Source of the DNA: Candidatus Rifleibacterium amylolyticum
GTDB lineage: Bacteria > Muiribacteriota > Ozemobacteria > Ozemobacterales > Ozemobacteraceae
Assembly: GCA_009917695.1 (NCBI GenBank)
Contig: JAACJG010000008.1
Location: 310,001-374,000 of the forward strand
Length of the DNA: 64,000 bases
Direction of reading: 5' to 3'
Part shown: piece after piece, positions 1 to 64,000 of the stretch
Layout: every line of letters begins with the position of its first letter
How positions within the stretch are numbered: position 1 is the stretch's first letter
The notes under the pieces: generated by a model
The model's input: the letters and a program-made list of their open reading frames with translations, nothing else
The model's database searches: none
Told to the model about the DNA's origin: nothing
Program-made: the position numbers and the translations under genes

Positions 1-142
1 AAAACAGCCGATATGCGGCAAGCATCAGCAAAACAAACAGACCCATGGCAATCATGACCTCGACCAGCGTAATAGCCCGCCGGCAGTCAGAGCGCAATGC
101 CATCTTAGCCATCTTTTGCATGTGCTTATACCCGCTCACCAT
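1..142 (-). CDS. Type IV prepilin-like protein, N-terminal part only (cut by window edge)
   Basis: Reading the minus strand from an ATG at 142 gives a short basic leader of about 23 residues. It is followed by RRAITLVEVMIAMG and a hydrophobic run, the class III signal of type IV pilins and pseudopilins. Cleavage would fall after the Ala before ITLVE, where most prepilins have Gly; the conserved Glu at mature position 5 is present. The ATG overlaps the stop of the upstream prepilin-like gene by seven bases, so the two are probably cotranslated. A second in-frame ATG at 121 is also possible. The globular part lies outside the window, so the exact family (GspH, GspI or GspJ type) cannot be told. 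Inferred role: minor pilin or pseudopilin inserted in the inner membrane and assembled into a pilus or secretion fibre. Confidence 0.8.
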   Translation of the reverse strand, partial: MVSGYKHMQKMAKMALRSDCRRAITLVEVMIAMGLFVLLMLAAYRLF

Positions 143-690
143 TGATCACAATGTGTCGTAACCAGCTCAAATTCAACGAGATTACCGTCTTCGCTGGCTC
201 GCCAGCTCACGTTAACCCGCACCAGCTTGAGTCCAGAACCCACTTCCTTATTATCAGAAGGTATATCCTGAATGCTTATCGTTCGCTTATATTCAATATT
301 GCCAACGGTAATTACCGGCATGAAACCTTCGCCATTCTTGTCGAAAAGATTGTCGGCCGAGCTAAAGTCAGCCAGCAGAGTATCTTTGCGACGATCACCG
401 TCAACTCCAAGCTCATGGGAACGGGCAGCGCGAATCGCTTCTACTGCCTGATTTGCAAGAAATATGGCGGTTTCATAGTTGCGCACCTTGCGCACGCCGG
501 TAAAGCTGCTCGATATAGTCCAGCCAATGATAAAGACCACGACAAGCAGCAACCCGGCAATAAGGATTTCGACAAAAGTCATTGCCGCAGCCGGGCGAAG
601 TCCGTTCGGCGCTTTTACAGGTATTACTGGCATTGTGTTCTGAACCATAACTGTACTGGTCATTTTACCATACAGGCGGCAGGTTTGCAT
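136..690 (-). CDS. Type IV prepilin-like minor pilin
   Basis: The protein has an N-terminal segment PAAAMTFVEILIAGLL followed by a single hydrophobic helix and a hydrophilic globular domain of about 130 residues. This is the layout of a minor pseudopilin (GspI/PilV-like). The usual Gly before the cleavage site is replaced by Ala; Glu5 is kept. The start is uncertain: ATG codons at 690, 663, 648 and 633 are all in frame and none has a clear Shine-Dalgarno. A leader this long (over 20 residues before the cleavage site) is unusual, so the shorter starts are credible. The next prepilin gene begins within its stop. No pilus assembly ATPase or prepilin peptidase is in the window, so the machinery must be encoded elsewhere. 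Confidence 0.78.
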   Translation of the reverse strand: MQTCRLYGKMTSTVMVQNTMPVIPVKAPNGLRPAAAMTFVEILIAGLLLVVVFIIGWTISSSFTGVRKVRNYETAIFLANQAVEAIRAARSHELGVDGDRRKDTLLADFSSADNLFDKNGEGFMPVITVGNIEYKRTISIQDIPSDNKEVGSGLKLVRVNVSWRASEDGNLVEFELVTTHCDQW

Positions 691-777
691 AAATACTGTT
701 ACCCGATTCAGCAATTCTCGTTGTCAAGCAGTCTCATACTCAGAAAGATACACCCTTCGCAACAGGCTTTTGGGGCT

Positions 778-860
778 GTCATTCTGCGTGGAGTCGCAGA
801 ATCCAATTTTTAGCGCTTTTATGGATCCTGCGGCTGCGCTTCGCTTCGCGCAGGATGACG
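778..860. repeat. Palindromic intergenic repeat, GTCATTCTGCG type (copy 1)
   Basis: The element begins GTCATTCTGCGTGGAG and ends CGCAGGATGAC, so its outer ends are inverted. Inside, GTCGCAGAATCC faces GGATCCTGCGGC. A related copy lies at about 61926-62010. It fills most of the 200-bp gap between the prepilin and transglutaminase-like genes. No gene is visible in it. Confidence 0.65.
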
Positions 861-863
861 AAA

Positions 864-896
864 ACAAAAAAAGCTGCCTGGCACCTGCCAGGCAGC
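864..896 (-). terminator. Rho-independent terminator of the transglutaminase-like operon
   Basis: On the minus strand a perfect stem GCTGCCTGGCA / TGCCAGGCAGC (873-896) is followed directly by seven T. It lies 17 bases past the stop of the gene ending at 914, in the right orientation for it. Confidence 0.88.
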
Positions 897-913
897 CCTT
901 GTGCTTAAGATGA

Positions 914-1897
914 TCAGAAGATGTCAGCCGGATTGAGGCCTGCTTCCATGATAACAGCGTCAGGGCTGCGGAATTCGGAACCGCCTCTGAAATCCCGGTG
1001 CTCAGGGCCTTCAGTGATTTCTTTAACAAAGCGCGGGTCGATACGCGGATTTTCGAGATTGCCGTTGGGCGGATTCGGGGCATCACCGGTCGGCACCCAG
1101 ATGAAGTCAGGGTGGTTCTTGCGCGAGTCACCGGTCCATTCGCCAGAAACGACGTTACCATTGCCATCGAGAAACAGGTTATAGGTATAGCGATGGGCAA
1201 ACCACTTAGTGCCGACAAATTCGGGCGCCACGTTATCATCAACGAAATAACAGGTGGTGGTAACCTTGAGTTTGCTGTCGTCGAACCAGCCGGTTGTCCA
1301 GGTTGATTCAAATTTGTAGAGAGGGAAGTTCCAGACCATGCGGTCAGCAGAAGTATCGGCAATCATGGCACTTTTGCCGGAAGCGATATACTGCATGAGC
1401 ACGCGATGGAATTCATCAGGATAAATATCGTTGTAATCGTCTCCAGGGCGTTCCCAGTTACGATTGCCGTAAAAAGTACAATAAGTGTTCATGTATTGTT
1501 CAGAAAGGATACCCTTCTGATCGCCTGGCGTAAACTGAATACCATTGCGCACATTGGTTCTTTTCGGCTCAGGAGAAAGAATAGAAGCAGCTGCCCAGCC
1601 ATTGCAATGGCCTTCCCAGTTTTCAGCTTTGGGATTGTAATGGTTGTTGCGAATATCCGATTCCCAGGCGACGGCGCCAGGATTTTTACCTGTGCGGGAC
1701 TGCACGTAGGCATCATACTTTTCGAAAGGCGCTGGAGAGTGACCAGGCCAGCCCTTTATCAGGAAACCTTTTTTACGAGACCACCAGTCGCCCGACCAGG
1801 GAGCCGGCTTGATTTCGCCGCGGGCGGAGTCCTGGGCAACAGCGATCAGAGGTGTAACTGCAACAAACAGAGCAACAATTATGCTGAGCTTTTTCAT
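914..1897 (-). CDS. Secreted transglutaminase-elicitor-like protein
   Basis: A 327-residue protein with a clear Sec signal peptide (residues 1-21, MKKLSIIVALFVAVTPLIAV then AQ). The segment EGHCNGWAAASILSPEP carries Cys98 in the arrangement seen around the catalytic Cys of the transglutaminase elicitor family (TGase_elicitor, Phytophthora M81-type and bacterial homologues). Later segments KWFAHRYTYNLFLDGNGNVV, GEWTGD and NHPDFIWVPTG match the His/Asp part of that fold. Inferred activity: protein cross-linking or a related thiol acyl transfer in the periplasm or outside the cell. The start overlaps the stop of the upstream secreted protein by one base (TAATG), so the two are translationally coupled and probably work together. 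A strong terminator follows. Family assignment is from motif memory, not a search. Confidence 0.8.
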   Translation of the reverse strand: MKKLSIIVALFVAVTPLIAVAQDSARGEIKPAPWSGDWWSRKKGFLIKGWPGHSPAPFEKYDAYVQSRTGKNPGAVAWESDIRNNHYNPKAENWEGHCNGWAAASILSPEPKRTNVRNGIQFTPGDQKGILSEQYMNTYCTFYGNRNWERPGDDYNDIYPDEFHRVLMQYIASGKSAMIADTSADRMVWNFPLYKFESTWTTGWFDDSKLKVTTTCYFVDDNVAPEFVGTKWFAHRYTYNLFLDGNGNVVSGEWTGDSRKNHPDFIWVPTGDAPNPPNGNLENPRIDPRFVKEITEGPEHRDFRGGSEFRSPDAVIMEAGLNPADIF

Positions 1898-2694
1898 TAT
1901 TCGTTACCTCCGGTCTGTGAACTGGCGCCAGGCAACTCAGTCGATGGAACAAGACGCACTTTGCGCATGCGATTTTCAGAAGAAACCGCCCATGGGCTGC
2001 CTTCCTGCCAGAGCTGCAACAGATTAGTATCAGAGCGCTCTTCAGCGACCTCAACCTGATAGGTGGCACCACTCGAACGGTAAGCGGCAAAAGTATCGGC
2101 ATACTGCCCTTCAGGCTTCTTGTTTTTCTGGCCAATAGTTCGCTTAAATGACAGCGAACCAACTTTTGAAGTGCGGCTGAATTTCTTTTCGATAGCTTCG
2201 CTGCGATAAGCAGCAAAGCCGTCGGCGCCCTGAACTGCGTTGCTGGCTGCATTGGTCAGCGGAAAAACCGGCAGGTCGTAAGGAATAAGAGTATCGACTG
2301 CTACCAGTGGCTCTGGATTCTCGGGATTGATATCTCTTTCAGAATAGCGCATACCCTCTGGTGTCGGGAACACATCGATAACTCTGACAGGCTTGAGGTC
2401 TTCGACTGCCAGCCATAGAACAGCCTGCACTTTCATTTCACCATGTCTTGGAAATACATGAACGATGTAACACTGGCGGCCATATTTCTCTTTGATAGAG
2501 CGAACTCTGAACACCCACTGTATCGGTGGCAGCCAGACTTCGCCTTCGGCTTTAAGGTCGCGGTAAGTGGCTTCGAGCACCCAACGGTCGCCAGCTTTCC
2601 AGGTTGGGACAAAGCCTTCCTGGGATGGATCTGCATAGCTGACCGCAGAAAAGGCTAAAAGCACAATAATGCTTAACACCAGTATTCGCTTCAT
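1897..2694 (-). CDS. Secreted protein of unknown function, partner of the transglutaminase-like gene
   Basis: A 265-residue protein that starts with a signal peptide (MKRILVLSIIVLLAFSAVSYA, cleavage near residue 21). It has no further membrane helix. The mature part is rich in beta-forming segments (WVLEATYRDL, WVFRVRSI, CYIVHVFP, VQAVLWLAVEDLK), followed by a charged, low-complexity C-terminal third with many Arg, Lys and Ser. I recognise no family. It is the first gene of a two-gene operon: a strong promoter lies 39 bases upstream, a GGAGG ribosome site sits eight bases before the ATG, and its stop overlaps the next start. Such coupling suggests a chaperone, inhibitor or co-secreted partner of the transglutaminase-like enzyme, but this is inference. 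Confidence 0.72.
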   Translation of the reverse strand: MKRILVLSIIVLLAFSAVSYADPSQEGFVPTWKAGDRWVLEATYRDLKAEGEVWLPPIQWVFRVRSIKEKYGRQCYIVHVFPRHGEMKVQAVLWLAVEDLKPVRVIDVFPTPEGMRYSERDINPENPEPLVAVDTLIPYDLPVFPLTNAASNAVQGADGFAAYRSEAIEKKFSRTSKVGSLSFKRTIGQKNKKPEGQYADTFAAYRSSGATYQVEVAEERSDTNLLQLWQEGSPWAVSSENRMRKVRLVPSTELPGASSQTGGNE

Positions 2695-2732
2695 TTTGAC
2701 CTCCAGAAACGCATGAGAAAGAGATGTACAAT

Positions 2733-2761
2733 ATTGTAAGAATATATCAGTCGAGCGTCAA
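2733..2761 (-). promoter_or_regulatory. Sigma70-type promoter of the secreted protein/transglutaminase operon
   Basis: On the minus strand TTGACG, a 17-base spacer and TACAAT precede the gene starting at 2694. The -35 matches consensus at five of six bases and the spacing is ideal. Confidence 0.75.
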
Positions 2762-2885
2762 GAGCTGACCCTTAAAATACCTGTTGGCATAAAGAAAGTT
2801 TTTGCCAACAGAGAAAGATTAATTCTGGATCAGGGCATAATCTATCGATTATGAGCTCGATTAAGAGAACGAGAACAAAAAAAAA

Positions 2886-2959
2886 CGCGCCTACCAGGAC
2901 TCGAACCTGGGACACCAGGATTAGGAATCCTGTGCTCTATCCACCTGAGCTATAGGCGC
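2886..2959 (-). tRNA. tRNA-Arg (anticodon CCT)
   Basis: The minus strand folds as a full cloverleaf. The acceptor arm is GCGCCTA/TAGGCGC, the D arm GCTC...GAGC, the anticodon stem CAGGA/TCCTG with loop TTCCTAA (anticodon CCT, reading AGG), and the T arm CCAGG TTCGAGT CCTGG. The discriminator is G and CCA is not encoded. Nine T follow directly and probably act as terminator. Confidence 0.96.
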
Positions 2960-2969
2960 CGACCTGCTG

Positions 2970-2998
2970 ATAATACTAATTTTTGCTGGTAAAATCAA
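2970..2998 (-). promoter_or_regulatory. Promoter of tRNA-Arg
   Basis: On the minus strand TTGATT, a 17-base spacer and TATTAT lie just upstream of the tRNA. Initiation would fall only a few bases before its 5' end. Confidence 0.72.
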
Positions 2999-3052
2999 GC
3001 CGGAATGATATAAATTGTAGGCAACTTATTTTCTGTGCAGGAGCTGGTAACT

Positions 3053-3622
3053 TTGAAAAAACATCTGACTGCTATTCTACTGCTGGCGGGACTGCTCGTC
3101 GCAACTGGCTTTCACCCTCTTATGGCCGCCGACACGGGAAAACTGATCACCAATCAGTGTCGCCAGAATCTCAAAATGCTGAATGAGACGACAGCCAGGT
3201 TCTTGAAAGACACGAACGAACAGCTGCCCCCATGGGCTCGCTACGAAACGGTAAAGAGCAGCCTGATGAGTTTCGACTACCTTCCCAAAGACCCGGTTCA
3301 GCCAACACCGGACTGCAAATATTTTCTGATCAGCAACAGTCGCGACGATTATCAATGGTATTGTGGGCTGCACGGCGTTCTCGATGGAGAAAAAACCATC
3401 ACCTTTCTCTATCACGAACACCGCATAATGGCCAAAACAACTGAAAGATACATGAACAACAAACGCTATAAAGATCACAACAGCGATCTACTGCGCTGGA
3501 CCGAATATTCACCGACTCCAATAGAGCGGTTCAAGTATCATTATAACATGAATCCGCTCAGTACCATTCTGATAATGAGCGGAATCGTGCTGGTAATATT
3601 ATTTGTCTACAGAAGCCTGTAA
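3053..3622 (+). CDS. Secreted, C-terminally anchored protein with pilin-like sequence features
   Basis: I place the start at a TTG (3053) preceded nine bases upstream by AGGAG; a GTG at 3035 is in frame but leaves the signal peptide far from the start. The 189-residue product has a signal peptide (KKHLTAILLLAGLLVATGF, cleavage near AA-DTG) and a second hydrophobic helix at the very C-terminus (STILIMSGIVLVILFVY) before a short basic tail. The lumenal domain holds CRQNLKMLNETTARFL, CKYFLISN and WYCGLHG. This resembles the Cys-containing globular part of DUF1559-like pseudopilins, but without a class III signal. Function is unknown; the pilin likeness is a weak inference. It converges on the TPR gene with a gap of six bases. 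Confidence 0.65.
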   Translation: MKKHLTAILLLAGLLVATGFHPLMAADTGKLITNQCRQNLKMLNETTARFLKDTNEQLPPWARYETVKSSLMSFDYLPKDPVQPTPDCKYFLISNSRDDYQWYCGLHGVLDGEKTITFLYHEHRIMAKTTERYMNNKRYKDHNSDLLRWTEYSPTPIERFKYHYNMNPLSTILIMSGIVLVILFVYRSL

Positions 3623-3628
3623 CGAATT

Positions 3629-4339
3629 TTAGCGATCGAGCGGCAATTTAACCTCTTCTGAGAGCTGAGAAAGCATGGTGTCGACCCAGTAGCCTGAGTA
3701 GCCAAGCCTTTTTGCCTTAAGCAGGTTCAAAATCGCTTTTCCACGCTGTTCCTGCTGAGTCCAGGCCATGGCGAGCACAACGTATGGCCAGCCGTTTTTA
3801 TGATTGCGGCCTTCAAGATATTCTATGGTCTTGGTGGGTTGGCGAAGGGCCAGGTGCAGCGCTGCCAGATCGTAAATAAGGAACTCATTGGCCGGGTTGA
3901 GATACAACGCCAGAGTCAGCTCCTCATAAGCATCGAGAAAGGCGCCACGCCCGGCAAAAATAAGCCCAAGCGCGCGGTGCGCGTCAGAGTTTTCGGGATC
4001 GCGCGAAACAGCTTCACGAGCGTAATACTCAGCCGTGTCAAATTCAGACTGAGTTGAGTAGCCAAGAAGGGAAAGATGAAAGTATATCTTGCCCAGCTCA
4101 AGATAAGCGGTTTTGGCTTCCTTCTCGTTTAACAAAAGAGAGTCTTCATAGTGCCGCCATGCCTGGCGCAAAAGATCCACACTTCCCCTTCGGATGCCTT
4201 CCTCGATCATTTCCTGTGGATCGACAAGCGGAATGCCGCCTTCGACAACCCTTATGGAAAGAGCCGATACAGTCATCGCCGAAGCGAGAAGGAAGACTGC
4301 CGGCAGAACGAACAATTTCATTTTATTGCCAATAGACAT
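3629..4339 (-). CDS. Secreted tetratricopeptide-repeat protein
   Basis: A 236-residue protein starting at the ATG at 4339. The perfect AGGAGG lies six bases before it, whereas the ATG at 4345 would touch that site. A signal peptide (MKLFVLPAVFLLASAMTVSA) follows after eight residues. The rest is helical with TPR-like repeats: TAYLELGKIYFHLSLLG, FDTAEYYAREAVSRDPENSD, AHRALGLIFAGRGAFLDAYE, ALYLNPANEFLIYDLAALHL. TPR proteins are scaffolds; the partner here is not evident. It is transcribed away from the diguanylate cyclase gene, with about 75 bases between them. Confidence 0.8.
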   Translation of the reverse strand: MSIGNKMKLFVLPAVFLLASAMTVSALSIRVVEGGIPLVDPQEMIEEGIRRGSVDLLRQAWRHYEDSLLLNEKEAKTAYLELGKIYFHLSLLGYSTQSEFDTAEYYAREAVSRDPENSDAHRALGLIFAGRGAFLDAYEELTLALYLNPANEFLIYDLAALHLALRQPTKTIEYLEGRNHKNGWPYVVLAMAWTQQEQRGKAILNLLKAKRLGYSGYWVDTMLSQLSEEVKLPLDR

Positions 4340-4413
4340 TTGCATCCTCCTGATGTTATAAGTTAACCTGATCTATTCTCTATCATGACAAGCATGTAAA
4401 ATCCAGCAAAATT

Positions 4414-7400
4414 ATGAACACCAATACGTTTAATGAGAAAGCTTTCAAATCACGCTTAAGCCAGCCGACAGCCTGGATAATCCTGTTTGTCTTTTTTGCC
4501 GCGCTGCCAATACTCATCTATTACGAATGTTACGGGCTCTACATAGACGAACAGCTGGCCAGCAACAAAGAAGCCATTATCAAGATCTTTCATCGTGAAC
4601 TGACCTCGTTCGGCAGTAAAGCAACCAACCACCAGATTTTTCTGCAACAGCTGCAGAGCTACCGCGACGGGCTTCGCCGCAACATAAACGAACCCGAAAG
4701 AAACGCTGTTCTGAGCGAATCTCTGATCGAGGAGCTCCCGGAAAACACCAGCATCATAGCCTGGGACAAAGACGGCAAACTTCAGGAAAACCTCTCGGTG
4801 ATGAAGCAAAGTGGCCTCAGCCGGGAACAATATGAGAAGCTCATCGAGATTCTTCTCAACACTCACAGCGACTTCGCAGCCGGAGCGAATCTACAGACGC
4901 TTCATCAAATAGAAAACTTTGAAAAGGAACATGCAGATTTCTTCGCAACGCTGACGCCTCTTACCGGGCGCGCTTTCTCGTTCACACGTGCGTTTACCAG
5001 TCCGAACGTGATGTTCGGCAGCTATCTCGCAACCTCAGAAACTTTCTTCTACTGGGATTTCATCAACAATCAGAACAACAACCAGGGCGGCTTCATGGTT
5101 TTCATACCGCTCAACAATCTGCCGGTCACTTTCGGCATTTCACAGGTGCTTCTGCGCGATCCAAGCGCAACTCCAGAATTCAGCAACGGCTTCTTCGACC
5201 GAACCAGCGGCGAGATCGAGCTTTCATACCCTGGGCTTCTCGATGCCGCCAAACAAGGCGTCGGCCTTTTCATCGATGGCCTCAAGAATCCGATTTACTA
5301 TGATGACTGGGTGTTTTTCGTTCAGCCTCTGGCTGAGAGCACTTCGGTAAATATTTTCGCACTGTTTTCGACAAAATCACTGCGATTATCGAGCGAATCG
5401 CAAAAGAACAGCGCCCGCACCGTTGGTCTGGTAGTGATGTTTCTGGCGATGATTCTCTTCTTTCATTCCTACAAACTTGCCTCAACCACAGGTCTGTCTT
5501 TGCGTAAGAAGCTGGCCGGGCTGTTCCTGCTCTGTATGCAGCTGCCAATATCTATCCTGGTGTTTCTCGGCGTTCAATACGCGATGAGTCAGGAGCGCCT
5601 GCTCAGCAGTGAAGCAGAGTCACAACTGGTCGAACTGGTCAAAAAAATAGACCATTCCGCCCTGGATCATTACAGAACCACAACAGAATGGCTCAAGTCG
5701 CTGAAAAATCTGCCCGAGGTGCAAACTCTCGACAAGCAGAAAATGCATGAGACTTTTTTCGAGTATAACCGTTTTAAGCAGCTCGACAGCTTTTACCTGA
5801 TCGGGCTCGATGGCAGCATCGAATTCGATATAGACAACCTCAAAACCGACAACAGCAACCGGGTTTTCATTAAAGAACTGGGAATGCGCATATTAGCCGC
5901 CGGAACCGACAAAGACAAAAATCTGCCGGGAAGTCTCTCAACCTCGGCCGAAAGCCTTTTTGAAAGAATCACCCGCAAAACCGGCAACATGCATCTCGTT
6001 ATCTGGCCTGGCACCAGCCGGCAGAATTTTGTATTCACCGACATACTGAAACTCGACAACGATAAGCGCTATGCCATTATTGCTACCCTCGACAAAACCG
6101 AGCTCGACCGCAATTATCTCAAACAGGTAGTCTCGCAGCAGCACCGCCTCGGACCTGACAGAGAAGTAATCATTCTTAAAGAAGACGACATTTCCGATGC
6201 GATGCCCCGGCTTTCTGCCACATTTAAAGCCAATCTGCTACCCATGTTGTCTACCACCAGGCTTTCGAACATTATCGAGACAGACCGGGTAAACGACGAA
6301 AACGACCGCCTGCTGGTCGCCATATGCCGCGGCGTCAATACAAGCGACTTCTTTATCGGAGCGCGTTTCAGCTGGCATAAGATAACCGACACCATCCAGA
6401 TGACTTATCTTCTGGTCATATTGAGCCTAATATTCAGTCTGGCAGCTTCAATATTCCTGATAACCATACTGATTCGAGAATTTCTGACGCCGGTTTACGT
6501 GCTGTCAAATGGTGCTAAAAGCATCATCGGCGGCGACCTTAATCTTGAGCTGCCAATGTTCGCGCGCGACGAACTCGGCGAACTTTCTACAACCTTCAAT
6601 GCGATGACCAGACGGCTTCGCAACCGTCTCACCGAATTAACCGTTCTCTACAATCTTACCCAGAAGGCTTCTACCACGCACAGTCAGCGCGAAGTATTCG
6701 ACCTGGCAGCAACCAACCTGCAGAAACATCTGAACGCCGAAAGTTCAGGAACGGCCTGGTATAATGAAGGCGAAGGAGCTGACAGCATCTATCTGGCCGA
6801 GCATCTTGACGCCAAAGAAAGTGAAGCGATCAGAAACGTCGTAAAGAATGCTCTGCGCACTCTTCAGTCGATAGCAGAATATAGCGAGAGCCAGGAAAGA
6901 TATATTCTTGGTGTGCCATTGTTTTTCGAAGAGAAAAAATTTGGCGCCATATATCTGGTATTCTCTAAAGAACGCGGCAAGGAAAAGTTGAACCTGTCTG
7001 AAGACGAAAAGAGCTTTATCGAGACACTGCGGCATCACCTGTCGCTGATAATCGAGAAGCAGCGCCTCTTCGAGCAGGCAATTACCGATGGTCTGACCAG
7101 GCTTTATCTCAGACGCTTTTTCCTGGCCACTCTCGAAAAAGAAATCAACCGCTCAAAGCGCTACCAGCTCGAAGTCAGCGTGCTGCTTCTCGACATCGAC
7201 CATTTCAAAAAATTCAATGACACCTATGGACATCAGGCCGGTGACTTCGTTTTACGCGAAACGGCCCAGCGGATAATGGAGAGCATCAGATCAGTCGATA
7301 CGCCAGGACGCTATGGCGGCGAAGAAATGGCAGTAATTCTTCCGCAGACTGGCATAAAAGATGGTTTTGTCGTTGCAGAGCGCATTCGCAAAGCTATCGA

Positions 7401-7578
7401 GGGTGCCGAGTATCAGTTCAAGAACGATTCGATGCGCGTTACGGCTTCTCTCGGCATAACCGCCCTGCATGGCCGCGATCTGAGTATTGAAGAAATGATC
7501 GAAGAGGCTGACAAGGCGTTATATGTTGCCAAGAGCAAAGGCAGAAACCAGGTGAGAATTGCCCCGGAGGCCATGTAA
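4414..7578 (+). CDS. Membrane receptor diguanylate cyclase (double sensor, HAMP, GAF-like, GGDEF)
   Basis: A 1054-residue protein predicted to make cyclic di-GMP from GTP at the membrane. Order: membrane helix at about 17-37; an extracytoplasmic domain; two close helices at about 330-350 and 360-382; a second extracytoplasmic domain; a helix at about 660-685; HAMP; a GAF-like region (about 740-890); then GGDEF. The signature is GGEEM at about 968-972, an accepted active variant. RSVD lies five residues before it, the RxxD inhibitory site of product-feedback cyclases. FFLATLEKEINRSKRY and LLLDIDHFKKFNDTYGHQAG are the classical neighbouring motifs. Its stop overlaps the next start (TAATG), opening an operon with prepilins, so it may control pilus-like behaviour. 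No Shine-Dalgarno is visible at this start. Confidence 0.93.
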   Translation: MNTNTFNEKAFKSRLSQPTAWIILFVFFAALPILIYYECYGLYIDEQLASNKEAIIKIFHRELTSFGSKATNHQIFLQQLQSYRDGLRRNINEPERNAVLSESLIEELPENTSIIAWDKDGKLQENLSVMKQSGLSREQYEKLIEILLNTHSDFAAGANLQTLHQIENFEKEHADFFATLTPLTGRAFSFTRAFTSPNVMFGSYLATSETFFYWDFINNQNNNQGGFMVFIPLNNLPVTFGISQVLLRDPSATPEFSNGFFDRTSGEIELSYPGLLDAAKQGVGLFIDGLKNPIYYDDWVFFVQPLAESTSVNIFALFSTKSLRLSSESQKNSARTVGLVVMFLAMILFFHSYKLASTTGLSLRKKLAGLFLLCMQLPISILVFLGVQYAMSQERLLSSEAESQLVELVKKIDHSALDHYRTTTEWLKSLKNLPEVQTLDKQKMHETFFEYNRFKQLDSFYLIGLDGSIEFDIDNLKTDNSNRVFIKELGMRILAAGTDKDKNLPGSLSTSAESLFERITRKTGNMHLVIWPGTSRQNFVFTDILKLDNDKRYAIIATLDKTELDRNYLKQVVSQQHRLGPDREVIILKEDDISDAMPRLSATFKANLLPMLSTTRLSNIIETDRVNDENDRLLVAICRGVNTSDFFIGARFSWHKITDTIQMTYLLVILSLIFSLAASIFLITILIREFLTPVYVLSNGAKSIIGGDLNLELPMFARDELGELSTTFNAMTRRLRNRLTELTVLYNLTQKASTTHSQREVFDLAATNLQKHLNAESSGTAWYNEGEGADSIYLAEHLDAKESEAIRNVVKNALRTLQSIAEYSESQERYILGVPLFFEEKKFGAIYLVFSKERGKEKLNLSEDEKSFIETLRHHLSLIIEKQRLFEQAITDGLTRLYLRRFFLATLEKEINRSKRYQLEVSVLLLDIDHFKKFNDTYGHQAGDFVLRETAQRIMESIRSVDTPGRYGGEEMAVILPQTGIKDGFVVAERIRKAIEGAEYQFKNDSMRVTASLGITALHGRDLSIEEMIEEADKALYVAKSKGRNQVRIAPEAM

Positions 7579-8135
7579 TGAGAGCAGGCTTGAAGCGGGG
7601 ATTTACCCTCGTAGAAATTCTGGTTGTTTTATCGCTGGTGGGAGTTCTGGCGCTGCCGTTCACCAACATGTTCATGTTTGGCGTGCGCGGCAGTCAGGAT
7701 AATGCCGAGCATGTTCTGGCCTACAATCTTGCCAGAGACAAAATGGAAGAAATCAAAGGCCTGCCATTCGAGCTGGTCAAATCTGATTACGAAAATTTCA
7801 GAGATGTATACCAGGATCGCCAGGGCTTTGACGAGCCTTATTACAATGACAGCGCTTTTGAGAACTATTTTTCTGACGTTTTTACCGACGAATCCCTCAA
7901 AGACAGCGATCAGAGAATGACCTGGAACCGCCTCAAAATAGCTTATCCAAAAACCTATCTGCGCAATCTGCAGACTTACCCGCCCGACTATCTCAACTAT
8001 CGGCGTGTCGTAAAAGTCGAACGCATAACTGAATCAGCGATGCCATCCAAAATGAAAAAAGTTACAGTTCTGGTTTTTGACAAAGAGGGCAAGAAAATCG
8101 CTGAACTGGCAACCTTGATCGGACAGCATAAATGA
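7578..8135 (+). CDS. Type IV prepilin-like protein (GspI/PilV-like)
   Basis: A 185-residue protein with the prepilin signal KRGFTLVEILVVLSLVGVL at residues 6-24. It has Gly before the cleavage site and Glu5 in the mature chain, then one hydrophobic helix and a polar domain. ARDKMEEIKGLPFE is typical of minor pilins of the PilV/GspI group. The start overlaps the cyclase stop by one base and its own stop overlaps the next prepilin start (ATGA). Expected location: inner membrane, then minor component of a pilus or pseudopilus. Its closeness to a cyclic di-GMP synthase suggests joint expression. Confidence 0.88.
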   Translation: MRAGLKRGFTLVEILVVLSLVGVLALPFTNMFMFGVRGSQDNAEHVLAYNLARDKMEEIKGLPFELVKSDYENFRDVYQDRQGFDEPYYNDSAFENYFSDVFTDESLKDSDQRMTWNRLKIAYPKTYLRNLQTYPPDYLNYRRVVKVERITESAMPSKMKKVTVLVFDKEGKKIAELATLIGQHK

Positions 8136-8758
8136 GCCATACCAGCAAAAAGAGAGCGTTCACCCTGGTCGAGGTTCTTCTCGGCATGTCGCTCACCGTT
8201 CTGGTTGGCGGCATCCTTTATCTGATGCAGACTACCGGCATGTCGACCGTTCAGAAGGGAACCTCCCAGCTGTTGCTGAACTCAGAGATCCGCAACAAGA
8301 TGGAGCGCATTACCAGCGACCTGCGCAACAGCAAAGAAATTCTCGAGATCAAACCCGACCTGGTAAAAATGCGTTGTTACAAGTATTCGGCGACAAACCC
8401 AGACCCGGGCGAAGACGCGCTGATAACCGTGACTTACGAGATTGAACGCGATGAGAAACAGCATGTTCTCTGGCGCACAGAAAACCGCGAAAACCCGGTA
8501 AAGATGCTTTCACTCGACAAGATCGGTGAAGATGTATTTCAGCCTTTTTACGAGGGGCATGATCCGGCCAGTCCGGTTGGCTGGTCTTATTACCCATTCG
8601 ACATGATTTCCAACGATTCAGGGCAAAGACAACGCATCAGTCTGATCAAAATAAAACTCGATCTCAGTCATCAACGGGAATCTGCGGTAGTAGTTACCAG
8701 TGTAAGCCTGCGACCGGCTGCTACCAGAATTCGCCAGCCCAACTGGAAATTCAGATAA
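8132..8758 (+). CDS. Type IV prepilin-like protein (GspJ/PilW-like)
   Basis: A 208-residue protein with KRAFTLVEVLLGMSLTVLVG at residues 7-26, Ala before the cleavage site and Glu5 retained. The mature domain starts MQTTGMSTVQKGTSQLLLNS and continues with RNKMERITSDLRNS, the pattern of GspJ/PilW minor pilins. ATGA overlap with the gene before and TAATG overlap with the gene after place it firmly in the operon. Together with the preceding protein it could prime or tip a pilus-like fibre. Exact subfamily is uncertain. Confidence 0.86.
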   Translation: MSHTSKKRAFTLVEVLLGMSLTVLVGGILYLMQTTGMSTVQKGTSQLLLNSEIRNKMERITSDLRNSKEILEIKPDLVKMRCYKYSATNPDPGEDALITVTYEIERDEKQHVLWRTENRENPVKMLSLDKIGEDVFQPFYEGHDPASPVGWSYYPFDMISNDSGQRQRISLIKIKLDLSHQRESAVVVTSVSLRPAATRIRQPNWKFR

Positions 8759-10824
8759 TGAATTTTCCTGCCTTTCTCGGAATCAGCGCAATCGTCATAC
8801 AGGCGATTCTGGCTTCAGTGGTCATGGCAAAAGACCCGGGCAAAACCGAAAACCGGCTGTTCAGCCTGCAACTGCTGTTGTTCTGTGCCTGGAGCGGTGC
8901 TGAAGTTTATCTGATTTATCATGGCGTCGATAAGTTCGGCATCAAACTTCTTTTTACGCCAGCTCTTCTGCTGACATACTTTTTCTGCATATTTACGGCA
9001 GTTTATCCAGAACATCAGCCTGAAGCCAGCATTATCAAGAGCCGAAAGCACCTGATCGGATATTTTCTGCCAGCAGCAGCTCTGCTTTATTTTCTCTGGA
9101 CCGACAGGCTGATTAAAGATTTTGGCAGCCTTGCCGTCGGTTTTTCACTCGATCTCGGCCGCTTCGAATTCATTGTCAAAGGCGTAGTGATAGCTTATCT
9201 CTTTCTTTCACTGTCCACACTTTCCAGCAGCCGCCGCAAGGCTGAAACCACGATACAGATACGACGTCTGCGTTATACCTTTGCGGCAATGCTTCTGCCG
9301 GTAGCCGCCGGGTCAATCGTCATAGCATTCAGCAAATGGTTCATCGGCGGGGCAACCATGTATTCTTTCGGGCTGTTTCCGGTTCTGAGCATTATCATGA
9401 GCATCATTCTCGCCTACACCATGCTCAGATACAACCTGATGGAAATAGATCTGATTTTTTCGACAGGTCTTGTCTACACCCTGCTTACCGCGATTATGGC
9501 AGGCACCATGGAGCTTTTTCAGGAGCTGATGCAGAACATTCTCGATTTCTCCAGCACCTGGACCAAGATTATCACCGTTCTCATCATAGCCGCAATTTTT
9601 TCGCCGGTTAAAGACCTGTTGATAAGGCTTGTAGATCGATTCTTCGGCAGACAGACGTTTGATTCGGCTACTGTCATGCAGACAATACTTGCCGAGCTGC
9701 GAAAAATGCCAGATCAGCACCGGCTTTTTGCCCGCTTTCTCAGCGAACTGCAGCTGGTTCTTGATTATTCTGGCGCAAGCCTGCAGCTTGAAGACCAGCA
9801 GCAGATATGTGTTCCAGAAACTCTCAAAACCTGTGAAGTCAGTCGGGAGTTTGCCGGATTGCCGTCAGATGTCAACGAAATCGATGCCGTGATTCAGCAC
9901 TTCATCAGTAACCAGGATCGTGCTCTGGCTGATGCTGCGCGCAATCTGAAAGCCTGCGACATACGCCATATCTTCAATCTGGCCGACAACGATCGCCATT
10001 ACGGCTTTCTGCTGCTCAATGCGAAGAACACCAGGGTTCCTTACACCACCACGGAAGTAAACCTTATTATGGGTCTCGTCAGCGAAATCCCTCACCTTCT
10101 CGCCAATCTGGCGATGATAGCGCGGCTCATCGAACAGGAAAAGGCAGGACAGGAAATAGACTGGGCCCGCAAAATGCTCGAAGCCATTTCTGCCAGCAAG
10201 GTTACCAGATTCTGCGACATGCCGATAACCAGCTTTGCATCATTGTCTACCGAGATAAAGGGCGACATGATCGACATATGTGAAGAAGAAAAAAACAGCT
10301 TCATCGGTGTTTATGACGCCTTTCATCACGGAATTCAGGCTGTTCTCACACTTAATATCATGTTTGCAGTTATGCGCTGCTTTAACGATAACAGAACTCA
10401 ACTGCGCCATGTTAACCGCGTATTGCGACTGTTCTCGCAGCAGCTCTGCTCGGCGGTCACCATAGTCAGAGTAGACGGTCGCCACATTGAACTGGCCAAC
10501 GCCGGCAATCCATCGCCTCTGATCATTTCAGCAGCAGGCGTAAGGCCTCTTTTCAGCGACAACTCAAGGCCGGCTGGTTATCACGAAGACTTCGAGCCAC
10601 AGCATCAGTCGTTTGAAATGGGCAAAAGCGAGCTGTTGTTCTGTTCGACGAATGGTATTTATAAGGCATTTGAGCAGCTGCACGGCAAGACGCTCGAACA
10701 GTTCATCACAGAAAACACCGGCAGCCTTGCACATCTGCCCGAGAAAGTCGCCGATGCAATCAAGTCCTTGACGAACCAGAATTTTTCTGATGACATAACA
10801 TTTATAACAGCAGGTCAGCTATGA
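8758..10824 (+). CDS. Multi-helix membrane protein with degenerate SpoIIE-type phosphatase domain
   Basis: A 688-residue protein. Residues 1 to about 300 form seven or eight hydrophobic helices resembling the 7TM sensor region of some histidine kinases. A GAF-like region follows, then a C-terminal region of about 190 residues that aligns by eye with SpoIIE/PP2C phosphatases: KGDMIDI for GGDYYD, VYDAFHHGI for GDVSGHG, ANAGNPSPLI for ANAGHPPPL, CSTNGIYKA for YTDGVxE, and SDDITFI for DDDITLL. Asp in GDMID and in the last motif are kept, but the TDG Asp is Asn and the AGH His is Asn. It may therefore bind its partner without normal catalysis. Both ends overlap neighbours (TAATG, ATGA), between prepilins and ispG. 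Confidence 0.78.
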   Translation: MNFPAFLGISAIVIQAILASVVMAKDPGKTENRLFSLQLLLFCAWSGAEVYLIYHGVDKFGIKLLFTPALLLTYFFCIFTAVYPEHQPEASIIKSRKHLIGYFLPAAALLYFLWTDRLIKDFGSLAVGFSLDLGRFEFIVKGVVIAYLFLSLSTLSSSRRKAETTIQIRRLRYTFAAMLLPVAAGSIVIAFSKWFIGGATMYSFGLFPVLSIIMSIILAYTMLRYNLMEIDLIFSTGLVYTLLTAIMAGTMELFQELMQNILDFSSTWTKIITVLIIAAIFSPVKDLLIRLVDRFFGRQTFDSATVMQTILAELRKMPDQHRLFARFLSELQLVLDYSGASLQLEDQQQICVPETLKTCEVSREFAGLPSDVNEIDAVIQHFISNQDRALADAARNLKACDIRHIFNLADNDRHYGFLLLNAKNTRVPYTTTEVNLIMGLVSEIPHLLANLAMIARLIEQEKAGQEIDWARKMLEAISASKVTRFCDMPITSFASLSTEIKGDMIDICEEEKNSFIGVYDAFHHGIQAVLTLNIMFAVMRCFNDNRTQLRHVNRVLRLFSQQLCSAVTIVRVDGRHIELANAGNPSPLIISAAGVRPLFSDNSRPAGYHEDFEPQHQSFEMGKSELLFCSTNGIYKAFEQLHGKTLEQFITENTGSLAHLPEKVADAIKSLTNQNFSDDITFITAGQL

Positions 10825-11912
10825 ATCAAAATAACCCGGTAAGACGCAGAAGCAGACAGATTATGGTTGGAACAGTTGCCGTCGGGGGCAACGCGCCGGT
10901 CAGCGTGCAAAGCATGACCAAAACTGATACGCGCGACGTTGCGGCGACACTTGCTGAAATCAACCATCTAAAAATAGCCGGCTGCGACATAATCAGGCTG
11001 GCAGTGCCTGATTCTGCGGCGGCCAAGGCTCTAAAGGAGATCTGCTCAGCCTCACCCATGCCCGTAATTGCCGACATCCACTTCGATCATGAACTTGCTC
11101 TCGAAGCCATTCAAAACGGAGTACAGGGCCTCAGGCTGAACCCCGGCAACATCAGAAGTGAAGAGAAAATTCGCGAAGTTGCCGCCGCCGCTGCCGACTG
11201 GCAGGTGCCGATAAGGGTTGGTGTTAACGCAGGCTCTCTCGACCCGGCGATCAAGCTCAAATATGGCGGCGTCACCGCTGCCGGACTCGCCGAGTCGGCA
11301 ATGAACGAAGTCAAGCGTCTCGAAAAGTGTGGCTTTGAGCTCATAAAAGTTGCCATAAAGGCCTTCGATCTGCGCACCATGTGTGAAGCGGTCAAAATCG
11401 CAGCAGCATCCTGCGATTATCCGTTGCATCTGGGGGTCACCGAATCCGGGCTACCCGAAGACGGTATCGTCAGATCAGCCATGGGCATCGGCAGTCTTCT
11501 GCTGCAGGGCATTGGCGACACCATCAGGGTTTCTCTTACCGGCGAATCGACTCTGGAAGTTGTCACCGGGCACAAGATTCTACAAGCTGCCGGCTTACGC
11601 AAGACCGGCCCGGTAATCGTATCCTGCCCGACCTGTGGCCGATGCCAGATTCCACTACAGGAAATCGCGCGCAAGGTTCAGCAACGTCTGACTGGACTCA
11701 GCGAATCATTTCAGGTGGCAGTGATGGGGTGCGCAGTTAATGGCCCCGGAGAAGCTGAACAGGCTGACTTTGGCATAGCCGGCGGCAAAGAGAGTGGTTT
11801 GATTTTCAAACACGGCAAGGTAGTCAGAAGCCTGCCCATGGACAAGCTTGTCGATGGCCTGATCGAAGAAATATTTACCAGTCTGCAGACCTCAAAAAAG
11901 GAAGAAAAGTGA
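10821..11912 (+). CDS. ispG: 4-hydroxy-3-methylbut-2-enyl diphosphate synthase (flavodoxin/ferredoxin-dependent)
   Basis: A 363-residue IspG (GcpE). It converts 2-C-methylerythritol 2,4-cyclodiphosphate to HMBPP, the penultimate MEP-pathway step, in the cytosol. The TIM-barrel half is clear: VSVQSMTKTDTRDV near residue 28, then IADIHFD, LRLNPGNI and PIRVGVNAGSLD. The [4Fe-4S] ligands are Cys269 and Cys272 in SCPTCGRC and Cys304 in MGCAVNGPGEA, nearly the same numbering as in E. coli. Length is normal for the short bacterial form. The ATGA overlap with the SpoIIE-like gene and a TGATG overlap with the next gene mean it is cotranscribed with pilin and signalling genes, an unusual setting for a housekeeping enzyme. 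Confidence 0.96.
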   Translation: MNQNNPVRRRSRQIMVGTVAVGGNAPVSVQSMTKTDTRDVAATLAEINHLKIAGCDIIRLAVPDSAAAKALKEICSASPMPVIADIHFDHELALEAIQNGVQGLRLNPGNIRSEEKIREVAAAAADWQVPIRVGVNAGSLDPAIKLKYGGVTAAGLAESAMNEVKRLEKCGFELIKVAIKAFDLRTMCEAVKIAAASCDYPLHLGVTESGLPEDGIVRSAMGIGSLLLQGIGDTIRVSLTGESTLEVVTGHKILQAAGLRKTGPVIVSCPTCGRCQIPLQEIARKVQQRLTGLSESFQVAVMGCAVNGPGEAEQADFGIAGGKESGLIFKHGKVVRSLPMDKLVDGLIEEIFTSLQTSKKEEK

Positions 11913-13784
11913 TGAGACACACATATTTTTTCAACAATCCAGCAAGATTGGGTGCCTATCTGGTCTTAGCCCTGCTTACAGCTCTTTTGCCAGCAGCATC
12001 GATAGCACAGATCAACGAACAGGCGGTCAGTTTCCGCACTCCCTCTATCGAGCTGGTCTTTCAGCCGCCACTGCGCACCGGAATCAACTCTGAAAATCCA
12101 AGCAATATCGAGGTTCCTCGCCTGAACCTGCTGGTTAACCTGTTCGAGAATTACCTGCAGTATCTCGGTCGCCTGCAAAAAATAGCTACCGGGACTTCAT
12201 TGCGATTAGTCTATGCTCCTGAACTGGCAATAGAAAACGGCACTGAAGATCACAAAGCGATCAGACTCAATGAGACCGGCCTTAATACATGTCTCAGCCA
12301 GATAAACCAGTATTTTAAGGATCGTGACCTCACCGATTCGACCTATCACCTCGAAAGTGCCGACTCACTGTTCACCATACCAGATCAATTGCCTCGACCA
12401 ACCAGCAAGGTTGCCATACGTACTGAACTGACCAATCATTCGTATTTTCAGAAAAGCCTCGAACCTGACACTGATTTCTGTGTCATTGACGACAACCGCG
12501 TCATAACGGCACGACCTTTTCAGCGCAGCAACAGGCTTTTTTTTGATGACCGATGCCGACAATGTCTGTCGCGCCGAACTTTTACTCGATCAGGCCCGCA
12601 ACTGGTATGGCGATCTGAGTGCTTCTGGCGACGGCAGGTTCCTGGCTTTCACCGATGGCATGCTGCCTATGATCATGCCGCTTACTGCCAGCACAAGCAA
12701 AAGACTTTTCGAAAACGACAACCTGATACTTCTGTGCATGTACTGGTCACCACAGAAACCGGTTCTGGCCGGCCTGCTTCTAGACAACTCCACGCAGGCA
12801 CGCAGCTTTTTTCTCTATGACGCCGAGTCCGGCAAAATGCTGCAGGCTGGCGACACACAGCTGGCTGAAGAGGCTGACTTCATCAACCCGCATGTTTGCT
12901 GGTCTCCCGATGGAAAGCGACTGCTGCTGACGTCGGCCCGCTCAGTACACCTGATCGATCTCGAAGCCAACAAGACATTTTTACACGCCGCCAGAGTGCC
13001 GAACGAAATCGCCGAAATCGTCTGGTCTGATGACAGCAGTTCGTTTGCTCTCGTCGAAGTTATCGGCCAGGCAAGACAACGCTACATCTTTGACGATCTC
13101 GACTATCGCAAGTGCGTGCTGCACCGTTACCGGATAAAGCCGGATTTTTCAATCAACGAGGACCATGCACAACGCGTTGAATCACGAAATACCATCAAGC
13201 TCGTATCATTCTGGACTAACGACCGCGTGCTTTATCTCGAAGGACGCCTGATAAGCAAGCGCCTCAACACCCCCTTCTGGGATCTCAGCTCAGCCTTCAC
13301 AGCCAATCTTACTGCCGGCCCGGCAACCTCAGTCAGCCGCAGCTCTGATGGCAAAGACGCTGTCGGCGCCCCATCAACCCTGCCCATGCAGTATCTGTAT
13401 GTATTCCGCAACCTCGACGGCAAGTTCAAAAATATCTACGATGCCGGTTTTAATCACAGCAACAACCTGTATACCGACAAATTCAACAATATCTGGTTCA
13501 TTGGCCTGCGCCGCCCCGAAGAAATCAGTCAGCAGCAGAATGTCTACAGCCACCGCCAGTCGCCCTACCCCTTTCCCGAAAGCAATGTATCGGTATTCAG
13601 CGATATTCCAGCCAGCAAAATGACATTACTGCTCAAATTTCTGGAAGAGTACAACCTGCGCCTGCTCAGGTTCAACAGCAGTATAAGCCGCATATTCACG
13701 CTTGCCAATTTCGGCGGGCCGCTTAACCTGTGGTCAGGCGACCTTCGCAAAATCGTCGAAGGCCTCGGCAACGAAGAGAACTGA
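11912..13784 (+). CDS. Secreted beta-propeller-like protein, reading frame broken at a T8 run
   Basis: Two overlapping frames make one protein. From 11912 (ATG in a TGATG overlap with ispG) a signal peptide and about 200 residues are read up to a run of eight T at 12537-12544. In that frame translation continues into low-quality sequence and stops at 12820. The +1 frame carries on from the T run to 13784 as coherent sequence (MTDADNVCRAELLLDQARNW, CWSPDGKRLLLTS, FNNIWFIGLRRPEE). Seven T, or ten, would join them into about 620 residues. The C-terminal part has WD40/TolB-like blades. The break may be a sequencing error, a real mutation, phase variation or slippage. Function is unknown; it is presumably periplasmic. 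Confidence 0.72.
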
Positions 13785-13818
13785 GATAAGCCGACAAAGC
13801 TGATTTTTCGCAATAAAC

Positions 13819-13847
13819 TTGCCTCTTGTCTCGTTTTTTCTTATACT
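13819..13847 (+). promoter_or_regulatory. Sigma70-type promoter for the 13.9-22.2 kb gene group
   Basis: TTGCCT, a 17-base spacer and TATACT lie about 35 bases upstream of the ATG at 13883, in the only sizeable gap between this gene group and the preceding operon. Confidence 0.7.
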
Positions 13848-13882
13848 GTCTTGACTTAAAAACATGGCAAGGGGGAAGGCGA

Positions 13883-15520
13883 ATGAAAAGATTGAGCTTT
13901 TTGATGATGGCCTTTGTGCTGCTGACTGTTTGTGCAGCAGTGAATGGTGCCGAAGTGCTTTATGACGATACACATGCACAGACAGCGGGTAACGCTGACT
14001 GGATACCGGAAGGCGCTTATTCTGAGATGGCCGACATGCTCAAGGAGAACGGCTTTACAATCACCAGCCTCAGCAAGGTTGCCGGTCGAAACGGCGAAAT
14101 CACTGCTGATATTCTCAAAGACTTCGCAGCCATAATTCTTGCCGAACCCAATAACCCTTATTCTGACCAGGAACAGAAAGCCATCTGCGAATTCATTTTC
14201 AATGGTGGCGGTCTTTTTATCATCGGTGACCACGGTGGCGCCGATCGCAACAACAACGGCTGGGATGCCGTAAAAGTATTCAACACCTTTGTTCCGAAGT
14301 TTGGTTTCAAATTTCAGGGCAATACCATTTATGAATCGCCGCTTTCCGGCCCGAACAACAACAGCCACCCGGTAATGTTCGGCGTGCGCGCAGTCGGCGC
14401 CTGGGCCGGTTCGACTTTTGACATCGTTGAGGGCGAAGGCAAAGCCGTCGGCCTTATCGACAGCCGGATATCGAAAGCCCCCTATGTAGTAGCCGCTGAA
14501 TACGGCCAGGGTCGCGTCGTCGCTATCGGCGACAGTTCACCCTTCGATGACGGCACCGGCAGCCCCAACGGCAGCAAGAACAAGTTGCACGACAGCTACG
14601 ACTCGTTCATGTATTCGCATCCACAGCTGGCTTACAATGCCATGGCCTGGGCTACCGGCAAAGAAACCGGCAAGCGTATTCCCTCACGCATAGTTCCAAT
14701 GTTCAACGAAGCAAAGGCCTCTGAAAAAGCGATCAACATACTGATCGACGCCGCGCACGGCAACGCTTCTTCAGACAAGATGAAAACCTTCGAAAAGCAC
14801 ATGAAACGCAATGGGCTGAAGGTTTATTTTACCCTCAACCTGATCAAGCCTGAAATGCTCAAGAACTTCGGCACGCTCATACTGCCCGACCCGTCGTTCC
14901 GCTATATCGACACTGAAGCTCAGGCAATCGCCGACTGGTTCATGGCCGGTGGCAACCTGATCATGGGCGCCGCCTGGGATTCATCGAAGCTGCGCGGCAC
15001 CGCCACGCTCAATTTCGTTCTTGGCAAAATCGGCGCCGTGATGCGTTTTAACGACGACCAGGTCTGGGATGAAAAAAACAAGACCAACAAACCATGGGGC
15101 GTGCTTTCTCGTGGCATCAAAAAAGATCACCCGGTTACCGCGGGCGTTACCACAGCCATTACCTGGGGCACCTGCTCACTCATCGACCGCAATAACCAGC
15201 CTCTGACCGAAGAAGCCGGTGTTGAAATTCTCGTCAGCGCCAACCCCGAAAGCTTTAATAAAGACGGCGACAAGCGGGTTCCGGCGGTTCTCTACCCGAA
15301 GGGCATGCCCATTGCGATCATGGCCATCGAAAAAGTGGTCAATGGAACGCTGGTTATGATCGGCACCTGCAACTTTACTGATTACCAGTATCCTGACAGC
15401 GACATCAACATGTCGATGCCCGGACCACCCCCGTTCACCCACGAAACTCCGCAACTCTGGAACAACCTGCTGCGCCAGCTGGCAAAACAGCCGACCAGCA
15501 GCCGCAACAGAAGAAGATAA
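13883..15520 (+). CDS. Secreted protein with two class-I amidotransferase-like (ThuA/DUF4350-like) domains
   Basis: The start at 13883 follows a GGGGGAAGG ribosome site and opens a signal peptide (KRLSFLMMAFVLLTVCAAVNGA); an upstream in-frame ATG at 13826 overlaps the promoter. The 545-residue product contains two similar halves. The first has VLYDDTHAQTAG, FAAIILAEPNNPYS and FNGGGLFIIGDHGG. The second has ILIDAAHGNASS, FGTLILPDPSFRY and MAGGNLIMGAAWDS. Both follow the Rossmann pattern of GATase-like domains (ThuA, GldG, DUF4350) without an obvious nucleophile Cys, so binding rather than catalysis is likely. It directly precedes a sugar ABC importer, and a role in periplasmic handling of a carbohydrate is a reasonable guess. 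Confidence 0.75.
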   Translation: MKRLSFLMMAFVLLTVCAAVNGAEVLYDDTHAQTAGNADWIPEGAYSEMADMLKENGFTITSLSKVAGRNGEITADILKDFAAIILAEPNNPYSDQEQKAICEFIFNGGGLFIIGDHGGADRNNNGWDAVKVFNTFVPKFGFKFQGNTIYESPLSGPNNNSHPVMFGVRAVGAWAGSTFDIVEGEGKAVGLIDSRISKAPYVVAAEYGQGRVVAIGDSSPFDDGTGSPNGSKNKLHDSYDSFMYSHPQLAYNAMAWATGKETGKRIPSRIVPMFNEAKASEKAINILIDAAHGNASSDKMKTFEKHMKRNGLKVYFTLNLIKPEMLKNFGTLILPDPSFRYIDTEAQAIADWFMAGGNLIMGAAWDSSKLRGTATLNFVLGKIGAVMRFNDDQVWDEKNKTNKPWGVLSRGIKKDHPVTAGVTTAITWGTCSLIDRNNQPLTEEAGVEILVSANPESFNKDGDKRVPAVLYPKGMPIAIMAIEKVVNGTLVMIGTCNFTDYQYPDSDINMSMPGPPPFTHETPQLWNNLLRQLAKQPTSSRNRRR

Positions 15521-15530
15521 CAGCCTTTTG

Positions 15531-15570
15531 CGGGCGCCACTTATGCATCAGGTAAGCGGCGCCCGTTTTT
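15531..15570 (+). terminator. Hairpin with T run between the amidotransferase-like gene and the ABC importer
   Basis: CGGGCGCC (15531-15538) pairs with GGCGCCCG (15558-15565) across a 19-base loop and is followed by five T. The importer genes start 28 bases later without a separate clear promoter, so this may be a partial terminator that lowers their expression. Confidence 0.72.
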
Positions 15571-15597
15571 AAACCACTATTCAGGATAACAAGAGCA

Positions 15598-16476
15598 ATG
15601 GCAAATAAACGCAACAAAGACTGGTCGGCTTACCTGTATCTGATGCCGGTAATAGTCATACTGGTCATTTTTCACGTACTTCCCATTTTTTACTCGCTGG
15701 CTGTGAGTTTTTACGAATGGGATCTGATTGGCTCTCCGGAATTCGTCGGAGCTTCGAATTACCTGCGACTCGCTGACGACCCGATGTTCTACAAATCCTT
15801 GTGGAACACAGTGTATTATGCTGCCATCAGCGTGCCGATGTCGATCTTCTTTTCGATGCTGATCGCCATGCTTTTGAACAATCCGATTTCAGCCATAGGT
15901 ATTTACCGCACCGTATATTTTATACCGGTTATCACATCGATCAACGCCGTTGCCATTGTATGGAACTTCATCTATCACCCTGACTTCGGTCTGCTCAACA
16001 AAATTCTCGATATTTTCAGCATCGACCCGCAAACCTGGCTCCAGGATCCTTTCTGGGCGATGCCCTGTATCATTTTCATGAGCGTCTGGAAAGGCCTTGG
16101 CCACAACGTCATCATCTTTCTTGCCGGTCTGCAGAACATACCCAAGCATCTTTACGAAGCAGCCCGCATCGACGGTGCCAGTCGCTGGCAGCAGTTCAGA
16201 CACATAACCTGGCCGCTGCTTTCGCCAACGACCTTTTTTGTCTTCACGATTTCGACGATCGGTTCGTTCCAGGTGTTCTCTCAGGTCTACATGATGACAC
16301 CGCGCGGTGGCCCGCTCAAGAGCACCATGGTCATCGTCTACTATCTCTACCGCAAAGCTTTCGAGCAGTTCGAATTCGGCTACGCTCTGGCCATAGCTTT
16401 TACGCTGTTCATGATCATCTTCGCCTGCACTCTTTTCAACAAGCTGTATCTTGAAAAGAAAGTGCATTACTCATAA
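15598..16476 (+). CDS. Sugar ABC transporter permease (MalF/UgpA type)
   Basis: A 292-residue inner-membrane protein with six predicted helices, the usual size for the first permease of carbohydrate (CUT1) importers. The N-terminus reads SAYLYLMPVIVILVIFHVLP. The cytoplasmic EAA loop that contacts the ATPase is EAARIDGASRWQQFRHITWP at about residue 188. It forms a heterodimer with the next permease and receives substrate from the binding protein two genes down. The substrate cannot be told from sequence; CUT1 systems take oligosaccharides, polyols or glycerol phosphates. No ATPase gene is nearby, so a shared MsmK/UgpC-type ATPase elsewhere is expected. Confidence 0.93.
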   Translation: MANKRNKDWSAYLYLMPVIVILVIFHVLPIFYSLAVSFYEWDLIGSPEFVGASNYLRLADDPMFYKSLWNTVYYAAISVPMSIFFSMLIAMLLNNPISAIGIYRTVYFIPVITSINAVAIVWNFIYHPDFGLLNKILDIFSIDPQTWLQDPFWAMPCIIFMSVWKGLGHNVIIFLAGLQNIPKHLYEAARIDGASRWQQFRHITWPLLSPTTFFVFTISTIGSFQVFSQVYMMTPRGGPLKSTMVIVYYLYRKAFEQFEFGYALAIAFTLFMIIFACTLFNKLYLEKKVHYS

Positions 16477-16489
16477 AGGGGTATCAACA

Positions 16490-17464
16490 ATGCAGAACAT
16501 ACTCAAAGTCAAAAACCCCGCCCATGTCGCGATTCATACGCTGCTCATCGTTGGTGGCTTCTTCATGCTGTTTCCCTTCGTCTGGATGATCTCGACTTCA
16601 TTCAAAGGCGACGACGAGATTCTCACGACCAGCAAAGAGATCGTTCTTCTGCCGGATGTCGCACGCCCCGATTTTCTCAATTCGCAGGAAGATCGCGACC
16701 GTATCGAGCGCCGGGCCGAGCGCCAGCGCCTATGGGATAAAGAGCAGGAAAAGCCGGCGGCCGAACGCGACAAAAAAGTTCGCGCGCCCTTCAAATGGTA
16801 TGATAACTACGTCTACGCCTGGAAAGCGCAGCCATTCTATCGCTTCTTTCTCAACACCCTTTTTGTTACCATTACGGTTACTGCGGTATCGTTGTTTTTT
16901 GCATCACTGGCGGCTTATGCCTTCGCGTTTTTCAACTTTCCCTTCAAAGATCTCGCTTTCATGCTGATGCTCGGCACCATGATGCTGCCGCAGCAGGCTC
17001 TGTTGATACCGAACTACATCTTTTTGTCGAAACTCGGCTGGATAAACACCTATCTTTCGCTGATCGTGCCGTGGCTGGCATCTGCCTATTCAGTCTTCTT
17101 TCTGCGCCAGTTTTTCAAACAGCTGCCAAAAGACCTGTTCGAGGCTGCCACCATCGACGGTTGCACCCGTTTTCAGTTTTATTACATGGTCGTTCTGCCG
17201 CTGAGCAAGCCGCCAATGGTCACGCTCGGCATTTTCTCCTTTCTCGCCAACTGGAACAGCTTCGTCTGGCCCCTGATCGTTACCAATGACACGAATCTGC
17301 GCGTCATTCAGGTAGGTCTGAGCTACTTTTCGAGCGAAGCCGGCACCCGCTGGGGCCCGCTGATGGCCGCGTCAACCATGACGATACTGCCGCTGGTAAT
17401 CATGTATTTCCTGGCGCAGAAACAGTTCGTCGAGTCGCAGGCCACCACAGGAATGAAGGAGTAA
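16490..17464 (+). CDS. Sugar ABC transporter permease (MalG/UgpE type) with a charged insertion
   Basis: Start at 16490 after AAAGGGG; longer in-frame starts overlap the first permease. The 324-residue protein has the MalG order: helix 1 (VGGFFMLFPFVWMISTSFKG), a periplasmic loop, five further helices and the EAA motif EAATIDGCTRFQFYYMVVLP. The loop after helix 1 carries an extra strongly charged segment at about residues 62-99 (QEDRDRIERRAERQRLW and so on) that typical MalG proteins lack. It looks helical or coiled and could be specific to this lineage. It pairs with the preceding permease, and the binding-protein gene follows after two bases. Confidence 0.92.
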   Translation: MQNILKVKNPAHVAIHTLLIVGGFFMLFPFVWMISTSFKGDDEILTTSKEIVLLPDVARPDFLNSQEDRDRIERRAERQRLWDKEQEKPAAERDKKVRAPFKWYDNYVYAWKAQPFYRFFLNTLFVTITVTAVSLFFASLAAYAFAFFNFPFKDLAFMLMLGTMMLPQQALLIPNYIFLSKLGWINTYLSLIVPWLASAYSVFFLRQFFKQLPKDLFEAATIDGCTRFQFYYMVVLPLSKPPMVTLGIFSFLANWNSFVWPLIVTNDTNLRVIQVGLSYFSSEAGTRWGPLMAASTMTILPLVIMYFLAQKQFVESQATTGMKE

Positions 17465-17466
17465 AT

Positions 17467-18822
17467 ATGCGCAACTTTCTGATTGCTACATTTTTCTGCT
17501 GGCTTATCATAGTATTCGCGATCATCGATGACGACAAAAAGAGTGCTGGCGCGGCTCTCGTCGACTCCGGATCAGAAGGCCGAACCCAGGTGGTATTCTG
17601 GCATGCCATGGGCGGTCCGCTCGGAATCGTCATGGACGACCTGGTCACCCGTTATAATAAAAGCCAGAACAACTACTTCATCAAGAGTGTCAATATGGGC
17701 AGCTACGACACTCTCGCCAAAAAGGTTCTCGCTTCGCTGGTGGCAGAAGAGGCCCCCGATATTTCGCAGAACTACGAGACGCTGACCAAAAAATTCATCA
17801 GACATCACAAGATAGTCTGCCTCGACGACCTGATCGCTTCCGAATCTGAAGACATCAAAGCCGACATCATACCGGTGTTGCTCGAGAACAACACCTTCGA
17901 TGGCAAGCTCTATTCCTTTCCCTTCAATAAGAGCGTTCCGGTGCTGTATTATAACAAGGACATCTTCGCCCGGGTCGGCCTCGACCCTGAGCAACCGCCG
18001 CGTACGCTCGAAGAAATGGTCAAGTATTGCCGCACCATCACCGAGTATCATCGCAACACCCCTGGAGCTGACCGCTCTGTCTATGGCTACGGGTGCAGCA
18101 AGGCTAACGTCTGGTCATTTCTCAATCGTATTCTGCAATATGGCGGCAACATCGTCAGCGAAGACGGTCACAAGTCGCATTTTGCTGACCAGGCTGCCAT
18201 CAATGCGCTGGCCTATCTGCAGAACATGCTGAAAGAAGGCATTGCCCGCGAAGGACAGGGATTCGACCATCAGAACGACTTTATTGCCGGCAAATGTGCG
18301 ATTATCGAAAGCAGTATTGTCAGCAAGGTCTTCATGGAGAGCAGCATAGAATTCAACTTCGGCGTAGCACCGCTGCCCGGCTATATCATCAAGCCAAATC
18401 CTGAAATGACGATCAACGAAAGTGAAATCAACCGCGGTGTCATTCTGTCTGGCAGTAACATCAATATCTTCAACAACGGCGATCCCAAAAAAATTGCCGG
18501 AGCCTGGGACTTTGTCAAATGGTTCACCTCGACCGAAATCGGGGCGGAATGGAGCATCAGAACGACTTACCTGCCAGTACGCAAATCTTCGCTGGCCAGC
18601 GATTACATGCAGAAAGCCCTGCGCGAAGACCCCAATATGGCGGCACCTTACGTTCAGCTTGACTACTGCCATTTCGAGCCACGCCTCAGCGTCTGGTTCG
18701 AAGTCCGTGACCTGATGGCCGATCACTTAGAAAGGGCGACACTCGAAATGGGGCCGGCAGAAAAATACTGTCAGCAGATGGCCAAAGATGTGGACGCAAT
18801 ATTAAGACATGCTTCCCACTGA
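17467..18822 (+). CDS. Extracellular solute-binding protein, family 1 (carbohydrate ABC importer)
   Basis: A 451-residue binding protein. The N-terminal helix (RNFLIATFFCWLIIVFAII) is a signal or anchor; no clean lipobox follows, so it may stay membrane-tethered. The family 1 pattern is visible in VVFWHAMGGPLGIVMDDLV near residue 41, then YDTLAKKVLASLVAEEAPDI, YSFPFNKSVPVLYYNKDIF and AGAWDFVKWFTSTEIGAEWS. This is the UgpB/MalE-like fold that delivers a sugar or sugar derivative to the two permeases just upstream. The gene follows the MalG-type permease by two bases and its 3' end overlaps the DHH phosphoesterase gene by 14 bases, so all are one transcription unit. Confidence 0.92.
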   Translation: MRNFLIATFFCWLIIVFAIIDDDKKSAGAALVDSGSEGRTQVVFWHAMGGPLGIVMDDLVTRYNKSQNNYFIKSVNMGSYDTLAKKVLASLVAEEAPDISQNYETLTKKFIRHHKIVCLDDLIASESEDIKADIIPVLLENNTFDGKLYSFPFNKSVPVLYYNKDIFARVGLDPEQPPRTLEEMVKYCRTITEYHRNTPGADRSVYGYGCSKANVWSFLNRILQYGGNIVSEDGHKSHFADQAAINALAYLQNMLKEGIAREGQGFDHQNDFIAGKCAIIESSIVSKVFMESSIEFNFGVAPLPGYIIKPNPEMTINESEINRGVILSGSNINIFNNGDPKKIAGAWDFVKWFTSTEIGAEWSIRTTYLPVRKSSLASDYMQKALREDPNMAAPYVQLDYCHFEPRLSVWFEVRDLMADHLERATLEMGPAEKYCQQMAKDVDAILRHASH

Positions 18823-19822
18823 ATTATCCGCAGTAGTTTCAAAAATTTCGGCTTTGATTGCAGAGAGCGACAAGATACTTGTGGCCGCACATCTGCGCCC
18901 AGATGGCGACGCCACCGGCTCGGTCTCAGGCCTGGTAAAGTCACTGATGAAGGCTGGCAAAAAAGTCGACGCCGCGCTTTTCGATGGTGTGCCTGAGCGC
19001 TTCGCCTTCGTTTTCCCGGCGATCGAGGTTTTACGCAATCAGGTAATCGAAGCCGATCATGATCTCATCATAATTCTCGATTCTGGCGATGAATCACGCA
19101 CCGGCTTTACCTTCAATCGTGACCCGCAAAAAACCTGCCTGATAAACATCGACCATCATGCCAGCAACACAATGTTCGGCGATATCAACTACGTCGACAC
19201 CGGCGCCTCATCAGCCTGCGAAATGGTGGCGGCGCTGCTGCACCATGCCGACCTGCCTTTCGACAGCGAAGTGGCACTGAGCCTCATGCTCGGGCTGGTT
19301 ACCGACTCGCGCTCCTTCCAGAATGAAGGAATTCGAGCCTCAGCCCATCTGGCCGCAGCAAAGATATTGCAAACCGGCGTCGATACCAGGCCGATTCTCA
19401 ATATGCTCAATTCAGGCAAATGCGAAGCTGATCTGCGCGTACAGGGCTTTGGCTTGAGCAATTTTAAACTGCACTGTCAGAACCGCCTCGCCACGCTGAT
19501 TATTCGTCATAGCGATCTGACAGGGCTCAACGCCTCTTTCGCCAACGTTTTCGCCAGCGGCCTGTTCAATCAGATGCTGTCGATCAGCGAAACCCATGCC
19601 AGCGTGGTTATTTTCGAGCGCGAAGACGGCATGAGTTTCTGCGAATTTCGCTCGCGCGGCGGTATAGATGTTAAAGAGGTGGCGGTCGCCATGGGCGGTG
19701 GAGGTCATGTGCCAGCTTCTGGTTGCAGTCGCGCCGTAGCTGTTGATGAACTGGCCAGAGAAGCCATAGATCGCATGACCAGACAGGTCGATAATTTTTT
19801 CGCGAAACAGGAGAGCGCCTGA
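18809..19822 (+). CDS. DHH/DHHA1 phosphoesterase (NrnA-like), first copy
   Basis: A 337-residue cytosolic Mn-dependent phosphoesterase. The DHH half has HLRPDGDATGS near residue 30, ILDSGDESRTG near 90, and NIDHHAS near 113 (the namesake motif). The DHHA1 half ends with MGGGGHVPASG. NrnA-type enzymes degrade oligoribonucleotides of 2-5 nucleotides, and many also hydrolyse 3'-phosphoadenosine 5'-phosphate or pGpG/pApA. A second family member is at 38008-39018 in the rbfA-truB operon, which is the usual place of nrnA. This copy may therefore have another substrate, for instance a cyclic dinucleotide linear product. It overlaps the binding-protein gene by 14 bases and the next gene by one base. 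Confidence 0.88.
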   Translation: MLPTELSAVVSKISALIAESDKILVAAHLRPDGDATGSVSGLVKSLMKAGKKVDAALFDGVPERFAFVFPAIEVLRNQVIEADHDLIIILDSGDESRTGFTFNRDPQKTCLINIDHHASNTMFGDINYVDTGASSACEMVAALLHHADLPFDSEVALSLMLGLVTDSRSFQNEGIRASAHLAAAKILQTGVDTRPILNMLNSGKCEADLRVQGFGLSNFKLHCQNRLATLIIRHSDLTGLNASFANVFASGLFNQMLSISETHASVVIFEREDGMSFCEFRSRGGIDVKEVAVAMGGGGHVPASGCSRAVAVDELAREAIDRMTRQVDNFFAKQESA

Positions 19823-20940
19823 TGCGCAATAAGCTCGCTTTTTCGATTCTGCTGCTGCTGATGTTTTCCCTGGCAGCTGCCGGCCAGGAAAAGGGGCTTT
19901 CGATAAACGTCGAAATCGAAGGGCTTGGCGAGATTCTGCTCGAAGAAACCTCGGTCGATCAAACCGAAACAACGCAACTTCTGCTGAAAAAGCCAGGCGG
20001 CATGTTACAGGTTATCGATTCTTACGACGGCCTGATGCCTGCCGACCTTATCAAGCATGACCTCGATGGCGATGGCAGCGTTGAGATAATTTCACTGCTG
20101 CGACACCCTGACGGAATAGACGTTATCATGCATATATATGGCACCGATCCGGACTTCAAGAAGATTTTTCCGGAAAGTCAGAACGAAAACAATCCACTTA
20201 TCTGCCGCGAGGTTTTTATCTCAACCCACGGTAATCAGCCGGCAGTCTGCACGCGACATCTTATTTCGTATCACGATTTCGGCCCACCGGAACTATACCG
20301 TCTCGAGTTTTACCAGCTGCAGAAAGGTTCTCTGGTCCTTGCCCAGCAGGGTTTTACCGAAGGCACTCATTACAACATTCTGATGAACCGCGGTGCGCTG
20401 GCTTTTCACAGCGGTCAGTATCTTGAAGCCCTTGATTTTTACAATCAGGCGGTGTCATCTTCAACCGGCGAGATATCTTCTCGCGCCTTTGTTGAGAGTC
20501 TTTTTTATCTTGCCGAATCGCGCAAGTTTCTCAAAGACTTCAAAAATGCCCTGGAACTCTACCAGAAGATAGTGCTTGAATTCAGCCAGAATTCTTTCAC
20601 GGACGCCGCGCAGAGTGAAATTGAGCTGATTTCTCAGAATATTGAACACCCAGAGGCTCTTTCATTTTATATAGACGTAACCAGCCATATCAATTGTGAC
20701 CGCTGGGAAACGGCATTGGAGCTGTTACAGAACCACAAGCTCGGCAGCGCTGAGAGCCCTCTGCTCGACCGGATGCTGTTCATCCGCGCTGAAGTTCTGA
20801 CCGCTCTCAATCGCGTCGATGAGGCAATCGAAGTATATCGGACTATCCAGCAGAAGTTTCCTGACAGCCCGATTATCGGCAGTGTCGAAGCAGCATTGGA
20901 AGACATGCTCGAAAAGCCGGAAGAAACTGACGGGTTATAA
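19822..20940 (+). CDS. Secreted TPR protein
   Basis: A 372-residue protein with a signal peptide (RNKLAFSILLLLMFSLAAAG). The first half is beta-rich and contains HDLDGDGSVEIISLL, a calcium-loop-like DxDGDG motif also found in FG-GAP repeats. The second half has TPR-type helices: NILMNRGALAFHSGQYLEAL, ESLFYLAESRKFLKDFKNAL, FIRAEVLTALNRVDEAIEVY. This resembles YbgF/BamD-like periplasmic scaffolds but is not clearly either. TGATG overlap with the DHH gene; the next gene begins two bases after its stop. Role unknown. Confidence 0.78.
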   Translation: MRNKLAFSILLLLMFSLAAAGQEKGLSINVEIEGLGEILLEETSVDQTETTQLLLKKPGGMLQVIDSYDGLMPADLIKHDLDGDGSVEIISLLRHPDGIDVIMHIYGTDPDFKKIFPESQNENNPLICREVFISTHGNQPAVCTRHLISYHDFGPPELYRLEFYQLQKGSLVLAQQGFTEGTHYNILMNRGALAFHSGQYLEALDFYNQAVSSSTGEISSRAFVESLFYLAESRKFLKDFKNALELYQKIVLEFSQNSFTDAAQSEIELISQNIEHPEALSFYIDVTSHINCDRWETALELLQNHKLGSAESPLLDRMLFIRAEVLTALNRVDEAIEVYRTIQQKFPDSPIIGSVEAALEDMLEKPEETDGL

Positions 20941-20942
20941 CA

Positions 20943-22235
20943 TTGGCCAGCACCGAAGAAAAACCCAAAAAGAAAAAAAACTGGCAGCCAGAACAGGAAG
21001 AAGGCCTGTCACTACGGGCAAAAGCTGTGATCATAGCGGTTGCCACGTTTATTCCGTTCATGCTGTTCATCGTAATACCCATGGTCACCCGCGACCATTA
21101 TAGCAAAACCCTTAAACTGCCGCCTGAAGTGTTTTTGCAGGCCCCTGAAGAAATCAATCTGGTAAGCACTGGCGAAGTTGGTTCAGTTTATAAAGTAACC
21201 ATCAATGAGACTGAGTTCAAAATTCCAGATTCTTTCACACCGGTTAAAATCAGTCGCGACCGCATCGATTTCAAACCGGCGCCAAGGCGTGAAGCAAGGC
21301 AGATTACCATACTGGCCCAGAAGGAAGCGCGAACGATCCAGTTCACTGCGACTGGTTTTGCCCGCTGGTTCATGCCATCTTCCATGCTGCAGTTTCTCCA
21401 GACAACTCTCAGAGCGACCTGGCACCCGATCCGTCTCGTTTTCAAAGCGCAGTTCTTTGCCTCAGAAGGTATCACCGGCAGAATCTTCGAGGCACGCTGG
21501 GATGCGCACCATCGCGGCTTTATTTTTCCGGTTGCCGGCGACAAAGGTTATATTGGCAGAATTTTTCGCACAAACAACCCTGGATATTTTGAATTTATGG
21601 TGATCGACACTGTAGCACCAGTATCTCTGCGCGAATGGGTGAATCTCGCCATGCGCATCAAGCCTCCTTCTGATCTGGCCAGCGCAACACTGCCGGCAAG
21701 AACCGGGGCGAACAGCATCGAGTCTTTAATCGAAAAAGCGGCGATACCCGAGCGTGAGCCCGAGGTGCTCTCTGTAGCGTTGACTTCATTCGTTTATACG
21801 CGCAATCCTGGCTGGTTGCTGCCAATATCACTGGTCATGGAAAGCCGTGGTTTTTATGCCGAGCTGATCGATCTGCACCGCCAGTTCATTACCGGATTCG
21901 ATATAGAATCACCTTATAAGACACTATGGGATCAGATATTCAACCGTGCCCTGCATCGCATAATAAAGCTTGAAATAGATCCACAGCTGCATCTGCGCGA
22001 ACTCAACATCAGCTGCCTCAATCTTACTCATCTCGAAATCACTCAGGTTCTGCTTAAAATTACGATAAAATCAAGGCTGTCCGGAGAAAGAACTTTCAAT
22101 GCCGAACTCCTGCCACACGGCCGGCTCTATGAACAGCAGGAAAAGAACGTTATAATTCGCGCTCCTGATGAAATAAGTCTGGCTGATGCAGAAAGCATAG
22201 ATTACCAGATACTGCGCCTCGATTTCGCCCGCTGA
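20943..22235 (+). CDS. Single-pass membrane protein of unknown function
   Basis: The start is a TTG at 20943, two bases after the preceding stop; no ATG exists until inside the membrane helix, so coupling from upstream must drive it. The 430-residue product has a basic cytoplasmic tail (EEKPKKKKNWQPEQEEG), one helix (AVIIAVATFIPFMLFIVIPM, about residues 28-50) and a large extracytoplasmic part with beta-rich segments. I recognise no domain. Residues 130-200 contain several aromatic-rich stretches (FARWFMPSSMLQFLQ). It ends the 13.9-22.2 kb gene group and converges on anmK with an 11-base gap and no terminator visible. Confidence 0.72.
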   Translation: MASTEEKPKKKKNWQPEQEEGLSLRAKAVIIAVATFIPFMLFIVIPMVTRDHYSKTLKLPPEVFLQAPEEINLVSTGEVGSVYKVTINETEFKIPDSFTPVKISRDRIDFKPAPRREARQITILAQKEARTIQFTATGFARWFMPSSMLQFLQTTLRATWHPIRLVFKAQFFASEGITGRIFEARWDAHHRGFIFPVAGDKGYIGRIFRTNNPGYFEFMVIDTVAPVSLREWVNLAMRIKPPSDLASATLPARTGANSIESLIEKAAIPEREPEVLSVALTSFVYTRNPGWLLPISLVMESRGFYAELIDLHRQFITGFDIESPYKTLWDQIFNRALHRIIKLEIDPQLHLRELNISCLNLTHLEITQVLLKITIKSRLSGERTFNAELLPHGRLYEQQEKNVIIRAPDEISLADAESIDYQILRLDFAR

Positions 22236-22246
22236 TTGCAGCAGTT

Positions 22247-23392
22247 TCAGATCGGGCAGAGACTTCCGAGGATTACTTCTTCAGCAGCTCCGGTTGCCGC
22301 AGGCAAATTGCCGGGACGGCGACTGACAAAAGCGTAACCAAGCACAGCAAAAGCCATGGCTTCCTTGGCCATTACCGGCACTCCCAGAGAATCGCTCAGC
22401 GAAACGCTGGCCACATCTTTGAGACGAGCGGCCAGTCTGGCCATCAACTCAGAATTGCGAGCGCCGCCGCCCGACACAACCAGATCGGCCGGCAGGCGCA
22501 CCTGACCGGCAAGTGAGCTGACGGCTCCAACAATTGAATCAACGGTAATATCGAGAAGAGTCGACAGCAGGTCAGCCACAGGCAAAGGCTGGTTCTGCCA
22601 GGCAGCAAGCTCATCCAGACGTGTGGCATTAAAATACTCTCTGCCGGTAGACTTGGGCGGCGGTGCAGCAAAATAAGGATCTTTAAGAAAACGCATGACG
22701 GTTTGCCGGTGACTCTGACCAGATGCCGCGAGTTCTCCGTCACGGTCAAAATTGCCAAGTCCGGCTCGTTGCATGGCAGCATCCATAAGCACATTGCCGG
22801 GGCCGGTATCGAAAGCGCAAACCATCTGAGGTTTTTTACCCGCGCGAATAGCGCTGATATTGGCCATACCACCAATATTCAGCAGCAGCAGATCGCGTTT
22901 CGCCTTTTTGCCGAAAAGAAAAAGGTCGGCATATGGCACCAACGGCGCACCCTGGCCTCCGGCCGCCATATCAGCCGATCTAAAGTCGCAGATTACCGGA
23001 ATTCCAGTGCGCCGACCAAGCAGACTGCCATTGAGCAGTTGTAAAGACCCGGTAAGTGGGATTCCATCCCAGACAACAGCTTGCGGCTGGTGATAAATCG
23101 TCTGTCCATGTGCTGCAATGTAATCGGGGCGTTCATGGCCGCTGTCAAAAAACTGCTGACAGGCGCGGGCGTAGAGCTCTGCAATGTAGCTGGCTCCGAG
23201 AGTTATATCACGCGCATCAGCTGCGCGCATAAGATTCTGTATTCTCCTGAATTCAGAAAGCTGAAAGCTGCAGCTGTCGAACCAGATCAGCTCGCAGGCT
23301 CCAGAGCGGTCGAAAGCCACCATTGCGCCATCAATGGCATCGCCGCTGGTTCCACTCATCATACCGAGGATTTTTATTCTTTTTGCCGCCAT
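22247..23392 (-). CDS. anmK: Anhydro-N-acetylmuramic acid kinase
   Basis: A 381-residue kinase. The start at 23392 is preceded by GGAG and gives the family's normal N-terminus; the longer in-frame start at 23464 would add 24 extra residues. The ATP-binding segment is KILGMMSGTSGDAIDGAMV, later AAHGQTIYHQP, LLLNIGGMANIS, FDTGPGNVLMDA and VSGGGARN, all hallmarks of AnmK. The enzyme cleaves the 1,6-anhydro ring and phosphorylates anhydroMurNAc to MurNAc-6-phosphate in the cytosol, so the cell recycles its peptidoglycan. It is transcribed divergently from recA across a 150-base gap and converges with the preceding membrane-protein gene. No murQ or transporter partner is nearby. Confidence 0.94.
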   Translation of the reverse strand: MAAKRIKILGMMSGTSGDAIDGAMVAFDRSGACELIWFDSCSFQLSEFRRIQNLMRAADARDITLGASYIAELYARACQQFFDSGHERPDYIAAHGQTIYHQPQAVVWDGIPLTGSLQLLNGSLLGRRTGIPVICDFRSADMAAGGQGAPLVPYADLFLFGKKAKRDLLLLNIGGMANISAIRAGKKPQMVCAFDTGPGNVLMDAAMQRAGLGNFDRDGELAASGQSHRQTVMRFLKDPYFAAPPPKSTGREYFNATRLDELAAWQNQPLPVADLLSTLLDITVDSIVGAVSSLAGQVRLPADLVVSGGGARNSELMARLAARLKDVASVSLSDSLGVPVMAKEAMAFAVLGYAFVSRRPGNLPAATGAAEEVILGSLCPI

Positions 23393-23542
23393 AATTTCTC
23401 CTGCCAGAATAGCGACAAAATACCGCGCAAACCGGCAATTTACAAGCACCAACTTTCTTTTCACATTTTATTCGGGAGCTATTGGTTTTGCGGTTGCGAG
23501 TATGATAAACTGGTAAAAATATTTTGAGGAGGCACTTTTAAA

Positions 23543-24616
23543 GTGGCTGAAAACATCCAGAACCCCGATCGTCAAAAATCACTCGAAACCGCAATTTCCA
23601 GCATAGAAAAACAATTTGGCAAAGGCGCCGTAATGCGACTTGGCAGTTCACGGCACCTTCAGGTCGAAGCAATACCGACCGGCTCTCTCTCGCTTGACTA
23701 CGCACTTGGTGTTGGCGGCATGCCCCGCGGCCGTATCGTCGAAATTTTTGGCCCAGAATCGTCTGGTAAAACTACAGTAGCGCTGCATGTCGTTGCCCAG
23801 GCCCAGAAAATGGGCGGCCAGGCCGCTTTTATCGACGTAGAACACGCTCTTGATCCGGTCTATGCCAAGAAACTGGGAGTCGACACTGAAAACCTGCTGA
23901 TTGCCCAGCCGAGCAGCGGTGAAGAAGCTCTTGAAATCACGGAAATGTTGGTACGCAGCAACGCTATCGATATCATCATTCTCGACTCAGTAGCGGCATT
24001 GACCAGCAAAGCCGAAATCGACGGTGACATGGGTGATGCGACTGTCGGTATGCAGGCTCGCCTGATGTCGCAGGCAATGCGCAAACTTACCCCGGTTGTC
24101 AGCAAATCTCGCTGTGTCTGTATTTTCATCAACCAGATCCGTGAGAAAATCGGCGTCATGTTTGGCAATCCAGAAACCACCCCGGGCGGCCGCGCACTCA
24201 AATTTTTCTCGTCAGTGCGCATCGACATACGCCGTAAAGATGCGATCAAAGAGGGCGATGAAGCTACCGGTTTCGTTACCGAAGTTAAAGTCGTCAAAAA
24301 CAAGGTTGCTCCGCCGTTCCGCAAAGCCCGCTTCGATATGATGTTCGGCAATGGCATTTCAACCGAAGGCGAAGTTCTCGATATCGCAGAAAACTCCAAC
24401 ATAGTTAACAAATCAGGAGCCTGGTATTCATTCGGCGACGTCAGAATGGGCCAGGGTCGCGAGAATTCCAAGCAGTTCCTGCGCGACAACCCCGATGTCT
24501 TCGGTGAAATCGTGCTTAAGGTCAAAAAGGCCCTCGGCATGATCAGTAACGAAACTCCGGCACCAGCAGCCGAAGCCAAAGTCGTTGAAGACAAGAAAAA
24601 ATCTACCCGTAAGTAA
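23543..24616 (+). CDS. recA: Recombinase RecA
   Basis: A 357-residue RecA that forms ATP-dependent filaments on single-stranded DNA for homologous recombination and SOS induction. GTG start at 23543 with GAGGAGG ten bases upstream. Walker A is GPESSGKTT at residues 70-78, Walker B-like [19 protein letters not shown], and loop L2 with [20 protein letters not shown]. The C-terminus ends in a Lys-rich rather than the usual acidic tail ([12 protein letters not shown]). I looked for LexA operators of the E. coli (CTGT-N8-ACAG) and Bacillus (GAAC-N4-GTTC) types upstream and found neither, so SOS control here is unknown. A strong terminator follows. Confidence 0.98.
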
Positions 24617-24631
24617 GAAGTGATGAATATT

Positions 24632-24674
24632 CCGGGGCTGTGTACGCCAACAGGCGCACGCAGCCCCGGTTTTT
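24632..24674 (+). terminator. Rho-independent terminator of recA
   Basis: CCGGGGCTG and CAGCCCCGG close a 17-pair hairpin with one A/C mismatch and loop AACA (24632-24669), followed by five T. Confidence 0.93.
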
Positions 24675-24696
24675 AAAAAGTGAAAGGCACGGCGTA

Positions 24697-27564
24697 ATGG
24701 CAAACGGACAAAGCAGATTCGCCCGGTTTGCGTTCATTTATGCCCTGCTCGTAGTAACCCCCGTATTGTTTTCTCTATTGCTCTGCCTGCACATTATCGA
24801 TCATTACAGCCATTTCTGGCAGGAAAAGGCTGCCGAGATCACTGAGACAAAAGCATCAGAACTCGTTCGACAACTTGATTCAGAGCAGATTTTTCTACCC
24901 CACTTCAGGGAGCTGACTGAAAAGATTCTCTCTCTGCCAAAACTCGAAGAAAAAAAGATAGTCGAGCTGGCGGAAGATACTTTTGCCAGAATATCGCAGC
25001 GCTTTTTCGTTTATGTCTTCGATACCCGGGGAAAAATGTTAAAAACCGGACTGGCGCCTGAAGACACCGAAGCCGGTATCGATTACCTCTGGCGATTTGC
25101 CCATGACGACAGCTACGAAGGCGAAGGGCGCGAGCGCCGCGGCGACTACGGCAAACTGGTCGGGCGCTATTTCTCACCACGCAATATCAAGCACAGCAAT
25201 GATGTCTGCCATTCCGTCGAGAATCCCAGAAGCACCGGACTGCTTTACCATAAAAAACGCCAGGCATACAGTGATGATAAAAGCGGCGTCATGTATTTTC
25301 TCGATCTGAACATAGAATTCGAGCATCATCTTCAGCAGAAAATCGACCATTACAGCTCGGTTGATGAACCGGTTTTCTTTGAAAGAGCCGACGGCACCTG
25401 GAAGGGCGCTTCTGATATTGAAGCTCTGGCGCCGACTGTTGCGAAGCTGGGCTATACCCGCACAAAGAATGTGGTAGTTCACAATGACTTTCTCTGGCGA
25501 CGTGTTGGCTTTCGTGATTTTCAGCTGTATTTCGGCAAAAAATTGTCGCTCGATTATTACTCCCGGGCCAAAGGACTGGCGGTTTTATTCAGCGTCCTGC
25601 TGCTGGCTCTGAGCCTTGTCTATCTGTTGCGCAATCTGTTCAGCGGTCAGGGCTTACGGCTTTCGATACGCTACAAACTCATCACCATTTTTGTATTTGC
25701 TGTTTATCTGCCGATTCTCGGACTGGTAATGGTAAGTTTTAATGGCCTCAACGACCGCCGCACAGTTCTTGAGAACGATGCCCGCAAAGGGATGCAGGAT
25801 ATTCTCTACAAGATCGACGCCGACTTCGCCGGCAAAGAAGACGAAATACTGGCCACTTTCGAACGTCTCTACAACGACAGAGACTGGCAGGATCAAATTA
25901 CCGACGACTGGCTGCACAACGACCAGCTTTTGCGCAAACACGCCCGTATAGCGCTTGAAGGCGAGAATTTTTTCAATCATCTCGACATTCGAAATATCCG
26001 TCTGGAACAGGTTCATTCAACTGCGCGCGGTATCGCCAACGACAGAATTAAAGAGATAAATCGCATTATCAGCCTTATCTGCCTGGAGCGCTTCATGCCG
26101 GAACAGATGTCAAAAAACCGGGTAAAACTTCGCCAGTCTGATTTCATTCTCAAAAACATGATGGAGAACCCGGTGCTTGGCTTCAGCAGTTTTTACGAAC
26201 AACCTGGCCGGCTTGTCGAGATGGAATTTGAAGGTTCCAGCTTCTACTGGTACTGGAACTATTATCCTGACGCCGGTGACAGTGTAGCGTTTTTTTCAGG
26301 CAATACGAGAGTGCATTTCAATGTCGAAAGTTTTTTAAACAACGTTTTGCAGAAACGCTACAATCTCGGCAACACGGCACTTCATCTTGCCGCTTATTTT
26401 CCGGCGCAGCAGGCATGGACACCGGAATCCGCCGGCAGCGAAAACGATCTGGTCAAGCTGGTAAAGCTCACCGAAATCAGCAAAACCCTGGAAACCGGCA
26501 GAATCAATTATGAGGGTAAAAAATTTCTCGCCACCTCCCTCCCCGGAATCAAGCTCAAGGGCGCCATAATATCTTGCCTTTTTCCGCAGTCGCAGATAGA
26601 CGGTATTATTGCCGGTCAGCGCATTCAGATTTTCCAGGGAATGGCCCTTATCCTCATAATTTCAGTGTTTACCGGTCTGTTGCTCTCGAAATATTTTCTG
26701 CAACCGTTAGGAGAGCTCAACCTTGGCATGAAAGCTCTTCGTCAGCGCAATACCGACTTTCGTGTAGAGATCGGCAGCCAGGACGAACTGGGCGAACTGG
26801 GAGACACCTTCAATCAGATGATGGTTGAGGTAAAAGAAATGCTGCTGGCCGGAGCCGTTCAGCAATGCCTGATCCCAGAAAAATTCCCTGACATCGCCGG
26901 TTATGACTGTATAATTTACAACAAAATGGCTACCGACGTTGGTGGTGATTATGCCGACGTTTTTTCGCTTGGCGACGACCGCTATCTCGTCGTGCTCGGC
27001 GACGTAACCGGTCATGGCGTGAGCTCATCGATACTGACTGCGATGGTCAAGGCCCAGGTTTTCAGGTTTGCCAGAAAAAACCGAAGTTTGAGCGAAATTC
27101 TCAAAAGCCTCAGCGAAATGATTTTTGAACTTCTGCGCTATCGCAAGCTCATGACTTTTTGTGCGCTCATTTTCGATGCCCGCAATCACAGCTGTCAGTT
27201 TGCCAATGCCGGGCATCCTTTTCCTATCTGGTGCGACGCAGATGGAAAGATCAAGGCTCTCGACAAAGAAGCTCTGCCGCTGGGCGTTTCACCTCGTCGC
27301 AGCAATTATATAACTGTCGAGAGCAGCTTTGAAGCTGGCGATATGATGCTTCTTTATACCGATGGCATAGCAGAAGGCGCCGGGCCGGATGGTGAAGCCT
27401 TTGGTTTTGACCGGGTCAGGGAACTCATCGTCAGCAACCGCTCACACAGCAGTGAAGAAGTTAAAAACACCCTGCTCAGCGAATTCTGGCAACATTATAA
27501 ACGTGAAGAACTCGATGACGATCTGACCTTCGTTATAATCAGGCGGCGCCGGCAAGACGTCTGA
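24697..27564 (+). CDS. Membrane receptor serine phosphatase (double sensor, HAMP, SpoIIE/PP2C), first copy
   Basis: A 955-residue receptor starting at 24697. Order: helix at about 8-30, extracytoplasmic domain, paired helices at about 305-325 and 332-352 with LSIRYKLITIFVFAVYLPIL, second extracytoplasmic domain, helix at about 640-665, HAMP, then a SpoIIE-type PP2C domain. Metal-binding motifs are complete: DVGGDYADVF (about 749), LGDVTGHGV (about 768), FANAGHPFPIW, LLYTDGIAEG (about 886) and DDDLTFVII (about 941). Such proteins dephosphorylate anti-anti-sigma-type (STAS) partners. It begins 22 bases past the recA terminator, so its promoter is not obvious. Its 3' end overlaps the next, opposite gene by 26 bases. 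Confidence 0.92.
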   Translation: MANGQSRFARFAFIYALLVVTPVLFSLLLCLHIIDHYSHFWQEKAAEITETKASELVRQLDSEQIFLPHFRELTEKILSLPKLEEKKIVELAEDTFARISQRFFVYVFDTRGKMLKTGLAPEDTEAGIDYLWRFAHDDSYEGEGRERRGDYGKLVGRYFSPRNIKHSNDVCHSVENPRSTGLLYHKKRQAYSDDKSGVMYFLDLNIEFEHHLQQKIDHYSSVDEPVFFERADGTWKGASDIEALAPTVAKLGYTRTKNVVVHNDFLWRRVGFRDFQLYFGKKLSLDYYSRAKGLAVLFSVLLLALSLVYLLRNLFSGQGLRLSIRYKLITIFVFAVYLPILGLVMVSFNGLNDRRTVLENDARKGMQDILYKIDADFAGKEDEILATFERLYNDRDWQDQITDDWLHNDQLLRKHARIALEGENFFNHLDIRNIRLEQVHSTARGIANDRIKEINRIISLICLERFMPEQMSKNRVKLRQSDFILKNMMENPVLGFSSFYEQPGRLVEMEFEGSSFYWYWNYYPDAGDSVAFFSGNTRVHFNVESFLNNVLQKRYNLGNTALHLAAYFPAQQAWTPESAGSENDLVKLVKLTEISKTLETGRINYEGKKFLATSLPGIKLKGAIISCLFPQSQIDGIIAGQRIQIFQGMALILIISVFTGLLLSKYFLQPLGELNLGMKALRQRNTDFRVEIGSQDELGELGDTFNQMMVEVKEMLLAGAVQQCLIPEKFPDIAGYDCIIYNKMATDVGGDYADVFSLGDDRYLVVLGDVTGHGVSSSILTAMVKAQVFRFARKNRSLSEILKSLSEMIFELLRYRKLMTFCALIFDARNHSCQFANAGHPFPIWCDADGKIKALDKEALPLGVSPRRSNYITVESSFEAGDMMLLYTDGIAEGAGPDGEAFGFDRVRELIVSNRSHSSEEVKNTLLSEFWQHYKREELDDDLTFVIIRRRRQDV

Positions 27565-30400
27565 GCACAACTATCGTAAGGTCATCGTCTGGTTCGGCAC
27601 CTGCCAGCCAGCCGTCATATTCAACCAGAAGCCGGCTCGACACGGTATCGGCATCTTCGGCCGGCATTTTTGCCAGAATCGCCTTCAGCCTCTCGTAGCC
27701 ATACATTTCCTGGCGGAAATTCACTACTTCTACCAGGCCGTCCGTATAAAATACCAGGTACTCGTCAGGCTGAAGCATGAATTCATGCAGCTTCAGTCCC
27801 CGCAATTTCGGAACAGCGCCAACCGGCAGATGCACAGCCCTGAGGTCGCTGCATTCGCCAGTTCGGCTGACCTTGACCGGAAAGTTGTGACCGGCATTGA
27901 CAAAGGAACCGCGCCCGCTCTTCAAGTCTATCATGGCTGCGAATACCGTGATCATCTTCCTGACTGAAGGCTGATGAAAGTAGGTATAAACGGTATGATT
28001 CAAATCTTCGAATATCTCAAGCAGCCCGCGGTCTTCTTTGAGACCCTGATACACAACCGCTTTGGCCATAGCCATGACCAGAGCCGAACCGACGCCGTGT
28101 CCGGTAACATCGCCGATGACCACGCAGACCCGGTCACGATCGAGCACACGTACATCAAAATAATCGCCGCCAACGGCAGAAGCCATACGGTTCGCGAAAC
28201 TGACCTGATAGCCAGACACTGATGGGGGCGCCGAAGGCAGCAATGACTCCTGAACGTCTTTCGCCAGCTGCATTTCTTTGAGGTCGGCTATCATGTGATT
28301 GAAGTTATCAGCGAGATCGCCAAATTCGTCTTTCTGGGTGCTGACGATTCGGAAATCGGGATTGCGTGATTTGATAGCGTTTACGCCTTCGCCAAGTCGC
28401 GCAATCGGCAGCAGAAAAACGTCAGACAGCAGCCAGCCGGCAGTAAGTGCCAGCAGAAGAAACAGCACAATGCCACTGCGAATCAGCCGCCCCTGCCCAG
28501 TAATATCTGTAGTAACAAGCTGTCTCGGATAAAACGCGAACAGACAGTAATCGCTGGCAAATCTTCCGTTCACACCAGTTACCAGATATTCGGCTCCGCC
28601 AATTTTTACGGTTGCATCAACTGGTTTATCGCTGAATCTCGTCTGTTTTACGATGTCTTTGAGAACATTGGCATCTTTAAGCGGTGCCGGCAGCCATTCG
28701 CCCGTATGATTTGAGCTTGCCGCAAGAATGTAAGGCGCAGCTGAATTACTGGTGCGCGAGTCAAGCATGCGTTGGCTGACAAGACGTTTTATCAGGCGAG
28801 AAGCTGATTGCACAATGAAGGTATAAAATGGCTGATCGCTTCTGGAACGAAAAATTTCCCAGAATATGAACATTGGAATTGGTCCGAATTCCATTTTATG
28901 AACTTCGCCCGGCCTGACAAAAAACACATTCATGCCGGCTTCGGGGCTTCTGATAACCATGTCGAGCACAGGATCGATGGCATCGGTAAGCGACGTACCA
29001 AGCCGATTATCTATGCAGTATCGGGAAAACGCGTCTGAAACCTCACGCATGCCCTCGAAAAACAGCTCATTCTGCTGAAAAAAGATCATATCGGCCTTGC
29101 GGGCATCGCGCAACTCGATACTGATCAGATCATTTGCTTCGATGCGAGCATGAACTTCTGACTTGAAAGTTTCGTCAAGCGAGGCCAGACCTCGACTTAG
29201 ACTGGCAAAATCTTCAGTGTAGCTGGTTCCGGCATTACGAAAAGACTCATCCATGGCAAACAACAGTTGCCGACTATGGTTGGCAACTGTCGCCATCAGT
29301 GTCTGCTCTCTATCGTCAAGATAACGATAGCCGAGATATGCAAAACCCATTATCGGCATCATTACTGCCATCAGAAACAGGGCCAGCAGTTTGATGCGCA
29401 GCGACAGATAAAAGCTGCCACTGGCCAGAGATCTGAAATAAGCCGCTATTGCCATTATTGCCAGCAGCAGAAGGCCAGCATACATATAGCGCTGCAAGCG
29501 GTTATAATAAGAGACGGTCGTGCGGGCTGCAGCGATCAACCACATGCCTTCTATTTTCCGGCCAGCCCAGACACGTTCTCTTTCATCAAAGACATGATTC
29601 TGCCCGAGAAAAGCCAGCTCCCTGAAAAGTTTGCCAGCCATTGCCATGTCGGTTGGCTCACGACCAAAATCACGAACATCTTCTTCGCTGCTCGCCGCAA
29701 AAGCGGCGTCAAAGTTCTTCAAATGTTGCTTTTTCGCCTTTTCCAGGCGACGCTCAACTGAAGGGACATCCCAGAAAACCATGAGAATTCCACAGGCAGG
29801 ATTGGCCGGATCGTTGATCCAGTAGATCATACCATGCTGATGACGGGCTATTATTGGCAGACAGCTGTCTCGACTCTCAAGAAATCTGGAGATTCTGAAC
29901 TCAGAACCGACAAAGGCTTTAAGCTGCTTCTTGATTCGCTGAAACATGCGATTCTGTTCGGTTGGGGTGCTTCGCACCAGCTCCCAGAGGCGGGTCGCAA
30001 TATAGCGTGAGCGCAGTGGCACTTCTGACGGTGTAACCAGTGCACCTTTCTGGTCAAATGCATAGAGGTCAAACTCTCCCGGCAGGTAATTCTGCAAAGC
30101 GCGATAATACTGACTGAAATCTTCGGTTCCTGACAGGGACTGCCTGAGTTTCAGCCAGGCACCTCCACCGATTTTGCGCAGAAAAGTTGTCGAATCGAGT
30201 TCGTATTGAGCCAGAATGATGTTCCGCTCAAGCCCGGCGATAACCTGGTCAAAATGCTTGGTGCGCTCGTTGGCAATGGTCTGATGACCGAGAAAACCGG
30301 CAATAAAAATTGGCAGCAGGACAAACAGGCAGATAGGCGCAAAATGTATTAAAAATCTGCGCCAGAATGGGGCTGTCACGGTGCCGTCCTTTTTTTCCAC
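27539..30400 (-). CDS. Membrane receptor serine phosphatase (double sensor, HAMP, SpoIIE/PP2C), second copy
   Basis: A 953-residue paralogue of the facing gene with the same architecture: N-terminal helix, extracytoplasmic domain, paired helices with LSLRIKLLALFLMAVMMPIM, second extracytoplasmic domain, helix, HAMP and SpoIIE-type PP2C. Catalytic motifs are intact: AVGGDYFDVRV (about 744), VIGDVTGHGVGSAL, FVNAGHNFPV, VFYTDGLVEVV and DDDLTIVVL at the C-terminus. The start is a GTG at 30400 with GGAG ten bases upstream. The sensor domains have diverged far more than the phosphatase, so the two probably sense different signals and may act on the same STAS partner. Tail-to-tail overlap of 26 bases suggests an old inverted duplication. 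Confidence 0.92.
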   Translation of the reverse strand: MEKKDGTVTAPFWRRFLIHFAPICLFVLLPIFIAGFLGHQTIANERTKHFDQVIAGLERNIILAQYELDSTTFLRKIGGGAWLKLRQSLSGTEDFSQYYRALQNYLPGEFDLYAFDQKGALVTPSEVPLRSRYIATRLWELVRSTPTEQNRMFQRIKKQLKAFVGSEFRISRFLESRDSCLPIIARHQHGMIYWINDPANPACGILMVFWDVPSVERRLEKAKKQHLKNFDAAFAASSEEDVRDFGREPTDMAMAGKLFRELAFLGQNHVFDERERVWAGRKIEGMWLIAAARTTVSYYNRLQRYMYAGLLLLAIMAIAAYFRSLASGSFYLSLRIKLLALFLMAVMMPIMGFAYLGYRYLDDREQTLMATVANHSRQLLFAMDESFRNAGTSYTEDFASLSRGLASLDETFKSEVHARIEANDLISIELRDARKADMIFFQQNELFFEGMREVSDAFSRYCIDNRLGTSLTDAIDPVLDMVIRSPEAGMNVFFVRPGEVHKMEFGPIPMFIFWEIFRSRSDQPFYTFIVQSASRLIKRLVSQRMLDSRTSNSAAPYILAASSNHTGEWLPAPLKDANVLKDIVKQTRFSDKPVDATVKIGGAEYLVTGVNGRFASDYCLFAFYPRQLVTTDITGQGRLIRSGIVLFLLLALTAGWLLSDVFLLPIARLGEGVNAIKSRNPDFRIVSTQKDEFGDLADNFNHMIADLKEMQLAKDVQESLLPSAPPSVSGYQVSFANRMASAVGGDYFDVRVLDRDRVCVVIGDVTGHGVGSALVMAMAKAVVYQGLKEDRGLLEIFEDLNHTVYTYFHQPSVRKMITVFAAMIDLKSGRGSFVNAGHNFPVKVSRTGECSDLRAVHLPVGAVPKLRGLKLHEFMLQPDEYLVFYTDGLVEVVNFRQEMYGYERLKAILAKMPAEDADTVSSRLLVEYDGWLAGAEPDDDLTIVVLRRLAGAA

Positions 30401-30402
30401 TG

Positions 30403-30431
30403 TTGCGTTGCTCCGCTCAGTCGTGTATCAT
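30403..30431 (+). promoter_or_regulatory. Candidate promoter of the PopT-like gene
   Basis: TTGCGT, a 17-base spacer and TATCAT. The leader would be about 100 bases and contains a small hairpin (CTGATA/TATCAG at 30440-30457). Confidence 0.45.
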
Positions 30432-30540
30432 CCATCCGCTGATACTACTTTATCAGAAAATCGCAAAAAAAGGAAAATCGGCAGTTGCAGGCAAACAGGC
30501 GCTCTCTGCCTGGTCGTATTGTCATTGAGCTGCTGCCATA

Positions 30541-31554
30541 GTGCAGATGCAGATTATCGTCAATCTTTTACGTGGCTTTGCAATTGGTGTTGCCAATATA
30601 ATACCAGGCGTCAGCGGGGGAACCGTTGCCCTTATGCTGGGAATTTATCAGCGCCTGCTCAATGCGATAGGAGCGCTCGGCTCAGAAACTCTTAAAGCCC
30701 TCATATCAGGTAAGACCGCCATTATTGCCGAGCTGAAACGCACAGATGCTGCGTTTCTGATTTCTCTGGCAGTGGGAGCCGGCGCAGCAATTCTCGCTTC
30801 GGCCCGTCTGATGAGCTACCTGCTCGAAAATTTTCACGACCCGACATACGGATTTTTCTTTGGTCTGGTTGCCGCTTCACTGATAGTACCCTGGCAACTT
30901 ATCAAGCGCCTGTCGATGGGAAACATAGCCTGCTGCCTGCTTGCCGCAGCCCTGGTAATCGGCCTGACGCTGGCAATGAGCGGTGAAGATCGGCTGCACG
31001 CAGCCCAGAAAAAAGCATTGATCAAAGGCAATATTACGGCTGATACTGTGCAACATAGCGTCAACAAGTCAATTCCTACCGATCCAAAAAACATGCTGCT
31101 GTTCTTTGCCGCCGGAGTAGTGGCTATCTGCGCCATGATTCTTCCGGGAATCAGCGGTTCGTTCATGCTGCTTCTGCTGGGCGTCTACTTTGACCTGCTG
31201 ATCTGCATCAATGAACGCCAGCTTCTCATGCTGGCAATATTCGCCACTGGTGCCGCTACCGGTCTGCTTGTCTTTACCAGGTTTCTCAATCATCTGCTCC
31301 AGAAGCACGGTGACGCAACCATGTCATTCATGCTTGGCCTGGTGATCGGTTCGCTATACGCGATCTGGCCGTTCAAAAGCTTCGGTATGGTTGCCGGCCG
31401 CCGGGTTGACATAGCCAACATCATACCATCGACTTTCAGTTCGAATGAAGGCCTGACAATTCTGGCCTGTGTTGTCGGAATGTTTATCGTTATCGCATTT
31501 ATGGAGATCGAGAAGCGTCAGAAGGCGCCAGCCAGATGTTCCGATACTGCATGA
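30541..31554 (+). CDS. DUF368 membrane protein, polyprenyl-phosphate (PopT-type) transporter
   Basis: A 337-residue, multi-helix protein with the DUF368 double signature: ANIIPGVSGGTVALMLGIYQ near residue 20 and AMILPGISGSFMLLLLGVY near residue 200, an internal repeat that builds an inverted-topology transporter. Family members (PopT) have been shown to return undecaprenyl phosphate across the inner membrane for reuse in peptidoglycan and surface-glycan synthesis. Start GTG at 30541 or ATG at 30547; neither has a good ribosome site. It fits a cell that makes several envelope polymers. It overlaps the convergent OppA-type gene by 56 bases, so its C-terminus is encoded antisense to that gene's 3' end. 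Confidence 0.9.
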   Translation: MQMQIIVNLLRGFAIGVANIIPGVSGGTVALMLGIYQRLLNAIGALGSETLKALISGKTAIIAELKRTDAAFLISLAVGAGAAILASARLMSYLLENFHDPTYGFFFGLVAASLIVPWQLIKRLSMGNIACCLLAAALVIGLTLAMSGEDRLHAAQKKALIKGNITADTVQHSVNKSIPTDPKNMLLFFAAGVVAICAMILPGISGSFMLLLLGVYFDLLICINERQLLMLAIFATGAATGLLVFTRFLNHLLQKHGDATMSFMLGLVIGSLYAIWPFKSFGMVAGRRVDIANIIPSTFSSNEGLTILACVVGMFIVIAFMEIEKRQKAPARCSDTA

Positions 31555-33166
31555 GAGCTTCACCCATGGGGCCGAGTTTTATACCTCTTACCGACTTTTG
31601 ATGCAGCAGATGCGCGGAATAAAAGTGTAGAAAAACCCAGGGAGCCTCGTCAACGATCAGCTTTTCAGCCTGATGATAAATTGCCATGCGTTTTTCCATA
31701 TCGGTTTCGAAGCGGGCGCGGTCAAGCAGAGCATCGAGTTCAGGACTGTTCATATGCGAAAAATTGTAACCGGTGCCGATGTTCGAAGAATGAAACAATG
31801 TGTATAAAAAGCTGTCCGGATCAGGGTAATCGACTGTCCAGCCCATTCTGAAAAAGGCAACACTGCCTTCTTCGACCGTTTTCAGATGGTCGCCGAATTC
31901 AAGCTCTCTTACAACACAGTTGATGCCGATATCACGCAGGTTGGCGAGAATGAATTCAGCCGTGCGTGAATGTATGGCGTCACGATTATATTGCAGAGTG
32001 ATTTCGGGAAAACCCTTGCCATCCGGGTATCCCGCTTCGGCCAGCAATTCTTTCGCCCGCTTCAGGTCGTATGAATAACCGGCCAGATTATCGTTATGAC
32101 CGGGGACCCCGGGCGGCAGAATGCCATTGGCCACCTGCACCCGCCCATTAAGCACAATGCGAACGATGGTATCACGGTCAAGCGCATAATTCAGCGCCTG
32201 TCGCACCAGCCGGTTATCGAAAGGCGCCTGCTGCAGATTGAGACCAAGATAATTCGAGCCCCAGAGGTTTGTCTCGATAAGGCAGGCAGCTCGAAGCGGA
32301 TCCTGTTTAACATTTCGATACTGCGAGTCCGGCACATCGACATGACTCAGGCGGCCCTCATTAAACGCGGTGAAACGCTCAAGCTCGTCGCGTATTACCG
32401 GAAATTCAAGATACTCAAGCCATGGCCGGCCACGAAAATATTTGTCGTTGGCAGACAGTCTGATCGTCTCACCGTCACGCCCCGCCCATTTGAAGGCACC
32501 CGACCCTACCGGGACGGCCGCGAGGCCACCTGGCTGGCCTTCGGCGTCTTCGTGCGGCACGATAAAAGCATTACACATGGCCAGCAGAGAAACGAAGGGG
32601 GCAAAAGGTTTTTCGAGCTCAAACACGATGCTGTGTGAAGCTACGACTCTTATGCCCGTTATTTCAGAAGCCTTGCCACTGCTGAATTCTTTTGCGCCCT
32701 TGATCATCCAGAAAAAAGCTGCCTGAGAGTCTTCCTGGGGCTTGAGCAGCCGGCTGAAAGAATAAAGAACATCATGTGCATCAAGGTAGCGACCGCCATT
32801 GAGGGTTGGCTTTCCGGCGACAGTATCATGAAACCTGATATCATCACGCAGACTGAAGGTATAGGTCAACTTGTCTTCGCTGATCGTCCAGTCTTTGGCG
32901 ATGACTGGCTGCAGGCGGGCTTTTTCGTCAAATTCGAGCAGCCCATCGTAGATCTGGCGGCAGACTTCGTGAGAATTTGAATCTTTTATCAAAGCCGGGT
33001 CGAGTACAATAAAAGCATCGGCAAAAGCCCGGCGATAGGTGCCGCCAACGACAGGCTTGTCGGCAGCGACCGGCAAAACTTTTTTTTCTTCGAGACAGGC
33101 GGTTACGCTGACAAGCGCGACCAGCAGTAATATCAGCAGCAAACTTTTCTGCGAACCAGAGTACAT
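31499..33166 (-). CDS. Peptide/nickel-type ABC transporter substrate-binding lipoprotein (family 5, OppA-like)
   Basis: A 555-residue lipoprotein: start 33166 with GAGAGG ribosome site, signal LLLILLLVALVSVTAC with the modified Cys in VTAC. Family 5 features follow in order: GGTYRRAFADAFIVLDPAL, EVCRQIYDGLLEFDEKARL, PVIAKDWTISEDKLTYTFSL, LRDDIRFHD, FDNRLVRQALNYALDRDTIV, RMGWTVDYPDPDSFLYTLFH. It would bind oligopeptides or similar ligands in the periplasm. No permeases or ATPases are adjacent, so it is an orphan that must feed a transporter encoded elsewhere or act as a sensor. A near-consensus extended -10 promoter lies upstream, back to back with the rimP promoter. Confidence 0.93.
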   Translation of the reverse strand: MYSGSQKSLLLILLLVALVSVTACLEEKKVLPVAADKPVVGGTYRRAFADAFIVLDPALIKDSNSHEVCRQIYDGLLEFDEKARLQPVIAKDWTISEDKLTYTFSLRDDIRFHDTVAGKPTLNGGRYLDAHDVLYSFSRLLKPQEDSQAAFFWMIKGAKEFSSGKASEITGIRVVASHSIVFELEKPFAPFVSLLAMCNAFIVPHEDAEGQPGGLAAVPVGSGAFKWAGRDGETIRLSANDKYFRGRPWLEYLEFPVIRDELERFTAFNEGRLSHVDVPDSQYRNVKQDPLRAACLIETNLWGSNYLGLNLQQAPFDNRLVRQALNYALDRDTIVRIVLNGRVQVANGILPPGVPGHNDNLAGYSYDLKRAKELLAEAGYPDGKGFPEITLQYNRDAIHSRTAEFILANLRDIGINCVVRELEFGDHLKTVEEGSVAFFRMGWTVDYPDPDSFLYTLFHSSNIGTGYNFSHMNSPELDALLDRARFETDMEKRMAIYHQAEKLIVDEAPWVFLHFYSAHLLHQKSVRGIKLGPMGEALMQYRNIWLAPSDASRSP

Positions 33167-33213
33167 CTTGTGACCTCTCAGTGAAGATGCCATATAATAT
33201 CACTGACCGGCAA

Positions 33214-33242
33214 AATATAACAGTGCCAGATCTTCGCCGCAA
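33214..33242 (-). promoter_or_regulatory. Promoter of the OppA-like gene
   Basis: Minus strand: TTGCGG, 17 bases, TATATT, with TG one base before the -10 (extended -10). Confidence 0.72.
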
Positions 33243-33261
33243 AACCAACTTATGGTTTAGC

Positions 33262-33290
33262 TTGATTTCGCGTAATTAACATGCTAGAAT
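33262..33290 (+). promoter_or_regulatory. Promoter of the rimP-nusA-infB operon
   Basis: TTGATT, 17 bases, TAGAAT, with TGC before the -10 (extended -10). It lies about 90 bases upstream of rimP and 20 bases from the divergent OppA-like promoter. Confidence 0.78.
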
Positions 33291-33324
33291 TTGCGTTCGA
33301 CATGCTTTATCGGAAGAAATACAA

Positions 33325-33357
33325 AAAGCCGCTGTGATGCGGATTTTGTTGTTTTTT
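33325..33357 (+). promoter_or_regulatory. Possible attenuator hairpin in the rimP-nusA leader
   Basis: AAAGCCGC and GCGGATTTT form a short stem around TGTGAT, followed by a T-rich tract (TTGTTGTTTTTT) between the promoter and rimP. The stem is weak. Leader termination is known for nusA operons of other bacteria; here it is only a suggestion. Confidence 0.35.
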
Positions 33358-33378
33358 CAGATCAGAAAGGAGAAGAAT

Positions 33379-33861
33379 ATGGGCGAATCGGTAGATAAAA
33401 TAAGAGCCGAAGTTAAAACCTTCGTCGAAAATTCTTTTCCTTACGAAATTTTCGATATTACCTACAAACCCGTCCAGGGAAGAATGGTACTCGAAGTTAC
33501 CATTGACAGCCCGGAAGGTGTAACTGTTCAGGACTGCGAAAAAGTCTCGCGGGGACTCAGCGACTTCCTTGACGAAGTCGACCTGATTCACCGGGCATTT
33601 ACTCTTGAGGTTTCTTCGCCGGGAGTAGAGCGGGTTTTTAAGCGTCAGGTCGACTATGAAAGGCATGTAGGCAAGATGGTTCGCTGGTCGCTGTTTGACG
33701 AAGCATCCGGCCGCAAAGAAGTGTTCAAGGCGCGGCTACAGGAATTCTCACCAGACAGGATCGTGGTCAGATCGGAAAAAGGGCTCCGCGAATTCCCGCT
33801 GACAATGGTCAAGGAAGCAAAGGCAGTTCTTGAGTTTCCGCCAAAATTGCAGCGAGGATAA
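33379..33861 (+). CDS. rimP: Ribosome maturation factor RimP
   Basis: A 160-residue RimP, started at 33379 behind AAGGAG; the longer frame from 33334 runs into the leader. RimP binds the pre-30S subunit and assists S12 assembly. Diagnostic segments are GRMVLEVTIDSPEGVTVQDC, EKVSRGLSDFLDE and the signature TLEVSSPGVERVFKRQVDYE, then an SH3-like C-terminal domain. It is the first gene of the conserved rimP-nusA-infB-rbfA-truB-ribF group, driven by the extended -10 promoter about 90 bases upstream, and nusA follows after 15 bases. Confidence 0.95.
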   Translation: MGESVDKIRAEVKTFVENSFPYEIFDITYKPVQGRMVLEVTIDSPEGVTVQDCEKVSRGLSDFLDEVDLIHRAFTLEVSSPGVERVFKRQVDYERHVGKMVRWSLFDEASGRKEVFKARLQEFSPDRIVVRSEKGLREFPLTMVKEAKAVLEFPPKLQRG

Positions 33862-33876
33862 GGGGGAGGTAGGAAA

Positions 33877-34950
33877 ATGGCAAAGACAAGTTTAATCGAT
33901 GCATTGAAAGAAGTAATTGGAGAAAAGAACCTGCCAATGGAGGTTCTGGTTCATGCTATAGAAGAGGCGCTGGTAGTCGCCTATCGCAAAAATTTCGATT
34001 CTGATGAAGACGTCAGCGTCAAGCTCGACGAGCAAACCGGCGATTTTAAGGTAATTTCGCGCCGCCTGGTTATCGACAGCGAGGAGCTGGACGAGCCAGA
34101 CAAGCAATACACCCTCGAAGAAGCCCGTGAAATAGACCCCGACGCCCAGCCTGGTGATGTCGTCGAAGAAGACGTGACGCCGCCATCTTTCGGTCGTATC
34201 GCAGCTCAGACTGCTCGGCAGGTCGTCAGTCAGAAACTTAAGGAAGCTGAGCGCGGGCTGATTTACGAAGAATACCACAACAAGGTAGGCCAGGTGCTGA
34301 CCGGCAAGGTACAGCGCGTCGAACGCGGCCACGTCTATGTTGAGTTCGCTAAAACCGAAGCGGTTCTGCCACCAAAAGAGCAGATCCCGGGTGAGGTGTT
34401 TCGCACCAACGACCGCATCAAGTGCTATGTCCAGGAAGTAAAGCCAACGCCAAAGGGGCCACAGATTGTCCTTTCACGCGCCTCATCGAAATTTGTCGAA
34501 ATCCTTTTCGAACAGGCAGTACCGGAAATATCTGACGGAATCGTCGAGATAAAATCTTCTTCCCGCGAAGCCGGTCTGCGCGTAAAAATTTCGGTGGCAA
34601 CTTCCGACAACCGCATTGACCCGGTTGGAGCCTGTGTAGGACTTAAAGGCAGCCGCATCAAAGGTGTCGTCGATGAGTTGAACGGCGAAAAGATCGATAT
34701 CGTGCGCTACAGCGACAACCCGGTCGAATATGTAACCAACGCCCTGAGCCCCGCCAAGGTTCAGTCGGTGCAGGTTTCTGAAGATAAAAGGTCGGCGCTG
34801 GCTATCGTAGCACAGGGTCAGTTATCGCTTGCCATTGGCAAAGAAGGCCAGAATGTAAAACTGGCTTCGAAGCTGACCGGAATCAAAATTGACATAAAAA
34901 CCGAACAGGATATTGAACACGCAGTATCAGACAAAAACCCAGTTGAATAA
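33877..34950 (+). CDS. nusA: Transcription termination/antitermination factor NusA
   Basis: A 357-residue NusA. It binds RNA polymerase near the exit channel and promotes pausing, termination and antitermination. Domains: N-terminal polymerase-binding domain (ALKEVIGEKNLPMEVLVHAI and on, residues 1-125), S1 domain (GQVLTGKVQRVERGHVYVEF), KH1 and KH2 (DPVGACVGLKGSRIKGVVDE; LAIGKEGQNVKLASKLTGIK). It stops after KH2, like the short NusA of Firmicutes, and lacks the C-terminal acidic repeats of E. coli. GGGGGAGG ribosome site. Position between rimP and infB is the universal one. Confidence 0.97.
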   Translation: MAKTSLIDALKEVIGEKNLPMEVLVHAIEEALVVAYRKNFDSDEDVSVKLDEQTGDFKVISRRLVIDSEELDEPDKQYTLEEAREIDPDAQPGDVVEEDVTPPSFGRIAAQTARQVVSQKLKEAERGLIYEEYHNKVGQVLTGKVQRVERGHVYVEFAKTEAVLPPKEQIPGEVFRTNDRIKCYVQEVKPTPKGPQIVLSRASSKFVEILFEQAVPEISDGIVEIKSSSREAGLRVKISVATSDNRIDPVGACVGLKGSRIKGVVDELNGEKIDIVRYSDNPVEYVTNALSPAKVQSVQVSEDKRSALAIVAQGQLSLAIGKEGQNVKLASKLTGIKIDIKTEQDIEHAVSDKNPVE

Positions 34951-34967
34951 CAGCGCGGAGGTAATGG

Positions 34968-37349
34968 ATGGGCATAAGAATACACGAAGCAAGTAAAAAA
35001 TATAATTTAAGCAACAAGGACATGGCAGACCTGCTGTTGAAGCTGGGCTATGAAGGAAAGACCAACCCTCTGGCCGGCCTTCCCGACGAGATGCTCGACG
35101 TTCTCGCCAAACATTTTGCCGGCCAGAAACCGGCTAAAGGCGCTGCCGCCAAAGCAAAAGACGAGAAAGAACAACCTAAAAAGCCGGCCAAATCGGATTT
35201 ACCCAAGCCACAACCAGTACAACCGGTGCCACCGCCGCCCACGGTGACTCCTGCTGCTCGTCAACCAGTAGAACCTCCTCCCGCAAAGACCGATAAAAAA
35301 CGTGGCGAAACTGAAGCAGAAGCTCTCGAACGCCAGCGTCTCGAAAAGAAAAAACCAGCAATCAAGCCTGTTCGCATCGAAGAAGAAGAAGAAGAAGTCG
35401 AAGTCAACAAGCAGATTACTATTATCAAGACCGTTCCGAAAAAAGATGTTGCCGCGCCCGAAAAGAAAAAAAGCGTAAAAACCAAAAGCAAACGCGCTCA
35501 TTTTTCCAAGAAGGTGCAGGCTGAGCTGCGCGAAGCAGAGCGTCAGACCGAAGCGGTACTCGACCGCGGCGGCAAACAGGCTTATCAGGAAGAAGACGAA
35601 AATGTTCTGCCACGCATAACCATACCGGCAGACATAACTGTCAGCCAGCTGGCCAAGTATCTTGAAGTCGATGCCATTGCGATCATCAAAAAACTTTTCA
35701 GCATCGGCGTTGTCGCCAGTCTTAATCAGCGCCTTGAAGACGCCCATATCCAGCTGATCGGCCAGGAATTCGGCAAAGACATCGTTTTCAGCGAAGACGT
35801 CTTTGAAATCCAGGATACCGAAGACGCCGCCACCGATCTGCGTCTGCGCCCACCGGTAGTAACCATCATGGGTCATGTCGATCACGGCAAGACCTCTCTT
35901 ATCGATTACATCCGCAAAGCACATGTTGCCGACAAAGAATACGGCGGCATCACTCAGCATATCGGCGCTTATCAGGTCAAGCTCGGTAATGGCACGATCA
36001 CTTTCATCGATACTCCAGGCCACGAAGCTTTCACCGCCATGCGCGCCCAGGGCGCCCTGGTAACTGACATAGCGATTCTCGTTATCGCCGCCGATGACGG
36101 CGTGCAGCCGCAGACCATCGAAGCAGTTCACCACGCTCAGGCCGCCGGCGTTCCCATCATTGTTGCCATCAACAAAATGGACAAACCGGAAGCTAACCTC
36201 GACAAGGTAAAACAGCAGCTGATGCCTTACAACCTGGTATCAGACGACTGGGGCGGTCAGACTACCATGGTGCCAGTCTCAGCCAAAACCGGAATGGGCG
36301 TCAACGATCTGCTCGAAATGATTCTGCTCCAGGCTGAAATGATGGAACTCAAGGCCAATCCAAGCAAACCCGGTATTGGCACTATTATCGAAGCCCGTCT
36401 CGATAAGGGCATGGGCCCGATGGCCACTGTCCTCGTGCAGAACGGCAAAATTCAGATGAGCGATCACATCATCTGCGGCAGCTCGTTTGGTCGTGTCAAA
36501 GCTCTGATCAACGATGCCGGCGCCAGAGTGCGCGAAGCCGGCCCGGCTTTCCCGGTCGCCATTCTTGGTCTCAACGAAGTTCCGAGAGTTGGTGACAAGA
36601 TGGCCGTCGTCGAAAGCGCCAGATTCGCCCGCTACGTCGGCGAACTGCGCCAGAAAAAGGCCCGCGAAGAGCGGCTTTCACGCGAAAACCGCATCAAGCT
36701 CGCCGATCTCTTCAAGCGCGTGACCGAAGGCCAGGCCAAAGATCTCAATATCATCATCAAAGCTGACGTCCAGGGTTCCTGTGGCGCCATGAAAGACGCT
36801 CTCGAACGTCTGAGCACTGACGAAGTCAAGGTCAATGTCATTCATACCGGCGTTGGCGGGATAACCGAAGCCGATGTTAACCTCGCATCAGCCAGTAACG
36901 CCATTATCATCGGGTTCCATGTCAGGCCGATGACCGGCGTCGAAGATGCCGCAAAAGCTGATGATGTCGAAATCAAATCTTTCCGGATCATCTACGATGC
37001 CATTGACGCAGTCAAACTCGCACTCAAGGGCATGTATGATCCTGAATACGAAGAAGAAACCCTTGGCCGAGCAGAAGTCCGCAAGGTTTACAAGATCACC
37101 GGCGTCGGTGCTATCTGTGGCTCTTACGTTGTCAGCGGCACAGTTACCCGCAACGCTCAGGTCCGCATAATTCGCGATGGTGTCGAAATTTACGAGGGCA
37201 AGGCAAATTCGCTCAAGCGCTTCAAAGATGACGTCAGAGAAGTTAATACCGGCTACGAGTGCGGTATTGGCATCGAAAACTATAACGACATCAAAGAAGG
37301 CGATATTCTCGAATTCTTCAAGCTCAAAGAAATTGAAAGACAGATCTGA
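34968..37349 (+). CDS. infB: Translation initiation factor IF-2
   Basis: A 793-residue IF-2, the GTPase that places initiator tRNA on the 30S subunit and drives subunit joining. The N-terminus (residues 4-50) is the usual IF2-N helix domain, followed by a Pro/Lys/Glu-rich linker of about 150 residues and a second IF2-N domain. G1 is GHVDHGKT at about 302-309, then IDTPGHEAF (G3), NKMDKP (G4) and domains II to IV. The linker has low-complexity runs of Glu (EEEEEEV). GGAGG ribosome site eight bases before the ATG. It follows nusA by 17 bases and precedes ylxP by five. Confidence 0.98.
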
Positions 37350-37354
37350 CCCGC

Positions 37355-37636
37355 ATGATCGTCGCTATCGGCACCTTTGAGATGCATTTTCCCGAGGTAC
37401 ACAGCCTCAAGGAAAAGCGCCAGATTCTCAGAAGCCTGATCGACCGTGTGCGAGCCAAATTCAATGCTTCGATCGCCGAGGTCGCTGACAACGACCTCTG
37501 GCAGCGGGGCCGGGTTGGTGTCGCCATGGTCGCCAACGACCGTGTTCTGCTCGAACAGATGGCGCAGAAAATCGATGACATCATGAACGACCACAGCCAG
37601 GCGCAAATTCTCGACAGTTACTGGGATTACATATGA
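37355..37636 (+). CDS. DUF503 (YlxP-like) protein
   Basis: A 93-residue protein of the DUF503 family, normally found between infB and rbfA as here. Recognisable parts are MIVAIGTFEMHFPEVHSLKE at the start, KRQILRSLIDRVRAKFNASI, the family's conserved basic stretch, and VGVAMVANDRVLLEQM. The molecular function is not established; the constant linkage to ribosome-assembly genes suggests a role there. Its stop overlaps the rbfA start (ATGA), so both are translated together. Confidence 0.9.
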   Translation: MIVAIGTFEMHFPEVHSLKEKRQILRSLIDRVRAKFNASIAEVADNDLWQRGRVGVAMVANDRVLLEQMAQKIDDIMNDHSQAQILDSYWDYI

Positions 37637-37977
37637 CCCGAAGACAGGAAAAAGCCAATTCTCTGATCCTGCGCGAGCTTTCTGAGCTTCTTCAGCGCAA
37701 GGTTTCCGACCCGCGATTGCGTGGCGTTCACATCGTCAGCGTCGATATCAGCCCTGATTTTCACCTGGCGCGGGTGCTCTATAGTTTTCTCAATGACGAG
37801 ATGAGCGACGAAGACGTGCAAAAGGGCCTCGATTCTGCCAAGCCCTTTCTGCGCCGCGAGCTCAAAAAGGTTCTGCAACTCCGGGTTCTGCCCGAACTCG
37901 CCTTTTTCTTCGATCCTTCGATCAAGCATGGCGACCACATTCTCGAACTGCTCAAATCAGTCAGGCCCCAGGACTGA
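37633..37977 (+). CDS. rbfA: 30S ribosome-binding factor RbfA
   Basis: A 114-residue RbfA, a KH-like cold-shock factor needed for maturation of the 16S rRNA 5' end. Typical segments are LILRELSELLQRKVSDPRLR, VHIVSVDISPDFHLARVLYS and the C-terminal LRVLPELAFFFDPSIKHGD. ATGA overlap with the DUF503 gene upstream. The DHH phosphoesterase gene follows after about 30 bases. Confidence 0.95.
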   Translation: MTRRQEKANSLILRELSELLQRKVSDPRLRGVHIVSVDISPDFHLARVLYSFLNDEMSDEDVQKGLDSAKPFLRRELKKVLQLRVLPELAFFFDPSIKHGDHILELLKSVRPQD

Positions 37978-38007
37978 GGCCGACCAGTCACCACAGGATT
38001 CACCGCA

Positions 38008-39018
38008 ATGAACGTTTCATGGCCCGGCGCAGACTACGACCGACAGATCGAGCTTATCTGCGAGCAGCTTATGCATGCCCGCAACCTGTTCTCGATCGCC
38101 CACCCCTTTTCTGATGGCGATGCCCTCGGTTCTCAACTGGCTCTCTACCATTTCTGCCAGGCAACCGGAAAAAACTGCATAAGCCTTAATTTCGATCCCC
38201 TTCCTGACCAGATATCATGGCTTGCCGGCAGCGACCGCTGCCAGAATGACCTGCCTCCCGACATGGAATTCGATCTTGCCTTTCTCATGGAAACGACCGA
38301 AGCACGCCGCATGGGCGACCGCGTAGGCTTTTTTCCGCGAGCCCGCACTCGCGTACACCTCGACCATCATGTCGGTGTCGTTGGCCTCGGGAATATCAAT
38401 CTGCTCGACGAAGGCGCTTCATCAACCTGCGAAATTCTCTACAATATACTGGAGCGTACCGGCGTTAAACTCAGCCGTGAATGCCGGGAAGCGCTATATG
38501 TCGGCATCATGACCGACACCGGCAATTTTCGCTATAACAACTCGACACCGCGTTCACATGAGATAGTGGCCAGACTGATTGCCGATGACCTGAGTGTCGA
38601 TGATATTTATAAAAAAGTCTACGAGCATACCAATTATAATCGCGTCGTCATGCATGGTATGGTCATGGCGCGCACCCGCCGCCTGCACGAGGGTAAAATC
38701 GTGGCCAGCTGGCTTAAACTCGAAGATTTTACCTCTATCGGAGCCGACGAAGTAGACGCTGACGGTGCAATCAGGCATATCAGCTGCATCAACGGCATTG
38801 AAGTCGCGCTTCTTTTCAAGGAAGTCGAAGACAACAAAGTTAAAGTCAGTTTCAGATCAACCGGAAATGTCGATGTTATGGAAATCAGCCGCCAGTTTCA
38901 GGGTGGCGGACATCGCAACGCCTCAGGCGCCCAGCTCGATGGCAGCATCGAAGAAGTTATGGAAAAGGTTGTTGCGCGGGTGGCGTCAGCCATGGAACAG
39001 AACCAGGGAGCTCAGTAA
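38008..39018 (+). CDS. nrnA: DHH/DHHA1 phosphoesterase, NrnA type (second copy)
   Basis: A 336-residue protein in the classical nrnA position between rbfA and truB. NrnA degrades oligoribonucleotides of 2-5 nucleotides and dephosphorylates 3'-phosphoadenosine phosphate. Motifs: HPFSDGDALGS at residues 32-42 (Pro before Asp replaced by Ser), LDHH at 118-121, and FQGGGHRNASGA in DHHA1. The second metal-binding position, normally Asp (as in ILDSGD of the copy at 18809), is Glu95 in LMETTEA. Glu can still bind Mn but is uncommon, so activity could be altered. The truB ATG follows its stop directly. Confidence 0.9.
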   Translation: MNVSWPGADYDRQIELICEQLMHARNLFSIAHPFSDGDALGSQLALYHFCQATGKNCISLNFDPLPDQISWLAGSDRCQNDLPPDMEFDLAFLMETTEARRMGDRVGFFPRARTRVHLDHHVGVVGLGNINLLDEGASSTCEILYNILERTGVKLSRECREALYVGIMTDTGNFRYNNSTPRSHEIVARLIADDLSVDDIYKKVYEHTNYNRVVMHGMVMARTRRLHEGKIVASWLKLEDFTSIGADEVDADGAIRHISCINGIEVALLFKEVEDNKVKVSFRSTGNVDVMEISRQFQGGGHRNASGAQLDGSIEEVMEKVVARVASAMEQNQGAQ

Positions 39019-39969
39019 ATGGCTGATGGCTGTCTGGTAGTCTATAAACCGCGGGGATGCTCTTCGCACGATGTAATCGATAAAATCCGGCGGGTCTATA
39101 AAGTTAAATGCGGCCATGCCGGCACCCTCGACCCCATGGCCCAGGGTGTTCTTCTGGTGTTCTGCGGGCGCGCGCTCAAGCTTCTCAATTTCATTCCGCC
39201 CGAATACCTCGATAAAACCTACCTGATGAAAGTTTCACTCGGCAGTTGCACCGACAGTTACGATGCAACCGGCAAGATCACGGCAACCTTCGATCAACCG
39301 ATAGCCTTTGGCAGCGAAGTGCTGATGAATTCACTGCGCACCTTCGTCGGCAGTTACGACCAGACTCCACCCGCCTTCTCGGCAATCAAGGTAGGAGGTA
39401 AACGCGCTTACGCCATGGCCCGGGCCGGCGAAGAAGTCGTGCTGAAAAGCCGCAAGGTGCATGTAACTTCGATCAGACTCGTTTCTGACTACGTCAGCGA
39501 CTCAGTTCGTCAGCTGCTGCTGCGGGTTCACTGCTCGCGCGGTACCTACGTGCGCTCGATTGCGCACGATCTCGGCCAGAAACTCGGTTGTGGCGGACAC
39601 CTCTCTTATCTGCTGCGCGAAAGAGTCGGACAATGGGCCTTTACCCGCGCATTCCCCTACTGGAAAATAGAAAAGGGTCTGCCTTTTGTCGATACCGAAT
39701 CATTTGTCAGCTGCGAAGGAATACTGCCCTACCCTCGTCTGACCGTAAATGCTGATGGACAGCTGCGCATAAGTCGCGGCCAGCCTATCAGTCGAAACGA
39801 AATTGTGAAGCTGGAGACCGACAGTCCCGAACTCTGCGATATGGTACAGATTATCTCACCGTCCGGGCGCCTTATCGCTGTCTACGGCACTCCCAAAAAC
39901 CAGTCAGAAGACCAGAAAGGCGGCTTCAAGCTCTGTCCGATCAGGGTTTTTCCAGAAAATGAAGCTTAA
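39019..39969 (+). CDS. truB: tRNA pseudouridine(55) synthase TruB
   Basis: A 316-residue TruB, which makes pseudouridine 55 in the T-loop of most tRNAs. Motif I is CLVVYKPRGCSSHDVIDKIR. The catalytic Asp is in GHAGTLDPMAQGVLLVFCG near residue 40. Later motifs are QTPPAFSAIKVGGKRAYAMA and CSRGTYVRSIAHDLGQKLGC. A C-terminal extension of about 80 residues (PUA-like) is present, as in E. coli-type TruB. It begins immediately after the nrnA stop and overlaps ribF by 11 bases. Confidence 0.97.
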   Translation: MADGCLVVYKPRGCSSHDVIDKIRRVYKVKCGHAGTLDPMAQGVLLVFCGRALKLLNFIPPEYLDKTYLMKVSLGSCTDSYDATGKITATFDQPIAFGSEVLMNSLRTFVGSYDQTPPAFSAIKVGGKRAYAMARAGEEVVLKSRKVHVTSIRLVSDYVSDSVRQLLLRVHCSRGTYVRSIAHDLGQKLGCGGHLSYLLRERVGQWAFTRAFPYWKIEKGLPFVDTESFVSCEGILPYPRLTVNADGQLRISRGQPISRNEIVKLETDSPELCDMVQIISPSGRLIAVYGTPKNQSEDQKGGFKLCPIRVFPENEA

Positions 39970-40906
39970 GAACCTGCTTTCCGGCAAACTCGGCATCGGT
40001 CCCTGCGTACTCGGAATCGGAACTTTCGACGGTGTTCATCTTGGTCATCGCCAGCTGATTTCTGACATAATCCATTACTCACGCCAGCACAATCTGCCTT
40101 CGGTAATCTTTACCTTCGACCATTCCCCGCGAAAATTCCTTTCTCCACGTATTTTCAAAGGTTACCTCACGACGCCGGAAGAAAAATTCAGTCTGCTGCT
40201 GGCAACCGGCATCGATTATGTTGTCTTCAGACCTTTCGATGAAGCCTTTTCGACCATTGGGCATGTTGAATTCGTCAAAGACACCCTCGTCGATCAACTG
40301 CAGGCTGCGACTGTACTGGTCGGCTTCAATTTCTGCTTCGGGGCCGGACGCGCAGGCAACGCCCAGATTCTCAGCAGCGAACTGGCGCACCATGGCCGAA
40401 AATGCCGAATAATTCAGCCAGTCATGCTTGACGGGCAGGTGGTCAGCAGTTCGATTATCCGTGATGCCGTTTCTGCAGGGAATTTTCCGAAAGCGAACCG
40501 CTTTCTTGGACGCGAAGCCTGCTTTACCGGCGAAGTTGTGCATGGCGACCACCGCGGGCGCATAATGGGCTTTCCCACCGCCAACCTGCAGCTTGAAGAA
40601 AGTCTCAAGATTTTACCGCCAAACGGAGTCTACGCCTGTTTTGCCGACACCCCCGACGGCGCGCATCCTGCCATCGTCAATATTGGCATTCGCCCGACCT
40701 TCGACCGCAGCACTCACCTGCTTGAGGCTCATTTGCTCGGCTTCAGCGGCGATCTCTATCACCGCACCATCAGAATCAGGTTTGTGCGCCGCATTCGTGA
40801 TGAAAAACGTTTTCCCGACATGCAGTCGCTGGTCGAGCAGATCAATCTTGATATCGCCGCCTGCCAGCAGTATCTCGCCGACAATGTCAGACAGGTAAAC
40901 AGTTAG
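39959..40906 (+). CDS. ribF: Bifunctional riboflavin kinase/FAD synthetase
   Basis: A 315-residue RibF making FMN and FAD. The N-terminal adenylyltransferase half has GIGTFDGVHLGHRQLI near residue 20 and the later VVSSSIIRDAVSAGNF with SSSIIR. The C-terminal flavokinase half begins near FTGEVVHGDHRGRIMGFPTA and continues NGVYACFADTP, IVNIGIRPTFD and VEAH-like LLEAHLLGF. It is the last gene of the rimP operon and overlaps truB by 11 bases. Its TAG overlaps the stop of the convergent hydrolase gene by four bases, leaving no room for a separate terminator. Confidence 0.97.
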   Translation: MKLKNLLSGKLGIGPCVLGIGTFDGVHLGHRQLISDIIHYSRQHNLPSVIFTFDHSPRKFLSPRIFKGYLTTPEEKFSLLLATGIDYVVFRPFDEAFSTIGHVEFVKDTLVDQLQAATVLVGFNFCFGAGRAGNAQILSSELAHHGRKCRIIQPVMLDGQVVSSSIIRDAVSAGNFPKANRFLGREACFTGEVVHGDHRGRIMGFPTANLQLEESLKILPPNGVYACFADTPDGAHPAIVNIGIRPTFDRSTHLLEAHLLGFSGDLYHRTIRIRFVRRIRDEKRFPDMQSLVEQINLDIAACQQYLADNVRQVNS

Positions 40907-41766
40907 CGAATTCGACTCGCGCGATCTGGCATCTCGTCTTCCTCACAATCTTTGCAGCACCAGGCGTGCGCGATTTCGCTTATGGCCGCGGCCTGACTGC
41001 CGGCTGTCATGCTCAGGTGTGTGCCGCCGGGAATTCCAACGATAGCCTTGCGCGGCGAACTTACCGCTGTATAGCCGGCGTCAACTGCGCTCTGCGGCGC
41101 AATGCGATCAGCACTGCCAAAAATGAGACAGACCGGCGTATGAATGTTGACGAAACGCTCGGTATAGTTGATGGTACCGCTGCGATCGGTAAAATTACGC
41201 GTGCGCATCCAGTGCAGAGCCTGTACAAATGTCTCGACTGGAACATTGACAGTGGCAGTCTTGAGCAGGTAACGAAAAAGATTGATGTCGGGCACGCGCT
41301 CAGGCGGCGCAGCAGCCGCGAATAAAACACACAAAAGCCTCCCACCCAGCTTTACCGGGACAGTTCGGTAGCCAGTCAGCGAAGCGATTGCAACCCAGGC
41401 TTTCATCAATGGTGGATAAATTGGAATGCGGGGAAAGCTGAACGGCGAGCCAGCGGTAACGATTGCCGGCGCATCGATAACGCCATGCGCCTGCGCCGCC
41501 ATGGCCAGCATGCCACCCTGGCTGTAGCCGAACACGTAAGGTTTTTCGCCAGCTTCGTCACAGACCTGCTTCCAGATCAGCGGCAGATCTTCATACATAT
41601 GAAAATCGAAGTCCCATGGTTGATCACGGTGATGGTCGAGCGGATAGCTGACCGGATACAGCTCGAAAAATCTGCTCAGGTAAGGACCGAGGCCATGTCC
41701 TTCGACGGCAAACAGATTGGCATTGTTACAGATTCCGTGTAATAGCAGTAACGGCGGCTTTCTCAT
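40903..41766 (-). CDS. Alpha/beta hydrolase
   Basis: A 287-residue protein with the alpha/beta hydrolase pattern: LLLLHGICNNANLF (oxyanion-hole HG) at residue 5, nucleophile Ser in FGYSQGGMLA, acid Asp in IFGSADRIAP and His in GIPGGTHLSM. There is no signal peptide. The C-terminus is Cys/charge rich (AWCCKDCEEDEM). Substrate is unknown; lipase/esterase-like or haloperoxidase-like members share this motif set. Its ATG overlaps the polA stop (ATGA), so it is translated with DNA polymerase I, probably for genomic rather than functional reasons. Confidence 0.85.
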   Translation of the reverse strand: MRKPPLLLLHGICNNANLFAVEGHGLGPYLSRFFELYPVSYPLDHHRDQPWDFDFHMYEDLPLIWKQVCDEAGEKPYVFGYSQGGMLAMAAQAHGVIDAPAIVTAGSPFSFPRIPIYPPLMKAWVAIASLTGYRTVPVKLGGRLLCVLFAAAAPPERVPDINLFRYLLKTATVNVPVETFVQALHWMRTRNFTDRSGTINYTERFVNIHTPVCLIFGSADRIAPQSAVDAGYTAVSSPRKAIVGIPGGTHLSMTAGSQAAAISEIAHAWCCKDCEEDEMPDRASRIR

Positions 41767-44546
41767 AAATCCACTTCTTCAAGGTCAGCCAGATTCTCTC
41801 CGTATGACATATCGCATACGAGCGGTACATTCAGTTTAACACAATTCTCCATGCAATGCTTCAACAACGGTGCAACCTGTTTCAATTCGGATTTTGGCAG
41901 CGAAAACACCAGTTCGTCATGAATCTGTAGAATCAGTCGTGCCTGATAATTTTTATCGCACAGCATTCTGACAGTGTCGAGCATGGCTTTCTTGACCAGA
42001 TCGGCAGCAGAGCCCTGCAGGCGGGTGTTCTTGGCGATGCGCTCAGCGCCACTGCGCAGCTGAAATTTGCCAGAATTGATATCAGGCAGCTGCCTGACTC
42101 GACCGAGCAGTGTCTCGACCTCGCCGCTGGTGCGTGCCTGCTGCACAACTTCTTCAAAAAAGCTGGTAACCTGCTGAAAGCTGTTGTAGAAGCTGTCTAT
42201 GTATTCTTTCGCCTGCGGCCTGGTGATGGCAAGGTCTTCGGCCAGACCATGCGCCGAAATACCGTAAAGAATACCGAAATTAACGGTTTTACCAATATTG
42301 CGCTCCTGCGAAGTCACTTCGGATGGCGGTTTTTTAAAAATGCGGCCGGCACTGATCGCATGAATGTCGGTATTGGTGACAAAAGCCTCGACCAGACCGG
42401 GGTCCTGCGAAAAGTGCGCGAGCAGGCGCAGTTCGATCTGCGAATAGTCGATCGACACGAAAACATCGCCAGCCCGTGGCGGCACGAAAGCTCGCCTGAT
42501 TTTGCGCCCCCACTCGGTTTTGATCGGTATATTCTGCATGTTCGGATTCGAGCTCGACAGGCGACCGGTAGCGGTGACTGCCTGATTGAAGCTGGCGTGA
42601 ATCAAGCCGGTTTTTTCATTTACCAGTGCCGTCAGCGACTCGGCGTAGGTCGAGCGCAGTTTCGCCAGTTCACGGTATTCGAGCAGGTCAGCGCAGATCG
42701 GGTGTTGCGACGCCAGCAGCTTGAGCACCTCGCTGTCGGTCGAAAAGCCGGTCTTGGTCTTCTTCGGCGGATTCAGGCCGATTTCTTTGAACAGTATCTC
42801 CTGGAGCTGCTGTGTCGAGTTGATGTTAAAACTGTGGCCGGCGTGCTGATGAATCGAAGTTTCAAGCTCGCTCAGTCGCCCGGCGATTTCGTCGCTGAGC
42901 TCGCGCAGATATTTTGAGTTGAGGCCGATACCGGTGCGTTCCATGCCGAGCAGAATGCGCAATATCGGCATCTCAAGTTCGTCGAACAATTTTTTCAGTT
43001 TCCTGTCAGCCAGTTCCTGCTGAAATCTGTGATAGAGACGCATGGTAAGCAGGACATCCTGACAGGCATATTCGCAGGCCGCAGCAAGATCGACGGCAGC
43101 AAAGTCGCCGGCACCAGCCACCTCGCGATATTCCGAAACGTCAAAGTTGAACAGACTGCGACCGAGATTCTTCAGAGCATTCGAGCGGGTTGGATCGATG
43201 ACATAGCCGGCAATCAATGTATCAAAGAGTCTGTTGCCCGCTTCAACCCCCTCATTGGCAAGAAAGGCGAGATCAAACTTGAGATTGTGGCCAACTACCA
43301 TGCGGCCCGGCAGAGTATCGCGAAGAATCGCAAAAAAATCAGCAGCTTCGATCTGATCATCAGGCGTCAGACCAAGATAGGCATGGCGCAGCGGAACATA
43401 AGCGGCTCTTTCGCTGCTGGAAGCCAGCGAGACACCGACAATTCTGTTACTGACCGGATCAAAGCCATCGGTCTCAATATCGATACAGACTGTATCGCCA
43501 AGGTCTGCCAGCCAGCGCTTGAGCTCGTCAACTCTGCTGATCAGAAGCTTTTCGCCCGGCAATGGCTTGAGTTCAGGCTCTGGTGGATTTTCTGCTGCCG
43601 CCTGAACATCTTCGGAAGTTTCATGCACTGCGACATGCTTAGTGCCGGCTTCGGCCGGTTTGCGCGGAGGCAGCGTATGACCGGCAAATTCTTTATAGAG
43701 AGACCCGAATTCATAGCGACTGAGAAAGTCGGTAAAGGCATCGGAATTCAGGTTGTCCGGGTTCCATCTGAACTCGTCCGGACTGTCGAAAACCTTGAGG
43801 TCACATCTTATCGTTGCCAGATCGTGTGACAAAAACGCCATTTCGCGGTCATCTGCCAGCTTCTGTCGCATTTTTTCGTTATCGACAGCGTCGAGTGAGC
43901 TGTAAAGCTTCTCGATGGTTCTGAACTGCTGAATCAGCGCCAGCCCCTTTTTCTCGCCGATTCCTTTAACGCCGGGAATATTATCGGAAGAGTCGCCCAT
44001 CAGGGCTTTGAGCTCGATAATTCCGCGCGGGTCGAAGCCGTATTCTTTATTGAATTCGGCAACATCAATTTCACGGGTATCGGTAACGCCTTTCTGGCAA
44101 AGTTCAACCAGCACATTGTCATCGATAAGCTGCAGCAGGTCACGATCACCGGTTACAACCGTAACCTTGTGGTGTTGCGCCAGGCTTTTTGCCGCCGAGC
44201 CGATGAGATCGTCGGCTTCGTAGTCGTCGCGCGTCAGTATTTTTATATTGAGCGCCGCCACTGCCTTGTGTGCTAATGGCAGCTGCTCAAGCAGATCTGG
44301 CGGCGTCGGTTTGCGTTTAGCCTTGTATTCAGGATACATGCGGCGGCGAAATGTGTCGCGCGAAGTATCGAAAGCGACAGCAATCAGGTCTGGCTGCCGA
44401 TCCTTAAGCATTTTCAGCAGCATGCGCAAAAAGCCGTACAGCGCCCCGGTTGCGACGCCATCACTGGTTTTCAGGCGCTGGTTCTGAAAGGCGTAATAAG
44501 CGCGAAATACTATGTTGTTTCCATCGATCAGCAGGCAGTGCGACAT
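41763..44546 (-). CDS. polA: DNA polymerase I
   Basis: A 927-residue polymerase for gap filling, Okazaki fragment processing and repair. The 5' nuclease domain (residues 1-290) has LLIDGNNIVFRAYYAF, VTVVTGDRDLLQLI and GDSSDNIPGVKGIGEKKGL. The 3'-5' exonuclease domain keeps its metal site (CIDIETDGFDPVSNRIVGV; VVGHNLKFDLAFLANEG), so proofreading is likely intact. The polymerase domain has FVSIDYSQIELRLLAHFSQD (motif A), RNIGKTVNFGILYG (motif B) and LILQIHDELVFSLP (motif C). Ribosome site GGGAGGAG. It is cotranslated with the alpha/beta hydrolase. Confidence 0.98.
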   Translation of the reverse strand: MSHCLLIDGNNIVFRAYYAFQNQRLKTSDGVATGALYGFLRMLLKMLKDRQPDLIAVAFDTSRDTFRRRMYPEYKAKRKPTPPDLLEQLPLAHKAVAALNIKILTRDDYEADDLIGSAAKSLAQHHKVTVVTGDRDLLQLIDDNVLVELCQKGVTDTREIDVAEFNKEYGFDPRGIIELKALMGDSSDNIPGVKGIGEKKGLALIQQFRTIEKLYSSLDAVDNEKMRQKLADDREMAFLSHDLATIRCDLKVFDSPDEFRWNPDNLNSDAFTDFLSRYEFGSLYKEFAGHTLPPRKPAEAGTKHVAVHETSEDVQAAAENPPEPELKPLPGEKLLISRVDELKRWLADLGDTVCIDIETDGFDPVSNRIVGVSLASSSERAAYVPLRHAYLGLTPDDQIEAADFFAILRDTLPGRMVVGHNLKFDLAFLANEGVEAGNRLFDTLIAGYVIDPTRSNALKNLGRSLFNFDVSEYREVAGAGDFAAVDLAAACEYACQDVLLTMRLYHRFQQELADRKLKKLFDELEMPILRILLGMERTGIGLNSKYLRELSDEIAGRLSELETSIHQHAGHSFNINSTQQLQEILFKEIGLNPPKKTKTGFSTDSEVLKLLASQHPICADLLEYRELAKLRSTYAESLTALVNEKTGLIHASFNQAVTATGRLSSSNPNMQNIPIKTEWGRKIRRAFVPPRAGDVFVSIDYSQIELRLLAHFSQDPGLVEAFVTNTDIHAISAGRIFKKPPSEVTSQERNIGKTVNFGILYGISAHGLAEDLAITRPQAKEYIDSFYNSFQQVTSFFEEVVQQARTSGEVETLLGRVRQLPDINSGKFQLRSGAERIAKNTRLQGSAADLVKKAMLDTVRMLCDKNYQARLILQIHDELVFSLPKSELKQVAPLLKHCMENCVKLNVPLVCDMSYGENLADLEEVDL

Positions 44547-44576
44547 TCTGTCTCCTCCCGTTGTTTACTGACCGCC

Positions 44577-44585
44577 AGTATAACA
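44577..44585 (-). promoter_or_regulatory. Candidate extended -10 promoter of polA
   Basis: Minus strand TGTTATACT, about 31 bases upstream of the ATG. There is no recognisable -35; the upstream DNA is a dispersed repeat. Confidence 0.42.
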
Positions 44586-44594
44586 TTATTTCCG

Positions 44595-45083
44595 TTTTCG
44601 TGCTCGTAATCCTGCTCGTGCGCGTGAGTCGATGCGCTTGCCATCCGGCTGCGCCTCGACACTTGGCCATCCATGGCCTGCGTCGTAATCGATTCTTTCT
44701 CTCCAAGATTTCGCACAAAGCCACAGAGCCACGAAGAAGAAGCTCACGCAGAGCCGCAGAAGCGCGGAGAAGAAAGAAAAAAGAAAGAGAAGAACGATAC
44801 CCGATCCCGATAGCGATAGCGATAGCGATAAGAGACGAAGAGCATCCGCCGGTGAGACAGATTTCGCCGATTTCCATCATCGTGCTCGTGCGCGTAATCG
44901 TAATCGTAATCGATTCTCTCTAAGATTTCGCACTAAGCCACAGAGCCACGAAGAAGAAGCTCACGCAGAGCCGCAGAAGCGCGGAGAAGAACGATACCGA
45001 TACCCGATCCCGATAGCGATAGCGATAGCGATAAGAGACGAAGAGCATCCGCCGGTGAGACAGATTTCGCCGATTTCCATCAT
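44595..45083. repeat. Tandem copies of a composite intergenic repeat
   Basis: No gene lies between polA (44546) and the intron. A degenerate A-module (TTCGTGCTCGTAATCC) at 44595-44630 is followed by two direct copies at about 44681-44880 and 44899-45083. Each reads CGTAATCGATTC, then module B (TTTCGCAC(A/T)AAGCCACAG, AGCCACGAAGAAGAAGCTC), then GATAGC hexamer runs, then module D (GCATCCGCCGGTGAGACAG, ATTTCGCCGATTTCCATCAT). The copies are nearly identical apart from about 14 bases. The second is interrupted at its right end by the group II intron. Confidence 0.9.
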
Positions 45084-45126
45084 GTAGAGTAGGAATCGAC
45101 GGGAGGGTGTAACCCCGCCCCGTCGT

Positions 45127-45175
<49 letters not shown>

Positions 45176-45185
45176 TTGCCTTTCA

Positions 45186-46577
45186 TCATAAGTATAGTAG
45201 TCCAGTGTTTCTGACAAGAGCATAATGCGAGCTCTTATCATCCCTTTTGTAGCCTCTTTGGCTCTTTCTTTGCAGGTGTTGAAGCATTCTACCGCCAGCA
45301 TAGAAATTTAATTGAGCATAGGCCTTCTTGCAGTAACCATAGCTGAAGTAGTTCTTCCACCCTCGCAGGAAGGTGTTTAACCTATCCACAACTGACTCTA
45401 CCGGCAGGCGACAGAGATTCGAGGCGGTTAGCCTGTGTATCTCCTGCCGGGCTTTCACGATTGATTTCTTCGCCGGAATGACGTTCAAATACTTTCCTTT
45501 GTAGCCGAACAGGCTTCGATCATATCTGAAGGTATACCCCAGAAAGTCAAGCCTGCTCTCTTTCTTCAGACTCAGTATCTGTGTTTTGTCCGGGTTAAGA
45601 GTTAGACCCAGCCATTCTTCGACAGTTTGTTTTATCCAGTCAGTCAGTTTCTGACTGATCTGGTTTGCGCAAACTACGAAGTCATCGGCGTAGCGTATCA
45701 ATCTTGCATTAGCCCATGTGTATGGGCCTGCTTTCATGTGAAATTTCTTATCAAGCCAGTGTAGATATAGGTTCGACAGCAAAGGCGAAATGACTCCACC
45801 CTGCTGGACACCCTGCCGATTGGCTTTGGGGGGAAGACGTTTGTTGTCGTCGGTTTTCTCTATGATCGGAGCCTTCAGCCAACTTTCAATCAGCTTCAGA
45901 ATACTACTGTCGACGACTCTCATCTTGACGCACTTCATGAGCTTGTCATGCGGAATCGTGTCAAAGTAGCTTTTCAAATCTGCATCATAGATTTCCGTTC
46001 GACCACTTTTGATTGTTTCCTGAATTTTCTCAAGGGCTTCATGCGCTTTCTTACCGGGCCTGAAACCATGAGAACATTCCAGAAAGTCTGCTTCAAATAT
46101 CGGTTCCATTATCAACAGGGTGGCAGCCTGAACAACTCGATCCTTCAAAGTCGGTATTCCTAAGGGTCTTTTACCTTTGTTTGCTTTGGGAATGTATACC
46201 CGCAGCACAGGATCCGCGCGATAAGTCTTGTTAGTCAGTGTCTCACGGATGCCTGTAAGAAATTCACCGAGCTTTACTGGATTATCAAGAAATTCTTCTG
46301 CACACACACCATCGATGCCTGCTGCTTTACCTCTTTTGCCAACGTTCTTCCATGCCGTCTCGATGACATCTGTACGGCAGATCTGGTTGTAGAGTGAGTA
46401 AAAGCGGAATTCTGGTTCGTTTACTGCCTTTTGATTTAGTTTCCATCTCAACTCACGAACTTTCAGCGGAATGGAATTATTATCGAAGCTTAGGACTTCG
46501 ATAACTTCAGTTTCGCTTTCCCCGTAGTAGAACACAGGTTCAATCGGTTTCGTTTTGGTGTGATGGTTACGCGACAA
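45186..46577 (-). CDS. ltrA: Group II intron reverse transcriptase/maturase
   Basis: A protein of about 463 residues that splices and retrotransposes its intron. Start: TTG at 46577, six bases after GGGAGG; a TTG at 46583 is too close to that site and there is no early ATG. RT blocks are complete: GKAAGIDGVCAEEF, RPLGIPTLKDRVVQAA, FLECSHGFRPGKKAHEAL, YDADLKSYFDTIPHDKL, RQGVQQGGVISPLLSNLYL, and RLIRYADDFVVCA with the catalytic YADD. The maturase (X) domain ends with FLRGWKNYFSYGYCKKAY and a basic C-terminal segment (QRKSQRGYKRDD). No HNH endonuclease domain follows, so retrohoming would rely on nicks at replication forks or single-stranded targets. Confidence 0.93.
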   Translation of the reverse strand: MSRNHHTKTKPIEPVFYYGESETEVIEVLSFDNNSIPLKVRELRWKLNQKAVNEPEFRFYSLYNQICRTDVIETAWKNVGKRGKAAGIDGVCAEEFLDNPVKLGEFLTGIRETLTNKTYRADPVLRVYIPKANKGKRPLGIPTLKDRVVQAATLLIMEPIFEADFLECSHGFRPGKKAHEALEKIQETIKSGRTEIYDADLKSYFDTIPHDKLMKCVKMRVVDSSILKLIESWLKAPIIEKTDDNKRLPPKANRQGVQQGGVISPLLSNLYLHWLDKKFHMKAGPYTWANARLIRYADDFVVCANQISQKLTDWIKQTVEEWLGLTLNPDKTQILSLKKESRLDFLGYTFRYDRSLFGYKGKYLNVIPAKKSIVKARQEIHRLTASNLCRLPVESVVDRLNTFLRGWKNYFSYGYCKKAYAQLNFYAGGRMLQHLQRKSQRGYKRDDKSSHYALVRNTGLLYL

Positions 46578-46969
46578 CAGCAACCTCCCTTCGCTCCAGG
46601 TTGATTAGACCCTTCTTAACTACTATGAAGGTATCCGACTCCCGATCAACAGTGATCGGGTCTCTCAGGTTCCTCGACTTCTCTTTCACTGCACGCTGTC
46701 TCCAAACACCCCGAAGAGCCCTCTGGCTGCATATGAATGTTACTTTACCAGAGGCAACAGGCTTCACCAAGCACGGAAGGCTGGCCGCTCTCAAGAACAC
46801 TAACGAGGCCGAATCGAGTTCACTCGCGTTACGGCTTACAGTTTCGTCTTCGCAGGCCTCACCTTGGGGATTACTCCTTTCAGTGCCGCGTTGACTATAT
46901 GGTGAACATTCAATTACCATATTGACTACCTTTCAAATCAATAGAGAAGTCAGGCTTATCCTGACGCAC

Positions 46970-47028
46970 CGTGCTCGTGCTCGTAATCGTAATCGTAATC
47001 GATTGAATCATACGATTACGAGAACGAT
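46970..47028. repeat. A-module repeat, right flank of the intron
   Basis: CGTGCTCGTGCTCGTAATCG, two further CGTAAT-type hexamers and CGATT. The first 35 bases match 44881-44915 at 34 positions. A facing copy CGATTACGAG makes the whole an imperfect palindrome. Confidence 0.85.
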
Positions 47029-47091
47029 TTAATTACCAACGCGGCATTGTAGAAATTCAAAATTGAAGAATGCTAACGAAGGATAGAAGAT

Positions 47092-47493
47092 ATGATATAC
47101 GAAGAAAGCGTCAGAACCCCGGCACCGCAGTCGTTTGTCGATGTGACTCATCTGGTTGCCAAAGCCGTCAAGGCATCGGGCATGACTGATGGCCATATTC
47201 TCGTGTCGGTGCCGCATACCACCGCGGCACTGACCATCAACGAAAACGCCGACCCGGCAGTGGTAAGCGATATGCTGCGCCGGCTCGAGCAGGCTTTCCC
47301 GACGCACGACCCGGCCGACCGCCACGCCGAAGGCAACAGCCATGCTCATGTCAAATCAAGCCTGCTCGGCACCTGCCACAGCTTTATTGTCAGCGGCGGA
47401 GCGCTGGTTCTCGGCACCTGGCAGGGCATCTACCTGTGCGAATTCGACGGTCCCCGCACCCGCCGCCTCGTAGTGTCAATCATCAGAACCTGA
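47092..47493 (+). CDS. YjbQ/UPF0047 family protein
   Basis: A 133-residue protein of the UPF0047 (YjbQ) family. Typical segments are FVDVTHLVAKAVKASGMTDG, ILVSVPHTTAALTINENADP with its HTT(A)ALxINE signature, HAHVKSSLLGTCHSFIVSGG, and LGTWQGIYLCEFDGPRTRR. Members bind metal in a trimer, and weak thiamin-phosphate synthase activity has been reported for some, but the physiological role is unsettled. AAGGA lies 11 bases upstream of the ATG. The gene stands alone between repeats and its 5' region shows no clear promoter. Confidence 0.9.
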   Translation: MIYEESVRTPAPQSFVDVTHLVAKAVKASGMTDGHILVSVPHTTAALTINENADPAVVSDMLRRLEQAFPTHDPADRHAEGNSHAHVKSSLLGTCHSFIVSGGALVLGTWQGIYLCEFDGPRTRRLVVSIIRT

Positions 47494-47501
47494 AAAAGAA
47501 G

Positions 47502-47575
47502 GCTCGCACAAAAACACAGAGCCACTAAGAATCATTTCAGGACTTCTTAGTGGCTTGGTGACTTTGTGCGAGAAT
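47502..47575. repeat. Inverted pair of B-module repeats
   Basis: CTCGCACAAAAACACAGAGC, CACTAAGAA and the facing TTCTTAGTGGCTTGGTGAC, TTTGTGCGAG form a long imperfect hairpin just after yjbQ. No T run follows, so it is not a standard terminator, although it could act as one or as an mRNA end. Confidence 0.8.
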
Positions 47576-47583
47576 ATGACGAA

Positions 47584-47982
47584 CTAATACTCGTGCTCGT
47601 GCGCGTAATCGTAATCGACTTCGTCTTCTCGAACACTGCTGCCGTCAATCATCCGGGTTAACATTGAAACAATCCGCAAAAGCAATTGCTTACAATGAGA
47701 GGCCTGTTCTTCAGAAATTGTTTTGCATGCAAGAAGGATATCCATAACAGCTGCGCATTCGAGAGCCGAACCACGTGCTATTTCAAAAAATCGCCTCCGA
47801 TCTGCTTCTGAGCGTTTTCCGTTACCTTCGGCAATATTCAAAGGTACGGACTGAGAAGCCCGGATCATCTGATCTTTTGTATGACGGTTCAGATCTGATA
47901 AAGTTCTACTCAATCCGAATACCCATGCGGTCATTTCGATGGCAATACGGTAAACATCCAGCTTTTCGTGGTCAAACTTCAT
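47584..47982 (-). CDS. Four-helix-bundle (S23/23S rRNA IVS-type) protein with a repeat-encoded C-terminus
   Basis: A 132-residue protein of the S23 four-helix-bundle family, seen in rRNA intervening sequences and as free genes in many environmental bacteria. Markers: FDHEKLDVYRIAIEMTAWVF, KDQMIRASQSVPLNIAEGNG, KRSEADRRRFFEIARGSALE. The molecular role is unclear. The last ten residues, DYDYAHEHEY, are the translation of the dispersed A-module (ATCGTAATCG hexamers and CGTGCTCGTG read in reverse), and the TAG stop lies at its edge. A usual member would end near residue 120, so the repeat has extended or replaced the natural end. No ribosome site is clear. Confidence 0.86.
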   Translation of the reverse strand: MKFDHEKLDVYRIAIEMTAWVFGLSRTLSDLNRHTKDQMIRASQSVPLNIAEGNGKRSEADRRRFFEIARGSALECAAVMDILLACKTISEEQASHCKQLLLRIVSMLTRMIDGSSVREDEVDYDYAHEHEY

Positions 47983-47997
47983 AGAAAGTCATGAATA

Positions 47998-48038
47998 ATA
48001 ATTTCGATTCCGATTACGAAGACGATTACGAGCACGAA
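47998..48038. repeat. A-module repeat between the S23 and kinase genes
   Basis: TAATTTCGATTCCGATTACG, AAGACGATTACGAGCACG: hexamer repeat of the CGATTA type ending at the stop codon of the kinase gene. Confidence 0.75.
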
Positions 48039-49388
48039 CTAATACTCGTAGATGCTGCCGCCGATGTATTCGCGGATCAGCACGTCTTTTGGAATGATGT
48101 CTTCGTCTTCCCAGGTCTTGAATGACGCAAGCAGATCATGCACGCGTTTGGCCCGGATATAGGCGTCCTGGCGCTTGGGGTCTTCGCGGTAATCCTTGAC
48201 GAAATCGGGGAAATGATGGAACAGGTGTTTCTTGTAAATCGGCAGTTCATAAGGCAACGAGCCGTCGATTACGTGATCGACCGAACCAACGAAAGGTATT
48301 ATGTGCTGAATCTCTGAACGTCGCACATAATGCCAGTGTTCGAGGGTCTGCCGCGGGTTGTAACTGCGATGCCATGAGTCGCGTACCATGCGGCGCAGCA
48401 GGCGAACATCGGTCCAGCGAATGAATTCACCGTCTTTATTTTTGATCTGGCAGAGAGTTTCGATATACAGCTTGAATTTTTTCTCGTCGCTGACACTGCT
48501 GGTCATCGGAGCATAGAGACCGTGCAGGCTGTCGAGCAGCAGAATCTGGTTCTTTTCGAGCTTCATCGGATCGGTTTCGGCTTCGCGCTTACCGGTCTTG
48601 AAATTGTAGCGTGGCATTTGAATGGTCTTGCCATCGAGCAGATCGGCCAGATGCTGATTGATCAGGGCGAGATCCAGCGCTTCCGGAGTTTCAAAATCGT
48701 AGTCGCCGAATTCGTCGCGCGGATGATGTTCAAGATTGAAGTAATACATGTCGAGTTCCATCGAAACCAGCTCGTATCCCTGCCTCTGCAGGTGCTCGCC
48801 AATTTTGATGGTGGTAGTGGTCTTACCAGAGCTCGATGGCCCGGCGATGATGACAATGCGCACTTCCGGCAGACGGGCGATGATCTTTTCAGCAGCTGAA
48901 GCGATATCGGCATCGTATTTAGCGGTAACATCGGCTACCAGCTTAGGATAGGTGCCCTTTTCGATGTGTTCGTTGATCTTGTCGATGCTGTAACAGTTGT
49001 GATCGACAGACCAGCTCAGCACCTGCCAGATTTTTTTGTATGGTATGTTGCCAGAAGAGGTCGAACTCTGCTTTTCGACACCCTGCCGCAACTTGTTGTG
49101 CTCGTAGCGATAAAGAATGAATTTCTTGGCGGTCTTGGCGTGCCCGGACTCGATGAGTTCCTTTTCGATGATATCCTGCACTTCTTCAACACTGGGCAGC
49201 GCTGGCGGCTGCTTGCTAAGTTCGAGCTGGTGCACTACCTTTTCGGCGAGAATCTCGGCCAGGCGCCGGTCATGACCGCCGACTTCCACTGCCGCCCGAA
49301 AAATGGCATTAACGATCTTTTCCTTGTCGAACGGCACTACCTGCCCGTTACGTTTGACAATTTTCTCAAGTGTGCTGGCTGGGCTCAT
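48039..49388 (-). CDS. ATP-cone plus uridine kinase-like P-loop protein
   Basis: A 449-residue cytosolic protein. Residues 6-95 are an ATP-cone (KIVKRNGQVVPFDKEKIVNA; SGHAKTAKKFILYRYEHNKL), the regulatory nucleotide-binding domain best known from ribonucleotide reductases. After a linker comes a phosphoribulokinase/uridine kinase-type domain with P-loop IAGPSSSGKTTTT (about residue 180), VSMELDMYYFNLEHHPRDEF, PRYNFKTG and LLLDSLHGLYAP. It resembles the uridine kinase-like proteins usually fused to TGS domains. The likely reaction is phosphorylation of a nucleoside or sugar, with the cone as allosteric sensor. The substrate is not known. The stop codon borders a dispersed repeat. Confidence 0.85.
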   Translation of the reverse strand: MSPASTLEKIVKRNGQVVPFDKEKIVNAIFRAAVEVGGHDRRLAEILAEKVVHQLELSKQPPALPSVEEVQDIIEKELIESGHAKTAKKFILYRYEHNKLRQGVEKQSSTSSGNIPYKKIWQVLSWSVDHNCYSIDKINEHIEKGTYPKLVADVTAKYDADIASAAEKIIARLPEVRIVIIAGPSSSGKTTTTIKIGEHLQRQGYELVSMELDMYYFNLEHHPRDEFGDYDFETPEALDLALINQHLADLLDGKTIQMPRYNFKTGKREAETDPMKLEKNQILLLDSLHGLYAPMTSSVSDEKKFKLYIETLCQIKNKDGEFIRWTDVRLLRRMVRDSWHRSYNPRQTLEHWHYVRRSEIQHIIPFVGSVDHVIDGSLPYELPIYKKHLFHHFPDFVKDYREDPKRQDAYIRAKRVHDLLASFKTWEDEDIIPKDVLIREYIGGSIYEY

Positions 49389-49403
49389 TTCATACCTCTT
49401 TCA

Positions 49404-52070
49404 TTAGTCATTTGCGTCGTTGACGACTTTGTAGGTAACGGCAAGGTTACCGATTATGCTGGCAATATTGCCGAGTTCCTTGAGTTTGTCAGGTCTGACC
49501 AGGCGCGGCTTCGGCGGAACGAGGATAATATCGCCGCGGCTGATGTGCCTGACCTGACGCATCGGCATCACTTCGCCATTTGCCTTGACGATAACGGTTC
49601 GGCGATGGTCAGAATGTGAAGTGAAACCGCCGGCGCGGTTGATGTAATAGCGCGCGCCCTGACGGCTGCTGAAAATTATGGTTGTCGGGTTAACCACGGC
49701 CCCCAGAACCGACACCGTTCTCGGCATAACCGGAATCGTCAGCTGATCACCGTCAAGCAGCGACAGATCTTCGAATTCACCGGTTTTACCGGCAATAATT
49801 GCGGGCAATGGCACCGGAATGCGTACCATTTCCTCATAAGCACCACGCGAACGCATCTCGATACCGGCAAAACCCGATCTTTCTTCATCGGCAGAGCTTT
49901 TGGCGACTCCGCTCTCTACCGGCGACTTGCCGGTCATAAGCTGCTCAGATAATGAGCCCGAGCTAAGATCCTGCCTGACATTACCGGTGTCGAACTTGGC
50001 GCCTGAACGCAGCAGGTCGGCGCGCAGGTCGAGCGAGGCCTGCCGGAACATCTCTTCCTGAACATTTTCAGCCGTTTCGAGTTGCTTGGCACTGGTAATA
50101 TGCTCTGTTCTCCGCATGAAAACGGCGCCTTCAGCAAAAGCGTCGGAGGTAAGACCACCGGCCCGTTCGATCAGGCTCGACAGCTTTTCGCCCTTATGTT
50201 TGAGAGCATAGGGACCCGGGCGGCGAACCTGTCCCTTGATAAAAACGACTTCAGGCTCGGTCATGCCATCGCCACGGGCAATGACACTGACGCGGTCAAG
50301 CGGCTGCAAACTGACATTATCGGCCGAATCAGCGTGAACCATGGCCTCATGGACGTTGGCGCGGACAATCTCGCTGGTATTTCCCGAGTCTTTGATTCTG
50401 GCAACTTCAACATCTCCAGAAGCATCGACAGAAAGACCGCGAGCGCTCATCACCAGGTCGGCGAGTTTCATGCCATCGCGATAGATATACTGGCCGGGGC
50501 GGCGCACAGCCCCGTCAATATTGATAAAACGCGTTTCCGGGGTTATATCCTGCTCAGCAAAAAGCCTGACACGATCGAGCGGCTGCAGTTCAAGATTCTG
50601 CACCTTGTCATCGAGCAGCGCAAATTTAACATTGAACGAAAGCAGCTCTTCTTTGCCAGCCGCAGACTTGCGCAGAATGTGGCCCTGTTGCAGGCTGGTC
50701 TCTTCTTTGATGACACCGCCAGCCCGCATGATAAGATCAGCAACCTTCATGCCCTGCGACCAGGCATATTCGCCAGGGCGGGTAATGGAGCCTTCAATAG
50801 CTACTTCGTTGCCAACCTTCTCGGTGGCACGTTCTACTGCAATTTCGTCGCCATTCATCAGCATAAAAGCATCGAGCTCAGACTGATCGTCCAGGTTGAT
50901 GTCGTAAGTCTGCCGACGCTGGTCACCACTCCAGCGGGTAACTCTTACACGACCCGAATAGGCTTTGGCCTGCACATTGCCGGCCATCAGCAGCCCCTGT
51001 GCCAGAGTCGTGTTTTCGGTGATTTCATAGACAGCCGGTCGAGTTACCATGCCACTGATACGAACCTGTGCGTTAACTGTCGGAACAAAAACTGTATCGC
51101 CATTGGCGAGCGGAATATCCTGACTGCGATCACCGGAAAGCAGGTAGCGATAAAGGTCGATCTGCTTCGCTTTGCCGGCGCTGTCGAGAACTTTGATAAA
51201 GCGCATCGAACCACGCTCGGTCGGACCGCCAGCTTGATAGAGAGCGGTAAAAGCCGTCGCCAGACCAGAAGAAGTCATAGCGCCGGGCTTTTCAACTTCG
51301 CCGACCACGAAAATCTGTATGGTGCGCACTTTGCTCAGGGTAACCTGACCCTTGAAATGCTTGAATTTGTCAGAAAGCCGGCCCAGCACTGTCTGTTCGA
51401 ACTCACCGACGGTTCGACCGGAAACGCCAAGAATACCGAGTATCGGCACATAGACCTGGCCTTCCGGATTTACCTGGACATCGTAAACCGTTTCATCACC
51501 AAGCTCTGACCAGATAATGATCTTGAGCTCATCGCCCGGCCCAAGCCGGTAATCGGACGGCGCGCTGCTGGCAAAAAGGGTAGCCTGCGCCATTTCGCCC
51601 TTGTCGAAAAACGCCTTACCAAATTTCTCAAGTTCAGTCTCGCTGCCAAGTCGCTTCTGAACTTCTTCTTCGATTTCAACTTCGCTGACGGTGACTTCGC
51701 GCTCTTCTTTTTTCTGTTTCAGTTCGTCGTAGCGTTCTTCTTCCAGAGCCGGATCGTCTGGAGAAAGCTGACTGTCTGGCAGGGTCTTTTCTCTGACTAC
51801 TTCCTCACGGGTCTTCGCATAAAGTTGCTTCTGAAGCTGCTCTAAGCGCCACTTATAATACTCTGCGCTGGTCTTGTCGATCGCACCGGTATCTGTCTTC
51901 GGCAGGTTTTCCGGGAGTAAACCGGCAATAACCGGTCGTCCAACCTTTGCAATTTTGCTCGAACCAGTAGCGATGGTCGAAAAAGTTCCAGCCGCAGTCG
52001 TCGGCATCTGTGCCCATAGTCCTGTCGTGGCTGTGAGAACCAGAATACAAAGTATGACAAAACGTTTCAT
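49404..52070 (-). CDS. Polysaccharide export outer-membrane protein (Wza-like, multiple SLBB domains)
   Basis: An 888-residue secreted protein started at 52070 behind AGGTGA; the signal peptide is KRFVILCILVLTATTGLWA. After a charged coiled region (residues 60-160) comes the polysaccharide export domain: DYRLGPGDELKIIIWSELGD, VNPEGQVYVPILGILGVSGR, RTIQIFVVGEVEKPGAMTSS. At least four SLBB-type repeats follow (VRISGMVTRPAVYEITENTT; EVAIEGSITRPGEYAWSQGM; FINIDGAVRRPGQYIYRDGM; VFIKGQVRRPGPYALKHKGE; VSVLGAVVNPTTIIF). It would form an outer-membrane or periplasmic export channel for a capsule or exopolysaccharide. It has no lipobox. No glycosyltransferases or Wzc-type kinase are nearby; the kinase gene downstream is 15 bases away. 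Confidence 0.92.
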   Translation of the reverse strand: MKRFVILCILVLTATTGLWAQMPTTAAGTFSTIATGSSKIAKVGRPVIAGLLPENLPKTDTGAIDKTSAEYYKWRLEQLQKQLYAKTREEVVREKTLPDSQLSPDDPALEEERYDELKQKKEEREVTVSEVEIEEEVQKRLGSETELEKFGKAFFDKGEMAQATLFASSAPSDYRLGPGDELKIIIWSELGDETVYDVQVNPEGQVYVPILGILGVSGRTVGEFEQTVLGRLSDKFKHFKGQVTLSKVRTIQIFVVGEVEKPGAMTSSGLATAFTALYQAGGPTERGSMRFIKVLDSAGKAKQIDLYRYLLSGDRSQDIPLANGDTVFVPTVNAQVRISGMVTRPAVYEITENTTLAQGLLMAGNVQAKAYSGRVRVTRWSGDQRRQTYDINLDDQSELDAFMLMNGDEIAVERATEKVGNEVAIEGSITRPGEYAWSQGMKVADLIMRAGGVIKEETSLQQGHILRKSAAGKEELLSFNVKFALLDDKVQNLELQPLDRVRLFAEQDITPETRFINIDGAVRRPGQYIYRDGMKLADLVMSARGLSVDASGDVEVARIKDSGNTSEIVRANVHEAMVHADSADNVSLQPLDRVSVIARGDGMTEPEVVFIKGQVRRPGPYALKHKGEKLSSLIERAGGLTSDAFAEGAVFMRRTEHITSAKQLETAENVQEEMFRQASLDLRADLLRSGAKFDTGNVRQDLSSGSLSEQLMTGKSPVESGVAKSSADEERSGFAGIEMRSRGAYEEMVRIPVPLPAIIAGKTGEFEDLSLLDGDQLTIPVMPRTVSVLGAVVNPTTIIFSSRQGARYYINRAGGFTSHSDHRRTVIVKANGEVMPMRQVRHISRGDIILVPPKPRLVRPDKLKELGNIASIIGNLAVTYKVVNDAND

Positions 52071-52084
52071 GCGATCACCTGTAT

Positions 52085-52112
52085 AGTGTAAATTTTTCAT
52101 CCTAATCGACAA
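52085..52112 (-). promoter_or_regulatory. Candidate promoter of the SLBB exporter
   Basis: Minus strand TTGTCG, 16 bases, TACACT, ending 15 bases before the start codon at 52070. Confidence 0.4.
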
Positions 52113-52122
52113 CTTGCCCGCC

Positions 52123-52140
52123 CGTATTAACCATAATACG
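52123..52140. promoter_or_regulatory. Inverted repeat upstream of the SLBB exporter promoter
   Basis: CGTATTA-ACCA-TAATACG, a perfect 7-base inverted repeat 10 bases beyond the -35 box. It could be an operator for a dimeric regulator; no regulator is in the window. Confidence 0.4.
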
Positions 52141-52226
52141 TGCAGCGTTCCATCTTATTTCACCCCTCATTTATAGTCAAGCCGCACATTTGCACCATTT
52201 CTCGGTAATAGCGATAAAAGAAGAAA

Positions 52227-52381
52227 GATCGCACTAAGACTCAGAGACACAAAGAAAAAAGAGAAGAGCGATTACGAGACCCGATAGCAAGAGCGATGAA
52301 GAGAATAATAGCATCTGCGATCTGTGAAATCGGCAGATTTCTTTCCTGGCTTTATCTTCGTGTCTTAGTGGCTTCGTGCGA
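52227..52381. repeat. Composite intergenic repeat with inverted ends
   Basis: The 277-base gap upstream of the SLBB gene holds, besides its promoter, a unit in the order B-A-D-B'. B is ATCGCACTAAGACTCAGAG, A is GCGATTACGAGACCCGATAG, D is GCATCTGCGATCTGTGAAAT, and inverted B is CTTCGTGTCTTAGTGGCTTC. B, A and D occur in the same order at 44706-44880. It ends nine bases before the yraN stop. Confidence 0.75.
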
Positions 52382-52389
52382 GGGTTTTG

Positions 52390-52764
52390 TTACTCGCCAA
52401 GTCGAAAGGCATCGGGAACATGAACGATCTCTGCCTGGCCGTCAGCGGGAAAAAGCACGCCAACCGCGTCGAAACGGCAGCAGACGTCGGCGCCGACCTT
52501 TTTGTGAGCGAGATATTGCCGGGCACAACGCTCGATCTGGCGGCGTTTTCTGTAGTCGATGGTTTCAAGCGGCGTGCCATGCGCGGTACCGCTTTTGCTT
52601 CGCACTTCGATAAAAACGAGAACCGCGCCGTCACGCATGATCAGATCGATTTCTCCACCACGCCAGCGATAGTTGCGATCGATCAGGCACATGCCTTTCG
52701 CTTCAAGGTGCGCGAGAGCAAAAGCTTCACCACGGTTACCCAGCTGTTTTCGCGCCTCACTCAT
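52390..52764 (-). CDS. YraN family (UPF0102) endonuclease-like protein
   Basis: A 124-residue protein of the YraN family, which has the restriction-endonuclease-like (Holliday junction resolvase-type) fold. Motifs: LGNRGEAFALAHLEAKGMCL, DRNYRWRGGEIDLIMRDGAV with the GEIDLI catalytic Glu/Asp, LVFIEVRSKSGTAHG with ExK-like EVR. The function is uncertain (recombination or repair). It overlaps the flhB-like gene by four bases (ATGA) and ends the rnhB cluster, where yraN is often found next to rnhB in other bacteria. Confidence 0.92.
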   Translation of the reverse strand: MSEARKQLGNRGEAFALAHLEAKGMCLIDRNYRWRGGEIDLIMRDGAVLVFIEVRSKSGTAHGTPLETIDYRKRRQIERCARQYLAHKKVGADVCCRFDAVGVLFPADGQAEIVHVPDAFRLGE

Positions 52765-53057
52765 GAGCGGTTGCGCTGGTCGAGCAGGTAGATCTGCGCC
52801 AGAATCTCGGCCATTGCGCTCCAGAGCTCAGGTGGAATCTCAACTCCGACCGGAATCTTCGCCAATGATTCGGCCAGCACCTTCTCTTTTCGCATGGGCA
52901 CCTTGTGCTTTTCGGCCAGTTCGACGATCTGCTGCGCCACCCAGCCGCGACCGGAGGCAACGATTTTGGGAGCTTCTCCCGCCTCGCCAAAAGCATATTT
53001 GATGGCTACCGCCACATCATCGTATTTTATGTCGACGCGTCTTTTTTCTGCCATCAT
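52761..53057 (-). CDS. FlhB cytoplasmic-domain-like protein (YlqH type)
   Basis: A 98-residue protein that matches only the cytoplasmic end of FlhB/YscU export gatekeepers. KYDDVAVAIKYAFGEAGEAP, PKIVASGRGWVAQQIVELAE, KHKVPMRKEKVLAESLAKIP and VGVEIPPELWSAMAEILAQI correspond to the FlhB segments around and after the NPTH autocleavage loop, but the NPTH itself is absent. B. subtilis YlqH is the same kind of short protein and also sits next to rnhB and ylqG. No flagellar genes are in the window. The role is unknown. ATG at 53057 overlaps the preceding stop. Confidence 0.88.
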   Translation of the reverse strand: MMAEKRRVDIKYDDVAVAIKYAFGEAGEAPKIVASGRGWVAQQIVELAEKHKVPMRKEKVLAESLAKIPVGVEIPPELWSAMAEILAQIYLLDQRNRS

Positions 53058-54130
53058 ACCCTCAGATCGATACGGCTGTTCTTTGGCCGGGAATCGGTCG
53101 GCAGCGGCTCTTCGCTGCTGCTGAAAAAATCATTGAGCAGACGGACTCGACCAATAGTGAAACGCAGATTTTCCCAATCCGAACCGGTCAGACGTTCCTG
53201 CAGCAGCGGAAACAGACTGCGCACCTGTTCCATGACTGCCGACTCGACGCCAAAATGTACCCAGAGGCTCTTTTTGAGCTGATGCAGCGCAACCTCGATT
53301 CGACCAAGAGACGGGGGGGTCACCAGCAGACGCAGACTGAAACCTTGCTCAGGATTGTTGCCGCCGGGCATAAATGCCTCGCCCTCTAGCGTATCTGGCA
53401 GATCCTGGCCATGCCAGAACACCGGCCACTGAAAAAACAGACGTGCTTCATTGCCGTTTTCAGACTGACGCGTCAGCATTTCGCCCAGCTGTAGTGAGGC
53501 TACGAACTCTTCGACGCCATCACCCGGCAACAGGCCCGACGGGCGGGTGCCGGCCATACCATCCTTTATCAGCTGCTGCAGGGCTTCCAGCATTTTGCCC
53601 TGGCCCCAGGCCGTGCGCAAACTGGCCAATGCAGCCTTGTCGAGCCCGGCAAAAAGCGCTTCGAACTTGAGATTGCCGCCAAGATAGTCACGCAACAGCG
53701 CAAAAGCCTGCGCCGGCAGCTTTTTAGCCAGCATAAGCGCAATCACGCCTGCATTCAGGCGATCGAGGGCGACGCCGGGCAGTGATTTGAGCAGTTCGCC
53801 GGCAAGCGCGAGGTTTTCCTGAGTCAATGCGATGCCATAACGGCGAAAAGCCGCGGTCAACTCGTTGCCGCCCTCGTGAATACCGGCATTGGCCAATAGT
53901 TTTTCGGCCGAGACACCACCTGAATTATCGGCCGAAACAATTTTAAAACCGCCATCAGTAGCGGCCAGCTGGCCGGCCAGCCGGTGCCCGACCGGGTAAC
54001 TCCCATCGGCATCGACCGGAACACCATTGACCAGAACGAGCGAGCGGCCGCCCTCGCTGGCAATGACTTCGGCATTGACCTGGCGGCCGGCACTGAGGTC
54101 AGCGGTATGAGGCAGTGAAAAGATTTTCAT
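53054..54130 (-). CDS. FliK C-terminal-like protein (YlqG type)
   Basis: A 358-residue protein. The N-terminal 60 residues form an OB-like beta domain (VNAEVIASEGGRSLVLVNGV). The middle is helical, and the C-terminal 110 residues match the hook-length control domain of FliK: LRLLVTPPSLGRIEVALHQL, KSLWVHFGVESAVMEQVRSL, FPLLQERLTGSDWENLRFTI. It pairs with the FlhB-like gene after it, just as FliK meets FlhB in flagella. The pair is conserved at rnhB in B. subtilis (ylqG-ylqH) without flagellar context. Its function is not known; secretion control is an inference. It overlaps rnhB by 32 bases. Confidence 0.85.
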   Translation of the reverse strand: MKIFSLPHTADLSAGRQVNAEVIASEGGRSLVLVNGVPVDADGSYPVGHRLAGQLAATDGGFKIVSADNSGGVSAEKLLANAGIHEGGNELTAAFRRYGIALTQENLALAGELLKSLPGVALDRLNAGVIALMLAKKLPAQAFALLRDYLGGNLKFEALFAGLDKAALASLRTAWGQGKMLEALQQLIKDGMAGTRPSGLLPGDGVEEFVASLQLGEMLTRQSENGNEARLFFQWPVFWHGQDLPDTLEGEAFMPGGNNPEQGFSLRLLVTPPSLGRIEVALHQLKKSLWVHFGVESAVMEQVRSLFPLLQERLTGSDWENLRFTIGRVRLLNDFFSSSEEPLPTDSRPKNSRIDLRV

Positions 54131-54743
54131 CTGGCAGCAGCTTTTTTACCGGTTTGAATGAACGACGATGCAATGGGCATGGTCCGTGCGCGAGCAATGC
54201 CTGCTGATGCGCCGCTGTGCCATAGCCCATGTGCTTTTCAAAACCATATTGCGGATAGGTCAGCGCAACTTCTTCCATGTAAAGGTCGCGCGCTTCTTTG
54301 GCCAGTATCGAAGCGGCCGCCACCGATGCGCTGATTGATTCGCCGCGCGCGAAGGCCTGATGAGGCAACCCCAGCCATGGCAATTTGATGTAATCGAGCA
54401 GAACGTAATCCGGGCGCTGCGGCAACCCGGCAAATGCCCGCTGAAAAGCCAGCCGGGTCGCTTCGAGAATGTTGATGCGGTCGATTTCTTCCGGGCTGGC
54501 AGTGCCGATGCCGAAGGCGAGAGCCTCGCCTTTTATCTGCTCGAACAGCTCGCGTCGCCGCCGACGGCTGAGTTTTTTAGAATCGGCAAGCCCCGCTATG
54601 CGCTTTCCCTCATCGAGAATGACAAAAGCAGCATAAACCGGCCCGGCCCACGGCCCACGCCCGGCCTCATCGCCGCCGGCAACGAAGCGATACCCCGCCG
54701 CCCGCGCAAACTCCTCGTAATGGTAATGCCCGTTATTCGTCAT
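54099..54743 (-). CDS. rnhB: Ribonuclease HII
   Basis: A 214-residue RNase HII that nicks at ribonucleotides embedded in DNA. Catalytic residues are visible: AGGDEAGRGPWAGPVYAAFV (Asp and Glu of the DEAGRG motif), DYVLLDYIKLP (Asp) and ILAKEARDLYMEE (Ala-Lys-x-x-Arg-D motif with the fourth acidic residue). The C-terminus has YGFEKHMGYGTAAHQQALLA. The start codon overlaps the preceding small gene's stop (ATGA). It anchors the conserved rnhB/ylqG/ylqH/yraN group. Confidence 0.96.
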   Translation of the reverse strand: MTNNGHYHYEEFARAAGYRFVAGGDEAGRGPWAGPVYAAFVILDEGKRIAGLADSKKLSRRRRRELFEQIKGEALAFGIGTASPEEIDRINILEATRLAFQRAFAGLPQRPDYVLLDYIKLPWLGLPHQAFARGESISASVAAASILAKEARDLYMEEVALTYPQYGFEKHMGYGTAAHQQALLAHGPCPLHRRSFKPVKKLLPDENLFTASYR

Positions 54744-55066
54744 GCTGCCCTGGAAAGACGGGAATTTATGGTCTGCCAGAAGCGGGAGAACACTTCTGTT
54801 TTACCATCAAGATAGTCTTCGAAAAAACCAGGTTCTTTTAGCTCGGCGGGATATGAATAGCGCTCGCCTTCGTCGCCATACTCGGTTACCCAGCTGGTCG
54901 GCTCACTACTGTCAATGACTTCGAAAAGATCCGCAGGATAAAGAAAGGGCTGCCCCCTGTCGTTGAGGATCCTGTAATCATCTGCTTCGATACCAATCAC
55001 GAAATATGGCTGACGTGGCGAGAGATCAGGATAATCTACCTTTTTTCTTCTGAGTTTAACGATCAT
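54740..55066 (-). CDS. Small protein resembling an immunity partner, unknown function
   Basis: A 108-residue cytosolic protein: IVKLRRKKVDYPDLSPRQPY, FVIGIEADDYRILNDRGQPF, LYPADLFEVIDSSEPTSWVT, EYGDEGERYSYPAEL, then GFFEDYLDGK. The first 60 residues look like a small SH3-like beta barrel with an acidic, aromatic surface. Similar short proteins are found as probable immunity factors beside polymorphic toxins, which is from memory and not tested. It begins seven bases after the 74-residue gene upstream and its stop overlaps rnhB. Without that pairing it would be called hypothetical. Confidence 0.62.
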   Translation of the reverse strand: MIVKLRRKKVDYPDLSPRQPYFVIGIEADDYRILNDRGQPFLYPADLFEVIDSSEPTSWVTEYGDEGERYSYPAELKEPGFFEDYLDGKTEVFSRFWQTINSRLSRAA

Positions 55067-55073
55067 GACTCTT

Positions 55074-55298
55074 TCACCTATTTCTCTTCACTTCGAATCT
55101 TCCGATCTCATGATGTTCATACCAGTGGTATTCATAAACGTCTCCGGTATATTCTACTGGCGGGCTGCTTTTCTTCAGCCACTGAGAAGTTCTGCCACCA
55201 TAGGCAAGCACCAGCCGTTCGACGTCGCGTATCGCTCTGCCCTTAGCGATCACACGAGAACGAACGATCATCTCTTTTGTCAGTTCCAGAGCTGGCAT
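55074..55298 (-). CDS. Small basic protein resembling a toxin C-terminal domain, unknown function
   Basis: A 74-residue protein with ALELTKEMIVRSRVIAKGRA, IRDVERLVLAYGGRTSQWLK, KSSPPVEYTGDVYEYHWYEH and HEIGRFEVKRNR. The order YGG-x-W-KxS...HWYEH...FKxK-like end resembles short C-terminal cytotoxic domains of Rhs/polymorphic toxins that appear here as a free gene. The nearest gene downstream is the immunity-like protein, seven bases away. No signal peptide or delivery domain is present, so a toxin-antitoxin-like use inside the cell or a degraded toxin fragment are both possible. No good ribosome site. Confidence 0.55.
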   Translation of the reverse strand: MPALELTKEMIVRSRVIAKGRAIRDVERLVLAYGGRTSQWLKKSSPPVEYTGDVYEYHWYEHHEIGRFEVKRNR

Positions 55299-55312
55299 TG
55301 CCTAAGTATAAT

Positions 55313-57844
55313 TCAGCCAGCCTGGCAACGGCAAGTAAAAATCGTTTGCGTTACTTCTGGGGGGTGGTCGGCGAAGAGTTTGTTGAGCATGAAGAGTTCG
55401 GGCTGCTTGAGCAGGGTGACCTGCAGCAGAGAAACATCTTCGCGCAGACTGATTTTCTGCAGACCGCTTTTTTTCGCTTCGCCGGTAGCAATCTGCCAGT
55501 TCAGCCAGCCGTTGGAACGCTGCTTCTGATTTTTGAGCTTGTAACGGGCGAGCAGCGCATCGATTTCGCGTGCCAGAACGGTTGCATCGCCAGGAAGTGT
55601 GGCGGCGAGAGTCATCGGGTACAACCTTTCTTCAAGCCTCTTTACCGGCGGCAAAACTTCGCTGATCACCATGTCATCGTCAGGAGCCGCCAGAGCTGAC
55701 CATTTCGGCCATTGTGGCGGTGGACCGAACCCTTCGACAACTGCCACTGCCAGGCCATACGCAAAAAAAGCCGGCTCGACAAGCTCGACGCGGCGGAACC
55801 AGTCGATGGCGGCTGGCACGCTCAGCATGAGACGACGTGCCAACGCGGCAGCGATGAACTCGCGGCTGCAGAACGCCCATTTTTCTGGAATTTTGCCGAG
55901 AATCATTATTTGCGTGAGTTTTTCGGTGGCCGGCAAGCGACTTTTCTGCGAAAGATCAGGACCCATGTGATTGAGCTTCGATATTTCGGCGGCCGAACGA
56001 CAGGCACCGCAACCAGCGCAGCTGCCGCTGCCCCAGGGCGGCGCCAGACAGGCGCGAATTTCACCGCCACCCTCTATCTGTTGCCAGATCCTGTATAAAA
56101 AATCCTTGCTGATACCGGTATCCACGTCATCCCAGGGAAATACGGTCGCCGCATCGCGATCTTTCGCACAAACAAGCGAAAGATTTGCCTGTTGCAGCTG
56201 TTTATGCCAGAATTCATGGAGCTTGCGACCGATTTCGCCATGATAACGAAAACCACGATCGACCGAGGCAGCGACCAGAATTGGCGTATGGCGACGATCG
56301 GCATAGGCAATGAATTCGGAGACCTCAGCGTCTTCCGGGCCGGAGCTGATGCGTGCTTCATAACCGGCAGCGGTTATCGTGCCACACAAGCGCTCCAGCA
56401 GCTGTTGCAGGTCTGCGGACGGCGGGCGTTCAGGTGCGTATTGCATCGGCGTTTGCGGCGCACGAAACAGCACTGCAAATGAAAATGTCAGGCGCGGCCG
56501 CACTTTGCCGGCGCCAATGCGCTGTTTCAGTTTATCGAGAAGAACTCTGAATTCATCGACATCATTATCGTTCTCGTAGCCGGTGAGAATCAGAAAAACT
56601 TTCATCTGCCGCATATTGCGCTGCATCAACAGATCGACACCGGCGAGAATCGTCTTTTCGTCGAGATTTTTCTGTAGAAGCGTGCGCATGCGGTCGCTGA
56701 TGCCTTCCATGGCACAGGTGTAAGTGCGCTTGCCGGCCTCGAACTGCAGGTCAAGCAGTTCCGGCGCGTGCACCACCGCATCGAAGCGCTGGCTCTTGAT
56801 CGAAACCCGTGCAAACTTCTGCGACAGACGCTCGACCAGTTCAAATATGCCGCTGCAGGTATTGGCATTGAAGGTCATCAGCGAAATCTCGCCAAGCCCC
56901 AGGCCGGCTTTCAGCTGCCGCGCGGCGGCAACCGCCTGTTCAACCGGGGTTTCGCGGTATGGTTTCTGCTCCCACGATTCTTTGCAGAACGAACAGAAAG
57001 ACGGGCAGCCGGCCGAAACCAGCACATGCGAACTGCCGGCGCCTTCATAGAGCAATGGCCCACCCTGCCAGGTTTCTGACGTGTCCCGGCAGGCCGTCTT
57101 GTTACTGGCCACCGGCATCGGAGCATCGGCGGCGGCTTCGATTGCAACCAGCTCCCCGGCAAACACCTGGTGATAGGACTGGGGCAGGTAGAAGCCTGGT
57201 ACCGTTCGTTGCAGCAGGCTGAGGCGCTCCGCCCGCGACAATGCAGAACTGTCACGCAACTGTGCGAGCATCTGCGCAAAGACCTGTTCGCCATCGCCCA
57301 TCAGCACGCCATCGACGAGACCGCAACCACCCTGCCGATCGACTTCACCATGCAGAATCGAGTGAGTATAAGAGTTGCTGCCACCAAGAATAACGAGAGG
57401 ACTGCCAGCCTGTTCACGCCCCTGCCGCGATAGTGGCAGTTGCGAATAATGCAGCAGCGCCGGCAGATTGATGAGTTCCTGCAATACTGAATTGCTGACT
57501 GCCACAAGGTCGAATGCGGTTGCCGGCGCCTTGCTGCCAACCCCGGTCAACAGCGACACCCCGGCTTCGCGCATGATCTTTTCGTCGGCTTCGGGCGGCA
57601 TAAATGCCATGTCGACGTAAACGCCGGCAACGGCGGCAGCCAGCTGGTAAAGATAGGTGTGGGTGATGCCGGCGGCAACTTCACGATAGGGCGAAAGGCG
57701 CACGATCAGCACGCGCAAACGGGATTCTGCAAACAATCGCGGCGACTGAGTTCCCGGCTCACCGCCCTGAAACCACACACCGCGACCGGTCAGGCGCTGC
57801 CGTTCGGCCGCAAACCATTGACGAACCTGTTGAGCAGACAGCAT
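55313..57844 (-). CDS. B12-binding-type radical SAM protein
   Basis: An 843-residue protein. The N-terminal 200 residues resemble a cobalamin-binding-like region (LRVLIVRLSPYREVAAGITH; SPLVILGGSNSYTHSILHGE). The radical SAM core holds the cluster ligands in VSAGCPSFCSFCKES (CxxxCxxC), then GEISLMTFNANTCSGIF and MKVFLILTGYENDNDVDEF. Near residue 610, GSCAGCGACRS offers a second Cys cluster. The C-terminal 200 residues resemble the DUF2344-type extension seen in the TIGR03960/TIGR03936 relatives. The reaction and substrate are unknown. It starts within the FUN14-like gene's stop (TGATG), so the two are cotranslated. Confidence 0.82.
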   Translation of the reverse strand: MLSAQQVRQWFAAERQRLTGRGVWFQGGEPGTQSPRLFAESRLRVLIVRLSPYREVAAGITHTYLYQLAAAVAGVYVDMAFMPPEADEKIMREAGVSLLTGVGSKAPATAFDLVAVSNSVLQELINLPALLHYSQLPLSRQGREQAGSPLVILGGSNSYTHSILHGEVDRQGGCGLVDGVLMGDGEQVFAQMLAQLRDSSALSRAERLSLLQRTVPGFYLPQSYHQVFAGELVAIEAAADAPMPVASNKTACRDTSETWQGGPLLYEGAGSSHVLVSAGCPSFCSFCKESWEQKPYRETPVEQAVAAARQLKAGLGLGEISLMTFNANTCSGIFELVERLSQKFARVSIKSQRFDAVVHAPELLDLQFEAGKRTYTCAMEGISDRMRTLLQKNLDEKTILAGVDLLMQRNMRQMKVFLILTGYENDNDVDEFRVLLDKLKQRIGAGKVRPRLTFSFAVLFRAPQTPMQYAPERPPSADLQQLLERLCGTITAAGYEARISSGPEDAEVSEFIAYADRRHTPILVAASVDRGFRYHGEIGRKLHEFWHKQLQQANLSLVCAKDRDAATVFPWDDVDTGISKDFLYRIWQQIEGGGEIRACLAPPWGSGSCAGCGACRSAAEISKLNHMGPDLSQKSRLPATEKLTQIMILGKIPEKWAFCSREFIAAALARRLMLSVPAAIDWFRRVELVEPAFFAYGLAVAVVEGFGPPPQWPKWSALAAPDDDMVISEVLPPVKRLEERLYPMTLAATLPGDATVLAREIDALLARYKLKNQKQRSNGWLNWQIATGEAKKSGLQKISLREDVSLLQVTLLKQPELFMLNKLFADHPPEVTQTIFTCRCQAG

Positions 57845-58281
57845 CAGCCTTTGCGAAAGCCCATCCAGAAGCCGACTAAAAAAGCACCGGCAAAAGGCAG
57901 GTTGTAGGTGAGCATCGACATCAGGCTGTTGGCCGACTGTTCGAGTTTTTCGTCGGGGACGGTCTTCTTGATGCGCTCCCAGTCGATGGTTATGTAGCTG
58001 TTATACGCCAGATACTGGATCGAAATGAAACCGACTCCGAGCACCAGCGCCGCCAGTTTGGCGACTTTTTTGAGGGTGAAACCGACCGCCCAGCCGGCCA
58101 GCCCACCGCCGCCAAGCGTCATCAATATGAATTTAATGTCGGCCGGCAGCGCAACTCCCTGCCCAGGTGCCTCGGCGACCGCGCTGGCAACTTCCTGTGC
58201 CCCGGCAGTGCCGGCAACCAGCAGCAACATGATTACCAGCCAGCTACTTTTAACATTCTGTGAATAAAAATCTTTTGTCAT
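57844..58281 (-). CDS. FUN14-like membrane protein
   Basis: A 145-residue membrane protein with N-terminal signal-like helix (SSWLVIMLLLVAGTAGA). The FUN14 pattern follows: GGGGLAGWAVGFTLKKVAKL, AALVLGVGFISIQYLAYNSY, then ITIDWERI, and a last helix with FLVGFWMGFRKG. FUN14 proteins are known as mitophagy receptors in animals; the bacterial members have no settled role. Gly-rich helices and the Lys-Lys motif match the family. No Shine-Dalgarno is clear, and the start abuts a dispersed repeat (58292). Confidence 0.75.
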   Translation of the reverse strand: MTKDFYSQNVKSSWLVIMLLLVAGTAGAQEVASAVAEAPGQGVALPADIKFILMTLGGGGLAGWAVGFTLKKVAKLAALVLGVGFISIQYLAYNSYITIDWERIKKTVPDEKLEQSANSLMSMLTYNLPFAGAFLVGFWMGFRKG

Positions 58282-58291
58282 ATGTTTTTAA

Positions 58292-58335
58292 TCTCGTGCT
58301 CGTGCGCGTGCGCGTAATCGTAATCGTTCTCGCCA
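58292..58335. repeat. A-module repeat upstream of the FUN14-like gene
   Basis: CTCGTGCTCGTGCGCGTGCG and CGTAATCGTAATCG, immediately after the FUN14-like start region. Confidence 0.82.
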
Positions 58336-58576
58336 ACCATGTGAAACTAATGCTAATTCTTCTGCAAAACAGTTTATCAAAAATCACCGGGCTCTCGGCG
58401 GGATCTCAACGCTCCAGCGATTCGCCTCATCGACTACTCGATTGCTGGAGCCTTTGAGTCAAAATGTGCTCGGCTCACAAGCTTACGCTTATGAGATGCC
58501 CGCCTGCGCCCTATGTTGTCATTTACTCAAGCTTTAAGACATTTGCCCTGACGCTTAGCGCAGAATTACCGGGGGC
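58336..58576. other. Gene-free spacer with an inverted repeat
   Basis: No gene is visible between the FUN14-like and propeller genes. GCTCCAGC (58411-58418) and GCTGGAGC (58444-58451) form an 8-base inverted repeat around a 25-base loop. It carries no T run and I see no known RNA family. It may be a relic of a repeat element. Confidence 0.5.
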
Positions 58577-59677
58577 TCAGTTGGCTGCAGGAGCGGGCTT
58601 CTCGAACAGAGCCGACAGCTTTTTGATCTGATAAATGCCTTCGCCAGTCGCGACCCAGAGGTCACCGTTATGCCAGGCGACGCCGGTTATGGCAATTGAC
58701 GGGAAACCAGGAACCACTTCCTTGAGCTTGAGCCACTCATTACCATGAAGAATGGCAAGTCCCTTGTCGGTGCCGACGAAAAGCATCTCGTTGCCATCGC
58801 TGCGCGCCAGCGCGTTGATGACATTGCCGGGCAGCGGGCTGTTACCCGAAACCGTCTGTTCGACAATCTGACCACCAACCTGAGCCCACTCGCGATGCTG
58901 TGACAGATAATTGGTGTATCCGCTCATCAGATCGGTAAGGCTGAGACCGCTGGTAGTGCCGATTGCCATCTTTTCGCCAAAAGGCATGAGAACCTTGATG
59001 TTGTTGCCTGGCAGCTGACAGTTGGCCGGGCTGGCCGGAACATCGATCAACGACGAGCCCATAACCGACTTGGCTGGCCCGGTGAAGTTCTGGAAAATAT
59101 CCGACGCCAGTTTGCCGATGCCAGCGCGGGTTCCAGCCCACAGCTGGCCCTTGTGGTCGAACATTACCTGGTTAACTTCATCCATTACCAGGCCGGCGCC
59201 TTCGCGACCAAGAGTTTTTGTCTCGCCGCCATTGGAATAAACGACACCGTAAGCAGTAGCCACTGCCAGCTCACTTCCCCGGCCGATCACCGATCTGGCA
59301 CGCCCACCCGTATAAACCGAGGCCCAGTTGTTGCCGTCATAGCGGCAGGCGCCATTGTCAGTCGCAATCCACAGAACATTATCGAAAACTTTGAGATCTT
59401 CGATAATGTCTGAACCGAGAACGTTAGTGTTCTTTCTCTGATGAATCTGCCAGTTGACACTGTCGTAGCAGAACAGACCATTTTTCGAACCAGCCCAGAT
59501 CTTGCCGCCAAAAGAAACCAGCGAAGTGATAGCTTCTTCCGGCAGGCCTTTCTGACGGGTGTGATGTTCAAATTCGAAAGTGGTCGGTTTGGGCGGTTCT
59601 TTTGGCTGCCCGCAACCGGCGGCAAAAGCCAGAACAGCCATACCAATAATTGCAGCAAACCATGTTCTGCTGGTCAT
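58577..59677 (-). CDS. Lipoprotein with two-component-regulator-type beta-propeller repeats
   Basis: A 366-residue lipoprotein. The signal WFAAIIGMAVLAFAAGC ends with lipobox FAAGC. The mature protein begins GQPKEPPKP and then shows repeated blades: ITSLVSFGGKIWAGSKNGLF, VFDNVLWIATDNGACRYDGN, VMFDHKGQLWAGTRAGIGKL, LFVGTDKGLAILHGNEWLKL, AWHNGDLWVATGEGIYQIKK. The W-A-G-T-x-x-G signature is that of two-component regulator propellers, normally periplasmic sensors. No kinase is attached here, so it is a free outer-membrane or periplasmic propeller. The next gene starts on the same strand, with a GGAGG ribosome site for this one in their 18-base gap. Confidence 0.85.
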   Translation of the reverse strand: MTSRTWFAAIIGMAVLAFAAGCGQPKEPPKPTTFEFEHHTRQKGLPEEAITSLVSFGGKIWAGSKNGLFCYDSVNWQIHQRKNTNVLGSDIIEDLKVFDNVLWIATDNGACRYDGNNWASVYTGGRARSVIGRGSELAVATAYGVVYSNGGETKTLGREGAGLVMDEVNQVMFDHKGQLWAGTRAGIGKLASDIFQNFTGPAKSVMGSSLIDVPASPANCQLPGNNIKVLMPFGEKMAIGTTSGLSLTDLMSGYTNYLSQHREWAQVGGQIVEQTVSGNSPLPGNVINALARSDGNEMLFVGTDKGLAILHGNEWLKLKEVVPGFPSIAITGVAWHNGDLWVATGEGIYQIKKLSALFEKPAPAAN

Positions 59678-59695
59678 TTAAGATCCTCCAGACGG

Positions 59696-60475
59696 TTATT
59701 TCGGATAAACGCGCATCAGGCTCTGAACTTCCATCGTTCCAGACGCCAGGCCGGTTCTATGAGTGACACCATGAATTACAACACGGCTGCCGCTGAATTC
59801 TTTCAGTTTTTCGACCCATGAATCTGTGACTACGTGCAAACCCTTGTCCTTTTTGCCAAGACGATCTTCTTTGATGTAAAGCAGATCACCTTTAACCAGC
59901 ACTGAGCCACGCACAGTTTCTTCCTGTGTCCAGATTTTCAGGGGTTCTTCCGGCTTCTTTTCTTTCTTTTCACGGCGACGTTTTTTGCCTTTTTTCGACT
60001 CGGCTTTTTCCTTCTTTTCTTCTTCGCTGTCGTATTGGCCCGAATCTTTAACCCTGGCTACCGATTGAGCGATCCAGAGCAGAACGGTCGGAAGTTCCTG
60101 CTTAACCTTCTCAGGCTCTGAATCATCCTTTTTCAGCTCATATTCGGTCGCGATATTTCCAATCAGATCGGTTCTTATCAGTGTTCCATAAGTGATCTGG
60201 TCGCGCGTGCGACGCCCGCTCTTGTTACGATCGCGAAATTCCTTCGGCAGGTCGAAACTCACCCAGCTGTTAACACCTACCGGCAATTGCGCGGTTTCAG
60301 AGCCAACAACCTCAAGAATGCGCATGGTTATGCGATCGCGATAAATAGATTCAACCCGGCCAATGGCGGTAAACTCGACAACAGATTCAGCATGACTGGC
60401 GACTGCCACCAGCGCGAAAAGACAGGCCAGCACTGCAAAACGCACAGCATTTCTGGCAAACGGATGAGTCTGCAT
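59696..60475 (-). CDS. Secreted protein with a Lys/Glu-rich linker, unknown function
   Basis: A 259-residue secreted protein. The start at 60475 is preceded by AGGAG; the longer frame lacks a ribosome site. Signal peptide: ARNAVRFAVLACLFALVAVA then SHAES. Two beta-rich segments (FTAIGRVESIYRDRITMRIL; LVKGDLLYIKEDRLGKKDKG, with WVEKLKEFSGSRVVIHGVTH) flank a highly charged stretch (EEEKKEKAESKKGKKRRREK). The repeated beta pattern suggests two OB- or SH3-like domains joined by a linker. No family recognised. It is the first gene of the pair with the propeller lipoprotein, driven by a near-ideal promoter. Confidence 0.75.
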   Translation of the reverse strand: MQTHPFARNAVRFAVLACLFALVAVASHAESVVEFTAIGRVESIYRDRITMRILEVVGSETAQLPVGVNSWVSFDLPKEFRDRNKSGRRTRDQITYGTLIRTDLIGNIATEYELKKDDSEPEKVKQELPTVLLWIAQSVARVKDSGQYDSEEEKKEKAESKKGKKRRREKKEKKPEEPLKIWTQEETVRGSVLVKGDLLYIKEDRLGKKDKGLHVVTDSWVEKLKEFSGSRVVIHGVTHRTGLASGTMEVQSLMRVYPK

Positions 60476-60504
60476 AATATCTCCTGCTCGATATGGTTTT
60501 GTCT

Positions 60505-60533
60505 TATATACCATAACCCTGCACCCCGCGCAA
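60505..60533 (-). promoter_or_regulatory. Promoter of the secreted protein/propeller lipoprotein pair
   Basis: Minus strand TTGCGC, 17 bases, TATATA, with TG one base before the -10; the gene starts about 30 bases downstream. Confidence 0.7.
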
Positions 60534-60550
60534 AATTAAAACATCGCTCC

Positions 60551-60640
60551 CTTGTCTCGTTCTCGTAATCGTAATCGTAATCGGTATTGGTATTGGTATC
60601 GGTATCGGTATCGGTATCGATGTTCGATTACGAGCACGAC
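60551..60640. repeat. Hexamer microsatellite element (CGTAAT and GGTATC/GGTATT runs)
   Basis: CTCGTTCTCGTAATCG, three CGTAAT units, then GGTATT and four GGTATC units, ending CGATTACGAGCACGAC. Inverted ends and a simple-sequence core. Between here and the hldE promoter, a D-module (ATCTGCGATAATCCGCG) lies at about 60733-60768 with no gene. Confidence 0.85.
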
Positions 60641-60783
60641 CAGACCCCGCCCTCATACTCGGTCTCGCAAACTTTCTCTCGGCACCAGCTCCCGATCTCT
60701 TCTCCCGCCCTCTCCCGGTACTGCCTTAAAAAAATCTGCGATAATCCGCGAAATCGGCGGATAGTGGCAGGTTTTTCGATTGC

Positions 60784-60812
60784 TTGACGATTCGCTGAGG
60801 TGGTGTTAGACT
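60784..60812 (+). promoter_or_regulatory. Promoter of the heptose kinase gene
   Basis: TTGACG, 17 bases, TAGACT with TG one base before the -10. Leader of about 50 bases to the ATG at 60866. Confidence 0.75.
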
Positions 60813-60865
60813 TCGGCATCGATTCAGAGGTTCTCTGTCAGCGAATCACCGTCAGGAACAAACAC

Positions 60866-61870
60866 ATGCAAAGAAGCCAGCTTGAAAAAATATTGAAGCA
60901 CTTTTCTGAGTGCAGTATCGCCGTGCTCGGCGATGTCATGCTCGATGAGTTCTGCTGGGGAAAAGTAGATCGCATCTCACCTGAAGCTCCGGTTCCGATC
61001 GTTCAGGTCAAAACCGAAACCTGGCGCCCGGGCGGCGCGGCTAACGTTGCCAGCAACCTCGTAGCCCTCGGCGCAAAAGCTCATATTTTTGGAATTGTTG
61101 GCGATGATGGCGCCGGCAGAAGGCTCGGCGAAGCACTGACCGCCGATAAAATCGGCACTGCCGGCCTTATTGTCGATTCCGGTCGCCGCACTTCGGTAAA
61201 GACCCGCATTCTCGGGCAGAACCAGCAGATGATCAGGGTTGATCGCGAGAATACCGAAAGCATCGATTATGAGCGCCAGAAGGCGATTCTCACAACTATG
61301 CTCGACATGGCCAAAGAACTCGACGGTGTTATCGTTTCTGATTACGCCAAAGGCGTGGTGGTCGAAGACCTGTTCAAAGAAGTGGTTACCCGCTTTCGCA
61401 AGCTTGGCAAATTCATTGCCGTCGATCCCAAGCTCAAGAATTTTCCGATGTACAAGAAGCCGACGATTATCACACCCAACACTAAAGAGGCCGAATCAGC
61501 GCTTGGTCGTATATTCGAGAGCGAAGAAGACGTTTTGAAAGGCGGGCTCGACCTGCTCAAGAACAGCAGCGCCGATGCCATACTGATCACCCGCAGCGAG
61601 CACGGCATGAGCCTTTTCGAAAGGGGCAAGACACCGGTGACGATTCCGACCCGCGCCCTCAAGGTATTCGACGTAACCGGCGCCGGCGATACTGTTATCG
61701 GCACCTTCAGCCTCGGACTGGCCGCCGGCTGCACCATGCAGCAGGCAGCCGAAATCGCCAACCTCGCCGCCGGCGTCGTCGTCGGCATAGTCGGCACTGC
61801 CTCGGCTTCGATCGAGCAGATCCTCGAACATTACGACCTCAGTTTCGCCAGAGCCGTTGCAGCTGGCTAA
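60866..61870 (+). CDS. hldE: D-glycero-beta-D-manno-heptose-7-phosphate kinase (HldE domain 1 type)
   Basis: A 334-residue PfkB-family kinase: start 60866 with AGGA ten bases before. It phosphorylates D-glycero-D-manno-heptose 7-phosphate at O1 for ADP-heptose synthesis in lipopolysaccharide inner core. Signatures: LGDVMLDEFCWGKVDRISPE, WRPGGAANVASNLVALGAK, and the anion-hole DVTGAGDTVIGTFSLGLAAG with the catalytic Asp. This is only the first half of the E. coli HldE fusion; the adenylyltransferase half is fused to GmhA in the gene at 62171. It is preceded by a strong promoter and followed by a 300-base repeat region. Confidence 0.9.
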   Translation: MQRSQLEKILKHFSECSIAVLGDVMLDEFCWGKVDRISPEAPVPIVQVKTETWRPGGAANVASNLVALGAKAHIFGIVGDDGAGRRLGEALTADKIGTAGLIVDSGRRTSVKTRILGQNQQMIRVDRENTESIDYERQKAILTTMLDMAKELDGVIVSDYAKGVVVEDLFKEVVTRFRKLGKFIAVDPKLKNFPMYKKPTIITPNTKEAESALGRIFESEEDVLKGGLDLLKNSSADAILITRSEHGMSLFERGKTPVTIPTRALKVFDVTGAGDTVIGTFSLGLAAGCTMQQAAEIANLAAGVVVGIVGTASASIEQILEHYDLSFARAVAAG

Positions 61871-61880
61871 AATCGGGTGA

Positions 61881-62120
61881 CGATTATGAAAACGATTTCG
61901 CTTACGAGCACGAGAACGAGCCTTGGTCATTCGCGCGGAGCGAAGCGGAGTCGCAGAATCCATGGCTTTATCGACATCCTGGATCCTGCGACTACGCGCA
62001 GGATGACGAGAACGAAGACGCAGAGACACGAAGATGCAGAGAAGAATAAAGGAAGAAAATGATTTTGATTTAACATGAATTCTGAGATTAACTTTGTGGC
62101 TTAGCGGCTTTGTGCGATAA
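61881..62120. repeat. Cluster of dispersed repeats upstream of the gmhA-hldE fusion
   Basis: The 300-base gap between the heptose kinase and the fusion gene holds no gene. It contains an A-module (61881-61921), the second GTCATTC palindrome with GCAGGATGAC end (61926-62010), a B-module (ACGCAGAGACACGAAGATGC, 62018-62045) and its inverted partner (GTGGCTTAGCGGCTTTGTGC, 62097-62116). Confidence 0.8.
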
Positions 62121-62170
62121 AACTGGTCTTGAGACTGTAATTGCAGACGAGCACGAGTATGAGGAACAGC

Positions 62171-63229
62171 ATGCAGAAATATTTTAAAGAAGACATCAGG
62201 AGCATGAACATTACCGGCTGGTCGGCAGCCGAAAACGATCTTGCCGAATCTTTCGCGCTGGCGGCACAGAGCCTGATCGATGCCCTGCGCCGTAAAAACC
62301 GCATACTGGTCTGCGGCAACGGCGGTTCAGCCGCCGACGCCGAGCACCTGGCCGGCGAACTCGTCGGCCGCTTCGGTTACGACCGCGCTTCATTGCCGGG
62401 TATCTCGCTGTGTACTCCCTCTGCCACCTTCACTGCTATCGCCAACGATTACGGTTACGAGCAGGTTTTCAAACGTCAGGTGCAGGGACTCGGCAGCGCT
62501 GGCGACGTATTGATCGGCATTTCGACGAGCGGTAATTCGGCCAATATTGTCGAAGCGTTCGCTGCTGCAAAAACCATGCAGATTACGACCATTGCCATGA
62601 CCGGCAGCCGCGACTCAAAACTGTCACAGATCGCCGACATCACGCTGCGCTCGCCGTCAACCCAGACCCCGCGCATCCAGGAAATCCACGGTCTGCTGGT
62701 TCACAGCCTGTGCCGTGCGATTGAAGAAGAGATATTCCCGGTTTCCGGACGCGCACCGGCTCTGCCCCCCGAAAAAATCATCGGGCCGGAACGGCTTGCC
62801 ACGCTGGCCGCTGCTAGCTCCGGGCGCCAGGCTGTTTTTACCAACGGCTGTTTCGACATTCTGCACCCCGGTCATGTCTATGTGCTCAAAGAAGCACGCA
62901 AACTCGGAGAGCTCCTGATCGTCGGCCTCAACAGCGACGCTTCGGTCAAACGCCTGAAGGGCGACAGCCGGCCTTATCACCGTTTCGAAGACCGGGCCGA
63001 GGTACTGGCCGCGCTGGCCTGCGTCGATTACGTCGTCGGCTTCGACGAAGACACCCCGAAAAAGCTGATCGAGAGCCTTACCCCGAAAATTCTGGTCAAG
63101 GGCGGCGATTACAACCACGACACCATCGTCGGCGCCGACTGGGTGACTGCGCACGGCGGCGAAGTAAAGGTCGTGCCACTGCTGCCCGGTCATTCAACCA
63201 CAGGAATCCTCAAAAACAATGGCAGATAA
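62171..63229 (+). CDS. Fusion of sedoheptulose-7-phosphate isomerase and heptose-1-phosphate adenylyltransferase
   Basis: A 352-residue protein joining GmhA and the second half of HldE. Start at 62171 with AGGA seven bases before; earlier in-frame TTG and ATG lie in repeat-derived sequence. GmhA part (1 to about 190): [20 protein letters not shown] near residue 47, [31 protein letters not shown]. Adenylyltransferase part (about 210-352): [20 protein letters not shown] from residue 223 with HPGH for [40 protein letters not shown]. It therefore covers the first and last cytosolic steps to ADP-heptose; the kinase is the gene before. The kdsB gene overlaps it by 11 bases. Confidence 0.93.
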
Positions 63230-63959
63230 ACGCAATTATTCAGTTATCGGTGTTGTTCCCGCCCGGCTGGCTTCGACCCGGCTGCCCGAAAAAATGCTGG
63301 CCGACCTCGATGGCATGCCGCTCGTCGCGATGACCGCGCGTTCAGCCATGGCCAGCGGCGCTTTCGACGAAGTCGTCGTCGCTACCGATTCGCAAAAAAT
63401 CGTCGAAGCCGTCGAAAAAAGCGGCTTCAAAGCCTACCTCACCGATCCCGAACTGCCGAGCGGAACCGCCCGTGTTGCCGAAGTCGCCCGCCAGACCAGC
63501 GCCGACGTCTACGTCAATATTCAGGGCGACGAACCGCTGATCGATGGCGAAGGCCTGCGGCGCGTCGCCGACGCTTTTGCCGACACGGCCGTAAACATGG
63601 CGACCCTGTGGTTTCCGCTGCTGCCTGAAGACGAAGGCAACCCCAACGCGGTCAAGCTTGTCGTCGACTGCAATGACGACGCGATTTACTTTTCGCGCAG
63701 TATTATTCCGTTCCCGCGCAGCTATGAACGCTTTGCGCCACGCAAACACCTCGGTGTCTACGGTTACCGCCGCGATACGCTGCTGCAACTGACCAGTCTG
63801 CCGGCCTGTGATCTCGAAAAGGTCGAAAGCCTCGAACAGTTGCGGGCACTATATCACGGCATCAGAATCAGAGTGCTGCCAGCTGCCCGCGACTCGATCG
63901 GGGTAGATACGCATGCCGACCTCGAACGCGTAAGAGAAGAGTTGCGCCGCAGGAAGTGA
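63219..63959 (+). CDS. kdsB: 3-deoxy-manno-octulosonate cytidylyltransferase
   Basis: A 246-residue KdsB, which activates KDO as CMP-KDO for lipid A core assembly. Motifs: [19 protein letters not shown] (CTP-binding loop), [56 protein letters not shown] (metal-binding DEP region), [52 protein letters not shown] at the C-terminus. Size is typical. Overlap with the heptose fusion indicates a lipopolysaccharide core operon. Confidence 0.97.
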
Positions 63960-63972
63960 AGATAGGACAAGA

Positions 63973-64000
63973 CCTCGCACAAAGGCGCAGAGACACGAAG
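63973..64000. repeat. B-module repeat at the window end
   Basis: CTCGCACAAAGGCGCAGAG followed by ACACGAAG, continuing past the edge. Confidence 0.75.

Follow-up and report, generated by a model that had tools for sequence, protein, structure and literature searches.

The locus considered here raises the question of whether a gene that is split into two reading frames at a run of eight T residues represents an on/off switch, a site of recoding, a pair of separate genes, or an ordinary gene in which the run differs in length by a single base. The gene lies in a window of 64,000 nucleotides (positions 310001-374000 of contig C8) from the genome of Candidatus Rifleibacterium amylolyticum, which comprises 5.39 Mb in 35 contigs and is referred to as G000 in comparisons with other genomes. 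On the forward strand of this window, ispG (10821-11912; GcpE match, 4e-137) ends with a stop codon that overlaps the ATG start codon, at 11912, of the gene under study. The 5' part of this gene, read in its own frame (11912-12536), comprises a signal-peptide-like start, an N-terminal alpha/beta region, and the first strands of a predicted beta-propeller, with strand positions taken from the model of a homologue; the T run (T8, 12537-12544) coincides with a frame change of +1, and the 3' part (12545-13784), which encodes most of the propeller, ends with a TGA at 13782-13784.

The reading frames and the homology of their translations agree on the position of the break. The upstream frame runs from the ATG at 11912 through T8 to a stop at 12818-12820, such that a ribosome that stays in this frame would read an out-of-frame tail of approximately 91 codons (12545-12820); the downstream frame, shifted by +1, is open from 12507 to the stop at 13782-13784, and the third frame reaches a TGA immediately, at 12544. 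Homology of the upstream frame to the intact proteins of four congeners (G002, G003, G004, and G005) extends to 12544-12571, being lost within 27 bases past the run, and homology of the downstream frame begins at 12519. As the interval in which homology switches between frames contains T8, the frame change lies at or beside the run, and no additional frame break or stop was found within either half. These results bear out the preliminary description of this locus, which had proposed that two out-of-step halves of one gene meet at the T run and that the +1 frame is sensible from there to 13784; its estimate of a product of about 620 residues is likewise in agreement with the homologue in G005, which has 621 residues.

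The upstream and downstream frames are parts of one gene that is conserved in the family. When the 3' part was used as a query (72% and 74% identity to G002 and G005, respectively), the gene was found to be encoded in 22 of the 24 genomes searched for the family (Riflebacteria / Ozemobacteraceae), this genome included; among the 24 genomes searched, a match to the 3' part was absent only from G011 and G019. In 19 relatives the gene is a single open frame of 622 to 799 codons with no stop. The copy in G001 ends at a contig end before the junction, and the copy in G009 is split over two contig ends, with the larger piece open across the junction; the junction is thus read straight through in all 20 relatives that hold it, and the break, for which no conserved counterpart was found in these 20 homologues, is a singleton that occurs in 1 of 21 junction-holding genomes when this one is counted. 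The 5' part also matches 20 loci in relatives by tblastn, in step with the 3' part, and each of 18 separately fetched loci forms one open frame. Outside the family, only weak and short matches were obtained, in 4 of 15 genomes of the phylum, and named database matches of the 3' part were mostly from Candidatus Riflebacteria or Ozemobacteraceae. An uncharacterised protein family that is present in 22 of 24 genomes of a bacterial family may merit study in its own right.

The fold of the gene product was assigned from the intact G005 homologue, which was modelled with a pLDDT of 81.4 and a pTM of 0.81; a helix at the N-terminus, an alpha/beta region, and a part rich in beta structure are predicted. 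VIA-align matched residues 169-613 of this homologue to propellers, with Z scores of up to 18.3; the matches include many unrelated propellers as well as DPP IV-type N domains, and because they are many and alike, they name a fold and no function. A propeller fold for the gene product is thus supported by the model. The resemblance to TolB and to the N domains of DPP IV-like proteins (2ojh, 5yp1, and 1orv) consists of the predicted propeller at approximately residues 169-613 of the intact homologue (e.g., for 5yp1_A, a Z score of 16.7 and an rmsd of 4.3 over 309 aligned residues), with sequence identities of 6 to 16% among the matches listed. Unlike DPP IV, the G005 homologue has its own N-terminal alpha/beta region and lacks a C-terminal peptidase domain; it ends at residue 621, just past the propeller, and no peptidase catalytic domain was present among the seven Pfam families matched by 18 members of the family. 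The hydrolase domain that follows the propeller in S9 / DPP IV peptidases was thus not found in this homologue. By sequence, Pfam propeller models matched the 3' part below their gathering scores (PF25174, 32.9 versus 305; PF12894, 19.6 versus 22.9; PF07676, 10.6 versus 20.9), as did two more Pfam models; Pfam gave no match for the 5' part, NCBIfam contained no family for either part, and comparison of the family alignment with solved structures yielded four weak matches. The product is probably exported, as suggested by a hydrophobic N-terminus ending in SIA-Q that was judged by eye to be signal-peptide-like. Of the earlier proposal of an exported, propeller-like protein, the propeller has accordingly gained the predicted fold of an intact homologue in addition to sub-threshold Pfam matches, and export stands as probable only. 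We infer that this exported protein of the propeller type may act in binding or as a scaffold. By coordinate arithmetic, the junction corresponds to residue 211 of the G005 homologue, which falls inside a propeller strand (residues 207-215) and not at a domain border; judged by this model, neither part could form the whole propeller.

With regard to the age of the break, the N and C halves were analysed separately by comparison with G002 and G005. The pN/pS values of the N half were 0.310 (against G002) and 0.251 (against G005), and those of the C half were 0.241 and 0.225, respectively, as compared to 0.263 and 0.242 for the reference pair G005-G002; this test is coarse, as synonymous sites are near saturation (pS of 0.64 to 0.81 between G000 and its congeners). 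In the N half, each of the three lineages had 4 residue changes of its own; in the C half, G000 had 5 such changes, whereas G002 had 10 and G005 had 9. Relaxed selection was thus not seen in either half by pN/pS or by lineage-specific changes relative to G002 and G005, which indicates that the break is recent or only apparent (i.e., a miscounted run); an older frameshift should show more decay than was measured.

The frame accuracy of the assembly was surveyed over 795 kb of this genome (the whole of C8 and 400 kb of C1) against ORFs of G002, using ORF sets that were generated mechanically and include some spurious members, and by an approach that breaks near gene ends escape. On C8, 265 of 336 G002 ORFs were matched at 50% identity or more, 252 of them over at least 80% of their length in one piece; on C1, 161 of 245 were matched, 149 over at least 80%, leaving 13 and 12 ORFs, respectively, with no single match over 80% of length. 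Eight G002 ORFs were flagged on C8 and all were inspected: the gene described here was the sole clear frame break, six others turned out to be neighbouring genes without a break, leader sequence ahead of a start codon, or spurious ORFs, and the remaining one, at about 120.6 kb, reflected an indel between the genomes in a short stretch in which no gene could be established and was left uncounted. The two ORFs flagged on C1 were both intact neighbouring genes, such that, of the 426 matched G002 ORFs, the propeller gene alone shows a clear gene frameshift. In the reverse direction, six G000 ORFs were flagged on C8, namely the propeller gene and five that would represent breaks in G002, and two were flagged for C1/C24, one of which falls within a stretch inspected for flagged G002 ORFs. 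When overlapping ORFs on the same strand were scanned for runs within the overlap, two candidates were obtained on C8, one being the propeller gene, and five on C1, for two of which the open frames of relatives have their start or end at nearly the same position. Finally, 35 runs (A/T of at least 8, C/G of at least 7) were checked, of which 17 were marked as spanned by a match; T8 at the junction was so marked solely because the downstream frame is, by chance, already open 17 bases ahead of the run, and three others lie outside the surveyed ORFs. The remaining 13, all within C8 ORFs, were each spanned by one match in one frame, weakly (31%) for a run of seven C at 179052. An unspanned run at 153727 had matches in two frames that represent two neighbouring genes, with a shorter gap between them. 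As for other runs in the window, A8 at 20973 was spanned, T8 at 33080 is located in a gene whose match covers nearly its full length, and A9 at 2877 falls in the gap between genes that have matches. Errors of the homopolymer-frameshift kind are thus rare in this assembly.

Taken together, we consider it highly probable that this is an ordinary conserved gene for a probably exported beta-propeller, with an incidental T run whose length differs by one base in this genome alone. This difference would have an even chance of being a miscount of the run in the assembly, a possibility that had been raised previously and stays live here. A polymerase-slippage mutation that arose very recently in the strain or population would be a plausible, if tentative, alternative cause. 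The apparent accuracy of the assembly weakens a miscount relative to a real mutation, though it does not remove it. A passage in PMC9262707 places long-read consensus errors in homopolymers and states that, with R10.4 data, nearly all runs shorter than 11 (the vast majority) are resolved. According to section 29 of PMC3711429, singleton frameshifts confirmed by homologues are expected to reflect errors of sequencing and not genuine indels; the present case resembles those described there in that intact homologues confirm a break found in a single genome, but that survey (2013) covered 1106 complete genomes, whereas a 35-contig assembly, presumably a MAG, was used here. Were the gene read literally, its product would be a truncated N-terminal fragment that ends in a nonsense tail and, by implication, no complete exported propeller would be made. 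For annotation purposes, the locus is best treated as one member of a conserved family with a suspect base count, rather than as a switch or a pair of genes.

The preliminary description had pointed to phase variation, i.e., reversible switching of an exported protein within the population by slipped-strand mispairing at the T run, and several features could be cited for this mechanism. T8 is a homopolymer inside a coding region whose length sets the frame, and the frame break occurs at this run; the product is probably exported, a run of seven T occupies the same codons in G002, and A/T tracts in coding genes have been argued, in PMC2831843, to constitute a general inactivation system in prokaryotes. 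Homopolymer phase-variable genes such as H. pylori sabA likewise combine a coding homopolymer at a frame break with a probably exported product; unlike in that type of gene, the tract here is not conserved, is not near the gene start, and is known from one assembly. In the eight relatives for which the junction codons were printed, the run is T7 in G002, T5 in G005, G016, G009, and G014, and shorter in G003, G004, and G012 (i.e., five T or fewer in seven of eight). Neither is the run unusual in number: T8 was observed five times in the window on both strands versus 6.42 expected, and A/T runs of at least 8 were observed 31 times on C8 versus 30.9 times on average (range 19-43) in 20 Markov sequences. 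The tract was thus not found to be kept in these eight relatives or enriched beyond chance on C8, and the T run is incidental, its residues being conserved in the genus while the tract is not; the encoded residues explain the run. The break also falls at about codon 209 of roughly 620, one third into the gene, within a propeller strand and not near the gene's start, while PMC2831843 places long tracts closer to the 5' end. On these points, and with the junction open in every relative that holds it, phase variation as an evolved trait was rejected, and a switch of this kind is unlikely at this locus, unsupported rather than excluded; that the run is genuinely length-variable in this species, with the family-conserved exported propeller switched on in only some of the cells, appears quite improbable. 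If true, it would represent an on/off propeller protein in a phylum for which a full-text literature search found no paper on Riflebacteria together with phase variation.

Restoration of the frame in some transcripts, by RNA polymerase slippage or by +1 ribosomal shifting at the run, would fit the unchanged constraint on the 3' half, which could reflect continued use, and a passage in PMC1088944 suggests that, in some IS elements, even a run of eight A may allow productive slippage during transcription. The step needed here is +1, which requires an RNA with one base fewer or two more; on A/T runs, however, single-base insertions make up most of the insertions that prevail, and an association of deletions with these runs is rare, as reported in PMC5574713. 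Rescue by transcriptional slippage is therefore disfavoured, a ribosomal shift of -1 would lead to the TGA at 12544, and, as the break is common to none of the 20 junction-holding relatives, nothing is conserved as a recoding site. Programmed recoding was rejected for these reasons and must be regarded as very improbable. Even harder to credit is a pair of separate genes, in which an exported N-terminal protein would be followed by an independently started cytoplasmic C-terminal protein. A TTG at 12543 or an ATG at 12546, the latter with an AGG approximately 10 bases 5' of it, could start the downstream frame, but the cut would run through the middle of a strand in the propeller of the homologue model, the downstream piece has no signal-peptide-like start, and one chain is encoded in the 20 junction-holding relatives; two genes were rejected on these grounds.

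Other features of the window and of contig C8 were also observed. The propeller gene lies directly 3' of ispG here and in the four congeners compared, and G002, G003, G004, and G005 all share the gene order of this block (10821-18822 in the window), in which ispG and the propeller gene are followed by an ABC_transp_aux/ThuA-like gene, two ABC permeases (BPD_transp_1), and a solute-binding protein. The preceding stretch (7578-10824) contains two genes with N-terminal methylation motifs (pilin-like), followed directly by a gene for a 688-residue SpoIIE-type protein. Outside the window, a run of nine C at position 242430 of C8 lies in frame within a conserved gene, with 85% identity to G002 in the sequence flanking the run, and is not present at the matching position in G002; judged by length, this run is a better candidate for a hypermutable tract than T8. 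Finally, genes at 24709-27549 (forward strand) and 27542-30427 (reverse strand) form a convergent pair of approximately 950 to 960 codons each, both of which are kept in G002 and G005; the copies of the 24709-27549 gene in these two genomes match the 27542-30427 gene at about 26% identity.
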